Made by a program: the position numbers and the translations under genes | Assembly (NCBI GenBank): GCA_020725105.1 | Contig: DYFQ01000003.1 | Span: 1 to 64,000 of the forward strand | Source: Symbiobacterium thermophilum | GTDB lineage: Bacteria > Bacillota > Sulfobacillia > DYFQ01 | Length of the DNA stretch: 64,000 bases | Direction: 5' to 3' | Shown here: positions 1-64,000 of the stretch, one piece after another | Position numbering within the stretch: the first letter of the stretch is position 1 | Layout of the letters: each line of letters opens with the position of its first letter | The notes under the pieces: generated by a model | What the model was told of the DNA's origin: nothing | The model's input: only the letters and a program-made list of their open reading frames with translations | Database searches by the model: none

Positions 1-1197
1 CCGCCCCCGGCCGGGGGACCTGCCTGGCCGGCTCGGCCCGAGGCGGCCGCGGCGGCCGTCCCCGGCCAGCCCCTGCCGGTCATCTGGCGCGGCGATCTCT
101 ACGGCCTCACCGGGTATGGGGACGAGACCCGGTCCTGGGTCCGGTGCCTGCTCAGCGACGGCCGCTTCCGCGTCCGGCTGGAGACGGCCGGCGCCGGCCA
201 CCGGGCGGAACTGGTGCTGGAGCCCGAAGAGATCGAAGCCGTCCGAGCCGCCCAGGCCACCGAGCTTGACGACGCCACCGCGGTGCTGGTCTGGCACTAC
301 CCGCCACCCCAGGTGCGGCCGGAACGCCGGGCCCGGGTGCGGGTCTGCCGGACCATGTTCGAGACGGACAGCCTGCCGCGGACCTGGGTGTCGGTGTGCA
401 ACCGGATGGACGAGGTCTGGGTGCCCACCGCCTTCAACCTGAAGAGCTTCGAGGCGGCCGGGGTCCGGCCCGACCGCCTGCGGGTGCTGCCCATGGGCAT
501 CGACGCCGACCGGTTCCGCCCCGACGCCGAGCCCATGCGGCTGCCGGGCCGGCGGGGCTTCGCCTTCCTGTCCAACTTCGACTGGGGCCAGCGCAAGGGT
601 TGGGACGTGCTGCTCCGGGCGTACGCCGGGGCCTTCGGCCCCCGGGACGACGTGACCCTGGTGCTGAAGCTGTCCCAGACCCAGGGCCAGCGGCAGGAAC
701 TCATCGAGCGCCGGGTGATGGACTTCGTCATGCGGGAGCTGGGCCTCGACCCCGACCAGATGCCCGACGTGCTGCTGCTGTCGGGCGACATCCCGGCCCA
801 CCGGATGCCGTCGCTGTACACCGCCTGCGACGCCTTCGTCCTGGCGTCCCGCGGCGAGGGCTGGGGCCGGCCCTACCTGGAGGCCATGGCCTGCGGGCTG
901 CCCACCATCGGCACCCGCTGGAGCGGCAACCTGGCCTTCATGACCGACGACAACAGCTACCTGATCGACGTGGAGGGACTGGAGCCGGTGCCGGCAGGGG
1001 TCGACTCCGCCGTCTACCGTGGCCACCGCTGGGCCAGACCCAGCGTGGAGCACCTGGTCGTCCTGCTGCGGCGCGTCTACGAGCACCGGGTCGAGGCCAG
1101 GGCCCGCGCCCGGCAGGCCAGAGCCGACGCCGTGGCCCGTTGGCACTGGCCCGTTGTAGCCCGTGAACTCCACCGGGAACTGCTCAAGTTTACCTGA
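1..1197 (+). CDS. Glycosyltransferase family 1-like protein, 5' truncated by window edge
   Basis: Frame of ORF 214..1197 stays open to base 1 (…PVIWRGDLYGLTGYGDETRSWVRCLL…); GT-B motif 'EGWGRPYLEAMACGLPTIGT'. Confidence 0.85.
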   Translation, partial: PPPAGGPAWPARPEAAAAAVPGQPLPVIWRGDLYGLTGYGDETRSWVRCLLSDGRFRVRLETAGAGHRAELVLEPEEIEAVRAAQATELDDATAVLVWHYPPPQVRPERRARVRVCRTMFETDSLPRTWVSVCNRMDEVWVPTAFNLKSFEAAGVRPDRLRVLPMGIDADRFRPDAEPMRLPGRRGFAFLSNFDWGQRKGWDVLLRAYAGAFGPRDDVTLVLKLSQTQGQRQELIERRVMDFVMRELGLDPDQMPDVLLLSGDIPAHRMPSLYTACDAFVLASRGEGWGRPYLEAMACGLPTIGTRWSGNLAFMTDDNSYLIDVEGLEPVPAGVDSAVYRGHRWARPSVEHLVVLLRRVYEHRVEARARARQARADAVARWHWPVVARELHRELLKFT

Positions 1198-1211
1198 GGA
1201 AGGGACCGACC

Positions 1212-3281
1212 GTGGGCCTGCGCTGGGCCAGATACCGCGAAGCCGACCGGCCGCCGGCCGTGGTCTGGGAGGGCGACTTCTACTCCCTGGACCCCGACGC
1301 CGCCGTCAACCGCGAACTGGTGCTGGCCCTGGCACCCGGCGGCCTGGACCTGGCCATCGTGCCGCGGGGCCGCCGCGAACTGGATCCCGCCGCCGACCCG
1401 CGGCTGGCGCCCCTGGCCGCCATGGAGGCCAGGCCCCTGTCCTGCCTGCCGGACCCGGTCAGCCACGTCTTCGTAGGCCGGCCGCCGCGCTTTGGCCCCC
1501 TCGATCAGAGCGTCATCTGCCTGACCCTGGACGACGCAGGCCCCCCCGCGGCCGGCGCGGCGGCGGTGTGGAGCCTTCACGACCTCCCGCTGGGGGTCAA
1601 CGCTCAACTGTTCAGGCCGGGGCATCCCCCTCCGGACGGCCTCCCGGCGGGGCGGCGGCTGCTCTTCGTACCCGGTGAGGATCCGCCGGCCGAATGGGCG
1701 GTCGTCGCCGAGGCTCTCCGGGCCTTGGGCGGCGCCCCCGGCGCTTCGGGGCAGGGAGCCCCCGGCGCTTCGGGGCAGGGAGCCCCCGGCGGCTCTGTCA
1801 GCCTGATCATCATGGCTGCCAGCGTCGACCCCGGCCTGAGGATCCCGGCGGGCTTTCCGCCGGTCCGGCCGCTTGGGCGCCCGGCCCCGGAAGAGCTGGC
1901 CGGCCTCTATTCCGCCTGCTACGGCCTGATCTACCTGGGCCGCCGGCGCGGCCTGGGCCGGGTGCTGGAAGCCATGGCCTGCGGCCTGCCGGTCGTGTTG
2001 GGCCCGCGGCCGGGTGACCCCGAACTTGGCCGGCCGGAACTGGCCACCATGCTGCCGGACCCGGCGCCCGCCGCCCTGGCCGAGGCCATCGGGGCCCTGC
2101 TGGCGGCCGACCCGGCAGCGAGGGCCAGGGCGGCCCGGGCCCAGGCCTTCGTACGGGAGCGGCGCACCTGGCAGCGGGCCGCCGGCAGCCTGGCCGGGCG
2201 CCTGGCCTCGCTGGCCCGGGAGATGCCGTCGGGGACCCTGCGCCGTGCAACGCTGCGCGTCGGCCGCGCCAGGGACGCGTCGCCCGGCCCCGGCGATGAC
2301 AGTACTCGCGAGACGCTTCAGGGCCTGCTGGCCGATGGCGGCGTCAAACCGCGCTGGCGACTGGTCCTGGGCCCGAGCCAGAAAGTGATTCCCGCCGAGC
2401 GGGACGCCTGGCACCGGCTGGCCCTGTTCGGCCCGGCGACCCCCGTGGCCGTGCTGGACACCGCCGTTGCCGACGACCACTACGGCCTGGGCCTGGTTCA
2501 CCCCGCGGTGCGCCTGGTGCCCCCGGGCACCAGGCTTGACCCGGACACCACCGCCGCCCTGGAGCAGGCCCGCCTGGCCGCGGTCAGCGTGGACCGCCCG
2601 GCCGCGGCCTGGCTGGAGCCCGAGCCGGCGCCGGACTACCACGGCCTGCACCGCCGGGCCGTGGGTCTGGTGGCCGCCGGCCGGCCGGCCGAGGCCGTCC
2701 GGCCCTTCCGGGAGGCCTGGGCCCTGGCGCCTGAGGCCTACCGTCCACTGATCCTGCGGAACCTGGCCTGGGCCCTCTGGCTGGCCGGGCAGCCGGCCGC
2801 CGCCTTCGCCGTGCTGCGGGAGGGGGCGAGGGCCTACCCCGGGTACACCGACCTGGTTTTCGTCCGGGGGGTCATCCACGCCAGGCTGGGGGACTACGAG
2901 TCGGCGGCGGAGCGGTTGAGGGCCTGCCTGAAACGGGGGAACGCGGTGCCCTGGCACTTCGGCCAGCCCGGTTGCGGCACCTACCGCGCGGCCGTGGCCC
3001 TGGCCCGCTGCCAGCTTGCCCTGGGCGAGCCGGGCGCGGCGGTCAAGTCGTGCCTGCTGGCCCTGCACCACAACCCGGTCTACGAGCCGGCCATCAGGGC
3101 CCTGGCCGAGGTCGCGGTGAGCGAGGCGGGCCTGGACTACCGGGATGTCATGCGGATCGCCGAGTCCCTGGCGGACCTGGCCGAGCCCCGGTGCCTGGCG
3201 GCCTTCAATGCCCTGCGACAGGCCGCTGCGGTGGCCCCCTCCGCCCTGACGGACACGGAAGGCCCGAAGGGGGTCCAGTGA
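1212..3281 (+). CDS. Glycosyltransferase with C-terminal TPR region
   Basis: ORF 689 aa; 'GLGRVLEAMACGLPVVLG' GT-B motif; TPR-like C-terminus; stop overlaps the next ATG (TGATG). Confidence 0.8.
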   Translation: MGLRWARYREADRPPAVVWEGDFYSLDPDAAVNRELVLALAPGGLDLAIVPRGRRELDPAADPRLAPLAAMEARPLSCLPDPVSHVFVGRPPRFGPLDQSVICLTLDDAGPPAAGAAAVWSLHDLPLGVNAQLFRPGHPPPDGLPAGRRLLFVPGEDPPAEWAVVAEALRALGGAPGASGQGAPGASGQGAPGGSVSLIIMAASVDPGLRIPAGFPPVRPLGRPAPEELAGLYSACYGLIYLGRRRGLGRVLEAMACGLPVVLGPRPGDPELGRPELATMLPDPAPAALAEAIGALLAADPAARARAARAQAFVRERRTWQRAAGSLAGRLASLAREMPSGTLRRATLRVGRARDASPGPGDDSTRETLQGLLADGGVKPRWRLVLGPSQKVIPAERDAWHRLALFGPATPVAVLDTAVADDHYGLGLVHPAVRLVPPGTRLDPDTTAALEQARLAAVSVDRPAAAWLEPEPAPDYHGLHRRAVGLVAAGRPAEAVRPFREAWALAPEAYRPLILRNLAWALWLAGQPAAAFAVLREGARAYPGYTDLVFVRGVIHARLGDYESAAERLRACLKRGNAVPWHFGQPGCGTYRAAVALARCQLALGEPGAAVKSCLLALHHNPVYEPAIRALAEVAVSEAGLDYRDVMRIAESLADLAEPRCLAAFNALRQAAAVAPSALTDTEGPKGVQ

Positions 3282-5479
3282 TGGCGACCGACGTCTCCGT
3301 CGTGTGGGAAGGCCCGTTCCACTCCGGCCACCGGCTGGCCAGGATCAACCGCCGGCTTTGTGTGGCGCTGGCCGCCACGGGGCAGGTCGAGGTCGCCACC
3401 GAGCCGTCGGACGCGGCCGGGGCCGAAAGCGGCGAACTCCGCCTGCCTCAACTGGGCGGTTCGGAGCCGGCGGCCCGGCGGCCGAAGTTCAGGGTACGGC
3501 ACCGCTACCCGCCGAACCTCGGTCCCTCGGACCGGCCGTGGGTCTGGTACCAGCCCTGGGAGTTCGGCCCCCTGCCCCGGGCCTGGCTGGACCCGGCGGA
3601 CCCGCCCGCCGAGATCTGGGTGCCGTCCAGTTTCGTCCGGGACTGCTTCATTCAGAGCGGAACGGATCCCTGGCGGCTGGCGGTGATCCCTTACGGCGTG
3701 GACCCGGCAGTCTACCACGGGGGCGCCAAGCCGGCCACGCTGCCGGTAAACAGGAGCCTCGTCTTCCTCTTCGTCGGGGAGGCCATCCCCCGCCGGGGGC
3801 TGGACCTGCTCCTCGAAGCCTACGGCCGTGCCTTTGGCCCCCGGGACGACGCGGCCCTGGTCGTCGCCGACCTGGGGCCCGACCCCTTCGGCCAGGAGGC
3901 CAGCCTGGCGCCGGAGGTCGAGCGTTTCGCCTCCCACCCCGGCCGGCCCGCCGTCGCCTACCTGCGCGTGCCGCCGTCCGAGGCGGCCATGGCGGCTCTC
4001 TACCGGGCCTGCCACTGCCTGGTCTATCCGGCCCGGGGCGACGCCTTCGGCCTGCCGGTGCTGGAGGCCATGGCCTGCGGGCTGCCGGTCATCGTCCCCG
4101 ACACCGGGGGCACCAGGGAGGTGACCTCAGAGGACGGGGCCCTTCTGGTCCGGACCCGGCTGGCCTTCCGGGCCGGCGGCGCTCCCGGCGGCCTGGAACC
4201 GGCAGCCAGCCCCTACCTCGTCGAACCGGACTGCGAACACCTGGTGGAGCTGTTGCGCCGGGTCTATGAAAACCGTGACCAGGCGCGGGCCGTGGGAGCG
4301 GCGGCCGCAGCGGCGACCGGCCGGTACGCCTGGCCGGAGGTGGCCGGCAGGGCCCTTGAGCGCCTCTCAGAGCTGGCTCGGACCGGAGCGGGCCGGTCCC
4401 GGAGGTCCAGACGGGAGCCGGCCAGAAACCTGGAGACCGGGGTGGCGCACTTCGCCGCCGGCCGCCTGGAAGAGGCGCGGCGCGCCTTCCGCGCCCTCCT
4501 GGCCGCCCAACCCCAGAACGCCGACGCCTGGTTCAACCTGGGAATCGCAGAAGCCCAGGCGGGTGACCACGCCCTGGCGGCCGCTTGCCTGATCCGCTCA
4601 CTGCAAGCGGAGGGGCAGGCGGGGACCTATGCCCACCTGGGCACCTGCCTGGTGAAGGCCGGCGACTTCCACAGCGCCGAGTTGGCCCTCGCCGCCGCCC
4701 TGCGCCTGGATCCCGGCCTTGAGCCGGCCCGGGAGAACCTGAACGTCGCCCGGGAGCTGGCCCGGGGCTCGCCCGACCTGCACCGTCACGGCTGGTACCG
4801 TCGCCAGCTGTCCAGGCTCGGCACGGACATGCCCTTCGCCAGCCCGGAAGCGGCCGTGAGGGCCATCGCCCACGCCTTCGAGGGCACGGAGGCGGTGGCC
4901 AGGCGGAACAAGGGTCCGGTGCTCCCCTTCCTGCTGGGTTGCCGGCGGGTCCTGGACATCGGCTGCGGCACGGGCACCCTCCTGGAGTTGCTGCGGGAGC
5001 ACGGTGTGGCCGGCCTCGGTATCGACCTCGACCCGGCCCGGGTCGAGGCGGCCGCGGACAAAGGGCTCGACGTCCGGCTGGCCGAGGCGGTGCAGTTCCT
5101 GGCCGACACCGATGAGGAGTTCGACGCCTGTTACCTGGGGCATCTCATCGAGCACCTGTCCGGCCCCGACGCGGTACGCCTTCTCTTTTACTGTGTGCGG
5201 CGACTGCCGTCCGGAGGGGTGATCGCCGTTCAGACGCCCAACTACGCCAACCCGCTGGTGCGGGACAATCAGTTCTGGTTGGACATCAGCCACGTGCGGC
5301 CCTATCCCGCCATGCTGCTCGCCAGGATTCTGGAACTCCTGGGCTGCACCGTGGTGAGCTGCCAGACGGTCCTCGACGACCTTGACCTGCTGGTGGTGGG
5401 GCATAAGGCAGTGGCGGGCCCCCACCCGTCGGGTGGGAAGCCTGACGGCGCTAGCTCCACCCCCGTACGATGGCCTTGA
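3281..5479 (+). CDS. Glycosyltransferase - TPR - SAM-dependent methyltransferase fusion protein
   Basis: Frame of ORF 2972..5479; ATG at 3281. 'FGLPVLEAMACGLPVIVPDTGG' (GT), TPR, then 'VLDIGCGTGTLLELLREHGVAGLGIDLD' (class I MTase). Confidence 0.85.
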   Translation: MATDVSVVWEGPFHSGHRLARINRRLCVALAATGQVEVATEPSDAAGAESGELRLPQLGGSEPAARRPKFRVRHRYPPNLGPSDRPWVWYQPWEFGPLPRAWLDPADPPAEIWVPSSFVRDCFIQSGTDPWRLAVIPYGVDPAVYHGGAKPATLPVNRSLVFLFVGEAIPRRGLDLLLEAYGRAFGPRDDAALVVADLGPDPFGQEASLAPEVERFASHPGRPAVAYLRVPPSEAAMAALYRACHCLVYPARGDAFGLPVLEAMACGLPVIVPDTGGTREVTSEDGALLVRTRLAFRAGGAPGGLEPAASPYLVEPDCEHLVELLRRVYENRDQARAVGAAAAAATGRYAWPEVAGRALERLSELARTGAGRSRRSRREPARNLETGVAHFAAGRLEEARRAFRALLAAQPQNADAWFNLGIAEAQAGDHALAAACLIRSLQAEGQAGTYAHLGTCLVKAGDFHSAELALAAALRLDPGLEPARENLNVARELARGSPDLHRHGWYRRQLSRLGTDMPFASPEAAVRAIAHAFEGTEAVARRNKGPVLPFLLGCRRVLDIGCGTGTLLELLREHGVAGLGIDLDPARVEAAADKGLDVRLAEAVQFLADTDEEFDACYLGHLIEHLSGPDAVRLLFYCVRRLPSGGVIAVQTPNYANPLVRDNQFWLDISHVRPYPAMLLARILELLGCTVVSCQTVLDDLDLLVVGHKAVAGPHPSGGKPDGASSTPVRWP

Positions 5480-6977
5480 ACCGCCGGCCCCGCTCCTCGA
5501 AGTTGCGGAACATGTCGTAGCTGGCGCAGGCCGGCGACAGGAGCACCGCGTCTCCCGGCTCGGCCGCGCCGCGGGCGAGTTCCACCGCCTCGTCGAAGCT
5601 GGAGGCCCTCAGGATGCGGGGGCCGGCTCCCGCTCCCCCGCGCTCGACGGCCGCCCTCACCGCCGCCTCGATCTTGGGAGCCGTCTTCCCCAGCAGCACC
5701 AGGCATTTCACCCGGCCGGCGACGGCCTCGCCCAGTTCGTCGAAGGGGATGCCCTTGTCGTAGCCGCCCGCGACGAGCACCAGCGAGCCCGGTACCGCCG
5801 CCAGGGCCGCCAGGGTCCGGTCGGGCGCGGTGGCGATGGAGTCGTTGTAGTAGCGGACGCCGTCAAGGGTCCGCACCAGTTCCAGCCGGTGCTCCACGCC
5901 ACCGAAGGCGGCGATCACCCTGCCGATGGTGTCCGCCTCCACGCCACAGAGCCTGGCGGCGACGGCGGCGGCCAGGGCGTTCTCCACGTTGTGGGCGCCC
6001 GGAACCTGGATGTCGCCGACCTCCATCACCGTCTCGGGCCCCTGCCCCACGTCGACCACCAGCCGGCCGTCCGCCACCCAGCCGCCGGGCCGGCGGGGGT
6101 TCTCCCGCCCGAACCAGGCCAGGCGGCCCGGAACCTCTTCCGCCAGGCCGGCCACCCGGGGCGAGCCGGCGTTCAGCAGCGCCACGTCGCCCGGCTTCTG
6201 GTACCGGAAGATGCGGGTCTTGGCCGCCACGTAGGCCTCCATGCTCCCGTGAAGGTCCAGGTGGTTGGGGCTCAGGTTCAGAAAGACGGCCAGGTTGGGG
6301 CTCTGGTCCAGTAGCTCCAGCTGGAAGCTGGACAGCTCCAGCACCACCCAGGCGGTGGGCGGGATCCGGAGGACCTCGCCGATGAGCGGCCGGCCGATGT
6401 TCCCCCCGACCAGCACGGGCCCGGGCCCTGCGTCGGGCCTGACGTGCCCCTCCCCCTCCGCCCACGAACCGAAGGCCGCCTCCAGGATCCGGCCGATGAG
6501 CGTGGTGGTGGTGGTCTTGCCGGCGCTACCGGTCACCCCCACCAGCCAGCCCCGGCAAAGCTCGAAGAAGAGCTTCATCTCGCTGGACACCTCGGCCCCG
6601 TCCGCCCGGGCCCGGGCGACGGCGGGAAGGTCCTTGGGCATGCCCGGGGTGAGGAAGACGAGATCGTGGCCGGCCAGTCCGTCCAGGTAGTCCCCACCGA
6701 GAAAGAGGGGTATCCCCATGGCCTCCAGCCGGTCGGCGGTGGCGGCCAGTTCAGCCCGGGGCTTCTTGTCGAAGCCGGCCAGACAAACCGGCGGGTCCAG
6801 GTCCAGGCCCCGCAGGAAATCGATGAGGGCCAGGTTGGAGACGCCCAGCCCGACCACGGCGGCCCGGCGGCCGGCCAGCCGGGCCAGGCTCGCGGCCACC
6901 TCGCCGGCGCTCTTGCGTCCCGCCGGGCTCCAGGGGACCGAAATGTCCCGCACTTCCTTCGTGCCCGCACCCGCCAT
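5451..6977 (-). CDS. murD: UDP-N-acetylmuramoylalanine--D-glutamate ligase
   Basis: 508 aa; 'GVTGSAGKTTTTTLIGRIL', 'NLSPNHLDLHGSMEAYVAAKTRIF', 'YNDSIATAPDRTLAAL'. Confidence 0.93.
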   Translation of the reverse strand: MAGAGTKEVRDISVPWSPAGRKSAGEVAASLARLAGRRAAVVGLGVSNLALIDFLRGLDLDPPVCLAGFDKKPRAELAATADRLEAMGIPLFLGGDYLDGLAGHDLVFLTPGMPKDLPAVARARADGAEVSSEMKLFFELCRGWLVGVTGSAGKTTTTTLIGRILEAAFGSWAEGEGHVRPDAGPGPVLVGGNIGRPLIGEVLRIPPTAWVVLELSSFQLELLDQSPNLAVFLNLSPNHLDLHGSMEAYVAAKTRIFRYQKPGDVALLNAGSPRVAGLAEEVPGRLAWFGRENPRRPGGWVADGRLVVDVGQGPETVMEVGDIQVPGAHNVENALAAAVAARLCGVEADTIGRVIAAFGGVEHRLELVRTLDGVRYYNDSIATAPDRTLAALAAVPGSLVLVAGGYDKGIPFDELGEAVAGRVKCLVLLGKTAPKIEAAVRAAVERGGAGAGPRILRASSFDEAVELARGAAEPGDAVLLSPACASYDMFRNFEERGRRFKAIVRGWS

Positions 6978-7001
6978 GGCTCTCCCCCTCGGGGGTTGCC
7001 C

Positions 7002-8198
7002 CTACCGCTCGAGCCCGGCCACCAGGCTCGCCATCCGGTCCATGGCCTCGGCGATGGCCTCGTAGGCCGTGGCGTAAGACAGCCGCAGGAAACGGTCGTC
7101 GCCAAAGGCGACCCCCGGCACCGCCGCGATGCGGCCTTCCTCCAGGAGCCACCCGGCCACGGCCGAGGAACCGTCGAGCACCTTGCCCCGGGCCCGCCGG
7201 CCAAACAGCCCCGACACGTTAGGGTACGCGTAAAAGGCGCCCCGGGGCGTCGGGCAGGTGATGCCGGGCATCGCGTTGAGGCGGTCCACGACCAGCCGGC
7301 GCCGGCGGTCGAACTCCCGCCGCATCTCGGCCACCGGCTCCTGGCTGCCGGTGAGCGCCGCCACGCAGGCCCGCTGGGTGATGGACGAGATGCCGTGCGA
7401 GAGGTGACCCTGCAGGCCGTCCATGGCCCGGATCAGGTCCCGGTCACCGGCGCCGTAACCCATCCGCCAGCCGGTCATGGCGTAGGCCTTGGACACGCCG
7501 TTCACCACCAGCGTCCGCCGCTTGATCTCGGGACCGAGCGACGCGATGGACACGTGCTCGGCCCCGTCGTAGACCAGTTTCTCATAGATCTCGTCGGAGA
7601 ATACCCACAGGTCGTGGCGAACGGCCAGTTCCGCGATGGCCTCCAGGGCCCGGCGCGGGTAGACCGACCCGGCCGGGTTGTTGGGCGAGTTCAGGTTGAT
7701 CACCCGGGTGCGGGGGGTGACCTTCTCGGCGATGGCGTCGGGGTCGGGGACGAAGCCGTCTTCCTCCCGGGTGGGCACGACCACGGGCTCCGCCCCGGCA
7801 AGCTTCACCATTTCCGTATAGCTTACCCAGTAGGGCCCGATGACGATGGCCTCGTCGCCCGGCTCGCAGACGGCCTGGTACGCCTGGTAGAGTACCTGCT
7901 TGGCGCCGTTCGACACCAGAATCTGCGCCGGTTCGTAACTGAGGCCGTTGTCCCGCTCGAGCTTCTCGCAGATGGCCCGGCGGAGTTCGGGAATCCCGGC
8001 CACGGGGGTGTACTTGGTGAAGCCCTCGTTGATGGCCTGGCGGGCGGCTTCCTTGATGAACTCGGGCGTGTCGAAGTCCGGCTCCCCGGCGCCCAGGTTG
8101 ATCACGTCCACGCCCTGGCGGGCCATTTCCTTGGCCCGGGTGTCGATGCCGACGGTGGGTGACGGGCTGATCGCGCGAACCCGGTCGGACAGGTGCAT
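7002..8198 (-). CDS. Pyridoxal phosphate-dependent aminotransferase (aspartate aminotransferase family)
   Basis: 398 aa; 'NLGAGEPDFDTPEFIKEAA', 'NSPNNPAGSVY', 'VNGVSKAYAMTGWRMGY'. Confidence 0.92.
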   Translation of the reverse strand: MHLSDRVRAISPSPTVGIDTRAKEMARQGVDVINLGAGEPDFDTPEFIKEAARQAINEGFTKYTPVAGIPELRRAICEKLERDNGLSYEPAQILVSNGAKQVLYQAYQAVCEPGDEAIVIGPYWVSYTEMVKLAGAEPVVVPTREEDGFVPDPDAIAEKVTPRTRVINLNSPNNPAGSVYPRRALEAIAELAVRHDLWVFSDEIYEKLVYDGAEHVSIASLGPEIKRRTLVVNGVSKAYAMTGWRMGYGAGDRDLIRAMDGLQGHLSHGISSITQRACVAALTGSQEPVAEMRREFDRRRRLVVDRLNAMPGITCPTPRGAFYAYPNVSGLFGRRARGKVLDGSSAVAGWLLEEGRIAAVPGVAFGDDRFLRLSYATAYEAIAEAMDRMASLVAGLER

Positions 8199-8216
8199 TG
8201 AGGCATCGCTCCCTAG

Positions 8217-8978
8217 TCACCATACTTCGTAGGTTGTTCCTTCGACGGACACCTCTGCTTCAGCATACACCGCGCGGGCGGCCCGGCCGACCTCGGCCGG
8301 GTCAAGCAGGGGCAGAAAGTGGGTCAGCAACAGCCGCCGGGCCCCCGCCCGGGCCGCCAGCCGCGCCGCCCCCTCCGCCGTCATGTGCCCTGCCTCGTCG
8401 GCCCGCCCGCCGGCCCAGGCCTCGGTGAAGGTGGCCTCGGCCAGCAACAGGTCGACGCCCTCGAAGAACCCGGCCAGCGCCGGGTCATACGCCGTGTCCG
8501 CCGTGTACCCCAGCCGCCGGCCCCCGGCCTCGATGAGCATGCCCAGGGTGGGAACGGGATGGCGGGTGAGGGTGAAGCGGAACACCAGGTCCCCCACGCC
8601 CAGTTCCCGCCGGGGGTCAACAGGTACGGCGCGCAGGGCCTGGCGGTAGGAGAGCAACCCGAATTCCACGGCCGGTTCGGCGGGCGCGTACACGCAGAGC
8701 GGCCCCGAACGGCGGCCCAGCCGCATCGCCGCGTCGGCGGCGTAGCGCAGGACCAGGACGTCGGAAAAATGGTCGGCGTGGAGGTGGGAAAGGACCACCG
8801 CGTCGAGGCCGTCCAGGCCCGCGGGCCCGCTGGCCGTCCGGCCCAGCCGGGCCACGATTCCCGAACCGCAGTCCACCAGCACCCGGGTGCACGCGGTCTC
8901 CACCAGGTAACCGGGGCAGGCGCCGCCGGGCCGCGGATAAGGCGAGCAGTGGCCGAGCACCGTCAGGCGCAACCCCAT
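8217..8978 (-). CDS. MBL-fold metallo-hydrolase (RNase Z-like)
   Basis: 253 aa; 'VVLSHLHADHFSDV', 'HMTAEGAARLAARAGARRLLLTHFLP'. Confidence 0.88.
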   Translation of the reverse strand: MGLRLTVLGHCSPYPRPGGACPGYLVETACTRVLVDCGSGIVARLGRTASGPAGLDGLDAVVLSHLHADHFSDVLVLRYAADAAMRLGRRSGPLCVYAPAEPAVEFGLLSYRQALRAVPVDPRRELGVGDLVFRFTLTRHPVPTLGMLIEAGGRRLGYTADTAYDPALAGFFEGVDLLLAEATFTEAWAGGRADEAGHMTAEGAARLAARAGARRLLLTHFLPLLDPAEVGRAARAVYAEAEVSVEGTTYEVW

Positions 8979-9051
8979 GCCGGATCACCCCCCTTGGAAA
9001 GCCACCCTGACCAGGGGGGTTCACCGTCGCGCCGGGCAGTCCCTCCGGTGA

Positions 9052-10185
9052 TCAGCCGGCCCGGAACAGGGAGCGCAGCCGCTCGACGAAGCTCTTGCCC
9101 GCGGCCGCCGGCGGGCGCTGTCCGTCACCGGCCACTTCCACCGCCAGCCGCGCGAAGGCGCGACTCGCGGCCGCCTGGGGGTAACCCCACACTACCGGGG
9201 TCTGACGCCTGACCGAGTGGCCTACCGCCGGGTCCTCGGTGATCCAGCCCGCCAGGGGCAGATCGAGGCCGAGGAACCGCCGGGCGGCCTCGCCGACCCG
9301 CGCCGCCGCCGCCCGGGCCTCGTCGGGACCGGACACCCGGTTGAGCACCAGCTTGATGCCGTGCCGCCGCCCGCCCCGGGCCGCCGTCTTGATGAGCGCG
9401 TAGGCGTCCACCAGCGCGGGCGGTTCGGGCGTGGTCACCACCATGACGTCGTCCGCCGCCAGGAAGAAGTTGGTGACGTTCCTGCCGATCCCGGCCCCGG
9501 TGTCCATGATGATGACGTCGGCGTGGGCCTCCAGGGCGCTGAACCCGGCCAGCAGCCGGCCGAACTGCCACTCGGTGAGGTTGGCCACTTCGGGCAGACC
9601 GGAGCCCCCGGGAACGACCCTGAAACCGTAGGGCGTGCCCCGCACCACGTCCATCAGGTCCCGCTCGCCGGCCACGACGTGGGCCAGGGTGGCTTCGGGC
9701 TGGATGCCCAGGAGGACGTCGACGTTGGCGGTCCCCAGGTCGCCGTCGACCAGGACGACCTCCTGCCGCTGGCGGGCCAGGGCCACCGCCAGGTTCACCG
9801 CCACCACGCTCTTGCCCACCCCGCCCTTGCCGCTGGCGACCACCACCACCCGGGCGGCGCGGTCCACCGCGCCCAGCGCCTCGGAAAAGCCGGCCGGGAG
9901 CCGGACGATGACCGAGGGCACGGGTTTCAGGCGCCGCTCCAGGACGGTGGCGACGTGACCGGCCGGGGGGTCCGGTCCCCGGCCGGCCGCGGGCGGCGGG
10001 GTCAGGGTGACCCGGGTGCCCGCGTTCAGCACGGCGACCTTGCCGCCGCTGTATGGCAGTGTCAAGAGGGCCAGCTTGCCGTCGGTGGCCAGGACCTTGA
10101 CCTCCCAGGGCCCCGGGCCGGCGCCGGGAGCGTCGAAGGCTACGCGGAGGGTCCGGTTGGCCAGGGTTGACCCGTCCGTGGGCAT
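9052..10185 (-). CDS. flhG: MinD/ParA-family ATPase, FlhG-like, with N-terminal PilZN/YcgR-N-like domain
   Basis: Deviant Walker A 'ASGKGGVGKSVVAVNLAVALA', 'VDGDLGTANVDVLLGIQPEATLAHVV' typical of FlhG; about 95 aa N-terminal extension resembles the N-terminus of the window's YcgR-like protein. Confidence 0.8.
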   Translation of the reverse strand: MPTDGSTLANRTLRVAFDAPGAGPGPWEVKVLATDGKLALLTLPYSGGKVAVLNAGTRVTLTPPPAAGRGPDPPAGHVATVLERRLKPVPSVIVRLPAGFSEALGAVDRAARVVVVASGKGGVGKSVVAVNLAVALARQRQEVVLVDGDLGTANVDVLLGIQPEATLAHVVAGERDLMDVVRGTPYGFRVVPGGSGLPEVANLTEWQFGRLLAGFSALEAHADVIIMDTGAGIGRNVTNFFLAADDVMVVTTPEPPALVDAYALIKTAARGGRRHGIKLVLNRVSGPDEARAAAARVGEAARRFLGLDLPLAGWITEDPAVGHSVRRQTPVVWGYPQAAASRAFARLAVEVAGDGQRPPAAAGKSFVERLRSLFRAG

Positions 10186-10287
10186 GTGGGTCTTCCTCCT
10201 CGAAACCGTCGGCCAGCGACGCGCGACCGGGGGTCGCGCCCGGCGGGGCGCCGGAAGGCCGGCGTCCCGCCGCTGGGCTCACTGAGC

Positions 10288-10315
10288 ATATCGGCAAGGA
10301 GGCTTCCCGGCTTTA
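10288..10315 (-). promoter_or_regulatory. Putative sigma-28 (FliA/SigD) promoter for the flhG-like gene
   Basis: Minus strand TAAA-N16-GCCGATAT. Confidence 0.7.
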
Positions 10316-10326
10316 GCTGGTGTGGC

Positions 10327-11787
10327 TCAGCGGAGGGCCTGGACTATCCCGGCCACCAGGCCTTCGGCCACCGCCTGGCGGAAGGCGGGGTCCAGGAGCC
10401 GGCGCTCGTCGGCCGGCGAGGACAAAAGCCCCGTCTCGACCAGCACCGCCGGCATGGTGGTGTGGTTCAGGACGTAGTAGCCGGCCGGCCGCGCGCCGCG
10501 GTTGGCGAGCCCCGTCGCCTGGACCAGGCCCTGCTGGATGGCGCGGGCGACGGTAGCGTCCTGGGGTCTGCGCGGGTGGTAGAAGGTGGCGGCCCCGTGC
10601 ACGGAGGGGTCGTCGTACCAGTCGGCGTGAATGCTGACGAACAGCGCCGCCTGGGCCCGGTTGGCCAGGTTCACGCGGGACTGCAGGGGGCCCGCCGAAG
10701 GATCCTGGGGGTCGCGGACGTCGACGTCGGCGTCACGGGTCATGACGACCGTCGCCCCCGCCCGCGCCAGCAGGTCCCCGACCCGGCGGGCCAGGTCCAG
10801 GGTGATCATGGACTCCGCCACGCCGGAGCTCACGCCGTAGGTGCCCGGGTCTCTTCCCCCGTGGCCCGCGTCCACCACGATCACCTTCCCGGCCAGCGGC
10901 TGGTCGGGGTAGGGGTCGGGCGCGGCCTGCCCGCCGGGGATGGTGAGCACCTGGCCGATGTAGATGGTATCGGAGCGGAGCCCGTTGGCCTCCCGGAGCC
11001 GTTCCACCGGGACGCCATACTGCTGGCTGATGGACCAGAGGGTGTCGCCGCGGGCCACGGTGTGCCGGACCGACGCCGCCGGCGCCTCAGCGCCGGCGGC
11101 CTGTGCCGGGGCCGCCGACGCGATCCTGGCCGTGCCGGGGATGGAGAGGGTCTGGCCGACGTAGATGATGTCGGACCGGAGCCCGTTGGCCGCCTTCAGC
11201 GCCTCGACCGTGACCCCGTACCTGATGCCGATCCCCGACAGCGTGTCGCCGGCCTGGACCACGTGGCGTCCCGTCGCCTGGCGGCCGGCCCCCCTCACCG
11301 GCACCTTCAGCGTCTGGCCCGCGTAGATGGTGGTTCCCCGGAGGCCGTTGGCCTCCACAATGGCGGTGACGGTCGTCCCGTACCGCGCGGCGATGGCGAA
11401 CAGGGCCTCGCCCCGCTGGACCACGTGGGTGACGAAGGTAGCGGCGGGGCTATCCAGGACGGCCGCGTCGCGGGTGGGACCGGCGGTGTTGAGCGCCCGG
11501 TAGGTCTGGGCGCCGACAATACCGTCGGCCACCAGGCCCTGCCGGCGCTGAAACGCGATGACGGCCTGCCGGGTGGCGGGGCCGAAGACGCCGTCGGCGG
11601 CCAGCCGGTAGCCCAGGGCGGAGAGGCGCTGCTGCAGTTCCCGGACGTCGCTCCCCCGGTCGCCCGGCCGGAGGATGCGGGTGGCGTAGGCCGCGGTGGC
11701 GGCTCCGGATGGCGGCAGCGTGACCGCCGCCACCGCCGCGATGATGGCCAGAGAAGCAATGAACCGGAGCAGGGTCGGCCGCCCCAC
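10327..11787 (-). CDS. N-acetylmuramoyl-L-alanine amidase with peptidoglycan-binding domain and three LysM repeats
   Basis: 'VIVVDAGHGGRDPGTYG', three LysM units (…NGLRSDTIYIGQVLTIPG), PG_binding_1 'GDRGSDVRELQQRLSALGY'. Start chosen at GTG 11787 before the signal peptide; the ORF extends to 11886. Confidence 0.87.
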   Translation of the reverse strand: MGRPTLLRFIASLAIIAAVAAVTLPPSGAATAAYATRILRPGDRGSDVRELQQRLSALGYRLAADGVFGPATRQAVIAFQRRQGLVADGIVGAQTYRALNTAGPTRDAAVLDSPAATFVTHVVQRGEALFAIAARYGTTVTAIVEANGLRGTTIYAGQTLKVPVRGAGRQATGRHVVQAGDTLSGIGIRYGVTVEALKAANGLRSDIIYVGQTLSIPGTARIASAAPAQAAGAEAPAASVRHTVARGDTLWSISQQYGVPVERLREANGLRSDTIYIGQVLTIPGGQAAPDPYPDQPLAGKVIVVDAGHGGRDPGTYGVSSGVAESMITLDLARRVGDLLARAGATVVMTRDADVDVRDPQDPSAGPLQSRVNLANRAQAALFVSIHADWYDDPSVHGAATFYHPRRPQDATVARAIQQGLVQATGLANRGARPAGYYVLNHTTMPAVLVETGLLSSPADERRLLDPAFRQAVAEGLVAGIVQALR

Positions 11788-11988
11788 TGGCTGGGCACCC
11801 CTTCCACAGGCTACCGGCGCGGAACCCGGCCCCGCGCCGCCGCCGCACCGGGCGGCGCAGGGCCGCTCTTGCCGGAGGCCACCCACACCCCGCTCCGCCT
11901 GCCACTGCTGGGAAGTCCTGACGATGGAGCCACCGTTCGACAGGAAAGACTAAAATCCTCTTCCGGCTGCGGAAAGAGCAGGCGGCAG

Positions 11989-12318
11989 TCACGTCTTGCC
12001 GCCGGCCGACGACACTCGCCCCGTCCCGGGCTCGGCCGGGAGCAGGCCCGCCTCCTTGAGCCGGCGGGTGAGGAGCCCGCCCAGGCGGCCCGACTCGGCC
12101 GCCGTCAGGCCGCCCCACCCCACCTTGCGCACCTTGTCCAGGAGGCCCAGCTCCTCGGCCAGTTCGAACTTGAGCACCTCGGCCGGGTTGTCGGGATCCG
12201 GTTCCAGCTTCTCCTCGGGCTTCCGCTTGCGCTTCTTTCCGGACCTCCCCCGCCCGCCGCCTCCGCCGTCACCGGCGCCGTCCCGATCCGGCTGCTCCAC
12301 TCCGTGAGGCCTGACCAT
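11989..12318 (-). CDS. Small acid-soluble spore protein, alpha/beta-type-like
   Basis: ATG 12318 after GGGGAGGTGGTGGC; 'EVLKFELAEELGLLDKVRKVGWGGLTAAESGRLGGLLTRRLKEAGL' resembles the alpha/beta SASP core with a GPR-type site. Confidence 0.72.
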   Translation of the reverse strand: MVRPHGVEQPDRDGAGDGGGGGRGRSGKKRKRKPEEKLEPDPDNPAEVLKFELAEELGLLDKVRKVGWGGLTAAESGRLGGLLTRRLKEAGLLPAEPGTGRVSSAGGKT

Positions 12319-12462
12319 GCCACCACCTCCCCGGGGTAGTCTCCCCAGCGATTGCCAGCCAATCCAGGACATCTCGCGCCGGCCGCCGGAAAGGAACGCC
12401 GCCCGGTACCCGGTACGGCCGGGCTCCGGGCGGCGACCCCAGAGGTTCAGTCTCGGTTCCGG

Positions 12463-12543
12463 CTACCTCCACTTCAGCCAGGCTCCGCTGGTGAGGACCA
12501 GCGCCGCCAGCACGCCGAGAAGATACAGGGCCCGCCACCGCAA
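12463..12543 (-). CDS. Candidate 26-aa single-TM micropeptide (TTG start)
   Basis: GGGGAGGTGA-CCCGG-TTG then MRWRALYLLGVLAALVLTSGAWLKWR-stop; strong SD. Confidence 0.45.
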   Translation of the reverse strand: MRWRALYLLGVLAALVLTSGAWLKWR

Positions 12544-12588
12544 CCGGGTCACCTCCCCTCAACTCCTGCGCTGCCTCCTCCCCGCGGG

Positions 12589-12623
12589 AAAAGGGGCCCC
12601 CGGGGGGCCTGCCGGCCCCCCGG
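12589..12623 (-). terminator. Putative rho-independent terminator downstream of the HD-GYP gene
   Basis: Minus strand CCGGGGGGCC-GGCA-GGCCCCCCGG followed shortly by TTTT. Confidence 0.6.
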
Positions 12624-12683
12624 AAGGCTAGCGGGGATGGGGGCTGGCGAACTCCTCCAACGCTACGGCCATGTCCACCGGCC

Positions 12684-13883
12684 TCACCGGTCCAGAACTT
12701 CCACGATGAACCTGGTCTGGTGCTCCCTGGCCGCCAGGTCCAGCTTGTAGAAGCTGGTCGGCAGCCGTCCATAGGCGTCCCGGACCACCCGGATCACCGG
12801 GCGGACCAGCGGAATGACCCCGACCTCTTCCACGATGCCCTCTTCCCCCGTGCTGAGCCGCACCTTGGTGCCGACCGGGTAGGGGACCACCGTAGCGCAG
12901 AAGCTTTGAACCAGCTGGTAGTCGAACTCGAAGCCGGCTCCGGCCATGAGAAAGTCCAGCGCCTCGTGGGGCAGCAGGCGGCGGCGGTGAGGCCGGTCCG
13001 ACACCAGCGACGTGTACACGTCGGCCAGCGCCACCAGGCGGGCCGAGACGTGGATCTCCTCGCCGCGCAGGCCCTGAGGGTAGCCGGAGCCGTCGTACCG
13101 CTCGTGATGCTGCAGCGCGATGGCCTTGGCGAAGGGAGAGAACCGCTGGTTCGCCTCGAGGATCCGGACGGTGCCGACGGGGTGCCGCCGGACCAGCTCC
13201 AGTTCCTGACGGGTGAGGCTTCCCGGCTTCCGACGAACCTCCCTGGGCACCAGGGCCATGCCCAGGTCGCAGAGAAGCGCGCCCAGACCGATGTCGAACA
13301 CGCGCAGCCCGAGGCCGTAGTTCTTGGCCAGCGCCATGGACACCACGGCCGTGTTGAGCGAGTGAACCACCAGGTGATCCTTGAGGTACTCCTCAAGGCT
13401 CCGGTGGCTGACCAGATTGACCACCTTGGAGTTGTGGTAGGCCAGGTCAAGCTGGATTTCTTTCACCACCGCCGCGATCTCGCGGTGGGGCAGCTCGACC
13501 TCGTCGGCGGCCCCGGCCGCTTCTACCTGCTCGAAGACGCGCCTCAAGAGGTTGACCGCGGCCCAGCGGGTCTCGTCGGAGATGGGCTCGTCCTTCTGGA
13601 TGGTTCGTTCTTCCCGCCGGGGCGACGCGTGCACGTACACTTCGGGCACGCCAGCTTCCAGCAGCCGCCGGATGTGCTCCGTCGTCAGCTCGCGGCCGTC
13701 GGCGAACAGGTAGACCCCGTCCGAGGTGAACACGGGCCGGGCCAGCCGGGTTCCCGGGGCCAGGCTCGCCGTGGCCACCCGCATGACGGGCCGGGTCTGG
13801 TCGGCGCCCGTCCAGCCGTCCGCCGCCAGATCCGGCTCGCCGGGCTCAAACATGTCGGCCGGCTCGTGTATTGACCGCTGCAT
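12684..13883 (-). CDS. HD-GYP domain protein with degenerate HD motif
   Basis: 'HHERYDGSGYPQGLRGEEIHVSARLVALADVYTSLVSDRPHRR'; expected LLHDIG is LLCDLG. Confidence 0.85.
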   Translation of the reverse strand: MQRSIHEPADMFEPGEPDLAADGWTGADQTRPVMRVATASLAPGTRLARPVFTSDGVYLFADGRELTTEHIRRLLEAGVPEVYVHASPRREERTIQKDEPISDETRWAAVNLLRRVFEQVEAAGAADEVELPHREIAAVVKEIQLDLAYHNSKVVNLVSHRSLEEYLKDHLVVHSLNTAVVSMALAKNYGLGLRVFDIGLGALLCDLGMALVPREVRRKPGSLTRQELELVRRHPVGTVRILEANQRFSPFAKAIALQHHERYDGSGYPQGLRGEEIHVSARLVALADVYTSLVSDRPHRRRLLPHEALDFLMAGAGFEFDYQLVQSFCATVVPYPVGTKVRLSTGEEGIVEEVGVIPLVRPVIRVVRDAYGRLPTSFYKLDLAAREHQTRFIVEVLDR

Positions 13884-14241
13884 CCTGGCTCACCAGCCGT
13901 TCCAGGGAGGCCAGCAACTTCTCGGGCCGGAAGGGTTTCAGGATGAAATCCCTGGCGCCGGCCCGCAGCGCTTCGACGACCATCGTCTGGTGGCCCATGG
14001 CGCTGCAGATGACGATCCTGGCCTGGGGATCCATCCGCCTGATCTCCTTGACCACTTCGATCCCGTCCATGGCCGGCAGCGTGATCTTCAGCAGCCCCAC
14101 GTCCGGCCGCAGGCGCTGGTACCGTTCGAGCGCCTCCTGACCGTCCTCGGCCTCGTCCACCGTGTACCCCCGTTCCCTCAGGAAACGGCTGTACCGGGTG
14201 CGGGTGAAGCGACCGTGGTCCACCAGCAAGATCTTCGCCAT
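13846..14241 (-). CDS. CheY-like response regulator (pseudo-receiver)
   Basis: MAKILLVDHGRFTRTRYSRFL… 'PDVGLLKITLPAMDG' … 'FILKPF'; receiver fold pattern. Confidence 0.85.
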   Translation of the reverse strand: MAKILLVDHGRFTRTRYSRFLRERGYTVDEAEDGQEALERYQRLRPDVGLLKITLPAMDGIEVVKEIRRMDPQARIVICSAMGHQTMVVEALRAGARDFILKPFRPEKLLASLERLVSQDAAVNTRAGRHV

Positions 14242-14331
14242 CACGCATCCCCCGCCGGGCAGGGAGGGTGGCCTCGGCCCCCCGGACCACACCGGCCCGA
14301 CCCTGGGGCCACCCCTTCCCGCCTCCGTCTT

Positions 14332-14840
14332 CTAGTACTCCTCACCCACGATCACCTTGAGAGCCTTCATCGCCTCGGTCCAGAGGATCGAGCCGTCACG
14401 CAGGTACGAGCCGGGCGTCGGCTTGCCTTCGATCTGCAGGATCGACGCTGCCCGCAGCCTGGCCTCGATCCACGGGACGGACTCGATCCACGGGATGCTG
14501 GTCATGTCCACCGTGTTCGAGGTGCCGTCCGGCCGCGTGATCGTGACCAGGTTGGTGTTGTCCCCAAGGTTCGAGTAGACGGGCCGGTAGGCGTCCAGGT
14601 ACCCGGCGCCCTGGACCGTCGCGTCGAAACCCCGGTCCTCGGCCGTCCCCTTCAACCGATTCTTCACCTGGTTGAGGGTGAGGCTCGGGTCGCGTTCCAG
14701 CATGAGCGCGACGGTGCCAGCCGTGAAGTCGGCCGCCTGCCGAACGCCGCGCTCGCCCCCGTGGCCGACCCCAGGCTCAGGAGCACCAGAGACAAGACCA
14801 GTGTCAGCGCCAAAAGCCGCCTGATCTTTTCTCAGGTTCC
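14332..14840 (-). pseudogene. Subtilase (S8 peptidase) remnant: signal-peptide-like segment and C-terminal tail in different frames
   Basis: C-terminal 'ADFTAGTVALMLERDPSLTLNQVKNRLKGTAEDRG' is subtilase-like, but no D/H/S catalytic motifs; 'RRLLALTLVLSLVLLSLGSATGASAA' is readable just upstream in another frame. Confidence 0.6.
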
Positions 14841-14865
14841 GCTCACCTCCCCGCCCAGGATTCCC

Positions 14866-14919
14866 TCAGAGCCACGAGATGATCTTCTCCAGCAGGCCGT
14901 ACAGGAGCCGTTGGAGCAC
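14866..14919 (-). CDS. Candidate 17-aa amphipathic peptide
   Basis: GGGGAGGTGG-AGCCCG-GTG then MLQRLLYGLLEKIISWL-stop. Confidence 0.4.
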   Translation of the reverse strand: MLQRLLYGLLEKIISWL

Positions 14920-15049
14920 CGGGCTCCACCTCCCCATTGCCGCGGGTTGCGCACGGTGGCCACGGAGCCACCTGACGTTCCGGTTGACGCCTGAGCTGGA
15001 CGCATCGCCGGAGCGGAAGGGCCGAATGCTCCCTGACCTCGCCCAGCGA

Positions 15050-15286
15050 TCACCTTCCACTGACGTCGTGCACCAACGCCGCCCGGTGGATGGTCCGGAT
15101 CGTGGTCGGGTCCAGGCCCAGTTCCCGCGCCAGTTCCACGGCGAAGTGCTCCACCCGGGTGGAGTGGCCGTAGGTGTGCGGGTCCTTGGCGTTCACCAGG
15201 TAGGAGAGGGCCCGGATGATTGCCGGGGTCGAACCGCCATCAGCGGTGTCTCTTGTCGGTGGCTCCCGACGGCGCCGGATAATCAT
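15050..15286 (-). pseudogene. Truncated HD/HD-GYP N-terminal fragment
   Basis: 'LSYLVNAKDPHTYGHSTRVEHFAVELARELGLDPTTIRTIHRAALVHDVSGR*' stops at the HD motif. Confidence 0.65.
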
Positions 15287-15301
15287 GGCACCACATACAC
15301 G

Positions 15302-15319
15302 TTGCAAGAGTCGTGCCAG
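15302..15319 (-). promoter_or_regulatory. Sigma-54 (-24/-12) promoter
   Basis: Minus strand CTGGCACGACTCTTGCAA; matches YTGGCACGRNNNTTGCW with 10 bp between GG and GC. Confidence 0.8.
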
Positions 15320-15413
15320 CGGGAAAGCATCCGCCGGACGGCGGGGGTGAGGGAAACTACTGCTAGAAGCCGCGAGGCTCGAGGCTCGGGGGCTGCTCAG
15401 GGGCTCCCGGAGG

Positions 15414-15467
15414 TGTCCGGATTCCGGACATGTCCGGTTTCCGGACACCCTGTCCGGAGACCGGACA
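15414..15467. promoter_or_regulatory. Three tandem 17-bp palindromes, candidate enhancer (UAS) for the adjacent sigma-54 activator
   Basis: TGTCCGGATTCCGGACA (15414-15430), TGTCCGGTTTCCGGACA (15431-15447), TGTCCGGAGACCGGACA (15451-15467). Confidence 0.75.
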
Positions 15468-15469
15468 CT

Positions 15470-17155
15470 CTACCCGGTCAGCCCGTACCGGGAGAGCTTC
15501 TCGTAGAAGCTGGAACGGGCGAGGCCCAGGATGCGGGCGGTCTTGGCCTTGTTCTGGCCGGTGGCTTCCATTATTCGCGCGATCAGGTGGCGTTCCACCG
15601 TGGCGACAATGTCTTCCAGGGTCCCGCCCTCGGCCAGTACGGCTGCCACCTCCGCCACCAGCGCCCGCGGCGCCAGCGGGGCGCTGGCGTCGGGCAGCGG
15701 GTCGCGCCCCGCCGGCTGACGTGTTCCGGCTTCCCCGGTGGCGGGCTGCGGGCGGACCTCCAGCAGCAGGGCGGTCAGGTCGTCCACGGGAAGGTCGGCG
15801 GAGAGGACGGCCGCGTCCCTGACGACCTCGTCGAGGGGCAAGCTCTCGACCAGGTCGCCGCCGACGGCGACACCCTCGGCAGCCTCCCGGCCGTTGCCGG
15901 AGAGATGGGGCCGCAGGGCCTCGGCGGTCATCACCAGCCCGTCCGAGAGGAAGTAGGCGCGCTTCACCACGTTCTCCAGTTCGCGGACGTTACCTGGCCA
16001 GGGCTGCTCGGCCAGCAGTTCCAGAGCGTCGGGGGAAAACTGCTTCCGCAGGCCGGCTGCCGCCCCGGGTCCCCGGTTCAGATCCTCCAGCAGCCGCACG
16101 GCGATGAGGGGGATGTCCTCGCGCCGGTCCCTCAGGGGGGGCAGGGTGATGGTGATGACGGCCAGCCGGTAGTAGAGGTCGTCCCGGAAGCGGCCCCGGG
16201 CCACCATGGCCTCCAGGTCCTGGTTGGTGGCGGCGATGACCCGGACGTCCACGGCGACCGGCCTGAGGCCCCCCACCCGCTCGACCTCCCGCTCCTGCAG
16301 GGCCCGGAGCAGCTTGGACTGGAGCGGCAGCGGGATGTCGGCCACCTCGTCCAGGAACAAAGTCCCGCCGCTGGCCAGTTCGAAACGGCCCGGTTTGCCC
16401 GTCCTGGCCGCGCCGGTGAAGGCGCCGGGCTCGTAGCCAAATAGCTCGGCCTCGAACAGTTCTCCCGGCACGGCCGAGCAGTTGATGGCCACGAACCGGC
16501 CGGCCGAGCGGTCGGACAGGTGGTGTACGGCCCGGGCGAACAACTCCTTGCCCGTGCCGCTCTCCCCTGTCAGGAGCACCGTCAGGTCGGAGCGGGCAGC
16601 CCGGGCGGCCAGACCCTTGGCGTGCCGGATGGCCCGGGAGACGCCTTCGATGCGCTGGAGTCCCCAATCGCCGTCGTCGTCCCCCCTGGCCTTGTTACCT
16701 CCTCTTTCAACCGCCCCGGGCGGGCCGGGTTCCGGCCGCGCCCCGGCTCCTGCCGCCGGGGCCGGGGCCACTTCAGCGGGCGCGAGCTTCACCAGCAGGC
16801 CGTGGCCATTGGGGCCGGCCGGCACCAGGCGTTCCCGGACCAGCCAGGTGCGGCGGCCCAGGACGGCCAGGCCTTCGCTGGTCCTTTTGTCGCCGCCGGC
16901 GCGGCCACCCGCGACGAGGGAGTCTCCCTGCACGTAGGTGAGCAGGCCCAGCAAGGGGCGGCCGACCAACCGGTCGGGTCGCTCCTGGCACGCCCGGGCA
17001 AACGCCTGGTTGGCCCGGATCACCCGTCCCCGTAGGTCGGCGATGCAGATGGGTTCTGGGACCTGGTCGAAGACGGCGGCAAACAGCGCCACCATCCGGT
17101 CGGCCAGTTGCCCTCCCGCCGTCGCGGCGGCCGGCGGAGCAGCCTTCCCGGCCAA
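15470..17155 (-). CDS. PAS domain sigma-54-dependent transcriptional activator (enhancer-binding protein)
   Basis: 'LLTGESGTGKELFARAVH', 'GAFTGA', 'LFLDEVADIPLPLQSKLLRALQ', Fis-type HTH 'NKAKTARILGLARSSFYEKLSRYGL'. TTG start likely at 17155; the ORF extends to 17161. Confidence 0.93.
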   Translation of the reverse strand: MAGKAAPPAAATAGGQLADRMVALFAAVFDQVPEPICIADLRGRVIRANQAFARACQERPDRLVGRPLLGLLTYVQGDSLVAGGRAGGDKRTSEGLAVLGRRTWLVRERLVPAGPNGHGLLVKLAPAEVAPAPAAGAGARPEPGPPGAVERGGNKARGDDDGDWGLQRIEGVSRAIRHAKGLAARAARSDLTVLLTGESGTGKELFARAVHHLSDRSAGRFVAINCSAVPGELFEAELFGYEPGAFTGAARTGKPGRFELASGGTLFLDEVADIPLPLQSKLLRALQEREVERVGGLRPVAVDVRVIAATNQDLEAMVARGRFRDDLYYRLAVITITLPPLRDRREDIPLIAVRLLEDLNRGPGAAAGLRKQFSPDALELLAEQPWPGNVRELENVVKRAYFLSDGLVMTAEALRPHLSGNGREAAEGVAVGGDLVESLPLDEVVRDAAVLSADLPVDDLTALLLEVRPQPATGEAGTRQPAGRDPLPDASAPLAPRALVAEVAAVLAEGGTLEDIVATVERHLIARIMEATGQNKAKTARILGLARSSFYEKLSRYGLTG

Positions 17156-17169
17156 GCTCAACCCTCCTC

Positions 17170-17209
17170 AGGAACAGAAAGAAGCCAGGAACCACCAGCC
17201 TGTCCCTGG
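17170..17209 (-). terminator. Terminator-like hairpin in the leader of the sigma-54 activator gene
   Basis: Minus strand AGCCAGGGACAGGCTGGTGGTTCCTGGCT followed by TCTTTCTGTT. Confidence 0.45.
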
Positions 17210-17386
17210 CTCGAGTACCGTCCCTGGGTGGACCCCCGGCCGTGCTACCCCATCCCCGGATTTGCCGGAGGCTCCACGGTGCCGCTCCTCGGCTACGGAC
17301 ACCTTCCCTGGCCGGTTTGCCGTGTCGGCCCTCGCGGGCCTTTTCCCTCTAACCCTGTTCCACGCCGGCCGTGGCCGCCCGCGGTC

Positions 17387-17767
17387 TCAGGACCGGCGGT
17401 CCACCACCGCCGGCTGCGGGTTACCCCCTCGGAGGCAGGTAAAATAGGCTCGCCCTCCCTGGCGGGCTTGCTCCAGCTTCCGGGAGGCGACCAGCGCCTG
17501 CCTCACGGCCTCCCGGAGCAACGCTTCCCCTTCCCGCTGCAGGGCCAGGAGTTCCCGGGCCACTCCGAGGTCACCCTCGGTCAGGTCGCCCGGCGCCTGG
17601 CCCGTTGCGGGCCGATCGGCGAGCATCAGCCCCAGCCGGGCGATGCCGTCCTCGCGCAGGGCCAGCAACTCCTGGACCTGGTCGGCGTCGGCCACCCGGG
17701 CGGCTTCCACCAGCCGCCTCGATGTCAGGTGCAGCTCCCTGAGCAGCGTCCGCAGGCCCCGGGTCAC
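17387..17767 (-). CDS. fliT: FliT-like flagellar chaperone
   Basis: 126 aa helical protein directly after fliS; synteny. Confidence 0.55.
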   Translation of the reverse strand: MTRGLRTLLRELHLTSRRLVEAARVADADQVQELLALREDGIARLGLMLADRPATGQAPGDLTEGDLGVARELLALQREGEALLREAVRQALVASRKLEQARQGGRAYFTCLRGGNPQPAVVDRRS

Positions 17768-18225
17768 GGTTGCACCTCCCCCGAGGCGCCCGGGGCGACG
17801 GTAACCATCACCCCGGAAGAGCGCTCCTCCTGGTGGGCCGCCCGGTGTGAGGCCCGCAAGCGGGCCACCAGTTCGGTCCAGGTGGCCCGCAGTTCACGGG
17901 TGTACCCGAGCACCTCGGCCACGGGCTCAGGATCCTTTCTGAGGTTCGCCTCCACGAGCCGCCGCTGCATGTACGCGTACAGGGCGTCCAGGTTCCCGGC
18001 GACGGCTCCGGCGTCGGCGTTGAGGGCGCCCTGGAGTTCCTGGATGATGCCCTGGGCCCTGACGATGGCCGCCGAGGCCCGGTCGTGCCTGGCTTCCTCG
18101 AGGGCGGCCAGGGCCATGCTCAACCGGGTGACCAGGCCGTCAAAGGCCAGCAGCACCAACCCCTCCGGAGTGGACGTCTGCACCTGGGTGAGTCTGTACT
18201 GCTCGTACGGGCTGGGCGTGGCCAT
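17764..18225 (-). CDS. fliS: Flagellar export chaperone FliS
   Basis: 'PYEQYRLTQVQTSTPEGLVLLAFDGLVTRLSMA'; ATG 18225 behind CCAGGGAGGG. Confidence 0.88.
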   Translation of the reverse strand: MATPSPYEQYRLTQVQTSTPEGLVLLAFDGLVTRLSMALAALEEARHDRASAAIVRAQGIIQELQGALNADAGAVAGNLDALYAYMQRRLVEANLRKDPEPVAEVLGYTRELRATWTELVARLRASHRAAHQEERSSGVMVTVAPGASGEVQP

Positions 18226-18304
18226 TGTGGTACTCCCTCCCTGGAGTCCTCGAGTGTCCCCGCCTGGATACTGAACGCCGCTCAGCAACGGCACCTCGCT
18301 ATCT

Positions 18305-18332
18305 GTGTCGGCAACCGCAACCCAAAACTTGA
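18305..18332 (-). promoter_or_regulatory. Weak putative sigma-28 promoter upstream of fliS
   Basis: Minus strand TCAA-N16-GCCGACAC; same spacing as stronger copies. Confidence 0.35.
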
Positions 18333-18376
18333 ACGCTGACCGGGGCGCGCCGGCCCGGCCCGGGCGCGAAGGCCGC

Positions 18377-20320
18377 CTAGAACGTGCTCCGCTGATTCTG
18401 GAACAGGGCCTGCAACCGGAGGGCCAGGAGGTTTCCCTGCGCCTGCAGCTGCGACAGGGCCTGCTCCATGGTGGTGAACTGCCGCACCAGGTTGCGCTCG
18501 CGGATGGCCAGCCGGTTCTCCCAGGCGTCGATCATCTGCTCCAGGTCCTTTGACCGCCGGTCGTAACTGTCGACCCGCTCGGGGATGATCCCGCCGCTGT
18601 TCACGTAGAGGTCAACCGTGTCGCGGACGATCTCGCCCACGCCCCGGACGCCGTCGGACGCGTCGTAGAAGACCTTCTTCACCTGGTCGGGCCTGGCGGC
18701 CAGCAATGCGTCCAGGGCGGCCGTGTCCACCGCCAACAGGCCGGAGGTGTCGGAAGTCTTGATCCCCAGGTCCACCAGCTCGTTCAGTTCGGAGTCGGCG
18801 ATGCCCCCGGCCTTGGAGGAGGCGGCCTTGCGCAGGGCCGCCTGCAGCCGGGCCGCCGTGGGGTCAGCTTCCAGCCGGCCGTCCCGGGCCACGTATCCGT
18901 TGAGGGTGGTCATGAAGTCGTTGTAGGCGCTGACGAAGGCCTCGATCTTGGCCCTGGGGACCGCCGCGTCCCGGGCGATCCTCAACTCCACCGCCGTTGC
19001 CGAGGTGCCCTCAAGGTACAGGGTCACGCCCGTGACGACGTCGTCGATGGTGTTGGTGGACCGGGTGACGGTGACGCCGTCCACGGTGAAGCCGGCGTCC
19101 TGGGCCGCGGCCACCTGGTTGGCGATGGCGTCGCTGCCGTTGAGAATGCCCAGCCCCTTCAGCACCCCGGCATAGCGGACGTACAGATCCACCTGGCCGT
19201 TGCCGGCCAGGGTCAGGGTCACGCCGGTCATGCCCGACTCGCCGTCGGTGACGGTGTTGTCCGACGAGGTCAGGGTGGCGCCCCCGTTCACCGTGAACCG
19301 GGCGTCCTGGGCCGCCTGGTCCACCGTGTCGACGCCGGCCCACTGGCTGAGGGCGGTGGACTGCACGGTGAAGGCGTAGGCCGCTCCCGTGGGCGTGGAA
19401 CTCAGCACCAGGCGGCTCTGGCCGCCGGAACTTTCCACGGTGGCAGTGATGTTGCCGAAGCCCGCCTCGTCTATCTTGGTCTTTATGGCATCCAGCACCT
19501 GGCGGTTGGTTTCGGTGCCCGCCAGGTTGACGGTTATGGTCGTCGGCGTGCCGCCCTGAGTGATGTCAAAGCTGTAGGCGCCTGAGGTGAATCCGGCCGG
19601 ATCGGTGTCGGTCTTCCAGTCGCCTGCGTTCTGCTGGGCCTGAGCCACTTGCAGCACGTTGACGGTGTAGTTCGCCTCGGTGGCCAGGTCAGAGGCGGTC
19701 GCCGTCAGCACCGACTGGTCCGCCGGGTCGTAGTAGACGGTCCTGGCCGCCCCGGCGGTGGAATCGGTGAAGCTGATGGCGTACCGGGCACCCGTATGGT
19801 CGGCCTGGATGACCAGGCACCCGTCGACGATGGAAGCCGTCACCCCGGCCCCGGCGTTGTTGATCTTGTCCCGGATGCCGGCCAGGGTATCGGACTTGAC
19901 CACCGACACCGACTTCGTCGCGCCGTCCACCGTGATGTCGAAGGTTCCCTCGTACCAGAGGGCGGTGGTGGTCGAGGCGAACCGGCTACCCCGGACCTTG
20001 TGGGCCTGGGCCAGCTGGCTGACGGTAATGGAGTAGGTCGCCTCCGCCGCGCTCGAGGTGGCCGAGGCGGTGAGCACGGCCTCGTCGGAAGAGGTGGCCG
20101 TCTTGGCGCCCCAGACGCTGTCCAGGCGCAGGGCGTCCAGGGCCGCCTGAACGCTCACCAGCTTGGTCTTGACCGTGGTCCAGCTGTCCTTGAGCCCGGC
20201 CAGGGCGTCCTTCCTGGCCTGCAGCCGGACCACCGGCCGCCGCTCGATGGCCATCAGTTCCTGGATCAACCGGCGCGTGTCGATGCCCGACGCCAGCCCG
20301 CTGATGCTGAAGAGCGCCAT
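18377..20320 (-). CDS. fliD: Flagellar hook-associated protein 2 (filament cap)
   Basis: 'MALFSISGLASGIDTRRLIQELMAIERRPVVRL' N-terminus; C-terminal coiled coil. Confidence 0.93.
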   Translation of the reverse strand: MALFSISGLASGIDTRRLIQELMAIERRPVVRLQARKDALAGLKDSWTTVKTKLVSVQAALDALRLDSVWGAKTATSSDEAVLTASATSSAAEATYSITVSQLAQAHKVRGSRFASTTTALWYEGTFDITVDGATKSVSVVKSDTLAGIRDKINNAGAGVTASIVDGCLVIQADHTGARYAISFTDSTAGAARTVYYDPADQSVLTATASDLATEANYTVNVLQVAQAQQNAGDWKTDTDPAGFTSGAYSFDITQGGTPTTITVNLAGTETNRQVLDAIKTKIDEAGFGNITATVESSGGQSRLVLSSTPTGAAYAFTVQSTALSQWAGVDTVDQAAQDARFTVNGGATLTSSDNTVTDGESGMTGVTLTLAGNGQVDLYVRYAGVLKGLGILNGSDAIANQVAAAQDAGFTVDGVTVTRSTNTIDDVVTGVTLYLEGTSATAVELRIARDAAVPRAKIEAFVSAYNDFMTTLNGYVARDGRLEADPTAARLQAALRKAASSKAGGIADSELNELVDLGIKTSDTSGLLAVDTAALDALLAARPDQVKKVFYDASDGVRGVGEIVRDTVDLYVNSGGIIPERVDSYDRRSKDLEQMIDAWENRLAIRERNLVRQFTTMEQALSQLQAQGNLLALRLQALFQNQRSTF

Positions 20321-20344
20321 TGGTCCCTCCCGAGCTTCCTGCCG

Positions 20345-20671
20345 CTAGACTCGCCGGTCCAGCAACTGGCCGACGAAGGCGTGGATCCGGCCAAGGGTGT
20401 CCAGAACCCGCTCCGGCGGAATCTCCTTCATCACTTCCCCGGTCGCCAGGTCCACCAGCTTTACCAGGACCCGCCGGGTCTCCGGGTGAACGCGGTAGTC
20501 CAGGCGGACCATGGCCCCGGACCCTCCGGCGGCAGGGCGTTCCGCTCCGGGGCCCGTCGCCGGCCTGACGCCGGCCGGGCCGGCGCCCGGACCGACCGCT
20601 CCCGGCTCACGAACGGAACTTTCCGGGTAGGCGGTACCCGCCCCGCCGTGTCCGACTCGAGTGACGGTCAT
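20345..20671 (-). CDS. flaG: FlaG family protein
   Basis: 'VRLDYRVHPETRRVLVKLVDLATGEVMKEIPPERVLDTLGRI'. Confidence 0.87.
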   Translation of the reverse strand: MTVTRVGHGGAGTAYPESSVREPGAVGPGAGPAGVRPATGPGAERPAAGGSGAMVRLDYRVHPETRRVLVKLVDLATGEVMKEIPPERVLDTLGRIHAFVGQLLDRRV

Positions 20672-20701
20672 GGGTCTCGCCGCCCCTCGCGATGGTCTCC
20701 G

Positions 20702-22765
20702 TCAGGCTTCCGCCGCCTGTCCCCGCCGCAGGCCCGGCTCCGCTGCCTCCAGGGCCTGGGCCACGACGGACAGGAGTTCGGCGTGGGGATGCCGGCGGCG
20801 GCCCGCCTGGATGGTCCGGGCGGCCTCGGCGTAGCGGCGCTGCCGGGCCAGCAGGGTGGCCAGGGTGTGGTAGAGCCCGGTATCGTCCGGCTCCAGGGCC
20901 AGCGCTTCCTGGTTGAACACGATGGCATCGTCCACCAGGTCCCTGGCCTGGGCCACCCGGCCCAGGGCCCGGAACATGGTCCCGTCCCGGACGCCCAGCC
21001 GCGCCGCGGCCACCAGTTCCTCACCGGCCGACTCCATGAAGCCGCGCTCCAGGTATATCATGCCGAGCCGCAGATGCCGCCGCCGCGGGTCGGTGCCGGA
21101 CAGGAGGTCCAGGGCCCGCTCGAAGGCCTGGAACTCCTGCGCGTCCAGCAAGGTCCCGAGCAGTTCGTACACCACGGCCTCGGCCCGGGCCTGGTGCTCC
21201 GGGCGCAAGAGCGCCGGCCGCCGGTCCACCCGGCCGGCGAGCAGCCGCAGGAAGTCGCGGTAGACCATGGCCTCCAGCGCCCAGCGGTCCTCGGTGACCC
21301 GGGCCAGGCTGGCCACCCCGTCTTCCGGCCGGCCGGCCAACCCGAGGCAGAGGGCCTGGTTCAACACGGCCTGGTCCCGGTACTCCTCGCTGGCGGCCGC
21401 CGCCTGGAAGCAGTCCATGGCAGGCTCGTACCGGCGCAGGCGCATGAACAACTGGCCCCGCAGGTGGCGGTGGCCCACCGTGGAGACGGACAGTTCTTCC
21501 ACCCGGTCAAGCCACGCCAGGGCTTCCTGGTAGCGGCGGTGGCGAATGAAGGCCCGGACCACCTGCTCGCCGGCGGGGGCCCCGCCCGGCCCGACCAGGC
21601 CCGTGAGAAAGGCGTGCAGGGCGGCCGGGTCCTCCCGCGGGATGAGCAGGGACGCCAGGTCGTACGCGGCTACGGTGTAGCGGGGCTCGGCCCGGACGGC
21701 CTGCACCAGGCACCTGGTGGCCTGGACCGCGTCACCGGTGGCTTTCGACACCTGGGCCAGGGCGTACAGGGCCTTGAACGAGCCGACCCCGCGCTCGGCA
21801 AAGTGGTGCTGCGGCGCGTCACCCCGGGCCAGGCACTCCCGGAAGCAGTCCGCCGCCCGCAGGTATTCCTGCCGGGCCACCCGGACCAGTCCTTCCAGGA
21901 AGATCAGGTCCGTGTAGTCGGGGTAGGCCTCCCTGGCTCCCGCCAGCACTTCCAGGGCCTCATCGTAACGTTCCAGTTCCTTGAGGCACACCACGATGTT
22001 GCGCAGCAGCACCGGAGCGTAGCCCAGCTCCAGGCCGGGCAGGCGCGAGAAGGACGCCCGGAACTCTTCCAGCGCCCGGCCGTAGTCCCGCAGCCGGAGG
22101 TATTCCACCCCCAGGTTGAAACGGTGAAAGTGGTCGTCCGGGTACTCCCGGACCACCCGCTCCAGGATCTCCAGGTTGCGGGCGATCTTCCGCTTTCGCA
22201 CCGCCGGGCCGTTCAGGTAGCCGTAATGGTTCACCCGCACTTCCAGCCGCCCCAGACCCGGGTTGCCCTGGGCCTGGATGACGGCCAGGATCTGCTCGTG
22301 GATGGCGCCCTGGAACCGGTAACCGGGGCGGTTCCGGAAGACCCGGAAGGCCGGGTTCAGCACCGCCTCGGCTCCCGGCGCGTCCCCCACGTAGTTGACC
22401 AGGGCCAGGTAGAAGCCGGCCACGTGGTCCTCCGCCCCGGCCAGGGCCTCCCGGAGGCGCGGTCCGTCCCCCGCCTCCAGTTCCTCGTCGGCGTCGAGGA
22501 ACAGGATCCACTCGCCCCTGGCCTCCTCCAGCGAACCGTTGCGGGCCGCCGAGAAGTCCCCGGTCCACGGGCGCGAGACCACCCGGGCCCCGAACTCCCG
22601 GGCGATCTCGGGGGTGGCGTCGTCCGAGCCGGTGTCCACCACCACGATCTCGTCCACCACGCCCTGGACGCTGGAAAGGCAACGGGGCAGATCCTGTTCC
22701 TCGTTGCGCACGATCATGCAGAGCGACAGAAGGGGGCGCTGGCCCTCCTTGGCACCACTTTCCAT
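20702..22765 (-). CDS. Family 2 glycosyltransferase with TPR domain (candidate flagellin glycosyltransferase)
   Basis: 'LSLCMIVRNEEQDLPRCLSSVQGVVDEIVVVDTGSDD … ILFLDADEEL' plus TPRs; sits between flaG and flagellin. Confidence 0.87.
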   Translation of the reverse strand: MESGAKEGQRPLLSLCMIVRNEEQDLPRCLSSVQGVVDEIVVVDTGSDDATPEIAREFGARVVSRPWTGDFSAARNGSLEEARGEWILFLDADEELEAGDGPRLREALAGAEDHVAGFYLALVNYVGDAPGAEAVLNPAFRVFRNRPGYRFQGAIHEQILAVIQAQGNPGLGRLEVRVNHYGYLNGPAVRKRKIARNLEILERVVREYPDDHFHRFNLGVEYLRLRDYGRALEEFRASFSRLPGLELGYAPVLLRNIVVCLKELERYDEALEVLAGAREAYPDYTDLIFLEGLVRVARQEYLRAADCFRECLARGDAPQHHFAERGVGSFKALYALAQVSKATGDAVQATRCLVQAVRAEPRYTVAAYDLASLLIPREDPAALHAFLTGLVGPGGAPAGEQVVRAFIRHRRYQEALAWLDRVEELSVSTVGHRHLRGQLFMRLRRYEPAMDCFQAAAASEEYRDQAVLNQALCLGLAGRPEDGVASLARVTEDRWALEAMVYRDFLRLLAGRVDRRPALLRPEHQARAEAVVYELLGTLLDAQEFQAFERALDLLSGTDPRRRHLRLGMIYLERGFMESAGEELVAAARLGVRDGTMFRALGRVAQARDLVDDAIVFNQEALALEPDDTGLYHTLATLLARQRRYAEAARTIQAGRRRHPHAELLSVVAQALEAAEPGLRRGQAAEA

Positions 22766-22922
22766 CCCTGGCTCACCTCCGGACCGCCGCCGGCCGTGCC
22801 GGCCGCTTCAAGTGACCGTCAGCGAGGGGCCGGCCGCGCTAGCCACGGCCGGCCCCCCTCGCCGACCTCGTCACGCCAAACGGTTGCTTGCCGGTCGGTT
22901 GCTCCCCAGTCGGTCGCCGCCG

Positions 22923-23747
22923 CTAGCCCAGCAGTTGCAGGATGGCCTGGGGCGCCAGGTTGGCCTGGGCCAGCATGGCCGTGCCCGCCTGCTGCAGGAT
23001 CTGGAGCTTGGTGAAGTTCATCATCTCCAGGGCCATGTCCACGTCGCGGATCCGCGACTCCGACGCCTGCAGGTTCTCGGCCGCCACGCCCAGGTTGGCG
23101 ATGGTGTGCTCCAGCCGGTTCTGCACGGCGCCCAGCTTGGCCCGCTGGGACGACACTTCCTTCAGGGCGCTGTCCAGGCTGGCGATGGCCTGCTCCGCCG
23201 AAGCCTGGGTGGTGACGCTCAGGCCGCTGATGGTGAGCGCCGCCGTGGTGGCCGTGGCGATGGTGAGCGCGATGGTCTGGTCTTTGTTGGCGCCCACGTG
23301 GAAGGTGATGGCCGTCGACGCGTAGTCGCCGTTCAGGAGCTTCTTGGTGTTGAACTCCGTGGAGTCGGCGATCCGGTCCACCTCGGCCAGGAGTTCGGCC
23401 ACTTCCTTCTGGATGTTGTTCCGCTCGTCAGTGGTCAGCGTGTCGTTGGCCGCCTGGACCGCCAGCTCGCGGAGGCGCTGGATGATGTTGTGGGTCTCCG
23501 TCAGCGCCCCTTCCGCCGTCTGGATGAGCGAGATGCCGTCCTGGGCGTTTCTGACCGCCTGCTGGAGGCCGCGGATCTGGCCGCGCAGCTTCTCGGAGAT
23601 GGCCAGCCCCGCCGCGTCGTCCGAGGCCCGGTTGATGCGGAACCCCGAGGACAGGCGCTCCATCGACTTGGCCAGCTGGCCGGAGGTGATGGACAGGTTC
23701 CGCCACGCGTTGAGGGCCTCGATGTTGGTGTTCACCCGCAAACCCAC
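22923..23747 (-). CDS. Flagellin (copy 1)
   Basis: GTG start; 'LRVNTNIEALNAWRNLSITSGQLAKSMERLSSGFRINRASDDAAGLAISEKLR' and C-terminal 'MALEMMNFTKLQILQQAGTAMLAQANLAPQAILQLLG'. Confidence 0.96.
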   Translation of the reverse strand: MGLRVNTNIEALNAWRNLSITSGQLAKSMERLSSGFRINRASDDAAGLAISEKLRGQIRGLQQAVRNAQDGISLIQTAEGALTETHNIIQRLRELAVQAANDTLTTDERNNIQKEVAELLAEVDRIADSTEFNTKKLLNGDYASTAITFHVGANKDQTIALTIATATTAALTISGLSVTTQASAEQAIASLDSALKEVSSQRAKLGAVQNRLEHTIANLGVAAENLQASESRIRDVDMALEMMNFTKLQILQQAGTAMLAQANLAPQAILQLLG

Positions 23748-23749
23748 GT

Positions 23750-23768
23750 GTCACGTTCCTCCCGTGAC
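23750..23768 (-). promoter_or_regulatory. SD-sequestering / candidate CsrA-binding hairpin upstream of flagellin 1
   Basis: Minus strand GTCACG-GGAGGAA-CGTGAC, perfect 6-bp stem, ends 3 nt before GTG. Confidence 0.65.
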
Positions 23769-23885
23769 TGGTTTCTGGGCCGTCCGTGTCCCAGGGTTCC
23801 GGGTACCGCCTCTTGGGGCGGCTCGGGGCCAGGCGCCGCGGTTCGGGCCCGTCCAGCCGCGGTTCAACTGACCCTCTCAACCCGT

Positions 23886-23913
23886 GTATCGACCGCGCGG
23901 CGGGAAAAGTTTA
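23886..23913 (-). promoter_or_regulatory. Putative sigma-28 promoter for flagellin 1
   Basis: Minus strand TAAA-N16-GTCGATAC. Confidence 0.7.
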
Positions 23914-23937
23914 GCCCGGGGGGAGAACCCCCCGGGC
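23910..23937 (-). terminator. Rho-independent terminator after flagellin 2
   Basis: GCCCGGGGGG-TTCT-CCCCCCGGGC perfect 10-bp stem followed by TAAACTTTT. Confidence 0.7.
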
Positions 23938-23977
23938 CTGACCCGTGGGACCTTGGGCCTCTGGACTCTGTGGCCGC

Positions 23978-24802
23978 CTACCTGAGCAGTTGCAGGATGG
24001 CCTGGGGCGAAAGGTTGGCCTGGGCCAGCATGGCCGCGCCGGCCTGCTGCAGGATCTGCAGCTTGGTGAAGTTCATCATCTCCAGGGCCATGTCGGTGTC
24101 ACGGATCCGCGACTCCGACGCCTGCAGGTTCTCGGCCGCCACGCCCAGGTTGGCCACGGTGTGCTCCAGCCGGTTCTGGATGGCGCCGAGGGTCGCCCGC
24201 TGGGTCGAGATCTGGCTGATCGCCCCGTCGAGACTGGCGATGGCCTGTTCGGCCAGCGTCTGGCTGGTGACCGCAAGTCCGGCGATACCCAGGGCGTTCA
24301 CCTGGGCGTCGGCGATGGTCACCGAAATGGTCTGTCCCTGGTTGGCGCCCACGTGGAACACCAGCGGCGTCGTGGCGAAGTCGCCGTTGAGCAACTTGTT
24401 CGTGTTGAACTCGGTGGTGGTGGCGATCCGGTCGAGTTCCTCCAGTAGCTGGTCGATTTCCTTCTGCAGCGTATCCCGCTCGGTGTCGGTCAACGTGTCG
24501 TTGGCCGCCTGGATGGCCAGTTCCCGCATGCGCTGCAGCACGGCGTGGGCCTCGGTCATGGCCCCCTCCGCCGTCTGGATCAGCGAGATGCCGTCCTGGG
24601 CGTTTCTGGCCGCCTGCCGCAGGCCGCGGATCCGGCTCCGCAGCTTTTCGGAAATGGCCAGCCCGGCCGCGTCGTCCGACGCCCGGTTGATCCGGAAGCC
24701 CGACGACAGCCGCTCCATGGCCCGGGACAGCTGCGCCGCCGTGTGGGTCAGGTTCCGCCACGCGTTCAGCGCCTCCACGTTGGTGTTGATCCGGAGTCCC
24801 AT
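23978..24802 (-). CDS. Flagellin (copy 2)
   Basis: 274 aa; 'MGLRINTNVEALNAWRNLTHTAAQLSRAMERLSSGFRINRASDDAAGLAISEKLR'. Confidence 0.96.
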   Translation of the reverse strand: MGLRINTNVEALNAWRNLTHTAAQLSRAMERLSSGFRINRASDDAAGLAISEKLRSRIRGLRQAARNAQDGISLIQTAEGAMTEAHAVLQRMRELAIQAANDTLTDTERDTLQKEIDQLLEELDRIATTTEFNTNKLLNGDFATTPLVFHVGANQGQTISVTIADAQVNALGIAGLAVTSQTLAEQAIASLDGAISQISTQRATLGAIQNRLEHTVANLGVAAENLQASESRIRDTDMALEMMNFTKLQILQQAGAAMLAQANLSPQAILQLLR

Positions 24803-24852
24803 GCTACCTCCTCCTTAAGGTGTCTCCGACCGTCCGTAGCCGGAAGCCCCCG

Positions 24853-25107
24853 TCACTGAACCCGGTCTTCGCCCCGCACGTCCGGGGGGAAGACCTGGGA
24901 GGCCCGGTTCACCCGCTTCTGGGACATGAGCGTCGCCTTTCTGTTCTCCTCGCGGACCTCGTGGTAGATCTCCTTGCGGAGGATCTGCACGTGCCGGGGG
25001 GCGTTGATGCCCAGCCGGATCTGCCCGCCCTTGATTTCCAGGACCACGATTTCTATGTCGTCGCCGATCAGGATGCTCTGGTTCAGCTTGCGGGTGAGCA
25101 CCAGCAC
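24853..25107 (-). CDS. csrA: Carbon storage regulator CsrA
   Basis: 'MLVLTRKLNQSILIGDDIEIVVLEIKGGQIRLGINAPRHVQILRKEIYHEV'. Confidence 0.96.
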   Translation of the reverse strand: MLVLTRKLNQSILIGDDIEIVVLEIKGGQIRLGINAPRHVQILRKEIYHEVREENRKATLMSQKRVNRASQVFPPDVRGEDRVQ

Positions 25108-25193
25108 TACGCTGCCCTCCCTGGCGAAGGGTGGCCCGATTTGCCAGCCCTCCGTGGCCGGCAGGTCGTCCCCTCCCTAGCGCGCATGGACCT

Positions 25194-25769
25194 TCACCCG
25201 CCTGCCCCCGCCCCGTGCGTTCTCAACGGAGATGCCGCTTGCGGGCGCTCCGCCCGCCGGGCCAGCCTGGCCTCGGCCGCCCGTCGGAACTCTCCGATGA
25301 CGGAGTGCTTGGTGGTGTAGGGCCCCTCGCCCAGGACCACCTGCTTGCCCAGGCGGGTCCGCGGGTTCACCACCAGCGGCCCCTGGAGGTTCGCCGTCAT
25401 CTCCCACGGGTCGGGCGGGATCACCACACACACCCAGAGTCTGGCTTCCCCGACCGAGCCCAGGCCCAGCTGGGCCAGGTCCTCGGGGCGTACGGCCGGC
25501 GCGTAGTCCGGCACGAACTCGCCCGGATCCACGACCACGAAGGCCAGGTCCGGGTCGTCCACCGATTGCAGCCAGACGAAGGGCCGCTGCCTGGGAAACT
25601 GCAGCGCGGCGTAGCGCTCCCGTCCGGCGAACCCCTGAAGGCCCCCGATGATCCGGTAGATCCTGTCGTCAGAGACCTCCAGGTCGCCGAACCGGTGGCT
25701 GTGGACTACCACGAACTTCCCTCCTTCCCTGATGCGGATGATCCTGGCCGTGTGTCTCGGGCCGGCCAC
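25194..25769 (-). CDS. fliW: Flagellar assembly factor FliW (start may be internal)
   Basis: 'FGDLEVSDDRIYRIIGGLQGFAGRERYAAL … WVCVVIPPDPWEMTANLQGPLVVNPRTRLGKQVVL'; adjacent to csrA. Confidence 0.9.
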   Translation of the reverse strand: MAGPRHTARIIRIREGGKFVVVHSHRFGDLEVSDDRIYRIIGGLQGFAGRERYAALQFPRQRPFVWLQSVDDPDLAFVVVDPGEFVPDYAPAVRPEDLAQLGLGSVGEARLWVCVVIPPDPWEMTANLQGPLVVNPRTRLGKQVVLGEGPYTTKHSVIGEFRRAAEARLARRAERPQAASPLRTHGAGAGG

Positions 25770-25782
25770 GCGGCCGGGCCGG

Positions 25783-26670
25783 TCAGGCCAGGAAGTCCAG
25801 CAAGGTCGGCTGGATGACCCGGGCCCCGGCGGCCAGGGACACCCGGTGGGCCAGGCTCACCGCTTCCAGGCGGGTGAGCACTTCCGCCAGGTCGGCGTCT
25901 TCCACCCGGGACCGCACCTCTTCAAAGAGGAGCCCCAGTCCCTGCAGGCGCTCCCGGTTCAGTTCCAGCCGGTTCAGCAGGCCGCCCAGCCTGGTACGGG
26001 CGGCCAGGACGCCGTCGAGGGCTGAGTCCACCGCCGCCACGACCGCCGATCCCAGCGCCGCGGCATCCCCGCTTGAAAGCGCGTCTCGCAGACCGATCAG
26101 GGCGGTGAAGGCCGGGCCGAAGGTCGCCTGGCCATCGACGTTGATGGCCACCCGCTGGCCGGGGGCCACCTCCCGCTCGATGAGACCGCTGTCCCCCTGG
26201 TAGTTCACGGCCGTGACGGGCGAGCCCACAGCGACGAACGGGACAGTGAGCGTCCGGTGCCCCGCGAAGAGGTACCGCCCGTCATGGGTGGCGTTGGCCA
26301 CGCTCAGGAGGTGGTTCAGCAACTGCTCGGCCTCGATGGCCAGCGCCTGGTAAGACTCGGGCGGCAGGGTGCCGTTGGCGCCGGTCAGGGCCATCTCCCT
26401 CGCCCGCTGCAGCACGTCGGCGGCCTCGGCGAGGGAAAGCTCCGACGCCCTCAGCCAGTCGACGGACGCCTCGGTGGCGGCCGCCAGCCGGCCGTGGTGA
26501 ACCGCGGCGGAACGGGTCCGCAGGGCGGTGACGACGCCGACCGGGTCGTCGGACGGCACCCGGATGGCCCGACCGGAGGCGGCCATGGTCTGCAGCCGGC
26601 GAAGCTCCGCCTCGTTCCGGTGGATGCTGGCCAGTACCCGGTCGATGAGCATGGAGTTGGTAACTCGCAT
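25783..26670 (-). CDS. flgL: Flagellar hook-associated protein 3
   Basis: 'MRVTNSMLIDRVLASIHRNEAELRRLQTMAASGRAIRVPSDDPVGV'; start ATG 26670. Confidence 0.92.
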   Translation of the reverse strand: MRVTNSMLIDRVLASIHRNEAELRRLQTMAASGRAIRVPSDDPVGVVTALRTRSAAVHHGRLAAATEASVDWLRASELSLAEAADVLQRAREMALTGANGTLPPESYQALAIEAEQLLNHLLSVANATHDGRYLFAGHRTLTVPFVAVGSPVTAVNYQGDSGLIEREVAPGQRVAINVDGQATFGPAFTALIGLRDALSSGDAAALGSAVVAAVDSALDGVLAARTRLGGLLNRLELNRERLQGLGLLFEEVRSRVEDADLAEVLTRLEAVSLAHRVSLAAGARVIQPTLLDFLA

Positions 26671-26750
26671 GGGTTCGCGCCCCCATCCCTGGGTCGAAGG
26701 CCTCGTCCGTGAGCGACGCGCCGGCGCCGGCCGTCGACGCCTCACCGAAT

Positions 26751-26778
26751 CTATCGGCCGGCGTGGTCCGGGAATTAA
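26751..26778 (-). promoter_or_regulatory. Putative sigma-28 promoter for flgL
   Basis: Minus strand TTAA-N16-GCCGATAG. Confidence 0.6.
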
Positions 26779-26863
26779 GACCCCTGATCCGGTCGGGTGA
26801 AACGCGGGGCGAACCCAGGAAAGGAGGGAAGGCTGGCCGGCCAGTCCGGGCCGGGCCCGGGGG

Positions 26864-28270
26864 CTAGCGGCCGGCCAGGCCCATGCGGGCGATGACCGTG
26901 TCCAGCATCTCGTCCATGGCCGTCATGAGGCGGGCGGCCGCGTTGTAGGCGTGCTGGTAGCGGATGAGGTTGGCCATCTCCTCGTCCAGTGAGACGCCGG
27001 AGAAAGCCTGCCGCTGGTGGTCGATCTGGCGGAGCAGGAGGTCCTGGTTCTCCGCCATCCGCAAGGCCTCCCGGGCCCGGACGCCGACCCCGGCGATGAC
27101 CCCGCGGTAATAGTCGTCAAGGCTGGCGCCGCCCAGGAGTGGCTGGTTTCTCAGGCCGGCGATGGCCAGGGCGTTGCTGCCGTCGCCCGGTTCTCCCGAA
27201 GTCGACGCCGCCAGGCGCCGGGGGCTGGAGGCCACGGCCGGGTCCAGGGCCAGGTTGGCCGCGGTGGAGGCCGGGTCGAAGAAGTCGTAGCCCGTGGACC
27301 CGTCCAGGCCGAAGCCGGCCCGGTGCAGCGCGTTGACCTCGTTCACCAGGACGGCTGTCATGGCGTCCAGGTCGGCGCGGATGCCCGGGATCACCTGGTC
27401 CCTCAGGTCCAGCAGCGCCCGGAGGCTGCCGCCGCGGATGTCCACGGCCGTGCCGGTGCTCTCCCAGCGGGGCTCGGCGTAGGCGGGATTGGTGCCCAGG
27501 GGGGCGGCCACCATCCGGCGCGCGCCGTGGGGATCCACCAGGGAGACCCCGTTTACCAGCAGGTGCACCCCGTTGGCCGGACCCGGCTGGACCTGCAGGT
27601 CCACCAGGCGGGCCAGTTCCTCGATGAGGACGCCCCGCCGGTCGAGAAGGTCGTTGGGCTGGTCGCCCATGCCGGTGACCGCCATGATCTGCCGGTTCAC
27701 GGCGGCGATTTCGCCGGCCAGGGCGTTGATCTCCTGAAGCTGGGCCCGCACGGTCTCGTCCAGGTTCCGTTCCAGGGCGCTCAGCTGAGCGTAGACGTGG
27801 CTCATGCCTTCGCCCAGGGCGGCCCCCCGCTGCAGGACCAGCTCGCGCACGGCCGTGGATTCAGGCTCCAGGCTGAGCTGGGAAAAGGCGTCCCAGAACT
27901 GGTCGAGCACCGTGCGGAGGCCGGCCTCGGAAGGTTCGTTGAAGACGACCTCCACCTGCTGGAGGGAGTCCCGTAGCGACGCCCACCGGCCGAGCCGCTG
28001 GGTCTCGCCGAGGGCCTGGAAGTCGAGGAAAGTGTCGCGTACCCGGCGGATCTCGTCGAGGGTGACCCCCGTCCCCACCTGACCGGCCTGCGAGGGCCGG
28101 GCGACCGAAGGCAGGGTGTAGGGAGCGCTTGCCGACATCCGCACCACCTGCCGGGAGTAACCCCGGCTGTTGGCGTTGGCCACGTTGTGACCCGTCACGT
28201 CCACCGCCCGCTGCTGGGCGGCCAGGGCGCGCTGGGCCAGCTCCAGACCGAAAAACGCGCCGCGGATCAT
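26864..28270 (-). CDS. flgK: Flagellar hook-associated protein 1
   Basis: 'FFGLELAQRALAAQQRAVDVTGHNVANANSRGYSRQVV … GVSLDEEMANLIRYQHAYNAAARLMTAMDEMLDTVI'. Confidence 0.95.
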   Translation of the reverse strand: MIRGAFFGLELAQRALAAQQRAVDVTGHNVANANSRGYSRQVVRMSASAPYTLPSVARPSQAGQVGTGVTLDEIRRVRDTFLDFQALGETQRLGRWASLRDSLQQVEVVFNEPSEAGLRTVLDQFWDAFSQLSLEPESTAVRELVLQRGAALGEGMSHVYAQLSALERNLDETVRAQLQEINALAGEIAAVNRQIMAVTGMGDQPNDLLDRRGVLIEELARLVDLQVQPGPANGVHLLVNGVSLVDPHGARRMVAAPLGTNPAYAEPRWESTGTAVDIRGGSLRALLDLRDQVIPGIRADLDAMTAVLVNEVNALHRAGFGLDGSTGYDFFDPASTAANLALDPAVASSPRRLAASTSGEPGDGSNALAIAGLRNQPLLGGASLDDYYRGVIAGVGVRAREALRMAENQDLLLRQIDHQRQAFSGVSLDEEMANLIRYQHAYNAAARLMTAMDEMLDTVIARMGLAGR

Positions 28271-28283
28271 GGCCTCGCCCCCC

Positions 28284-28787
28284 TCAGGCCCGGGTATCCA
28301 TCCGCCGGGACCGTTCCCCGGCCGGCTCGCCCGCCAGGCGGCCGTCGCTGGCGTAGGCGGCCGCCCGCTCCTGGGCCTGGCGCAAGAGGTTGAAGCTCCA
28401 GTTGATGAACTCGAGGGAAGCGTGGATCAGGTCGGTGTTGGCCCGGTTGAGGGCCCGGAGCCGCTCGACGACCCGGCTGATGGACTCGTCGAGCCGCCGG
28501 TAGGTGCCACGAAAAGGCTCCTCGACGCCCTCCGACAGCACCCTGAGGGGCGGGTCGTCGGCCTGGAGCCCCAGGGTGGCGGCGATCTCCCGGGTGACCC
28601 GCGCCCGGACGCCTTCCAGCCGGGCGGCCCGCCAGAGGAGAACCTCCTCGCTCTGGACGATGCGGTCCAGGTCGCCGATCTGCCCGCCCACCAGGACCTC
28701 CCGCTTGCGCCGGGCCAGGTCCAGCAGGGCGTCATACAGTTCCGCCTGCTGCTCGAGAACGTCTTCCAGGCGGGAAAGTAGTTCCAA
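28284..28787 (-). CDS. flgN: FlgN-like flagellar chaperone
   Basis: Helical protein between flgK and flgM; TTG 28787 behind CCAGGGAGGG; the ORF extends to 28811. Confidence 0.75.
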   Translation of the reverse strand: MELLSRLEDVLEQQAELYDALLDLARRKREVLVGGQIGDLDRIVQSEEVLLWRAARLEGVRARVTREIAATLGLQADDPPLRVLSEGVEEPFRGTYRRLDESISRVVERLRALNRANTDLIHASLEFINWSFNLLRQAQERAAAYASDGRLAGEPAGERSRRMDTRA

Positions 28788-28848
28788 CGCGCTCCCTCCC
28801 TGGGCGCTCAACGCCGGCCGGGGCCGGCGACCATCCCTGGCCGGGCGG

Positions 28849-29163
28849 CTACCCGGACCGCTCCGCCTCGATCAGGCTCAGGATCCGCTCGGCCACCTCG
28901 GAAGCTTCCACGCTGTACGTCCCCTCGCGAATGGCCCGGGCGATCTCGTCAACCCGTTCAGCCCTGACGTCAGGCAACTGGGCCACGACGTCCCGCAGGC
29001 GCGACAGTTCCCTCGCCCGGGCCGAAAGGTTGATCACGTCGTGCCGCCTGGGGGCAGCAGCCCCCTCCGGCCGGCCGCGCGCTCCTTCGTCCTCTCTGAC
29101 CTGCCGGGTCCGCTGGGCATACAGCCGGATGAGGTCCTGAATCTGCTTGTCGGAAATCCGCAC
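28849..29163 (-). CDS. flgM: Anti-sigma-28 factor FlgM
   Basis: 'VINLSARARELSRLRDVVAQLPDVRAERVDEIARAIREGTYSVEASEVAERIL'. Confidence 0.9.
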   Translation of the reverse strand: MRISDKQIQDLIRLYAQRTRQVREDEGARGRPEGAAAPRRHDVINLSARARELSRLRDVVAQLPDVRAERVDEIARAIREGTYSVEASEVAERILSLIEAERSG

Positions 29164-29187
29164 GATGGGGTAGCACCTCCGCCCCTA

Positions 29188-29215
29188 ATATCGTCCGGCC
29201 GGCCGGCCCCGTTTA
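29188..29215 (-). promoter_or_regulatory. Putative sigma-28 promoter for flgM-flgN-flgK
   Basis: Minus strand TAAA-N16-GACGATAT; TAAA overlaps the upstream stop codon. Confidence 0.7.
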
Positions 29216-29662
29216 GTGCCCTCGCACCGAGTCGGCCTCACGCTCCCGGCGCTCCAGGGCGGCCATCTTCCGCCGCCCGTCCTCCTCAGGCTCACCGGCA
29301 CCGGCAGCAGGCTCCTCATGCCTGGCCTCTTCGTCGCCGGCTCCCGCCCGGCCGGAGATGGAGCTGAGGCACGCCGGGCAGAGCCTGCCGCTGAGGATCC
29401 GCTGCCCGCACCGCTGGCACTCCAGAACGATGGCCGACGACGGCGACAGTTGCAGGCGTCCCTGCCGCAAGAACCGGAGCACCCGCTCGGCGTCCAGGCC
29501 CGTCTCCCGGCACGCGTCCTCCACCGTGGCCCGGGGGTTGTCGGCCAGGAACTCCCGCAGCCGGTCGAAGGCCTCGTCGTCCTGCCGGATGCAGGCCGGG
29601 CACAGGTCGCGTCCGACGTAGGCGAAGACCCGCCCGCAGCGAGAACAGTTTCGCAGCTTCAC
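29213..29662 (-). CDS. TIGR03826/YvyF-type flagellar operon protein
   Basis: GTG 29662; 'LRNCSRCGRVFAYVGRDLCPACIRQDDEAFDRLREFLADNPRATVEDACRETGLDAERVLRFLRQGRL'. Confidence 0.82.
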   Translation of the reverse strand: MKLRNCSRCGRVFAYVGRDLCPACIRQDDEAFDRLREFLADNPRATVEDACRETGLDAERVLRFLRQGRLQLSPSSAIVLECQRCGQRILSGRLCPACLSSISGRAGAGDEEARHEEPAAGAGEPEEDGRRKMAALERREREADSVRGH

Positions 29663-29753
29663 CCGCTTCCCCTCCCTTGCTGGCGCCCGGACCTTCCGGC
29701 CCCTCCGCCGGGCCGGGCGGGGCCGCCGCCGGGCTCGGCTCAAACCGGCCGCG

Positions 29754-30557
29754 CTACCGCCGGAGACCGTTGGCCAGTTCCAGCATGGCGTCGGCGGTCC
29801 GGACCGCCCTGGCCCCCAGTTGGTAGGCCCGCTGGGCCAGCAGCAGGTTGACCAGTTCGGCCGCCAGGTCCACGTTGGCCAGTTCCCGGTACCCCTGCCT
29901 GACCTGCCCGAAAGCGCCAGCCCCCGGTGTTCCCGTCTCCACCTGGCCCGCGGCGGCGGTGGGGGCGTACAGTCCCCCGCCCAGGTGCTCCAGGCCCGCC
30001 GGGTTGGGGAACCGCGCCAGGCTGACCGTCCCGACAACCACCCGGTTTCCGTCGGCGCCGAGGGCGGAAACCTCCCCCCCCCGGCCGACGATGACGTCGG
30101 TGGCCCCCGCCGGCAGGGCCGCCGGCCGCAACTGGCCGCCTCCGTGCACCAGGAGAAACCCGCCCGCCGCGTTGACCAGCCGCCCCCGGCCGTCCGGGTT
30201 GAAGCTTCCGTCACGGGTGTAAGCCTCGCGGCCCCCGGGCAGCAGGACCCGGAAGTACCCCGGCCCTTCCAGGGCCAGGTCGTACGGGCTGTCCGTGGCC
30301 TGAAGCATGCCCTGGGCCGAAGTGGGCAGGATGGCGGCTATCCGCACTCCGGTCCCCGACCGCACCCACCCGGGCGGGACCGTGGGGCCGGCGGCCGGAT
30401 AGGCCGGCATGGTCTCCTGGTACACCAGGTCCTGGAAGGCCACCCGCCCGGCCTTGAAGCCGGGAGTGTTCACGTTGGCCAGGTTGTGGGCGGTCGTGTC
30501 CACCGCCAGTTGCTGGGCCCGCATGGCCGATCCGGCCACCCAGAGCGAGCGGATCAT
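29754..30557 (-). CDS. Flagellar hook-basal body protein (FlgF/FlgG family)
   Basis: 'MRAQQLAVDTTAHNLANVNTPGFKAGRVAFQDLVYQ … ELANVDLAAELVNLLLAQRAYQLGARAVRTADAML'. Confidence 0.9.
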   Translation of the reverse strand: MIRSLWVAGSAMRAQQLAVDTTAHNLANVNTPGFKAGRVAFQDLVYQETMPAYPAAGPTVPPGWVRSGTGVRIAAILPTSAQGMLQATDSPYDLALEGPGYFRVLLPGGREAYTRDGSFNPDGRGRLVNAAGGFLLVHGGGQLRPAALPAGATDVIVGRGGEVSALGADGNRVVVGTVSLARFPNPAGLEHLGGGLYAPTAAAGQVETGTPGAGAFGQVRQGYRELANVDLAAELVNLLLAQRAYQLGARAVRTADAMLELANGLRR

Positions 30558-30582
30558 CGGGTCTCCCCCCTCCTCCCGGCGC

Positions 30583-31347
30583 CTACAACCGGGCTACCTC
30601 GTTGGCCGCCTTCTGCAGCACCTCGTCGGCCGCCTGAACCGCTTTCTGGCTGGCCTCGTAGGCCCTGAAGACGGCGATCATCCGGACCATCGCCTCCACC
30701 AGGTCCACGTTGGCCTGCTCCAGGTAACCCTGGCGAACTCGCGGCCCGGGCGCCCCGTCAGGCGCCGGCGGGCCGGCAAATAGCCCCTCCGCGTCCCGCT
30801 CGAGCACCGACGCGTCGTCGAAGACCGCCAGGGCCAGCCGGCCCCGGGCCCGGCCGCCGGCGGTCACCTCCCCGGCTTCGGACACCTCGAAGCTCCCGCC
30901 GCCGACCCGGACGGGCTGCCCGTCGCTACCCAGGACCGGATGGCCCCGCCCGGTCACCAGCCGCCCCTGTCCGTCCACCGAGAAGCTCCCGTTTCTGGTG
31001 TATCGGACGCCGCGGGGCGTGGCGACGGCGAAGAATCCGGGCCCCTCGAGGGCCAGGTCGCCCGGCTCCCCCGTCTGCCGAAGCGCCCCCTGCTCGAACA
31101 CGACCGCCGACCGGTCCACCGCCGTCCCGAGCCCCAAGGGCCCCAGTGCTTCGCCGGCGGCCTGGGCGGGCAAGGGCAGGGTCGGGTCGCCCAGCCGGCT
31201 CAGGAGCACCTGGGGAAAGGCGCCCAGGATGACCTCCTGCCGCTTGTAGCCGGGGGTGTTCACGTTGGCCAGATCCTGGGCAATGCCGTCCTGGCGAGCC
31301 AGGCCGGCCAGCATGCCCGAGGCCGCCGTGTAGAGGCCGCGGATCAT
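30583..31347 (-). CDS. Flagellar hook-basal body protein (FlgF/FlgG family)
   Basis: 'MIRGLYTAASGMLAGLARQDGIAQDLANVNTPGYKRQEV … QANVDLVEAMVRMIAVFRAYEASQKAVQAADE'. Confidence 0.9.
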   Translation of the reverse strand: MIRGLYTAASGMLAGLARQDGIAQDLANVNTPGYKRQEVILGAFPQVLLSRLGDPTLPLPAQAAGEALGPLGLGTAVDRSAVVFEQGALRQTGEPGDLALEGPGFFAVATPRGVRYTRNGSFSVDGQGRLVTGRGHPVLGSDGQPVRVGGGSFEVSEAGEVTAGGRARGRLALAVFDDASVLERDAEGLFAGPPAPDGAPGPRVRQGYLEQANVDLVEAMVRMIAVFRAYEASQKAVQAADEVLQKAANEVARL

Positions 31348-31874
31348 CCCGCCTCACCCGCCTTGCGCAGGGCCAGGATCAGCCGGATCTCCCCCTGGGA
31401 CAGGCGGGTCCGGCGGGCGATCTCACCGGGAAGATGACCGGCGTCCGCCAGGGACCACACCTCCCTGAACCGCTCGCGTCGCGCCGCCCGGGCCGGCGCT
31501 CCCGCCCCGCCCGCCACCGGGCCCACTGCCGGGGCGGGTCCCGCGGCCGCCCCGGCCGCGGCCAGCGGCACCGAAGTTCCCTGAGCTACGACGGTGGCCT
31601 GGTGCAGGGCGCGCAGGGTGTCGTCGGCCCTGGTCAAGAGCACCCGCAGTTCCCGGGCGCGCCGGTCCAGGTCCGCCGCCACCTCCTCAGACAGGAGGGT
31701 CAACTCCCGCACCAGGCCCTCACCGAGCTCCCGCCAGGGTTCCCCGCCGTCTGGCGCGACCCTCCGCGGTCTGTCTCTCCCCCGGACCGCCGGCCCGTCC
31801 CGGCGCCGCCGGAGACTCACCCTGGCGGCCGCCAGCAGCGCGGCGGCGGCGACGACCAGTCCCAGGTACCACAT
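31344..31874 (-). CDS. SwrB/DUF6115-like membrane-anchored protein of the flagellar operon
   Basis: N-terminal TM; C-terminal HTH-like 'VWSLADAGHLPGEIARRTRLSQGEIRLILALRKA'; position near sigD. Confidence 0.6.
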   Translation of the reverse strand: MWYLGLVVAAAALLAAARVSLRRRRDGPAVRGRDRPRRVAPDGGEPWRELGEGLVRELTLLSEEVAADLDRRARELRVLLTRADDTLRALHQATVVAQGTSVPLAAAGAAAGPAPAVGPVAGGAGAPARAARRERFREVWSLADAGHLPGEIARRTRLSQGEIRLILALRKAGEAG

Positions 31875-31907
31875 GCTCGCACCTCTTCCCTGAAGTGCCG
31901 GTTCCGC

Positions 31908-32228
31908 TCAGCCCAGCGTGATATCGATGACCGTGCCCCGCTGCGGGTCTCTGGCGGGGTGCAGTTCCCGCCCGCGCCGGTCCCTGCCCCTGGAGCGGCC
32001 GTCCGGGCGGCCCTTCTGCCTTTTCCCCTCCGGCCGCTCGCCCACCCGGGCCTCCTCGGCCTTGCCTGCTTCCTTGACCTCTTCCTGCTCCCGCCTGGCC
32101 CGGCGCTGCAGGGCCGCCGCGAACTGCTCCTGCTGTCGCTGGCCCTGCTGGTCCTCGACCTGCTTCACCCGGCTGACCTCCGTGGACTTGGGAATCAGGT
32201 GCTGCAGCTCGACGGGCCGGAAGCCCAT
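31908..32228 (-). CDS. Uncharacterised charged protein of the flagellar operon
   Basis: 106 aa ORF in operon between fapA and the swrB-like gene; 'VEDQQGQRQQEQFAAALQRRARREQEEV'. Confidence 0.55.
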   Translation of the reverse strand: MGFRPVELQHLIPKSTEVSRVKQVEDQQGQRQQEQFAAALQRRARREQEEVKEAGKAEEARVGERPEGKRQKGRPDGRSRGRDRRGRELHPARDPQRGTVIDITLG

Positions 32229-32255
32229 GCGGCCTGCCTCCCCTCCCGCGCCAGC

Positions 32256-33719
32256 TTACTGGTGAGGCCCGATGGCGACCTCTCCCTGTTGCGACAGATA
32301 GAGCGTGCAGGGCGGAAGCTCGTCCCTCACCAGCATGACGGCCTGACCGATGATCACCCGCACCCCCGGGAAGATGGTTCCGGAGACCCGGAGCCGGCCC
32401 AGGGGCCGGGCCTTGATCTGTTCCTCGATGGCCTGACGCTCCCGCACCAGCCTGGCCTGTTCCTGAAGCAGCCGGTAGTGGCTCCGGCTGAGCTTCAGGA
32501 GCATCTCCTGGCCGGCAGGGTGCCCGGGCTCCCCTGACTGCCTGACCCTGGCCAGGGCAAACGCCAGGCGCTCAATATTCTTTTCGGCGTCTTCGATGGC
32601 GCGCTGCACCGCGTGGAGCCGCTCCCGGAGCTCCAGGTCAATCCCGACCTCCACCTCGGTGTGGGTGCCCAGTGACGAGCCCAGCACCTTGCAGTGGACG
32701 TCCCCCTGGCAGCGGATGGCGCCGCCGACGATCAGGCCTTTCTTGCCGTTCACCACCACCCGGCCCCGGGCCACCACCTGGCTGTGCATGAAGGCCTCGC
32801 CGACCTCCACGTCGCCGCCCACCTGGACGGTGGCGTTCTCGATGAACTTGGCGATGAGGTTCCGGCCGGCCTCGACCCGCCCCTTGGACCGGCCCTGGAT
32901 CCCGCTCTTGACCAGGATGTCGTGGCCGGCTACCAGGGTCGCCGAGTCCACCAGGCCGCCCACCTCGATGTCGGACTCCGCCTTGATGACGAAACCGTCC
33001 TGGACGTTGCCGCGCACCACCACGCTGCCCACGAAGTCGATGTTGCCGGTGGAGAAGTCGACGTGGCCCTTGACCTCGTGCACGGGGTAGACGCCCACCC
33101 GGTTCCTGGCCAGCAAGATCACCTGACCGGCCCGGGTGGCCACCAGCTGGGTCCCGTCGGCCGCAAGCTCCACGTTCTTGCCGGGAATCAGCGGCACGTC
33201 CCGGCCCGGCCGCTGGCGGATGGGCTCTCCGGTGACCGCCACCCCGGGCTCGCCCTCGGTGGGCGGGTGCTTCACCACCAGGACCTGCCCGGGGCTGACG
33301 TTCTCGATGAGATTCAAATTGTAGAAATCCACCCGGCCGTCTTCCAGCTGCTGGGGCCGCCCGCGGTCCCCGTCGGCCCGGAACCCGTACTCGAGCCTGG
33401 CGTCCTCGCCGTTGGTCGGCTGCACGCCGCGGGCCACGACCGCGGGCTCCGCCGGCTGTTCCGCCACGGCCCTGGCCAGGGCGTCGGGGTCGATGCCGAA
33501 GCTCACGCCCGCCTCGGCCAGGCTCCGCCGGGCCAGCTCCAGGTCGGCCGGTTTTCCCCCGGGCTCGGGAGGATAGATGGTCAGCGTCGCCGACAGCCGG
33601 TCGCTGGCCACCTTGACGGCGACTCTTCCGTCCAGGGGCTTCTTTTCCGGCACGGGCCCGGGCGCGGGGCCGGCCGCCGCCTGCTCGGTGGTGACCTCGG
33701 AAACAGGTTGTTCCGTCAT
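32256..33719 (-). CDS. FapA family (DUF342) protein
   Basis: 'VDFYNLNLIENVSPGQVLVVKHPPTEGEPGVAVTGEPI', repeated beta-helix segment 'GSVVVRGNVQDGFVIKAESDIEVGGLVDSA'. Confidence 0.88.
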   Translation of the reverse strand: MTEQPVSEVTTEQAAAGPAPGPVPEKKPLDGRVAVKVASDRLSATLTIYPPEPGGKPADLELARRSLAEAGVSFGIDPDALARAVAEQPAEPAVVARGVQPTNGEDARLEYGFRADGDRGRPQQLEDGRVDFYNLNLIENVSPGQVLVVKHPPTEGEPGVAVTGEPIRQRPGRDVPLIPGKNVELAADGTQLVATRAGQVILLARNRVGVYPVHEVKGHVDFSTGNIDFVGSVVVRGNVQDGFVIKAESDIEVGGLVDSATLVAGHDILVKSGIQGRSKGRVEAGRNLIAKFIENATVQVGGDVEVGEAFMHSQVVARGRVVVNGKKGLIVGGAIRCQGDVHCKVLGSSLGTHTEVEVGIDLELRERLHAVQRAIEDAEKNIERLAFALARVRQSGEPGHPAGQEMLLKLSRSHYRLLQEQARLVRERQAIEEQIKARPLGRLRVSGTIFPGVRVIIGQAVMLVRDELPPCTLYLSQQGEVAIGPHQ

Positions 33720-34501
33720 AGCAGGTCATCCCTATCCCGGCCCAGCCAGGCGCGGAGCCTCAACAGCGCCTTCCCGTGAAGCTGTGAGATGCGGGACTGG
33801 CTGACGCCCAGCACCTGGCTGATTTCCTTTGCCGTGAGCCCCTCGTAGTAGTAAAGCGTGACGACCAGCCGTTCTTTCTCCGGTAGCCGTTCAATGGCTT
33901 CCGCCATCACCCGTTTCCGCTCTTGCCGGTGGGCGTAAAGCTCCGGGTTGGGCGAGGTCTTGTCCTCGATGGTCTCCACCGGCTGCAGGTTGTTCTCCGG
34001 GTTCTCGTCGCCGGGCCACAGGTCGTCCAGGGAGACGATGGACAGCCGGTTCACCTCGCCCAGGAGGACGTAAAGCTCCGCCACGGCGATGCCCATGGCC
34101 CGGGCCACCTCCTCGTCGGTGACCAGGCGGCCCAGCCGTTGCTCAAGAGCCTGATATGTCCGCTCGAGTTCCTTGACCCGCCGCCGCACCGAATGGGGGA
34201 TCCAGTCCGTGGCCCGGAGCCCGTCCAGGATGGCGCCCCTGATCCGGGAGATGGCATAGGTCTCGAACTTGACCCCCCGGCCTGGGTCGAACTTCTCGAT
34301 GGCGTCCAGCAGCCCGAAGATGCCAAAGCTGATCAGGTCGTCCACCTCCACGTTGGGAGGGAGGCCGATGGCCATCCGCCCGGCCACGTACTTCACCAGG
34401 GGGGCGTGCTCCAGGATCAGCTGCTCCCTGGCCCTGGCGTCGCCGGTCTCCTTGTACCGCGTCCAGGCGTCGCGCTGCGCTCTGGCACCCAGGCTACTCA
34501 T
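33716..34501 (-). CDS. sigD: RNA polymerase sigma factor for flagellar operon (sigma-28)
   Basis: 'ALVKYVAGRMAIGLPPNVEVDDLISFGIFGLLDAIEKFDPGRGVKFETYAISRIRGAILDGLRATDWIP'. Confidence 0.95.
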   Translation of the reverse strand: MSSLGARAQRDAWTRYKETGDARAREQLILEHAPLVKYVAGRMAIGLPPNVEVDDLISFGIFGLLDAIEKFDPGRGVKFETYAISRIRGAILDGLRATDWIPHSVRRRVKELERTYQALEQRLGRLVTDEEVARAMGIAVAELYVLLGEVNRLSIVSLDDLWPGDENPENNLQPVETIEDKTSPNPELYAHRQERKRVMAEAIERLPEKERLVVTLYYYEGLTAKEISQVLGVSQSRISQLHGKALLRLRAWLGRDRDDLL

Positions 34502-34554
34502 GCAAAGCCCTCCCACGTGGCGGCCGGCGACCGCCGTGCCGCCGCCTCAGGCCC

Positions 34555-34875
34555 TCAGCTCGCCGCCCGCCGGCCGGACCCCTCGCCTGCCACCGGCGGC
34601 GCCGGCTGGTCCCGGGCTGCTTCGCCGGAGCCGACCACGAGGTTGATCCGCTGACCCCGCTGGACCGGTCGCCCGGCGGATCCGGTCTCCGGTGCCTCGG
34701 GAACCGAGGCGCTCAGGATGAACCCCAGCGCCCGCTCGACTCCCGCCCCCACGACCCAGAACACCAGGGCTGCCAGGAGGCCCCGGAGGGCCAGCCCGTG
34801 AGGGGTGACCCCTGCCAGCCAGGAACTCACCACCGTCACCAGGCAGGCGCTGCCGCCGAGCCCCCGGGCGACCAC
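34555..34875 (-). CDS. Small hypothetical membrane protein between ycgR and sigD
   Basis: 106 aa ORF with two hydrophobic segments, in operon. Confidence 0.5.
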   Translation of the reverse strand: MVARGLGGSACLVTVVSSWLAGVTPHGLALRGLLAALVFWVVGAGVERALGFILSASVPEAPETGSAGRPVQRGQRINLVVGSGEAARDQPAPPVAGEGSGRRAAS

Positions 34876-34878
34876 CGG

Positions 34879-35574
34879 TTACAAAAGCCCCTTCTTTCGC
34901 AGTTCGCGCTGCTGCTGGAAGACGAAGTTCACCAGGTAGTGCTGCTCCTTGAGCTCAAGGCCCAGAAAGTTCACGCCCAGGGCCACCACGTCCGGCCCCA
35001 GTTCCGGGGGCGCCGGCTCTCGCCGGACCACCTCCCCCAGCGCCAGAAAGCACTCGCCCGGCCGGAGTTCGACCTCGAGTTCCACGATGGTGCCGCGGGG
35101 CAGCGGCGCGCTGGTCAGCACGTGGGCCCCGCCGGCGGAGACGTCGCGCGTGCGGCCGTGATGGCAGGCCAGCCCCTCTTCGGCAGCGGCCTCTTCGCCG
35201 GGCAGCGCCAGCACCCGGAGCCTGACCGGCAGGCTCAGGGCCAGACGGACAAACTCACGGCGCTGGATGCGAACCACTTGCTCCGGCCGCTCCAGCTCCA
35301 GCTGGGGCGCGGGACGCAGAATGCGTCCCCGCACCCGGGTGACAAACCGGTATAGCGCCGCGTCGTCAGCGTAGGCCACCTCCACCGGCGTTCCCCGCGG
35401 CAGGTCGACCAGCGCCCCCTCCGCCGTAGGGTGGGCCACGACGATGGCTTGCCGGTTCACGTCCTCGACCCGGCTGGCAAGGGACTGGCGCCGGCCGTCC
35501 CCTCCCACCGCCACGCGCAGTTGCAGCCGCTGGTTCACCAGGATGTCGCGAAAGGGGACGATCTCCCGGTTCAC
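34879..35574 (-). CDS. ycgR: PilZ domain flagellar brake protein (YcgR/YpfB-like)
   Basis: PilZN plus PilZ: 'QRREFVRLALSLPVRLRV' and 'TRDVSAGGAHVLTSAPLPRG'; GTG 35574 overlaps the flhF stop. Confidence 0.88.
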   Translation of the reverse strand: MNREIVPFRDILVNQRLQLRVAVGGDGRRQSLASRVEDVNRQAIVVAHPTAEGALVDLPRGTPVEVAYADDAALYRFVTRVRGRILRPAPQLELERPEQVVRIQRREFVRLALSLPVRLRVLALPGEEAAAEEGLACHHGRTRDVSAGGAHVLTSAPLPRGTIVELEVELRPGECFLALGEVVRREPAPPELGPDVVALGVNFLGLELKEQHYLVNFVFQQQRELRKKGLL

Positions 35575-36683
35575 CGTCCCGCGACCCCCTGAACCTCCCG
35601 GCTGCCGGCCTCCTGAGCCCCGGTGGCCGGAGCCGCGGCCGGCCACGCTGTTTCCCTGAGGCACCACCGAACCAGTTTTTCCCAGGAAAATACGGCCAGA
35701 TCCTCGGGGACGTGCGGCCCGAGCGACCAGTAGCTGAAGGGAACCGCCACCCGGGCGCTCAGGTTGATCAGGTTGCCCCGGTAGGCGGCCTCATCCACCC
35801 GGGTGGGGACCAGGTCCGTGACCCCCAGGGGCTGGAACCTGGACACCGTGTGCGCGGCTTCGGCCACTCCGGTGGTGGCGGGCAGGCACAGCAGCACCCG
35901 GTGGGGCGCCAGCGACTCCGCCAGACCTCTCAGTTGAGCCAGGTGCATCAGGTTCCCGGGGTTCGCTCCGGGGCTGTCCACCAGCACCAGGTCGGCGGCG
36001 CCGGCCTGGCTCATCGCGGCGTCAAGCTCCCCGGCCGTGGCGGCATGGTACAGCGGGAGGTCCAGGATGCCGGCAAACGCTTCCAGCTGGGCGGCGGCCC
36101 CGGCCCGGACGCTGTCCGCGTTGACCAGGCTCACGCTGGCGCCCTGCAACAGGCTGAACTGGGCGGCCAGCTTGGCCACGAGGGTGGTCTTGCCGGAACC
36201 CGACGGGCCGGCCACCAGCACCACCGTGGGCCTGGCTTCCAGCCCTACCGGCCTCGGCCGGCCGGCCTCCCCCTCCAGGACCTCGGCGAGGGCCGAGGGC
36301 GCCAGGTCCGGCGAGACCTGGTTGCCGTGGCGGTCCGCCAGTGACGCGCCGAGCGCCCGGGCAAGAACCTCCTCCACGCCGTGGGCCACCAGGCGGCCCA
36401 CGATGGTCTCCACCGCCAGGACCGGAGCGGGAGAGCGGTCCGCGTCCCCCGCCGCCGGGCGCGCCGGCCCGTGGGCCGGGCCGACAGCGGCCGGGTTCTG
36501 TGCCCGCCGCCCGGCTTCGGGCCGGTGCTCGGGCGCTGCCGCAACCTCTCCCCGGGCCGCGGTGACCTCAACGCCGCCCGGCCGGACGCTCGAGTTCAGG
36601 ATCACCGCGTCCGGGCCGAGTTCGGCCCTGACCCGGGCCATGGCCTCGGCGACCGTTGGTGCCGCCACCTTCTTGATCCTCAT
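35571..36683 (-). CDS. flhF: Flagellar biosynthesis SRP-like GTPase FlhF
   Basis: 'MRIKKVAAPTVAEAMARVRAELGPDAVILNSS', 'VLVAGPSGSGKTTLVAKLAAQF'. Confidence 0.92.
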   Translation of the reverse strand: MRIKKVAAPTVAEAMARVRAELGPDAVILNSSVRPGGVEVTAARGEVAAAPEHRPEAGRRAQNPAAVGPAHGPARPAAGDADRSPAPVLAVETIVGRLVAHGVEEVLARALGASLADRHGNQVSPDLAPSALAEVLEGEAGRPRPVGLEARPTVVLVAGPSGSGKTTLVAKLAAQFSLLQGASVSLVNADSVRAGAAAQLEAFAGILDLPLYHAATAGELDAAMSQAGAADLVLVDSPGANPGNLMHLAQLRGLAESLAPHRVLLCLPATTGVAEAAHTVSRFQPLGVTDLVPTRVDEAAYRGNLINLSARVAVPFSYWSLGPHVPEDLAVFSWEKLVRWCLRETAWPAAAPATGAQEAGSREVQGVAGR

Positions 36684-38743
36684 GCCCGCACCACTCCGAT
36701 GGCCTCAATTTCAACATCGGGTTCCAGCTCGGCGTAGGACAGCACCACCAGCCGGGGCAGCGCCCGCTCCGTCAGCCGCTTGAAGTACAGGCGGATGACC
36801 GGGGAGCAGAGCACGATGGGCCGGGCGCCCCGGGCCACGAGCCCCTCCACCGCCGCGGCGAGGGACTCCAGCGCCCGGCGGGCGGTGGCCGGCTCCAGGG
36901 CCAGCACCGCCCCGGCGTCGCGGTGCTCCACCGCGTCGGCGATGGCGCGCTCGAGGGCCGGGTCGAGGGTGATAACCGGCACCCGGCCCTCGTGCAGGCC
37001 GTAGCGCCGGGTGATGTAGCGGGCCAGCGCCTGGCGGGCCGCCTCGGTCAGGAGGTCGGGGTCCTTCGTCACCCTGGCCCGGTCGGCCAGCACCTCCAGC
37101 ACGGCGGGAAGGTCCCGGATGCTGATGCCCTCCCGCAAGAGGTTCTGCAGGACTTTCTGGACCTCGCCGAGGGGCAGGAGGTTGGGCACCAGTTCCTCCA
37201 CCACGGCGGGGTGGTCTTGCTTCACCCGGTCCAGGAGCGTCTGGACCTCCTGCCGGGACAGCAGTTCGTGGGCGTGGCGCCGGCAGATCTCGGTCAGGTG
37301 GGTCGCCAGGACCGACGCCGGGTCGACCACCGTGTACCCCAGGAGTTCGGCCCGCTCTTTCTGGTCCGCCGCCACCCAGATGGCCGGCAGGCCGAAGGCG
37401 GGCTCGCGGGTCTGGATGCCGTCCAGGTCGGCCTCCTGCTCGGTGGGGGCCATGGCCAGAAAGCGCTCCAGGTATAGCTCGCCCCGGCCCACCTCCACCC
37501 CGCGGATGCGGATGGCGTAGACGTGGGGTTCCAGTTGCATGTTGTCCATGATCCGGATGGGTGGCACGATAAAGCCCAGTTCCAGGGCGAGTTGCCGCCG
37601 GATCAGGCCCACCCGTTGCCCCAGATCCCCGGTGGCCGGATCGGCCAGCGGGATCAGCCCGTAACCGAGTTCGATCTCCAGGGGATCCACTCGCAGCAGG
37701 CCCAGCACCCGGTCGGGCTGCTTGAGCGCCTCGTCTTCCCGGCTCCGGGCCTGCTCGGCCGCTTCCTGCCGGGCCAGCCGATCCACCTCGGTCATGACCA
37801 GACCCATCCCTCCCGAAGCGGCGGCCAGGATCACAAAGGGCAGCCAGGGCAGGCCGGGCATGATGGCCAGGGTCCCCAGCAGCCCGGCCGCGATGTACAG
37901 CGCCCGCGGCCGTGACAGCAGCTGCCCCGTCAGGTCCTGGCCCAGGTTGGCCTCGGAGGCCGCCCGGGTGACGACGATGCCGGTGGCGGTCGAGATCAGC
38001 AGTGCCGGGATCTGGGTCACCAGCCCGTCGCCCACCGTCAGGAGCGAGTAGCGCTGCAGGGCCTGCTCCACGGCGAGCCCCCGCTGCCACACGCCGATGG
38101 CGAACCCGCCCAGCAGGTTGATGATGGTGATGATCACCGCCGCGATGGCGTCGCCCTTCACGAACTTGGCCGCGCCGTCCATCGCGCCATAGAAGTCGGC
38201 CTCCCGCTCGATCTCCCGCCGCCGCTTGCGGGCGTCGTCCTCGGTGATCAGCCCCGCGTTGAGGTCGGCGTCGATGGCCATCTGCTTGCCGGGCATGGCG
38301 TCCAGGGTGAACCTGGCCGCCACCTCGGCCACCCGCTCGGCGCCCCTGGTGATGACCACGAACTGGATGATGGCCAGGATCAGGAAGACCACGAAGCCGA
38401 CCACCGGGTTGCCGCCGACCACGAACTCGCCGAAGGACCGGATGATCCGTCCCGCCTCCCCGTGGAGGAGGATCAGCCGGGTCGACGACACGTTCAGCGC
38501 CAGGCGGAACAGGGTGGTCACCAGCAGGAGCGAGGGGAAGATGGAAAACTCCAGGGGCTCCTGGGTGTACATGGCCACCAGCAGCACCAGCAGGGCCACC
38601 GTCAGGTTCAGCGACAGGAGCAGGTCCAGCAGGGCCGGGGGCAGCGGCACCACCATCATGACCACCATGGCCACCACGGCCGCGGCGATCACGACGTCCG
38701 CGTGCTTCAGGACCCGCTGAACGATCAGGACGCCTTCGCGCAC
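36680..38743 (-). CDS. flhA: Flagellar biosynthesis protein FlhA
   Basis: 'FVVITRGAERVAEVAARFTLDAMPGKQMAIDADLNAGLITEDDARKRRREIEREADFYGAMDGAAKFVKGDAIA'. Confidence 0.97.
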   Translation of the reverse strand: MREGVLIVQRVLKHADVVIAAAVVAMVVMMVVPLPPALLDLLLSLNLTVALLVLLVAMYTQEPLEFSIFPSLLLVTTLFRLALNVSSTRLILLHGEAGRIIRSFGEFVVGGNPVVGFVVFLILAIIQFVVITRGAERVAEVAARFTLDAMPGKQMAIDADLNAGLITEDDARKRRREIEREADFYGAMDGAAKFVKGDAIAAVIITIINLLGGFAIGVWQRGLAVEQALQRYSLLTVGDGLVTQIPALLISTATGIVVTRAASEANLGQDLTGQLLSRPRALYIAAGLLGTLAIMPGLPWLPFVILAAASGGMGLVMTEVDRLARQEAAEQARSREDEALKQPDRVLGLLRVDPLEIELGYGLIPLADPATGDLGQRVGLIRRQLALELGFIVPPIRIMDNMQLEPHVYAIRIRGVEVGRGELYLERFLAMAPTEQEADLDGIQTREPAFGLPAIWVAADQKERAELLGYTVVDPASVLATHLTEICRRHAHELLSRQEVQTLLDRVKQDHPAVVEELVPNLLPLGEVQKVLQNLLREGISIRDLPAVLEVLADRARVTKDPDLLTEAARQALARYITRRYGLHEGRVPVITLDPALERAIADAVEHRDAGAVLALEPATARRALESLAAAVEGLVARGARPIVLCSPVIRLYFKRLTERALPRLVVLSYAELEPDVEIEAIGVVRA

Positions 38744-38755
38744 CCCTGTTCCTCC

Positions 38756-39859
38756 TTACCTGCCCGCCGCCGGGCTCTGCCCGGGCGGCGCCACCTGGCG
38801 CGGCAGCCGGCCGGTCAGCCGGTAGACGAAGGCCAGCACCTCGGCGACGGCCCGGTACAGTTCGGCCGGAATCACCCGCCCCACCTCGCACAGGCGGTAG
38901 AGCGCCTGGGCCAGCGGCGGGTTCTGCACCAGCGGCACCTGGTGCTCGGCAGCCAGCCGGCGGATGCGCTCCGCCAGGTGGCCCTGGCCCTTGGCCACGA
39001 CCCGTGGCGCGTCCGCCACGGCCGGGTCGTACTGCAGGGCCACCGCCAGGTGGACCGGGTTGGTGACCACCACGTCGGCCCGGGGAACCGCGGCCATCAT
39101 CCGCCTGGTGGCCAGTTGCCGCTGGCGCTCCCGGATGCGCGCCCGGACGTGGGGGTGGCCCTCGGTCTCCTTGAACTCCTCCTTGACCTCCTGGCGGGTC
39201 ATCCGGAGGCTCTGCTCGTACTCCCAGCGCTGGTACGCCAAGTCGAGCACGCCCATGACCAGGAGCGCCAGGCCCGCCCGCCAGGCCACCCGCTGGGCGA
39301 TCACGCCCAGCACCGGCAGGGCGGCCCTGGGTTCCATTCCCACCAGGTCCGGCAGGCGGGCCGCCTCCCCGGCCACCGCCAGGTAGGTCACGTAGCCGAC
39401 CACCAGGACCTTGGCGAGGGCCTTTATCAGTTCCACGCCGGCCCGCCGGGAAAACATCCGGCGCAGGCCGGCCACGGGGTCGAGCCGGCTCAGGCTGGGC
39501 GCCACCGGATCCAGCGATACCAGAAACCCCACCTGGGCGACGCTCGTGGCCGCGCCGGCGAGCATCACCGTGGCCAGCAGCGGCAGGACCAGGCCCAAGC
39601 CCAGCCACGCCCAGGCCGAAAAGGCCTGCTGGAAGTCGGCGACCGCCCACTCCCGCGCCGGCAGGGCCCCCAGGGTGGAACGGGCCAGGGTCTGAAGGGA
39701 GTCCCACGCGGCCGGCCCGGTCCAGCGGAGGGCAAGAAGGCCGGCCAGGAGCACCGCGGCGGAGGTGAGTTCCGGGCTGCGGGCGGTGTGGCCGCGCTGG
39801 CGGGCCTTTTGCCGCTTGCGCGGGGTAGCCCGCTCTTTCCGCTCCTGACTGGTGTCCAT
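38756..39859 (-). CDS. flhB: Flagellar biosynthesis protein FlhB
   Basis: 'RMTRQEVKEEFKETEGHPHVRARIRERQRQLATRRMMAAVPRADVVVTNPVHLAVALQYDP' (NPxH). Confidence 0.96.
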   Translation of the reverse strand: MDTSQERKERATPRKRQKARQRGHTARSPELTSAAVLLAGLLALRWTGPAAWDSLQTLARSTLGALPAREWAVADFQQAFSAWAWLGLGLVLPLLATVMLAGAATSVAQVGFLVSLDPVAPSLSRLDPVAGLRRMFSRRAGVELIKALAKVLVVGYVTYLAVAGEAARLPDLVGMEPRAALPVLGVIAQRVAWRAGLALLVMGVLDLAYQRWEYEQSLRMTRQEVKEEFKETEGHPHVRARIRERQRQLATRRMMAAVPRADVVVTNPVHLAVALQYDPAVADAPRVVAKGQGHLAERIRRLAAEHQVPLVQNPPLAQALYRLCEVGRVIPAELYRAVAEVLAFVYRLTGRLPRQVAPPGQSPAAGR

Positions 39860-39922
39860 CGCCGCCCTCCTTTCCCTGCCGGATCCCCGGCGCCTCGGCC
39901 TGCGGCCGCGGCAACACCGGGC

Positions 39923-40711
39923 TCAACGCGCCAGGATGCCGATGACCGCCTCAAGCTGGCGGCCGAGTCCCTCCAGGAGCCCTGCCAGCAGCGCCACGGT
40001 GAACGGAAGCACCAGCGCCAGCACAGCGAGGCCCACCGCGGCCTGCACCGGCAGGCCCACCACGAACACGTTCATCTGCGGCACCGTCCGGCTCACGATC
40101 CCCAGGGCCAGGTTTACGAGGAAGATGGCCGCCATCACCGGCGCGGCCAGTTGCAGCGCGAACACGAACAGCTGGCCCAGGAGCCCCACCACGTTCCCGG
40201 TAAGCTCCGGCGCCCAGCGGGCCTGGCCCGGGGGCAGCACCCGGAAGCTCCCGGCCAGGGCGCGGATGACCACGTGGTGGCCGTTGAGCCCGAGAAACAC
40301 CAGCAGCGCCAGGAGGTTCTTGAAGCTTCCCACCAGCGGCAGCTGGTGGCCGAACTCGGGGTCGATGACGTTCACGATGCCAAAGCCCAGTTCGAAGTCG
40401 ATGATCTGGCCGGCCACCTGCGCGGCCACGAAGAGGAGCAGCGCCGCGAATCCCAGCAGCAGCCCGACCCCGACCTCTCCCAGCACCCACAGGCCGTAGG
40501 CCCACAGGTGGGCCGGCACGCCTTGTGGCGGCGCGGCCACCACCGGCAGGAGCACCAGGGCCAGGATCAGTGCCAGGCCCGCCTTCAGTTGCACCGGCAC
40601 GTCCCTGCCGCCCAGCACCGGCGTGGCGGCAAAGATGGCCGACACCCGCGCCAGGACCAGCAGGAACACGGTGAACTCCTCGTAAAGGCCCAGCGGCCAG
40701 CCGGCGCTCAC
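39923..40711 (-). CDS. fliR: Flagellar biosynthetic protein FliR
   Basis: 'ATPVLGGRDVPVQLKAGLALILALVLLPVV' and C-terminal 'VGLPVQAAVGLAVLALVLPF'. Confidence 0.93.
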   Translation of the reverse strand: MSAGWPLGLYEEFTVFLLVLARVSAIFAATPVLGGRDVPVQLKAGLALILALVLLPVVAAPPQGVPAHLWAYGLWVLGEVGVGLLLGFAALLLFVAAQVAGQIIDFELGFGIVNVIDPEFGHQLPLVGSFKNLLALLVFLGLNGHHVVIRALAGSFRVLPPGQARWAPELTGNVVGLLGQLFVFALQLAAPVMAAIFLVNLALGIVSRTVPQMNVFVVGLPVQAAVGLAVLALVLPFTVALLAGLLEGLGRQLEAVIGILAR

Positions 40712-40723
40712 GGCCCCACCCCG

Positions 40724-40993
40724 TCACCGGATGAAGCCCGCCAGGTTGCCCAGCAGGCCCCCCGCGAACTCCACCATCGTCTGCATCATCCAGGGCCCGA
40801 ACACGAGGCCGGCGACGAAGACCACGATGACCTTGGGCACGAAGGTCAGCGTCTGTTCCTGAATTTGTGTCGCGGCCTGCAACAGGCTGATGAAGACGCC
40901 CACCGCCATGGCCAGCCCCAGCATGGGCGCGGCCACCACGAGCACCGTCCACAGGGCCTGCCGGCCCAGCGACACCACAAGCTCCTGGGGCAC
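40724..40993 (-). CDS. fliQ: Flagellar biosynthesis protein FliQ
   Basis: 'GVFISLLQAATQIQEQTLTFVPKVIVVFVAGLVFGPWMM'. Confidence 0.96.
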   Translation of the reverse strand: MPQELVVSLGRQALWTVLVVAAPMLGLAMAVGVFISLLQAATQIQEQTLTFVPKVIVVFVAGLVFGPWMMQTMVEFAGGLLGNLAGFIR

Positions 40994-41016
40994 CGGCCGT
41001 CACCTCTTCCCACCGC

Positions 41017-41808
41017 TCACTGGAAGCTCACAACCAGGGAGCGCACCACCAGGTACCACCCGTCCACCAGCACGAACAACACGATCTTGAACGGCAGCGA
41101 CACCATCATCGGTGGCAGCATCAACATGCCCATGGACATCAGGGTGCTGGCCACGATCATGTCGATCACAATGAAGGGCACGAAGATGACAAACCCCATC
41201 TGGAACGCCGTCTTCAGTTCGGAAATGGCGAAAGCCGGGATCAAGAGGTGTAGCGGCACCTCTTCCTGTGTCTGGGGCCGGGAAGCCCCGGCAACGCTCA
41301 AGAACAGGGCCAGGTCCTTCTCGCGGGTCTGCCGCAGCATGAAAGCCCTGACGGGCTCGGCGGCCCGGTCGAGGGCCTGGGCCTGGTCGATCTCGCCGGC
41401 CAGGTAGGGTTGGAGCGCCTGGGCGTTCACCTGGCTCCACACGGGCGCCATGATGAAGAAGGTCAGGAACAGGGCCAGCCCGACCAGCACCTGGTTGGGC
41501 GGGATCTGCTGGCTGGCCAGGGCGTTCCGCACGAACCCCAGCACCACCACGATCCGGGTGAACGACGTCATCAGGATCAGCATGGCGGGGGCCAGGCTCA
41601 GCACCGTGAGCAAGAAAAGGATCTGGAGGCTGGTAGCCACCTCCTGGGGGCTTTCCGCCGGCCGCAGCCCTATGTTCAGGCTGGGCAGGGCCGGAGGCTC
41701 GGCCCAGGCCACGCCCGAAGCCATGGCCAGCACCCCAAGGAACAGGGTGAACCCCAGCACCCCGCGGCAGCCTGCCGCCGGCGTCCGGCACCCGCCCCGG
41801 CGGGCCAT
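41017..41808 (-). CDS. fliP: Flagellar biosynthetic protein FliP
   Basis: 'LILMTSFTRIVVVLGFVRNALASQQIPPNQVLVGLALFLTFFIM', 'FQMGFVIFVPFIVIDMIVASTLMSMGMLMLPPMMVSLPFKI'. Confidence 0.97.
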   Translation of the reverse strand: MARRGGCRTPAAGCRGVLGFTLFLGVLAMASGVAWAEPPALPSLNIGLRPAESPQEVATSLQILFLLTVLSLAPAMLILMTSFTRIVVVLGFVRNALASQQIPPNQVLVGLALFLTFFIMAPVWSQVNAQALQPYLAGEIDQAQALDRAAEPVRAFMLRQTREKDLALFLSVAGASRPQTQEEVPLHLLIPAFAISELKTAFQMGFVIFVPFIVIDMIVASTLMSMGMLMLPPMMVSLPFKIVLFVLVDGWYLVVRSLVVSFQ

Positions 41809-42320
41809 CAGGCGCTACCCTCCTGCCGGCGAGAATGCCATAGCTCCCGCGCGGCGCGAAGCCGGCTCACCGAGCGGGCCAGGCGTGCCGCCGCGCCGGC
41901 CGGGCTTGAAGCCTCCCGGCCCGTTCGACGGCCGTTGAACCGGGTCCACCAGGCCGCGGCCCGGTCGGAGATGACCCGCCAGAGGTGCTCGGCTCCGGGC
42001 CGGGACGCGGCGGTCGGGGCCCCTTCCTGGCCTTCAAGGCAGGCCGCCAGTTCGTCCCTGGAAAAGGATGCCAGCAGCGAGACGTTTTGCTCCGCAAAGC
42101 CGACCACCAGGAACCGGCCCGCCACCTCCACCAGGCCGACGCCCCGGTGGGGACCCAGTCCCATGGCGTCCACCAGCCTGAGATACCGCCCCGGGCGGCC
42201 CGAGCCGAAGCGCCGGGCCATGAGCCGGGTCACCCAGTACGCCAGGCCGATCACCAGCGCCGTCACCAGCAGGAACTCAAGCAGCTGGCCGGCGGGAAGC
42301 AAGGCCTCCTTGCCCGTCAC
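41808..42320 (-). CDS. fliO: Flagellar biosynthetic protein FliO
   Basis: TM segment plus 'RYLRLVDAMGLGPHRGVGLVEVAGRFLVVGFAEQNVSLLASF'. Confidence 0.85.
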   Translation of the reverse strand: MTGKEALLPAGQLLEFLLVTALVIGLAYWVTRLMARRFGSGRPGRYLRLVDAMGLGPHRGVGLVEVAGRFLVVGFAEQNVSLLASFSRDELAACLEGQEGAPTAASRPGAEHLWRVISDRAAAWWTRFNGRRTGREASSPAGAAARLARSVSRLRAARELWHSRRQEGSA

Positions 42321-42338
42321 ACGCTCCCCCTCCCTGGG

Positions 42339-43355
42339 CTAGCGCAGGGTCTGAACCCGCTCCACCGGGCTGACGATCTCGGTGATGCGGACCCCGAAGT
42401 TCTCGTTGATGACCACGACCTCGCCCCGGGCGATGGGCTTGCCGTTGACCAGGATGTCCACGGCCTCCCCCGCCAGCCGGTCCAGTTCGATCACAGAACC
42501 CGTGCTGAAGCCGAGAATCTCCCGGATCAGCCGGCGGGTGCGGCCGAGTTCCACCGTGAGGGAGAGGGGGACGTCCATGATCAACTCGATGTTGCGACCC
42601 TCCGCCGCCCGGGCGCCGCTGTCGAAGGCGGGGAACCTGGCCTCGGCCACGGTCCGCTGGCCCTGTGGCGCAGGGCGGTCCTGCGCCGGCGCCCCCTTGT
42701 GGCCGCGGGGCCGGCCGGCCTGGTGGGCGCCGGCGAGTTCTTCCAGGCTGTCGACCAGGGTCTGGCTGAGCAGCAGGTACACTGCCAGCTGAGCACCACC
42801 GGGGAGGGCAACGGTGTAATCACCCGCCGCGACGCCCGGTCCTTCAAGGAACCCCGGGAGGTCTTCGGTGAGGGTCACGGCCCGGCAGCGGGGCGCGCCG
42901 AGGCTGATCTTGGCGCCGAGGGCCGTACCCCAGGCCGACGCCAGGCCGCCGGCGACCTGGCCGATGGCCTCACCCAGCACCGCCAGGTGGTCGTCGGCGA
43001 GTTCAACCGGGGTCTCGTCCCCCGATCCGCCCAGCATCGCCCTGACCAGAGCCAGCGCCCCGGCCTCCGGCACCGCCACCGCCAGGCTGCCGGCGGCTCC
43101 CTCCACGGCCTCGACTTCCGCCCACAGAGCGCGGCCTTCGACCCGGGACACCACTCCGGTCGCGCCCACCATGCTCCACCCCGCGGCCGAGACCTCTGCC
43201 CCACCCTCGACCAGCAGGTCCAGGGCGTGCTCCAGGCCGGCCGCCGCCCGGCGGAAGAGCTCGTCGGTGAAGCCCGCCGAGCCGGCTTGGGACTCCTGGT
43301 TGACCGCCCTCAGCAGGGCGTCCACCTCTTGCTGGGAAAGAACCTCCTTGTCCAC
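42339..43355 (-). CDS. fliY: Flagellar motor switch phosphatase/protein FliY (FliN C-terminal domain)
   Basis: N-terminal 'LSQQEVDALL'; C-terminal 'DVPLSLTVELGRTRRLIREILGFSTGSVIELDRLAGEAVDILVNGKPIARGEVVVINENFGVRI'. Confidence 0.92.
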   Translation of the reverse strand: MDKEVLSQQEVDALLRAVNQESQAGSAGFTDELFRRAAAGLEHALDLLVEGGAEVSAAGWSMVGATGVVSRVEGRALWAEVEAVEGAAGSLAVAVPEAGALALVRAMLGGSGDETPVELADDHLAVLGEAIGQVAGGLASAWGTALGAKISLGAPRCRAVTLTEDLPGFLEGPGVAAGDYTVALPGGAQLAVYLLLSQTLVDSLEELAGAHQAGRPRGHKGAPAQDRPAPQGQRTVAEARFPAFDSGARAAEGRNIELIMDVPLSLTVELGRTRRLIREILGFSTGSVIELDRLAGEAVDILVNGKPIARGEVVVINENFGVRITEIVSPVERVQTLR

Positions 43356-43359
43356 GGGC

Positions 43360-44343
43360 CTAGCCCTCCTCCCCGCCTGAAACCACTTCCGTTACCTGTA
43401 CGGCCAGGCGGTTGGACACGGTGCCCGGCCGGCCGCGAAACTTCTCCTCGTCCTCGACGAACACCGAGACCTCGTCGTCCAGGTTGGAGTCGAGCGGGAC
43501 GACGTCGCCCACCTCCAGGTTCAGCAGGTCCCGGACGGTGATCTCCGTCCGGCCCAGCTCGGCCCGGATGGAAACCATGACCTGCCCCAGCCGGCGGCGC
43601 AGGGAGTCGCGGATGTGGGCCGGGGTTTCGCGCTTGGTGGCGGCGAACCACTGCTGCACCGAGAGCCGGGGTAGCACCGGTTCCAGGACCACGTAGGGGA
43701 TGCAAACGTTGATGGCGCCCCGCTGATCGCCGATGCGGGCCGAGAGCGAGATGACGATGCAACTGTCCGACGGCGAGACCACCTGGATGAAGAGGGGGTT
43801 GGATTCCACCGCCTCCAGCTTGGGCCGGAGTTCCACGATGTTCTTCCAGCCGTCGGCCAGGTTTGCCAGGATCCCCCGTACCACCCGCTCGATGGCCGTC
43901 TCCTCGATCTCCGTGAGGGCGCGGGCCTTTTCCTGGCCCTGCCCCAGGCCGCCGAAGAGCCGGTCCACCATGGGAAAGGCGATGGAGGGCTGGATCTCGA
44001 TGATGGCGTTGCCCTCGAGGGGTGCCAGGCCCACCACGGCGGTGACCGCCGGGTTGGGCACCGCCCGGATGAACTCACCGAAGGTCAGCTGGTCGACGGA
44101 TTCCACGGTGAACTGCACCATGGTCCTGAAGTTGGCGGAGAAATAGGTGGTCAGCATCCGGGCCACGTTGTCGTGAAGCATCTGCATGGTCCGGATCTGA
44201 TCCTTGGAGAACTTGTCCGGGCGCCGGAAATCGTAGAGCCTGACCGGCCGGTCCTCGATCCTGGCCTCGTCGGCCCGGACGTCGCCGGCCGTCAGCCCTT
44301 CGATCAGGGCGTCGATTTCTCGCTGCGTCAGGATCTCGGTCAA
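43360..44343 (-). CDS. fliM: Flagellar motor switch protein FliM
   Basis: 'LTQREIDALI', 'YDFRRPDKFSKDQIRTMQMLHDNVARMLTTYFSANFRTMVQ'. Confidence 0.97.
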   Translation of the reverse strand: MTEILTQREIDALIEGLTAGDVRADEARIEDRPVRLYDFRRPDKFSKDQIRTMQMLHDNVARMLTTYFSANFRTMVQFTVESVDQLTFGEFIRAVPNPAVTAVVGLAPLEGNAIIEIQPSIAFPMVDRLFGGLGQGQEKARALTEIEETAIERVVRGILANLADGWKNIVELRPKLEAVESNPLFIQVVSPSDSCIVISLSARIGDQRGAINVCIPYVVLEPVLPRLSVQQWFAATKRETPAHIRDSLRRRLGQVMVSIRAELGRTEITVRDLLNLEVGDVVPLDSNLDDEVSVFVEDEEKFRGRPGTVSNRLAVQVTEVVSGGEEG

Positions 44344-44392
44344 GTGCCGCCGACCTCGCTCCGCCGCCGGCCGGGCCAGGCCCGGGTCCGGC

Positions 44393-44863
44393 TCACTGGA
44401 TGATGAACTCGACGAAGAACACCCGGGTGACCCGGCCCGTCTTCAAGAGCCCGTTCACCCGGGCCGCGATGTCGCGGGCCAGGGCCTCCATGCCGGCGGC
44501 CCCCTCCACCTCGGCCAGGGTCTTGGACCGCAGGACGGCCAGGATGCCGTCGGCCACGGCGGCCGACTTCTGGTCCAGTTCCCGGGTAACCAGGCGATCG
44601 TCAACGGAGAATTCGACCACCACCCGGATGAAGCGCCGCCCGCCGTTATCGGCCAGGTTGGTCAGGAACTCCCCGGCCCGGTACGGGACTGTCCCGGCCG
44701 CGGGGTCTTCCGCGCCGCCGAGCACCGCCCAGGCGACCACGGCCAGCGCCACCACAAGCGCCGCGCCGCCGGCGATCAGGATCACCAGCCTGGAGAACCC
44801 CCGCTCGGAGCGAAGGCTCCATGGGTCCCGCAACTCGCGTCCGCCCCCCTCCAATGGGTTCAC
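44393..44863 (-). CDS. fliL: Flagellar basal body-associated protein FliL
   Basis: TM plus 'LTNLADNGGRRFIRVVVEFSVDDRLVTRELDQKSAAVADGILAVLRSKT'. Confidence 0.92.
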   Translation of the reverse strand: MNPLEGGGRELRDPWSLRSERGFSRLVILIAGGAALVVALAVVAWAVLGGAEDPAAGTVPYRAGEFLTNLADNGGRRFIRVVVEFSVDDRLVTRELDQKSAAVADGILAVLRSKTLAEVEGAAGMEALARDIAARVNGLLKTGRVTRVFFVEFIIQ

Positions 44864-45600
44864 CTGGGCTCGGACTCCCCCACGACCAGGAACATGATGA
44901 CCACGTCCACCCGCCGGTTCCGCTGCCGGTTGGCGTCGCTGTCGTTGGGGGCGATGGGCCGGTACTCCCCGTAACCCGCCGCCGACAGCCGCTCGGGGGA
45001 CAGGCCGTGAACCTCGATCAGGTACCGCACCACGTTGGTGGCCCGCGCCGCCGACAGCTCCCAGTTGGACGGGAAGCGGGGCGTGTTGATGGGCCAGTTG
45101 TCCGTGTGCCCCTCCACCCGCACCTGGTTGGGGATGGCCGCCAGGTCGGGAGCGATGCGGTCCAGGGTCTGGCGCCCCTCGGGCTTGATGTCCGCCTGTC
45201 CCAGGTCAAACAGAACCTGGTCGGAGAACCGGACCACCAGTCCTCGCTCCTCCAGGCGGAGGATGACGGTGTCCTGAAGCTGGGCCTCCTCAAGGGTGGC
45301 TTCCAGCCGGGCCTGCACCGCCCGCATCTGGGCCAGGTCCCTGAAGTCGACCTGGGGCGGCGGCCGGAACTCCTCCACCAGTTCCTCGGTGGCCAGGGTC
45401 CGGCCGCCCCGCAAGAGGCCGAGGGAACCCTGGATGGAGGCGATGGCCTCCTCGAACTTGTGCGCGTCGATGGTCGAGAAGGTGAACAGGAGCACGAAGA
45501 AGATGAGCACCTGCGTCACCAGGTCCCCGTAGGTCAGCATCCACAGGGGCGCGCTCGGTCCGGCCGAGAACCCTCCGTCCCGGCGGAGTCGCCTAGCCAT
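44860..45600 (-). CDS. motB: Flagellar motor protein MotB
   Basis: 'PLWMLTYGDLVTQVLIFFVLLFTFS', OmpA domain 'VRVEGHTDNWPINTPRFPSNWELSAARATNVVRYLIE'. Confidence 0.95.
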   Translation of the reverse strand: MARRLRRDGGFSAGPSAPLWMLTYGDLVTQVLIFFVLLFTFSTIDAHKFEEAIASIQGSLGLLRGGRTLATEELVEEFRPPPQVDFRDLAQMRAVQARLEATLEEAQLQDTVILRLEERGLVVRFSDQVLFDLGQADIKPEGRQTLDRIAPDLAAIPNQVRVEGHTDNWPINTPRFPSNWELSAARATNVVRYLIEVHGLSPERLSAAGYGEYRPIAPNDSDANRQRNRRVDVVIMFLVVGESEPR

Positions 45601-46417
45601 GGAGCTCCGCCTCCGCGCTCTCGGGCTCGGTCACGGATGGCGCGCCGGCCCTCCGGGTGCGAACCATCTGTCGCAACTGGGGCGCCAGGAACGCCTTCAG
45701 CTTCTCCTCGACGATGCGCGGGTTGTCCCCCGCCTGGATGGACAGGATGCCCTCGATCATGACCTCCTTGAGGAGGATCTCCTCCGCCGACTTGACTTTC
45801 AGCTTGCCGGCGATGGGCAGGAACACCAGGTTGGCCAGGAGCGCCCCGTAAAAGGTCGTGAGCAGCGCCACCGCCATCCCCGGCCCGATGGCGTCGGGGT
45901 TCTGCAGGTTTTTCAACATGGCGATGAGGCCGATCAGGGTGCCGATCATGCCGAAGGCCGGCGACAGCGTCCCCATGGTCTCGAACATCCCCTGGCCGCC
46001 CTTGTGCCGGTCTTCCAGGAACGCCAGTTCCGTCTCGAGGATGTCCCGGACCAGCGCCGGGTCGGTGCCGTCCACCACCAGCTGGATGCCCTTCCTGAGG
46101 AACATCTCGTCGAGCCTGTCGGCCTCGTCTTCCAGGGCCAGCAGACCTTCCCGGCGGGCCTTCTCGGCGAAGCGGACCAGGAGTTCGATGACCTCTGACG
46201 GGTCCATCAACCTGGTGGAGAAAGCGTTCTTGACCACCTTGGCCACGCCCAGCACCCGCGGCAGGGGATAGTTGACGAAAGTGGCCGCGAAGGTTCCGCC
46301 CAGCACGATGAAGACGGAAGGCAGGTTCCAGAACATGCCGAGGGACGCGTCCATCATGATCCCCCAGCCGATCAGGATGATCCCTGCCAGTAGCCCGATC
46401 AGCGTCGAGATGTCCAC
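45593..46417 (-). CDS. motA: Flagellar motor protein MotA
   Basis: 'MGTLSPAFGMIGTLIGLIAMLKNLQNPDAIGPGMAVALLTTFYGALLANLVFLPIAGKL'. Confidence 0.96.
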   Translation of the reverse strand: MDISTLIGLLAGIILIGWGIMMDASLGMFWNLPSVFIVLGGTFAATFVNYPLPRVLGVAKVVKNAFSTRLMDPSEVIELLVRFAEKARREGLLALEDEADRLDEMFLRKGIQLVVDGTDPALVRDILETELAFLEDRHKGGQGMFETMGTLSPAFGMIGTLIGLIAMLKNLQNPDAIGPGMAVALLTTFYGALLANLVFLPIAGKLKVKSAEEILLKEVMIEGILSIQAGDNPRIVEEKLKAFLAPQLRQMVRTRRAGAPSVTEPESAEAELHG

Positions 46418-46429
46418 CGGATGACACTC

Positions 46430-46666
46430 CTATGCGCTCGGCTGTTCAGTACCTGGCTGTTCCGCCGCCCGCCTGGCGCACCGCCGCCGTTGCAAGGCCC
46501 GCCGGTACTCGAGCACCTTTCTGACCACCTCGGAGGCGGTGTCCCGGACCACGTACTTCTTGCCCGTGGTCAAGGTGACGACCGTGTCGGGGGTCTCCTC
46601 CACCGTCTCCACAAGCTCGGCGTTGATGATGATGTCGGCCCCCGACAGCCGGGTGAGTTGAATCAC
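46430..46666 (-). CDS. flbD: FlbD family protein
   Basis: 'IQLTRLSGADIIINAELVETVEETPDTVVTLTTGKKYVVRDTASEVV'. Confidence 0.93.
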   Translation of the reverse strand: MIQLTRLSGADIIINAELVETVEETPDTVVTLTTGKKYVVRDTASEVVRKVLEYRRALQRRRCARRAAEQPGTEQPSA

Positions 46667-46900
46667 CGTCGTTCACCCTGCCTCCTCCTGCCCCGGCCGC
46701 CGCCGCCCGGCGCCGGGGCCTGCCCTTCCGCTCCGTCCGCTCCGGGCGGGGCCGGCCGGCGGGCCGGGTGATCAGGCCCGCCGGCATCCCCCGCCGGCTC
46801 CCAACCTCCTCTGGTGGGCCCTCCCTGGCCCGGCAGGCTGGGATCGCCGCGTGGTCCCGGAAAACCCGGGGCCAACCCCTGTCCCCTCAGACCGGGGACC

Positions 46901-46945
46901 GGGGGTGAGGCTTCAGGCCCCACCCCCTCCCCCGGTGGCGGGGGC
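46901..46945 (-). other. Two adjacent strong hairpins in the flgE-flbD spacer
   Basis: 46901-46927 11-bp stem (one G-U), loop 5; 46930-46945 6-bp stem CCCCCG/CGGGGG, loop 4; no U-tract. Confidence 0.6.
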
Positions 46946-46986
46946 TGTATCATCTGTTCTCAGTCGCCGTCACAACGGCGCCAGGC

Positions 46987-48207
46987 TTACCGCTTCAGGT
47001 TCACCAGTTCCTGGAGCATCTCGTCGGAAGTGGTGATGATCCGCGAGTTGGCCTGGAAGCCGCGCTGGGTGGTGATCATGTCGGTGAACTGCTGCGACAG
47101 GTCGACGTTGGCCATCTCCAGGGTACCGGGGGCGATCATGCCCCGGCCAGCCGTGGACGGCTCGCCGATCTGCCTGAGCCCCGAGTTATTGGACTCCTCG
47201 TACAGGCTCTCGCCCTTCTTCAAGAGACCCCCGGGGTTCGGGAAGTTGGCCAGGCCCACCTGGGCCAGGCGCTGGGTCAGGCCGTTGGAGTAGACCCCGG
47301 TGATGGTCCCCGTGGCGTCGATGGTGAAGGTCTGCAGCGCCCCGGCGGGGTATCCGTCCCGGCTGGTGGCCGACGCCGTCGCCTCCGAGGCGTACTGGGT
47401 CAGCCCGGAGAAGTCCGGGGTGATGCTCATGGCCGAGGCGCCGGTGGGCGTGCCGGTGATGGGACCGCCCGTCTGCGTCTGGAAGGCGCCGTCGGTGTCA
47501 AAGACGACCGTCCCCGTGTTCCCGCTCAGGGTGATGGTGGAAGAACTTGCTTGCCAGCTCCAGTTGTTGGCTGATGTCTTGCTGAAGGTCATGGTGATGG
47601 TGTGGGCCTCGCCCTTGGAATCGAAGACCTCCACCGCGGTGACGAAGTCGGTGGCGTCGGCCACCCGGGAGTCCAGGTTGTTGGCGTAGCCGATCTTCGT
47701 CGTGGCCCGGGCGGGGATGGTCTGGCCCACCTTGATCTGCACGTCGGTCAGGTTGTTCTGGTCCTTCACGGGGAACACGCCGCCCGATGCCATCCAGCCC
47801 TGAACCTTCATGCCGTTGGACGGGTTGATCAGGTAGCCCTCGGCGTCCACGTCGAAGGTGCCGGCCCGGGTGTACGCGAAGGTGCCGGCCTCCTTCAGGA
47901 TGAAGAACCCGTTACCCTGCACCGCCAGGTCGGTCATCTTGCCCGTGGTCTGCAGGTTCCCCTGAATCTGCAGGCTGTCGATGGAGGACACGGCCATGCC
48001 CAGCCCCACCTGGATGGGGTTGGTCCCGCCCCGGTCCTCCAGGGCCGCCGACGCGCCCCGCAGGGTCTGGCTGAACATTTCCTGGAAGTTCACCCGGCTC
48101 ACCTTGAAGCCGACGGTGTTGACGTTGGCGATGTTGTTGCCGATGACGTCCATCCGGACCTGGTGATTCCGGAGTCCGGACACCCCGGCGAACATGCTCC
48201 GCATCAT
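46987..48207 (-). CDS. flgE: Flagellar hook protein FlgE
   Basis: 'MMRSMFAGVSGLRNHQVRMDVIGNNIANVNTVGFKVSRVNFQEMFSQTL … ANVDLSQQFTDMITTQRGFQANSRIITTSDEMLQELVNLKR'. Confidence 0.96.
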   Translation of the reverse strand: MMRSMFAGVSGLRNHQVRMDVIGNNIANVNTVGFKVSRVNFQEMFSQTLRGASAALEDRGGTNPIQVGLGMAVSSIDSLQIQGNLQTTGKMTDLAVQGNGFFILKEAGTFAYTRAGTFDVDAEGYLINPSNGMKVQGWMASGGVFPVKDQNNLTDVQIKVGQTIPARATTKIGYANNLDSRVADATDFVTAVEVFDSKGEAHTITMTFSKTSANNWSWQASSSTITLSGNTGTVVFDTDGAFQTQTGGPITGTPTGASAMSITPDFSGLTQYASEATASATSRDGYPAGALQTFTIDATGTITGVYSNGLTQRLAQVGLANFPNPGGLLKKGESLYEESNNSGLRQIGEPSTAGRGMIAPGTLEMANVDLSQQFTDMITTQRGFQANSRIITTSDEMLQELVNLKR

Positions 48208-48286
48208 GGCGTACCTCTGACCTCCTGTCTTGAGGCTCCCGGGCCCCCTCCCTGGAGGTCCAGCCCGGTGTTCTCGCCGCCGGCCG

Positions 48287-48655
48287 TTACACCAGCACGG
48301 CGCTGTCGATGTTGGTGAACACGCCTTCCCTGAGCCGCGGACCGTCCACCGCGGTGACCACGGTCCGGTTCTTCACGCTCACGATGAACGCCAGGTCGCC
48401 CAGGAGGATCAGCGAGTCCCGCGCCCCCTTGGCCGCGGCCCGTTCCACCCCGGCGGCCAGCCGGCGGGCTTCGTCCGGTCCCAGCTGGATGCCGCGGGCC
48501 CTGAGCCGCTCGGCCGCGTGCTGGGAGAAGCGGACCTCCTCCAGGGTTCTGGCCAGGACGTCGCCGAAGCGCGGTCCCCCGGCGGCCGGCCGTTTCGGCT
48601 GGACCGGCGGTTGCGGCCCCGGCAGGGGCCGGACGTGACTAACCTGCACCGTCAC
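48287..48655 (-). CDS. TIGR02530 family flagellar operon protein
   Basis: 'VRFSQHAAERLRARGIQLGPDEARRLAAGVERAAAKGARDSLILLGDLAFIVSVKNRTVVTAVD'. Confidence 0.9.
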   Translation of the reverse strand: MTVQVSHVRPLPGPQPPVQPKRPAAGGPRFGDVLARTLEEVRFSQHAAERLRARGIQLGPDEARRLAAGVERAAAKGARDSLILLGDLAFIVSVKNRTVVTAVDGPRLREGVFTNIDSAVLV

Positions 48656-48660
48656 CCCTC

Positions 48661-49059
48661 CTATCCGGCTACCTGCCGGATGGCCTCCAGGCGGACTTCC
48701 ACGTCCCCCAGGTTCAGCAGGGGAACGCCGCCGTCCAGCCTGACCGAGAGGACCCGGCCGGCGAAGGCCCCCAGGCCGGGGCTCTCACCCCGCACCTCCA
48801 GGCCGATGAGGCTGACCGCCTGGCCCAGCATGATCGCCTGGTTCAGGTTGGCCATCTGCTCCAGCGCGCTGAACTGGGCCAGTTGCGCGATGAAGCCCAG
48901 GTTGTCCATGGGGGCCAGCGGGCTCTGGTGTCGCAGTTGCGCCACCAGGAGCCTCAGGAAGTCCTCCTTGCCCAGACCCTGGGGGCGCGCCGCCTGTCCG
49001 GCCGAGGCCGCCGACGCGGCCACCCCTCCAACTGTCGTCACCAGCCATCCCTCCTCCAC
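48661..49059 (-). CDS. flgD: Flagellar hook assembly protein FlgD
   Basis: 'GKEDFLRLLVAQLRHQSPLAPMDNLGFIAQLAQFSALEQMANLNQ'. Confidence 0.93.
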   Translation of the reverse strand: MEEGWLVTTVGGVAASAASAGQAARPQGLGKEDFLRLLVAQLRHQSPLAPMDNLGFIAQLAQFSALEQMANLNQAIMLGQAVSLIGLEVRGESPGLGAFAGRVLSVRLDGGVPLLNLGDVEVRLEAIRQVAG

Positions 49060-49072
49060 GTCGCGTCGCCGC

Positions 49073-50650
49073 TCAGGCCACCAGGTCGAGCCGGCGCTGG
49101 TCCAGCCGGGTGATGGGACCGGTCAGGTCCGCCGCCGCAAGGGCGCCGGCGTTGCTGGCCCGGACCACGGGACCGCCGGCCGCCGGGGCCGGGCCCGTTT
49201 GCCCCCAGGCCTGGCCCTGCCCGGCCAGGGCGGCATGGTCGCCCACGGTCACCCCCAGGTCGCCGGGGGAGAGTCCCCCCGCCGCCAGCGCCTCGCGCAG
49301 CTCGCCCAGGTGGTGCCCGAGCAACTGACCCACCTCCCGGTGAGGCGTCACGAAGCGGGCCGACACCAGGCCGTCCTCCAGGCTCACCTCCAGGCTGAGG
49401 GCCCCGAGACCTCGGGGCGCCAGCTGGATCACGGCCGAGGCTCGCTCGCCTTCCCCCAGCAGCCTGGCCCGGCTCACCAGTTCCCGCACCGCCAGGTCCA
49501 GCCACCGCGGGGCACCCGCTTCCGTGGCCGTCCGGCCGACTTGAGCCGCCGGTTCCCGGGGCGCGGCCGGCCGGGGATCCTCGATCCCTGGCGGGACCCG
49601 CAGCCGGTCATGGTCGTCACTCACGGGCGGCCCGGCGCCTGAGCCCCTGCTGTCGGCCACCTGGACCCGCCCGGTGCCGCCGGCCTCACGGGAAGCCTCG
49701 GCCCGGACCTCCCGCCGGGCGGGCGCTCCGAACTCGTCCCCCGGCGGCTTCACCGGGCCGGGGTGCGCCCGGTCCGGTTCCGGCGCGCCGGTCGGCACCT
49801 CACCGCCTCGCGCGGGCTCCCCGGCCGGTCGCTGGGCGCCGGGCCGGGCAGGTGCCCGCGGTTCGGACCGCACCTCGGGGGCCGCGCCCCCGCCGGGGGC
49901 CGGAACGGCGTCAACCGCCCGGGGATCGGCTGCCCTACCCGGCGTGCCACCGTTCGGGAAGCCGCCGGCGGAAGCCGGGCGGCCCGCCGGTTCCCGGCCA
50001 GCGCCGGGTGCAACCGCGGCGGGCGCCTCCGGTGCGGGCCCCGCCGGTTCCCGGCCGGCTCCGGCCTCCACCGAGGCGGGCGCCACCGGCGCCCGGCCCG
50101 CCGCCTCCTCCGGCGGTGCATGTGCCGCGACTCCGCCCGGAGGGTGGCCCGAGCCGGATACATCCGGTCTCTCGAGCCCTGGCGCCGGCGACGCCGGCGC
50201 CACTGCCGGACCGGCCTCGACCGTTGCCACCGGCTTTCCGAGGAGCCCGTGCGGGCCCGCGGCGGCCGTCGAAACCGCTCCCGCCGGGGGCGGGGCCGCC
50301 GACGCCGGGTCCCCGGCACCCACTTCCGGGACCGGCCCCGCCTCGCCGCCGGCCGCCACCGGCAGGTTCACGGCCGGCCCGTCAAGCCCCGGTACCGGGC
50401 TCGCCGGGAACCAGCAGGCGCTGGCCCAGCCGAGGCTGACGGGGTCCGGCCCGGCTGCCGGCTCGTTCCGGCCGGGCGGCCCGTCGCCGCGACCTCCCCC
50501 GGATACCGGACCGCCGGCCCGGATCACCCCGCCGAGGAGGGGCAGGAAACCGGCCTCCCCGGACCTCGCCTCACCTCGCTCGCCGGAGTCGACCTCGCCG
50601 GCCGGCGCCGGCGCAAAGGGCACCGCCTGCGCCAGCATGCTCACGTCCAT
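49073..50650 (-). CDS. fliK: Flagellar hook-length control protein FliK
   Basis: A/P/G-rich N-terminus, C-terminal 'VIQLAPRGLGALSLEVSLEDGLVSARFVTPHREVGQLLGHHLGELREALAAGGL'. Confidence 0.88.
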   Translation of the reverse strand: MDVSMLAQAVPFAPAPAGEVDSGERGEARSGEAGFLPLLGGVIRAGGPVSGGGRGDGPPGRNEPAAGPDPVSLGWASACWFPASPVPGLDGPAVNLPVAAGGEAGPVPEVGAGDPASAAPPPAGAVSTAAAGPHGLLGKPVATVEAGPAVAPASPAPGLERPDVSGSGHPPGGVAAHAPPEEAAGRAPVAPASVEAGAGREPAGPAPEAPAAVAPGAGREPAGRPASAGGFPNGGTPGRAADPRAVDAVPAPGGGAAPEVRSEPRAPARPGAQRPAGEPARGGEVPTGAPEPDRAHPGPVKPPGDEFGAPARREVRAEASREAGGTGRVQVADSRGSGAGPPVSDDHDRLRVPPGIEDPRPAAPREPAAQVGRTATEAGAPRWLDLAVRELVSRARLLGEGERASAVIQLAPRGLGALSLEVSLEDGLVSARFVTPHREVGQLLGHHLGELREALAAGGLSPGDLGVTVGDHAALAGQGQAWGQTGPAPAAGGPVVRASNAGALAAADLTGPITRLDQRRLDLVA

Positions 50651-50709
50651 CGCTTCACCTCCCTCCGGAGCATCTGCTCCAGTCCGGGGCGCTCCCCGCG
50701 CCCCGAACG

Positions 50710-51420
50710 CTATCGACCGATCAGGGCCAGGAGCCGCGCCGCCTTGTCCGGTGCCAGGGTGGCCAGGATCCGGGCCGCCTGCTCGTCGTCGACGTAACGC
50801 AGCAGCGCCGCCGCCCTCGCCTCGTCCTGGACCGCCACGATGGCCGCGGCCGCGTCGGGTTTCATGGCCGCCAGCAGCGCCGCCTGGCGCACCAGGTCGG
50901 TCCGTTGCCGCCGAAGCTCGTCCAGGAGCGACTCGACCTCCGCCTCTTTGCGGGCCAGGCTCTGCTCCCTGGCCTCCAGCTCGCTGCGGAGCCTGGCCAG
51001 GGCGGCCTCTTCGCTGGCCAGCCGCTCCTGGGTCTGGGCCAGCGTCACCCGCTCCTGGGCCAGGGCCGCCCGCTCGGCCTCGAGCGGGTCCACCACCTCG
51101 CCGGCGGGGGCCGGCGAGAGCAGCCTGCCCACCAGCGGCAGCTCCGCCAGGCGCTCCCGCAGCGCCGCGCGGTTGACGAGCCGCTCCGCTCCGCCCGCCT
51201 TGAAGAAGGCGATGGCGGCCACCGTTGATCCCCCCAGCACCAGGAGGCCCAGGAGCACCGCCAGGACCGTGCCCAGCCCGGGCCCGGAACGGGCAGGGGC
51301 CCGCTGTTCCTCGTCCGCCTCGCCCTGGTCCGGACCAGGCCTCCGGCCGGCTCCGGACGGCTCGGGCCTGGGCCGGGCGCCGGCCGGGGCGTCGGCCTCG
51401 GCGACTGCCGCCTTTGCCAT
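50710..51420 (-). CDS. motE: MotE-like protein (MgtE N-domain family)
   Basis: TM, coiled coil, C-terminal 'AAMKPDAAAAIVAVQDEARAAALLRYVDDEQAARILATLAPDKAARLLALI'; between fliK and fliJ. Confidence 0.8.
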   Translation of the reverse strand: MAKAAVAEADAPAGARPRPEPSGAGRRPGPDQGEADEEQRAPARSGPGLGTVLAVLLGLLVLGGSTVAAIAFFKAGGAERLVNRAALRERLAELPLVGRLLSPAPAGEVVDPLEAERAALAQERVTLAQTQERLASEEAALARLRSELEAREQSLARKEAEVESLLDELRRQRTDLVRQAALLAAMKPDAAAAIVAVQDEARAAALLRYVDDEQAARILATLAPDKAARLLALIGR

Positions 51421-51423
51421 GGC

Positions 51424-51879
51424 CTACAGCCCCGCCACTCCGTCACCGGGCCGGCCGCCCAGCGCCAGTTCGTCCAGGATCTTTTGCTCTTCCCTGGCAG
51501 CGGCCGCCCGGTGTTCCGCCAGCCGGCGTTCCCTGAGCCCCTCCAGGGTCTTCCGCTCCTTGCGGGCCTGCCACAGGGCACCTCTGGCGGCTTCCACTTC
51601 CCCGCGGGCCAGTTCGGTCTGGCGCGCCTGGGCGTGAACGTGGCGCTGGGCCCGCTCCAGGAACACGCGTTCCAGGGTCATCTGGTCGGCGCTCAGGCCC
51701 GCCGCCTCCCGGCGGGTAAGTTCCTCGACGCACCGGTCGTAAAGGTCCTGCGCCTCGACCAGCCGCTCCAGTTCCGCCTCGTAGGCGCGGTTGGCGGCCG
51801 CCAGCCGCTCCAGGGCGGCCCGCTCCCGGTGGCCGGCGAGGTCCAGGATCCGCTGCAGCCGGAACTGAAACCGCATCAT
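51424..51879 (-). CDS. fliJ: Flagellar export protein FliJ
   Basis: 'FQFRLQRILDLAGHRERAALERLAAANRAYEAELERL' coiled coil; operon position. Confidence 0.85.
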   Translation of the reverse strand: MMRFQFRLQRILDLAGHRERAALERLAAANRAYEAELERLVEAQDLYDRCVEELTRREAAGLSADQMTLERVFLERAQRHVHAQARQTELARGEVEAARGALWQARKERKTLEGLRERRLAEHRAAAAREEQKILDELALGGRPGDGVAGL

Positions 51880-53273
51880 GCCCCGCCCTCCTCAGATCCG
51901 AACAGTTGCAGGAGCCCGCGGACGGCGTCCCCGAGGCCCACCCGTTCCCGCTCGGCCTGGCGCAAGAACGCCCTGATGGGACCGATCCGGTCCCGGGCAT
52001 AATCGATCTCGGGGTTGGATCCGGGCCGGTATGCCCCCACGTTGATCAGGTCCTCGGCATCCTGAAAGACGGCCAGCACCCGCTTGAGCCGCATGGCCGC
52101 GTCCCGGTGGCGCTCGTCTGCCACCTCGGGCATGACCCGGCTGACGCTTTCCAGCAGGTCGATGGCCGGGTAGTGGCCCTGGGCCGCGAGCCGCCGCGAC
52201 AGCACCACGTGGCCGTCCAGCAGGCTGCGCATGGTGTCCGCCACCGGCTCCGACATGTCGTCGCCGTCGACCAGCACCGTGTAGAAAGCGGTGATGGTGC
52301 CCCGGGGCGAGGTGCCCACCCGCTCCAGCAGCCGGGGCAGCAGCGCGAAGACCGACGGGGTGTAGCCCCGGGCGGTGGGCGGCTCACCGACGGCGAGCCC
52401 CAGTTCCCGCTGGGCCATGCAGAACCGGGTGATCGAATCCATGACCAGCATCACGTCGGCGCCCCGGTCGCGGAAGTACTCGGCGATGGCGGTGGCGGTG
52501 AATGCCGCCTTGACCCGGACCAGCGCCGGCTGGTCGGAGGTGGATACCACGACCACCGAACGGGCCAGCCCCTCGGTGCCCAGGTGCTGCTCCAGGAACT
52601 CCCGGACCTCGCGGCCCCGCTCCCCGACCAGGGCGACCACGGAGACGTCGGCGGCGGTGTTGCGCGCGATCATGCCCAGCAGCGTGCTCTTGCCCACGCC
52701 CGACCCCGAAAAGATGCCCAACCGCTGCCCCTTACCGCAGGTCAGGCAGGCGTCGATGGCCCGTACCCCCACCGAAATGGCCTCGGTGATCCGCGGGCGC
52801 TCCAGTGGCGGCGGTGGGCTCTGGGAGGTGACCGGACAGGTAGCCTCCGCCTGGACCGGGCCGCCGTGATCGATGGGCCGGCCAAGCCCGTCCAGGATCC
52901 GACCGAGCAGTTGCGTCCCCACCGGGATTCTCAGCGGGTGGCCGGCGGCGATGACCTCGTCACCCGGGGCGGTGCCGGCCATCTCCCCCAGCGGCATCAG
53001 CAGCACCTGGCCCTCGCGGAACCCCACCGCCTCGGCCAGGACCCGGGCCGGCTTCAACGTTGCGCCACCACCGCGGGCCACCTGGCCGGAGGTGCCGTCG
53101 GGCCTGACCGGGCCCGGAACGATGTAGCAGAGGTCGCCCACCTTCACGCGAGGCCCCCGGGACTGCACCAGCAGGCCGACCACCTGGTTTACCCGGCCCC
53201 GGTAGGCGAAGGTGTCGACCTGGCCGGCGGCCCGCACGAGCCGGTCCACGGTAGCGGTGACATCCTCAGCCAT
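51876..53273 (-). CDS. fliI: Flagellar export ATPase FliI
   Basis: 'GKGQRLGIFSGSGVGKSTLLGMIARNTAADVSVVALVGERGREVREFLE', 'MDSITRFCMAQRELGLAVGEPPTARGYTPSVFALLPRLLER'. Confidence 0.97.
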   Translation of the reverse strand: MAEDVTATVDRLVRAAGQVDTFAYRGRVNQVVGLLVQSRGPRVKVGDLCYIVPGPVRPDGTSGQVARGGGATLKPARVLAEAVGFREGQVLLMPLGEMAGTAPGDEVIAAGHPLRIPVGTQLLGRILDGLGRPIDHGGPVQAEATCPVTSQSPPPPLERPRITEAISVGVRAIDACLTCGKGQRLGIFSGSGVGKSTLLGMIARNTAADVSVVALVGERGREVREFLEQHLGTEGLARSVVVVSTSDQPALVRVKAAFTATAIAEYFRDRGADVMLVMDSITRFCMAQRELGLAVGEPPTARGYTPSVFALLPRLLERVGTSPRGTITAFYTVLVDGDDMSEPVADTMRSLLDGHVVLSRRLAAQGHYPAIDLLESVSRVMPEVADERHRDAAMRLKRVLAVFQDAEDLINVGAYRPGSNPEIDYARDRIGPIRAFLRQAERERVGLGDAVRGLLQLFGSEEGGA

Positions 53274-54060
53274 CGCGGACCACCTCCTCGATGAGGGCGC
53301 GCTCCAGGTTGGCCATGCGCTCCGAGAGGCTGGCGTCCAGTACGCCGTGCTGGCTCTCCACCACGCAGCCGCCGGGTTCCACCGCGGGGTCTCTGATGAT
53401 CTCCACCTTCGCCTGGGCCCTGGCCCCGGCGAGCCACCGGCCCCGCTCGGCCTCGGCCAGCCCGGCGTCCCGAGGATTCACGCGGACCACCAGTTCCTCT
53501 TCCTCCGTGAGCCGCGCGATGGCTGCCCGCAGGCTGTGAAGCACCGTCTCGGGTCTGGCTTCCACGGTCTCGCCGATGATGGAGCGGGCCACGGCGACGG
53601 CCAGCCTGACCACGTCGGCTTCCAGCCCGGCCAGCCGCCGCGCCTTCTCCCGGCGGGCCTCCGCCAGGACCGCCGAGGCCTCCTCCAGCATCCGCCTGGC
53701 CTCCAGGCGGGCCGCCTCCAGCCCCTCCCGCTTGCCTGCCTCGAACCCTTGCTGCCGCGCCTGGCGGGCCAGATTCTCCGCCTCCTGCCGGGCGTGCTGG
53801 AGCATGTTGTCGGCTTCACGGCGGGCCGCCTCCGGATCCGCGCCGGGGGAGGGCCGCGCCTGCGCGCCCTCGGGCTGGGCGGCGCGCCGGGGATGCTCCT
53901 CCCTTGCGGGCCGGCGCCGGGACGGGCCACGGCCCGGCCTTGGACCCGACCCTTCAGGGAACTCGGGCACAAAGGGCTTTGGGTCCGCCGACCGTCGGCC
54001 CACGTCCACGGCGGGGTGGGTTGCCTTCTTGACGGCCCGGGACTTGATGATCCTAGACAA
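53266..54060 (-). CDS. fliH: Flagellar assembly protein FliH (start uncertain: TTG 54060 or GTG 54078)
   Basis: 'LSRIIKSRAVKK … EADNMLQHARQEAENLARQARQQGFEAGKREGLEAARLEARRMLEEA … VRVNPRDAGLAEAERG'. Confidence 0.87.
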   Translation of the reverse strand: MSRIIKSRAVKKATHPAVDVGRRSADPKPFVPEFPEGSGPRPGRGPSRRRPAREEHPRRAAQPEGAQARPSPGADPEAARREADNMLQHARQEAENLARQARQQGFEAGKREGLEAARLEARRMLEEASAVLAEARREKARRLAGLEADVVRLAVAVARSIIGETVEARPETVLHSLRAAIARLTEEEELVVRVNPRDAGLAEAERGRWLAGARAQAKVEIIRDPAVEPGGCVVESQHGVLDASLSERMANLERALIEEVVRDG

Positions 54061-55069
54061 CGAGTTCGTCGCCTCCACCCCGCGCGATGACGATTTCGCC
54101 CTCTTCCTCGAGCTTGCGGATGGCGTTGACGATCTTCTGCTGCGCCTCTTCCACCGACCGCAGCCTGACCGGGCCCAGGTACTCGATGTTTTCCAGGAGG
54201 TTCTCCTGGGCGCGCTTGGACGTGTTCTTGAGGATCTTTTGCTTGACTTCGTCCGAGGCCACCTTGAGGGCCAGCGGCAGGTCCCGCGACATGTCGATCT
54301 CTCTGAGCATGCGCTGGACGGAACGATCGTCCAGCAGCACGATGTCCTCGAAGACGAACATCCGCTTCTTGATCTCCTCGGCCAGATCGGGATCCTGCAC
54401 CTCGAGGATCTCGATGATGGCCTTCTCGGTGCCCCGGTCAACGTGGTTGAGCACGCCCACCACGGCGTCGATGCCGCCGGCCGCGGCGTACTCCTGGCTC
54501 ATCACCGACGAAAGCTTGCGCTCGAGCACGCGCTCGACCTCACGGATGACGTCGGGCGAGGTGCGGTCCATGGTGGCGATCCGCCGGGCCACGTCGGCCT
54601 GGCGCTCGGGCGGTAGCGCCGAGAGGATCACCGCCGCCTGGTCCGGGTGAAGGTAGGCCATGATGAGCGCGATGGTCTGCGGGTGTTCGTTCTGGATGAA
54701 GTTCAGCAACTGGCCCGGATCGGTGCGGCGCAGGGCGTCGAAGGGCCGCACCTGGAGGGTCGAGGTGAGCTTGTGCATGATGTCCAGCGCCCGCTGGGAA
54801 CCCAGGGCCTTCTCCAGCACCTGCTTGGCGTAATCGATGCCGCCCTGGGCGATGAACTCCTTGGCCAGGGCCATCTGGTGGAACTCCTCGATGACCTTGT
54901 CCCGGGTCTCGCTGTTGATCTTGCGCAGGCTGGCGATCTCCAGGGTGAGCTGCTCCACGTCCTCTTCCCCCAGGTGCTGCAGCACCTGGGCCGAGGCTTC
55001 CGCGCCCAGGGAAACCAGGAGGATGGCGGCTTTTTGCTTGCCCGACAGTCCCTGCCGCGCCAGCGCCAT
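54053..55069 (-). CDS. fliG: Flagellar motor switch protein FliG
   Basis: 'LLNFIQNEHPQTIALIMAYLHPDQAAVILSALPPERQADVARRIATMDRTSPDVIREVERVLERKL'. Confidence 0.97.
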   Translation of the reverse strand: MALARQGLSGKQKAAILLVSLGAEASAQVLQHLGEEDVEQLTLEIASLRKINSETRDKVIEEFHQMALAKEFIAQGGIDYAKQVLEKALGSQRALDIMHKLTSTLQVRPFDALRRTDPGQLLNFIQNEHPQTIALIMAYLHPDQAAVILSALPPERQADVARRIATMDRTSPDVIREVERVLERKLSSVMSQEYAAAGGIDAVVGVLNHVDRGTEKAIIEILEVQDPDLAEEIKKRMFVFEDIVLLDDRSVQRMLREIDMSRDLPLALKVASDEVKQKILKNTSKRAQENLLENIEYLGPVRLRSVEEAQQKIVNAIRKLEEEGEIVIARGGGDELVV

Positions 55070-55072
55070 GGT

Positions 55073-56695
55073 CTAGTCCTCCGAAAGCCAGGTCCGCAGA
55101 AGTTGGGCCACCGACTCGGGTTGCTCCCTGGCCAGCCCCTGAATCCGCTCGCGCCGCTCCAGCCGCTCCTGCTCCTCAGGAGAAAGCTCGATCTGAGGGA
55201 GGCCGGCAAAGCCCATGGCGGACGACCCGGCGCCTACCCGTCCGGTGCCGGCCGCGCCGACGGCCAGTTCAGCCCGGCGGAACGCCCCGTAACCCGGAGC
55301 GACGCCCCGCGCCGGCCCGGTGACAGGCTCCGCCGCCCGCCGCCGGCGGCCGCGGAACCACCAGATGGCCAGGAGTGCCGCGGCGGCGATGGCCCCCCGG
55401 GTCACGTTGGATCGCAGCCGCTGCTCGGCCGCGGCCTGGGCTTCCATGTCCGCCTTGACCGCTTCGGCCATGGTGGTGTCGAAGGTCATCCCGGTGACGA
55501 TGATGGAATCACGCCGTTCGGGGTCCACGCCGATGGCCGCCGCCACCGTGGCCTCGATGGCCTGCTGCTCGGCGGGGGCAAGCTGGCGATTGACCACGAC
55601 GGCCACCGACAGCCGGCTGACGCTGCCCGGCGCCACCACCAGCCGCTCGCGGATCTCGTTGAGTTCGAAGTTCTTGACCACCTGGGAGCGCTCGGCAGCG
55701 CTTTCCCCCGCCTGGCCCGCCGGCGCCTGGTAGGTCGGAAGGTTGGACGAGGCGCCGGGAACGCCGCCGGCCGACTGGGACGTGCCGCGGAAGGTCTCCT
55801 GCAGTTCCTGCATGGACCGGAGAATGCCCTGGGTGTCGCGGACCGGCTCGAACAGGCTCTTGTCCACCACCCGCTCGTCGAAGTTGAGCTGGGCGGTGAC
55901 CCGCGCCACCACGTTGCCCGGCCCCAGGACCTGCTCCAGGAGACCCTGGAGGCTCCGCTCCAGCTCTCGCTGGAACCGCTGCTGGACGTCGAGGCGGGAA
56001 AGGGCGGCCGCGCCCCCCGGCGACTCCAGGTCGGCCGAAAGGATCCGGCCGGTGGTGTCGACGACGGTGACGTCAGCGGGGCGTAACCCTTCGACGCTGG
56101 AGGCGACCAGGTGAACGATGCCCCGCACCTGGCCGGAGTCCAGGATGGCGCCCGGCCGCAGCTTCACGAAGACCGCCGCCGTCGCCGGGCTCGACTCGCT
56201 GACAAAGAGCCGTTCCTGGGGTAGGACGATGTGGACCCGGGCCTCCTCCACCGCCGCGATCTTGCGGATGGTCCGGGTCAGCTCGCCCTGGAGCGCCCGG
56301 ACGTAGTTCACCCGGCGCTCGAACTCGGTGGCGCCGAGCTTGGTGCGGTCGATGATCTCAAACCCCACCACGCCGCCCCGGGGCAGCCCCTCGCCGGCCA
56401 GTTGCATCCGCAGCGCGTGCACCTGGTCGGCCGGCACCATGATGGCGCTGCCACCGTCGCCGATCCGGTAGGCCACCCCCCGGTCGTCCAGCTTCTTCAG
56501 GATCTCGCCGGCGTCGGACTCGTCGAGCCGGGCGTAGAGGGTGACGTACTCGGGCTGGCCGGCGTACATGACCACCCACAGCACCAGCGCCAGCACCACG
56601 GCGGCACCGATCGCCGCCACGGCGCCCTTCTGGCGCCGGGTCAGGCTCCGCCACGTGTCCAGAAGTCCCTGACGCGGGTTGCCGGTCTCAGCCAT
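55073..56695 (-). CDS. fliF: Flagellar MS-ring protein FliF
   Basis: 'YVTLYARLDESDAGEILKKLDDRGVAYRIGDGGSAIMVPADQVHALRMQLAGEGLPRGGVVGFEIIDRTKLGATEFERRVNYVRALQGELTRTI'. Confidence 0.97.
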   Translation of the reverse strand: MAETGNPRQGLLDTWRSLTRRQKGAVAAIGAAVVLALVLWVVMYAGQPEYVTLYARLDESDAGEILKKLDDRGVAYRIGDGGSAIMVPADQVHALRMQLAGEGLPRGGVVGFEIIDRTKLGATEFERRVNYVRALQGELTRTIRKIAAVEEARVHIVLPQERLFVSESSPATAAVFVKLRPGAILDSGQVRGIVHLVASSVEGLRPADVTVVDTTGRILSADLESPGGAAALSRLDVQQRFQRELERSLQGLLEQVLGPGNVVARVTAQLNFDERVVDKSLFEPVRDTQGILRSMQELQETFRGTSQSAGGVPGASSNLPTYQAPAGQAGESAAERSQVVKNFELNEIRERLVVAPGSVSRLSVAVVVNRQLAPAEQQAIEATVAAAIGVDPERRDSIIVTGMTFDTTMAEAVKADMEAQAAAEQRLRSNVTRGAIAAAALLAIWWFRGRRRRAAEPVTGPARGVAPGYGAFRRAELAVGAAGTGRVGAGSSAMGFAGLPQIELSPEEQERLERRERIQGLAREQPESVAQLLRTWLSED

Positions 56696-56712
56696 CGGCT
56701 AGCGAAACCCTC

Positions 56713-57042
56713 CTACACCTGGAGCCGCATGATCTCCTGATACGCTTCAAGCGCCTTGTTGCGAAGCTGAACCGTCAGGTTCAGCAGCAGGTTGGCCTGC
56801 TCGGTGGCGATCATCACCTGGTGCAACTCCACCGGCTCCCCCGCCGCCAGGGCCATCGACAGCTTGTCCGCGTCAAGCTGGGCCTGATTGACCCGGGCCA
56901 CCGCGTCGGCCAGCCACTGGCCGAAGCCCGGCGTCCCGGCCAGCGCCTCGCCGGCCCGCCCCGGGCCCGCTGTCCCGTCGCCGACGCGCGGCATGGGTAC
57001 GCCGAGGCCCGGTCCCTGACGCTGGATGGGATCCACCGGCAT
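56713..57042 (-). CDS. fliE: Flagellar hook-basal body complex protein FliE
   Basis: 'VNQAQLDADKLSMALAAGEPVELHQVMIATEQANLLLNLTVQLRNKALEAYQEIMRLQV'. Confidence 0.94.
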   Translation of the reverse strand: MPVDPIQRQGPGLGVPMPRVGDGTAGPGRAGEALAGTPGFGQWLADAVARVNQAQLDADKLSMALAAGEPVELHQVMIATEQANLLLNLTVQLRNKALEAYQEIMRLQV

Positions 57043-57123
57043 CCTGCCCCCTCCTCAGTCACTCGGTGCCGGTCGCGGGCCAAGCGGCCGGCCCCGCCGG
57101 CCCGGCGGCACGCGGCCATGCGT

Positions 57124-57648
57124 CTAACTCCGCCCGATGTCCAGCGCTCTGGAGGCCATGGCCTTGGCCGCGTTGATGGCCGTGACGTTGGCCTCGTAGG
57201 CGCGGGTCGCCGAGATCAGGTCCACCATCTCCGTCACCAGGTCCACGTTGGGCAGGGCCACGTAGCCGTCGGCATCGGCGTCGGGGTGCGTCGGGTCGTA
57301 CTGAAGCTTCGGCGGCGACTGGTCCTGCGCGATGGCCACCACCCGGACGCCCCGGCCCGCCCCGGCTTCAAAAAGCCCGGCCCCGAAGGGCCAGGGGCCG
57401 GCGGGTCCGGCGTATCCCGCCCACGCCTGGCCGTTCATGCCGCCCGCGTGCAACAGGGCGGCGGCAAACGGCGGCACCGGGGCGGCCGCCTCCCGGGGCT
57501 GGTAGACCGGCATCTGGCGCCGGTACGGCCCGCCCTCAGGGGTACGCGTCGTGTTGAGGTTGGCGATGTTGTTGGCAACGATCTCCAGCCGCAACCGCTC
57601 CGCGGTCAGCGCCGAGCCGCTCGCCTCAAGGGCCCGGAAGATCCGCAC
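57124..57648 (-). CDS. flgC: Flagellar basal body rod protein FlgC
   Basis: 'LRLEIVANNIANLNTTRTPEGGPYRRQMPVYQ … YVALPNVDLVTEMVDLISATRAYEANVTAINAAKAMASRALDIG'. Confidence 0.96.
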   Translation of the reverse strand: MRIFRALEASGSALTAERLRLEIVANNIANLNTTRTPEGGPYRRQMPVYQPREAAAPVPPFAAALLHAGGMNGQAWAGYAGPAGPWPFGAGLFEAGAGRGVRVVAIAQDQSPPKLQYDPTHPDADADGYVALPNVDLVTEMVDLISATRAYEANVTAINAAKAMASRALDIGRS

Positions 57649-57651
57649 CTG

Positions 57652-58077
57652 CTAGCGCCTCCCCTCGAAGATCACCGACTGCCACTGCAGAAAGCGCCGG
57701 GAGATCTGGCGGGCCAGGGCGTCGTACCACAGCTGGTTCTCGGCCAGCCGGATCATCTCGGCTTCCAGGGTGACGTTGTTGCCGTCGGCCCGCTCGGCCG
57801 AAGCCGTGTCCCGTAACACCCGAGGGGCAACCCCTCCGGGGTCGGCGGACGGGGTACCAAGGTGCCGGGGGTGGGTCAGGACAAGGGGAACCGGCTGCCG
57901 GCCCCGGTCGGCCAGGGCCCGGCGGAGGTCATCCTCGAACCGAACTTCCAGGCGCTTGTACCCAGGCGTGTTGGCGTTGGCCAGATTGTGAGAAATGGCC
58001 TGGTGGCGCATGCTGCCCGCGTCCAGCGCGCGCCGGACGACGCTCACCACCTGGTCCTCGAACAGCCTGCCCATCAC
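57652..58077 (-). CDS. flgB: Flagellar basal body rod protein FlgB
   Basis: 'RHQAISHNLANANTPGYKRLEVRFEDDLRRAL … NNVTLEAEMIRLAENQLWYDALARQI'. Confidence 0.95.
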   Translation of the reverse strand: MMGRLFEDQVVSVVRRALDAGSMRHQAISHNLANANTPGYKRLEVRFEDDLRRALADRGRQPVPLVLTHPRHLGTPSADPGGVAPRVLRDTASAERADGNNVTLEAEMIRLAENQLWYDALARQISRRFLQWQSVIFEGRR

Positions 58078-58124
58078 GGACGCCCCTCCCTGGGCCGGTC
58101 CTTGGGCGTGCTTCCTGCCCGCCC

Positions 58125-58170
58125 GAAAAACGAACCTGTCTCACCCCGGGTGACGAAGCGAGACAGGTCT
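58125..58170 (-). terminator. Terminator (expression platform) of the second c-di-GMP riboswitch
   Basis: Minus strand ACCTGTCTC…GAGACAGGT then TCGTTTTT. Confidence 0.8.
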
Positions 58171-58177
58171 GGCCTGT

Positions 58178-58278
58178 TCCTTCGGCAGCCCGGCGATCCT
58201 GGCCCCGGCCACTGGCCGGGTGCGGTAGACCCGTAGCTTTGCGTCCCTGCCTTTCGGCGGGTTTGCCTTTATCGGGAA
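58178..58278 (-). ncRNA. Cyclic di-GMP-I (GEMM-I) riboswitch aptamer, copy 2 (flgB-proximal)
   Basis: Minus strand GGCAAACCCGCCGAAAGGCAGGGACGCAAAGCTACGGGTCTA…GCCGGGCTGCCGA. Confidence 0.9.
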
Positions 58279-58327
58279 CCCGTATCCGGTTGTCGTCGCG
58301 GACTCGCCGTGCGGCCCCCCCCCCAGC

Positions 58328-58373
58328 AAAAAAGCCCGTCGTTCGCTGCCCGGCTGCCGCGAGACGACAGGCT
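58328..58373 (-). terminator. Terminator (expression platform) of the first c-di-GMP riboswitch
   Basis: Minus strand GCCTGTCGT-C-TCGC…GCGA-ACGACGGGC then TTTTTT. Confidence 0.8.
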
Positions 58374-58376
58374 CTG

Positions 58377-58478
58377 CCCTCGGCAACCCGGCAGCCATCG
58401 CCCGGCGTCGGCCGGGCCTTAGGCCCGCGGCTTTGCGCCCCTGCCTTTCGGTCAGGTTTGCCCTTGGCGAGTCCTCGG
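58377..58478 (-). ncRNA. Cyclic di-GMP-I (GEMM-I) riboswitch aptamer, copy 1 (promoter-proximal)
   Basis: Minus strand GGGCAAACCTGACCGAAAGGCAGGGGCGCAAAGCCGCGGGCCTAAGG…GGCTGCCGGGTTGCCGA. Confidence 0.92.
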
Positions 58479-58743
58479 AGCCTTTTTTGATTCTGACTCT
58501 GACTCCAGCCCCCATAAGGGGTGGCGTCAGCGCCCATTCTACATCCGTGGGTAAATTCCTTCTCTATTGCCAGAAATTTTCCCAGAACATGCCTCGTAGC
58601 ACCGAATACGAATCATCAGCCCAGCTAGAGGGGGTCGTATTGCTACTCAACTCCAGGACTCAGGAACGCCGGCAGGGAGGTCGGGCCGGCCGGGCGAAGC
58701 CCCGAACCGGCCGGCCCGCGGGGCCGGCGGAGGAGGTTTGACG

Positions 58744-58968
58744 GTGGAACTCAAGGAGCTTCTGGAGATCCTCGTCTGCCCGGCCTGCAAGAGCCGGCTC
58801 GACCTGGTCGGCGAGGTCTGGCTCGCCTGCACCGACCGCGAGTGCCGGCGGAACTACCCCATCCGCGACGGCATCCCGGTGATGCTGGTGGAGGAAGGCG
58901 ACCGGTTTGCCGGGCTGTCCCGGGAGCAGTTGCTCAAGACCGCCCCGGGACCGGCCGAGGGCGGGTAG
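58744..58968 (+). CDS. Trm112/UPF0434-like small zinc protein
   Basis: 'ELKELLEILVCPACKSRLDLVGEVWLACTDRECRRNYPIRDGIPVMLVEE'; AGGAGG seven nt upstream of GTG. Confidence 0.88.
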   Translation: MELKELLEILVCPACKSRLDLVGEVWLACTDRECRRNYPIRDGIPVMLVEEGDRFAGLSREQLLKTAPGPAEGG

Positions 58969-59139
58969 CCGCCGCTCGGTATGCCGCTCGCGAAGCCGGG
59001 TATACCACCCACCGGAATGTATACAATGGACTGTCGGGGTGACCGGACAGGCCTCCCGCGCCCCGGCGCGGCATGCCCTCCGGGAGCCCGGGACCTGCGG
59101 GCCCAGAACGATAGTCAAAACGCCCGGGAGGGATGATTC

Positions 59140-59757
<618 letters not shown>

Positions 59758-60026
59758 CGAAGTCCTGCTTCTGGACGCCGCCCTGCTGGAGACTTGCGTG
59801 GCGCAACTGCCGGAGCCCGGCCCGTCGTGGACCCTGGTCCGCGCGGGCCGCCTCGCCACTGCGGCCGCCCGCTGCTCCAGGTCGCCGGGAGCGGGCGCCG
59901 GGTCCCGCCTGAAGACCGGGGTCCAGCCGGCGGGACGGGTGAGCGCTGAGGCAAACCAGACCCGCGGCTCCGACGGTCGCGCCGGCCCAGGCCAGCGGTG
60001 AGGCGTACCGCCGCAACGGCCGGGCG

Positions 60027-61127
60027 TCACCCATCCCCGAACTCCGCCAGCCTGACCGGCAGGTAGCGCCGGCCCCAGTTGCCCGGCCGGGCCTCGAACA
60101 CCCCGGCGCAGGGAGCGCCGCAGCCCCGGCAGGCGCCGTCCGGCGTCAGGTTCCACGCCTTCAGCTCGTACCACCGGCGACCGACGAGCAGCGCGCCGCA
60201 CTCGTGGCAGTAGGTGCTGTCGCCGGCGGGGTCCCAGACGTTGCCGGTGTAGGCGTAGCGGACGCCGTTTCCGAGCGCGATCTCCCGCGCCCGCCGGAGG
60301 GTGGCGGGGGGCGTGGGCGGCCGGTCGCGGAGCATCCAGTCGGGGTGAAAAGCGGTGAAGTGAACGGGCACCTCGGGCCCCAGTTCCTCCACCACCCACC
60401 GGGTCATGGCGTCGATCTCCTCCGGCGAGTCGTTCTCGCCGGGTATCACCAGGTTGGTGAGCTCCAACCAGACCTCGGTCTCGTGTGTCAGGTAGACCAG
60501 AGTGTCCAGCACCGGCCGCAGCCGCCCGGCGCACAGCCGGTGGTAGAAGGCCTCGGTGAAGCCCTTCAGGTCCACGTTGGCCGCGTCGATGTACCGGTAG
60601 AACTCGGCCCTGGGCTCGGGGCAGACGTAGCCCGCGGTGACCGCCACGGTCTTGATCCCCAGCTCGCGGCACGCCCGGGCCACGTCGATGGCGTACTCGT
60701 GAAAGATCACGGGGTCGTTGTAGGTGAACGCCACGCTCCGGCAGCCCAGCGCCCGGGCGGCCCGGGCGATCCGCTCGGGCGAGGCCGCGTCGGCCAGGGT
60801 GTCCACTTCCCGCGACCTGGAGATGGCCCAGTTCTGGCAGAAGCGGCAGGCCAGGTTGCAGCCGGCGGTGCCGAAGGAAAGAACCGGCGTCCCGGGTAAG
60901 AAATGATACAGCGGCTTCTTCTCGACGGGATCCACGCAGAAGCCGCTGGACCGGCCGTAAGTGGTCAGCACGATCCGGCCACCCTGGCAGGCCCGGACGA
61001 AGCAGAGCCCCCGCTGCCCCTCTCGCAGCCGGCAGTGACGGGGGCACAGGTCGCACTGGATGCGGCCGTCGGGCAGTTCGTGCCAGTATTCAGTGGGGAC
61101 CACCGAACCGTGCGTCACACCGCGCAC
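60027..61127 (-). CDS. amrS: AmmeMemoRadiSam system radical SAM enzyme
   Basis: 'ALGCRS…', radical SAM cluster 'FGTAGCNLACRFCQNWAISR', N-terminal 'GRIQCDLCPRHCRLREGQRGLCFVR'. Confidence 0.93.
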   Translation of the reverse strand: MRGVTHGSVVPTEYWHELPDGRIQCDLCPRHCRLREGQRGLCFVRACQGGRIVLTTYGRSSGFCVDPVEKKPLYHFLPGTPVLSFGTAGCNLACRFCQNWAISRSREVDTLADAASPERIARAARALGCRSVAFTYNDPVIFHEYAIDVARACRELGIKTVAVTAGYVCPEPRAEFYRYIDAANVDLKGFTEAFYHRLCAGRLRPVLDTLVYLTHETEVWLELTNLVIPGENDSPEEIDAMTRWVVEELGPEVPVHFTAFHPDWMLRDRPPTPPATLRRAREIALGNGVRYAYTGNVWDPAGDSTYCHECGALLVGRRWYELKAWNLTPDGACRGCGAPCAGVFEARPGNWGRRYLPVRLAEFGDG

Positions 61128-61182
61128 CGGGCCTCACTCCGTTGCCGGTCCCGATCAGCCAGCGGTTGCAGGGGGAAACGGC

Positions 61183-62040
61183 ATGGCCGGCGTGCGACCG
61201 CCCGCCGTGGCGGGCTTGTTCTACCCCGCCGACCCGCACGAACTGTGGGGCACGGTCCGGGAATACCTGGCCGCCGCCAGGTCCGCCGGACCGACTCCCA
61301 AAGCCATGGTCGTACCGCACGCCGGCTACGTGTACTCCGGGCCGGTGGCCGCGGCCGCCTACGGCAGGCTGGCCGCGTCCGGTCCCGCCTTCAGCCGGGT
61401 GGTGCTGGTCGGCCCGGCTCACCGGGCAGCCCTGCGGGGCGTGGCGGCCAGCGGCGCCGAGGCCTTCGCCACGCCGCTGGGCCGCGTCCCCGTCGACCGT
61501 TCCGCCACCACCCTGATTCTATCCCTTCCGCAGGTCGGCGTGGACGACGAAGCTCACGCCCCCGAGCACGGCCTGGAGGTCCAGCTTCCTTTCCTCCAGA
61601 CCGTGCTGGCCGACTTCACCCTGGTGCCGCTGGTGGTGGGCGACGCCACCCCCGAGGAGGTGGACGAGGTGCTGGAGGTGCTGTGGGACGGCCCTGAAAC
61701 CCTGGTCGTCGTGAGCACCGACCTCAGCCACTACCTGGACTACGAAGCCGCCCGCCGGCTGGACCTGGCCACCTCCCGCGCCATCGAGGCCCTGCGCCCG
61801 GAGGAGATCCGGCCGGAACAGGCCTGCGGCTGGACCGGCCTGGTGGCGCTCCTGGCGGTGGCCCGCCGGCACGGGTTGCGGGCAAGGACGCTGGAACTGC
61901 GCAACTCGGGCGACGCGGCCGGCCCCAGGCACATGGTGGTGGGCTACGGGGCCTACGTCCTGGAGCCGCCGGCAAGCGCCCGCCAGGAAGCGGAGGTGGC
62001 CGCCGAGGCGGTGAGCCCGGCCCTGGCCGTGGTAGAATGA
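61183..62040 (+). CDS. amrB: AmmeMemoRadiSam system protein B (MEMO1 family)
   Basis: 'VRPPAVAGLFYPADPHELWGTV', 'VVPHAGYVYSGPVAAAAYGRL', 'LVVVSTDLSHYLDYEAA'. Confidence 0.93.
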   Translation: MAGVRPPAVAGLFYPADPHELWGTVREYLAAARSAGPTPKAMVVPHAGYVYSGPVAAAAYGRLAASGPAFSRVVLVGPAHRAALRGVAASGAEAFATPLGRVPVDRSATTLILSLPQVGVDDEAHAPEHGLEVQLPFLQTVLADFTLVPLVVGDATPEEVDEVLEVLWDGPETLVVVSTDLSHYLDYEAARRLDLATSRAIEALRPEEIRPEQACGWTGLVALLAVARRHGLRARTLELRNSGDAAGPRHMVVGYGAYVLEPPASARQEAEVAAEAVSPALAVVE

Positions 62041-62112
62041 TCGGAGTTGCCCGAAGCACCCGGGCCGCACTGCGACACGAAGTCGCCGGCCCCGTCGCAG
62101 GAGGAGTGCGCG

Positions 62113-63405
62113 GTGAAAGAAGACCACCCTGAGTTCCGGCTTCTCCGGCCGCCTGGAGAGGGCGAGCCCATCGGTTACCGTGACGGGCAGCTGGTGGTCC
62201 CCGACCGCCCCATCATCCCCTTCATCGAGGGTGACGGCACCGGTCCCGACATCTGGGCCGCCAGCCGGCCGGTGTTCGACGCCGCCGTGGAGCGGGCCTA
62301 CGGCGGGCGGCGCAGGATCGTCTGGTTCGAGGTGTTCGCCGGGGAGAAGTGTCACGACCGCTTCGGCACCTGGCTGCTGGACGACACTCTCGCGGCCATC
62401 AGGGCCTACCGGGTGGCCATCAAGGGCCCGCTGACCACGCCCGTCGGGGGCGGGATCCGCAGCCTGAACGTCACCCTCCGGCAGGCACTGGACCTTTACG
62501 CCTGCGTCCGGCCGGTCCGCTGGTTCGAGGGCGTGCCCAGCCCGGTGTTGCGGCCCGACCTGGTGAACGTGGTCATCTTCCGGGAGAACACCGAAGACAT
62601 CTACGCCGGCATCGAATGGCCGGCAGGGTCGGAGGAAGCGCGAAAGGTCATCGCGTTCCTCGAGCGCGAGTTCGGTGTCGCGGTGCGGCCCGATTCGGGC
62701 CTCGGCCTGAAACCCATGTCCGAGTTCGGCTCCAAACGCCTCATCAGGAAGGCCATCCGGTACGCCCTGGACCACGGCAGAAAGAGCGTCACCCTGGTCC
62801 ACAAGGGAAACATCCAGAAGTACACCGAGGGCGCCTTCCGCGACTGGGGCTACGAACTGGCCCGGGAGGAGTTCGGCGACGTCACCATCACCGAGGACCA
62901 GCTCTGGAGCCAGCACGGCGGCCGGCAGCCCGAGGGCAAGGTGGTCATCAAGGACCGGATCGCCGACATCATCTTCCAGCAATTGCTCCTCCGGCCGGCG
63001 GAGTTCGACGTGCTGGCCTGCCCCAACCTGAACGGCGACTACCTCTCGGACGCCGTGGCCGCCCAGGTGAGCGGGATCGGCATCGCGCCCGGGGCCAACC
63101 TTTCCGACGGTTACGGCCTGTTCGAGGCGACCCACGGCACGGCGCCCAAGTACGCCGGCCAGGACAGGGTGAACCCCGGGTCGGTGATCCTGTCGGGCGT
63201 GATGATGCTGGAGTTCATGGGCTGGCGGGAAGCCGCCGACCTGATCGTCCGGGGTCTGGAGCGCACCATCCGGCAGAAGACGGTGACCTACGACTTCGCC
63301 CGGCTGACCGAGGGCGCCACCGAGGTCAGGTGCTCGGAGTTCGGCCGGCTGATCGTGGAGAACATGGGGTTCAAAGCCGCTTGGCCGTCTCGCTGGCGGC
63401 GATGA
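62113..63405 (+). CDS. icd: NADP-dependent isocitrate dehydrogenase
   Basis: '[14 protein letters not shown]', '[15 protein letters not shown]', '[25 protein letters not shown]'; GTG start in frame. Confidence 0.94.
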
Positions 63406-64000
63406 GAATGGGATCGTAGACGGGAGAGTACGGCGGGGCGTAGCTCAGGTCAAGCTCGGCCAGGCGGTCCACGGTCCAGCCGGCATGAAGCGCCGTGGCG
63501 ACGACGTCGATCCGCTTGGCGACGCCGGCCTCCCCCACCATCTGAGCCCCCAGGAGCCGGCCCGTCCCCCGCTCCGCCACCAGCTTGACCGTGGCCGGAC
63601 CGGGGCCGGGGTAGTAGTGGGCCCGGACCCCGTGGGTGATGGCGTGGCCCGCGGCGTCAAAGCCCTCGGCCTTCGCCTGGGCCTCCGAGAGCCCCGTGCG
63701 GGCCACCTCCAGGCCAAACACCTTGACCACGGCGGTGCCCACCACCCCCGGAAAGCGGGCGTCGCCGCCGGCGGCGTTCTCCCCGGCCACGCGGCCCTGC
63801 TTGTTGGCGGTCGTGCCCAGCGGCACGTAAGCCGGGCGCCCGGTCACCAGGTGCCGGACCTCGGCCACGTCCCCGGCGGCGTAGATCCCCGGCTGGCTGG
63901 TCTCCAGCCGGCCGGTGACGGCCACGGCGCCGGACGCGCCGAGCTTGAGCCCCGCCTCCTCGGCCAGTTCCGCCTGGGGCCTGACGCCCAGGCCCAGGAG
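63371..64000 (-). CDS. FAD-dependent pyridine nucleotide-disulfide oxidoreductase, 5' truncated by window edge
   Basis: '[41 protein letters not shown]'; frame open to 64000; convergent 35-nt overlap with icd. Confidence 0.9.

What the first reader, a model, noticed from the sequence alone, without database searches (positions are those of the whole stretch)
14332..17161. Self-contained sigma-54 regulatory module with an unusual, apparently decayed target operon
Read on the minus strand: a PAS/AAA+/Fis-type enhancer-binding protein gene (GAFTGA motif present) ends at 15470. Two bp later three tandem palindromes begin. About 95 bp beyond their last edge is a consensus -24/-12 element CTGGCACGACTCTTGCAA (15302-15319). 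The transcript starting near 15293 covers an HD-domain fragment, a 17-aa amphipathic peptide ORF and a subtilase remnant. Activator, enhancer, promoter and target lie in one compact block inside a flagellar/c-di-GMP neighbourhood. I know of no described system with this target set.
Basis: partly seen in the sequence, partly recalled or inferred. Interest (0 to 1): 0.8.

Follow-up and report, generated by a model that had tools for sequence, protein, structure and literature searches.

The report
Intact sigma-54 switch, wrecked c-di-GMP operon
In a flagellated spore-forming bacterium, the only sigma-54 activator in the genome sits beside its binding sites and its promoter, all intact, but the operon they once controlled (a c-di-GMP-sensing RNA switch, a c-di-GMP-making and -breaking enzyme, and a secreted protease, still present in related genomes) has been largely deleted.

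Summary
On the minus strand an intact PAS/AAA+/Fis activator (15470-17155) is followed by three perfect TGTCCGG-N3-CCGGACA palindromes and a consensus -24/-12 promoter. The genome has one rpoN, one true sigma-54 activator, one such promoter and no other perfect palindromes. Two related genomes (G023, G062) keep the ancestral locus in the same flagellar context: activator, two similar palindromes, sigma-54 promoter, a c-di-GMP-I riboswitch, an 818/819-aa membrane GAF-GGDEF-HD-GYP gene and, in G062, an 18-codon ORF and a secreted subtilase, then a terminator and the che operon. In the window the riboswitch, membrane, GAF and GGDEF parts, most of the HD-GYP domain, most of the subtilase, the terminator and six che genes are gone. 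The HD fragment (52 residues, 65-67% identical) and the subtilase end are remnants. The promoter now faces an altered cheY and an HD-GYP gene with no terminator predicted between. Whether the circuit is a fresh relic or now drives cheY/HD-GYP is open. The riboswitch-gated sigma-54 module in the relatives is a new variant of known parts.

The parts
15470..17155 (-). sigma-54 enhancer-binding protein (PAS, AAA+ with GAFTGA, Fis-type HTH); the only true one in the genome
   Evidence: Pfam; whole-genome PF00158 search, where the other two hits are weak generic AAA matches; motif check
15414..15467 (.). enhancer: three perfect palindromes TGTCCGG-N3-CCGGACA (TGT-N11-ACA class) at 15451-15467, 15431-15447 and 15414-15430
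   Evidence: two similar sites at the same place in G023 and G062
15302..15319 (-). -24/-12 promoter CTGGCACGACTCTTGCAA; transcription start predicted at about 15292
   Evidence: counterparts TTGGCACGCCTCTTGCT in G023 and TTGGCACGGGTCTTGCT in G062
15062..15217 (-). remnant (52 codons) of the HD-GYP domain of an ancestral MASE9-like/GAF/GGDEF/HD-GYP gene; the riboswitch and about 627 codons upstream, and about 139 codons downstream, are missing
   Evidence: 65-67% identity to residues 629-680 (G023) and 628-679 (G062)
14866..14919 (-). 17-codon amphipathic ORF (GTG start) in the position of an 18-codon ORF of G062; status uncertain
   Evidence: sequence; hydrophobic moment and weak similarity against shuffles, p about 0.03
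14739..14831 (-). signal-peptide-like remnant of a secreted subtilase; no ATG/GTG/TTG at its start and out of frame with the C-terminal remnant
   Evidence: translation in three frames
14332..14748 (-). C-terminal remnant of the subtilase without catalytic residues, keeping SI(P/L)W-type repeats
   Evidence: 37% identity over 129 residues to the intact G062 subtilase, E=4e-19; alignment; T7SS mycosin model E=2e-6
13846..14241 (-). cheY-like receiver with the phospho-acceptor Asp replaced by Lys and the acidic pair DD changed to DH; first intact gene downstream of the promoter
   Evidence: Pfam Response_reg; alignment to CheY of G023 and G063
12684..13883 (-). HD-GYP protein with CDLGM in place of HDLGM; second gene in reach of the promoter
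   Evidence: Pfam; 40% identity to the G023 orthologue

Best explanation
This is a self-contained sigma-54 control unit whose original target operon has been deleted down to remnants. Inferred ancestral mechanism: the activator, encoded after flaG-fliD-fliS-fliT, senses something through its N-terminal domain, binds TGT-N11-ACA palindromes behind its own gene, and by looping and ATP hydrolysis opens sigma-54 RNA polymerase at the -24/-12 promoter. The transcript first passes a c-di-GMP-I riboswitch with a terminator-like hairpin and then encodes a membrane GAF-GGDEF-HD-GYP enzyme and, in G062, a secreted subtilase, so that one operon for c-di-GMP turnover is gated both by an activator and by c-di-GMP itself. 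In the window lineage, deletions removed the riboswitch, almost all of the enzyme, the subtilase catalytic part, the terminator and cheW, A, C, D, B and R. The activator, its sites, the promoter and rpoN stayed intact, and the promoter now reads into an altered cheY and an HD-GYP gene. Shown: anatomy, homology, losses, uniqueness in the genome. Inferred: binding, transcription, riboswitch gating and present function.
For: Same gene order in G023 and G062: FlaG, FliD, FliS, activator, palindromes, promoter, HD gene, che genes. Domains of the intact enzyme and subtilase and intact GGDEF, HDIGK and HHxExxDGxGYP motifs. Riboswitch between promoter and enzyme in both relatives, E=4.5e-16 and 4.9e-15. 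Remnant alignments. One rpoN, one activator, one consensus promoter, three perfect palindromes all at this spot. No CheW-domain match in the genome. Strong terminators after the operon in both relatives and none in the window up to HD-GYP. The HD remnant differs from its relatives about twice as much as they differ from each other, the same ratio as FliS, the activator and HD-GYP, which points to recent decay of a formerly constrained gene.
Against: The window genome is a 73-contig assembly and no sister species was available, so the deletions rest on one assembly. Only two relatives carry the intact locus, both of another family. Transcription, binding and riboswitch function are untested.
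Confidence: 0.82

Rival explanations
1. Live, rewired circuit: deletion of the old operon and its terminator put the altered cheY and the HD-GYP gene under the sigma-54 promoter, and selection on that new output keeps activator, enhancer, promoter and rpoN intact.
For: All motifs of the activator are intact and the enhancer has three perfect sites where the relatives have one good and one weaker site. rpoN would have no other activator to serve. No sigma-70 type promoter was found in 8000-18500 and the only sigma-28-like site lies at 10315; no terminator before cheY. In G063, where the target was cleanly deleted, the activator carries GAFIGA and has lost the YYRL arginine, which suggests that an activator without a target decays.
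Against: The decay looks recent, so intact regulators may simply not have had time to decay. CheY and HD-GYP themselves have altered catalytic residues. They may be transcribed by read-through from the fliD operon.
Confidence: 0.45
2. Fresh relic: target lost recently, the activator, enhancer, promoter and rpoN are about to decay and do nothing useful now.
For: The HD remnant still has the conservation and GC3 pattern of a constrained gene; chemotaxis genes and c-di-GMP catalytic residues are being lost in this lineage; the same operon decays repeatedly (subtilase stub in G023; whole target gone in G063).
Against: Every element of the control unit, including rpoN, is undamaged, and the enhancer is better than in the relatives.
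Confidence: 0.4
3. The activator's real targets are elsewhere in the genome, with weaker promoters, and this promoter is only one of several.
For: Sites with one mismatch to TGGCAC-N5-TTGCA exist (23 in the genome), and one near-palindrome lies at 44214-44230 in the window.
Against: Those counts do not exceed the reversed-pattern control. YTGGCAC-N5-TTGCW occurs once only.
Confidence: 0.12
4. The gaps are assembly errors and the operon is intact in the organism.
For: The window lies in a draft assembly.
Against: Several independent lesions (5' and 3' deletion of the HD gene, subtilase deletion with frame change, loss of terminator and six che genes); no CheW anywhere in an assembly 96.8% complete; no second copy of the enzyme.
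Confidence: 0.06

Closest known systems
Single-operon sigma-54 activators next to their target in Clostridiales (regulons reconstructed in PMC6615313)
   Same: PAS-type activator with Fis HTH, TGT-N10-12-ACA type sites upstream of a TTGGCA-N6-TTGCT-like promoter, one adjacent target operon
   Different: Target (in relatives) is a c-di-GMP enzyme behind a c-di-GMP riboswitch in a flagellar cluster; that paper's main text has no mention of GGDEF, diguanylate, riboswitch or motility. In the window the target is gone.
c-di-GMP-I (GEMM-I) riboswitches upstream of flagellar or c-di-GMP genes, e.g. in Clostridioides difficile (own knowledge)
   Same: Aptamer upstream of a c-di-GMP turnover gene or flagellar operon, possible transcription terminator downstream
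   Different: In the relatives the leader is transcribed from a sigma-54 promoter with its own activator; no paper in the searched library holds 'c-di-GMP riboswitch', 'sigma-54' and 'enhancer-binding protein' together
Flagellar sigma-54 activators FleQ/FlrC/FlgR/FlbD (own knowledge; NCBIfam models FlgR and FlbD matched only through the AAA+ domain, below cut-off)
   Same: sigma-54 activator within a flagellar gene cluster
   Different: No receiver domain; does not sit upstream of flagellar structural operons with sigma-54 promoters; its promoter serves a c-di-GMP enzyme

Membership tests
sigma-54 enhancer-binding protein | AAA+ domain with Walker A, GAFTGA, Walker B, arginine finger region; Fis-type HTH | tested here: met
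sigma-54 enhancer-binding protein | cognate rpoN in the genome | tested here: met
sigma-54 enhancer-binding protein | upstream palindromic sites of the TGT-N10-12-ACA type, conserved with the HTH in orthologues | tested here: met
   motif class from PMC6615313
sigma-54 promoter | YTGGCAC-N5-TTGCW | tested here: met
sigma-54 promoter | transcription start about 12 nt after the GC element, dependent on RpoN | not testable with these tools
   needs 5' RACE or dRNA-seq
HD-GYP phosphodiesterase (remnant at 15062-15217) | HDxGK and HHxExxDGxGYP motifs in one open frame | tested here: not met
   the fragment ends at the HD residues; motifs intact in G023 and G062
S8 subtilase (remnant) | catalytic Asp/His/Ser domain behind a signal peptide | tested here: not met
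   only a signal-peptide-like stretch and the C-terminus remain, in different frames; G062 copy matches PF00082, E=2e-52
c-di-GMP-I riboswitch in the leader | Rfam RF01051/RF03167 aptamer between promoter and first gene | tested here: not met
   absent at this locus in the window; present in both relatives
CheY receiver (13846-14241) | phospho-acceptor aspartate | tested here: not met
   Lys in its place; fold-level match to Response_reg kept

The most novel reading that the evidence does not exclude
A deletion has captured two downstream genes for a sigma-54 circuit: the genome's only sigma-54 activator, with an improved triple enhancer, now drives a phosphorylation-independent CheY and a modified HD-GYP protein in a flagellated bacterium that has lost its chemotaxis kinase, replacing an ancestral operon gated by both an activator and a c-di-GMP riboswitch.
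Probability: 0.35. Interest if true: 0.65.

Novelty: new variant of a known kind. Interest (0 to 1): 0.5.

Why it matters
In the relatives, one operon for making and breaking c-di-GMP is placed under two locks, a dedicated sigma-54 activator and a c-di-GMP riboswitch; I found no description of this pairing in the searched papers. The window shows what happens when the target is lost while rpoN has just one activator left: a minimal, one-activator, one-promoter sigma-54 genome in which the fate of an orphaned circuit (decay or rewiring) can be tested directly, with G063 as a natural comparison where the orphaned activator has already lost its sigma-54-contacting motif.

Tried and rejected
A c-di-GMP-like leader just upstream of the activator (17200-17340) was suspected by eye; Rfam gave no such match. 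Weak Rfam hits at the palindromes (mir-BART7, mir-8521) are hairpin look-alikes. Searching for sisters with the activator in GTDB genome contigs found only AAA+ paralogues or distant homologues, none in this gene context. Other near-palindromes in the window genome are no more frequent than the reversed control, and extra sites in G062 and G063 have no good sigma-54 promoter beside them. My first translation of the cheY gene was out of frame (13849-14242), so its 'REC' rows and the CheY block are artefacts; searches are correct. The short ORF as a real peptide gene was kept only as suggestive: similarity p about 0.03, and in G023 it is reduced to four codons.

Full report
Observation. On the minus strand the activator gene runs from about 17155 to 15470 and encodes PAS, sigma-54 AAA+, lid and Fis-type HTH domains with all catalytic motifs, GAFTGA included. 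Three perfect TGTCCGG-N3-CCGGACA palindromes begin 2 bp after the stop codon and a consensus -24/-12 element lies at 15302-15319. In the whole 2.74-Mb assembly there is one rpoN (477-codon frame with RpoN box), one true activator, one YTGGCAC-N5-TTGCW, and no perfect palindrome elsewhere. Neither the array nor the promoter appears in 3000 dinucleotide shuffles of the same 178 bp. The palindromes fit the TGT-N10-12-ACA class of activator sites described for Clostridiales (PMC6615313).

What the target was. FliS was used as an anchor to find the locus in other genomes of the class, and 40 loci were fetched. G023, G062 and G063, all of one family, have the activator after fliD-fliS-(fliT). In G023 and G062 it is followed by two TGTCCGG-type palindromes about 80 bp apart, a promoter TTGGCACGCCTCTTGCT or TTGGCACGGGTCTTGCT, a c-di-GMP-I riboswitch and an 819/818-aa gene with MASE9-like membrane, GAF, GGDEF and HD-GYP domains, with GGDEF and HD-GYP motifs intact. 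In G062 an 18-codon ORF overlaps the stop codon and a secreted subtilase with TILWSD repeats follows. G023 keeps only a stub of the subtilase. Both have a strong terminator before cheW. Behind the aptamer in G062 the fold predicts a long GC-rich hairpin followed by TTTATTGTT, so transcription attenuation is plausible but not shown.

What is left in the window. The HD fragment is codons 628-679 of that enzyme (65-67% identity) with nothing recognisable on either side. A signal-peptide-like stretch and the C-terminus of the subtilase are in different frames. The riboswitch is absent. Downstream, cheY and an HD-GYP gene are kept, while cheW, A, C, D, B and R are missing from the cluster, and no CheW-domain protein exists in the assembly. 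The CheY has Lys instead of the phospho-acceptor Asp, and the HD-GYP protein has CD instead of HD. No full-length copy of the enzyme exists elsewhere in the genome; other HD-GYP genes are at most 44% identical to the fragment.

When. Divergence between window and relatives, relative to that between the relatives, is about twofold for the HD remnant, FliS, the HD-GYP protein and the activator, but nearly fourfold for CheY. The remnant therefore evolved as a constrained gene until recently, and CheY changed faster.

Function now. Two readings remain. Either the circuit is a fresh relic, or it now drives cheY/HD-GYP, because no terminator and no sigma-70- or sigma-28-type promoter was found between the sigma-54 promoter and those genes. 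G063 lost the whole target (activator directly to cheW), and its activator has GAFIGA and DLYHHL instead of GAFTGA and DLYYRL, so an orphaned activator does appear to decay there. The window's does not show this. I put 0.45 on rewiring and 0.40 on a relic.

Novelty. One activator with one adjacent operon is the common arrangement (PMC6615313). The pairing of a dedicated sigma-54 activator with a c-di-GMP riboswitch in front of a GGDEF-HD-GYP enzyme was not found in the searched papers, with the limit that the library is partial. The enzyme orthologue was seen in only two of 154 genomes of the class.

Noticed in passing
window 58180-58276 and 58379-58472, minus strand: Two c-di-GMP-I riboswitches in tandem (RF03167 and RF01051) directly upstream of the flgB-like gene (57652-58077), flgC-like gene and fliF, so the main flagellar operon is also predicted to be under c-di-GMP control.
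   Followed up: partly
window 13846-14241: Receiver protein related to CheY with Lys in place of the phospho-acceptor Asp and DH in place of the DD pair, in a genome without any CheW-domain match: a flagellated but apparently non-chemotactic organism.
   Followed up: partly
window 12684-13883: HD-GYP protein with CDLGM where its relatives have HDLGM.
   Followed up: no
L175 (G063) 5537-6829: Activator orthologue without its target operon carries GAFIGA and DLYHHL instead of GAFTGA and DLYYRL: probably an activator in decay.
   Followed up: yes
L247, L248, L250 (G063, G023, G062): Further consensus sigma-54 promoters in the relatives each lie directly behind another activator gene; behind two of them (L247, L250) the next gene looks like a solute-binding protein.
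   Followed up: no
window 11992-12372: A small acid-soluble spore protein gene lies between the HD-GYP gene and a LysM/amidase gene at the end of the flagellar cluster.
   Followed up: no
window 9052-10185 and 10315: MinD/FlhG-like ATPase with an extra N-terminal region of about 100 residues, set apart from the flhF-like gene (35574-36683) and preceded by a sigma-28-like site at 10315.
   Followed up: no
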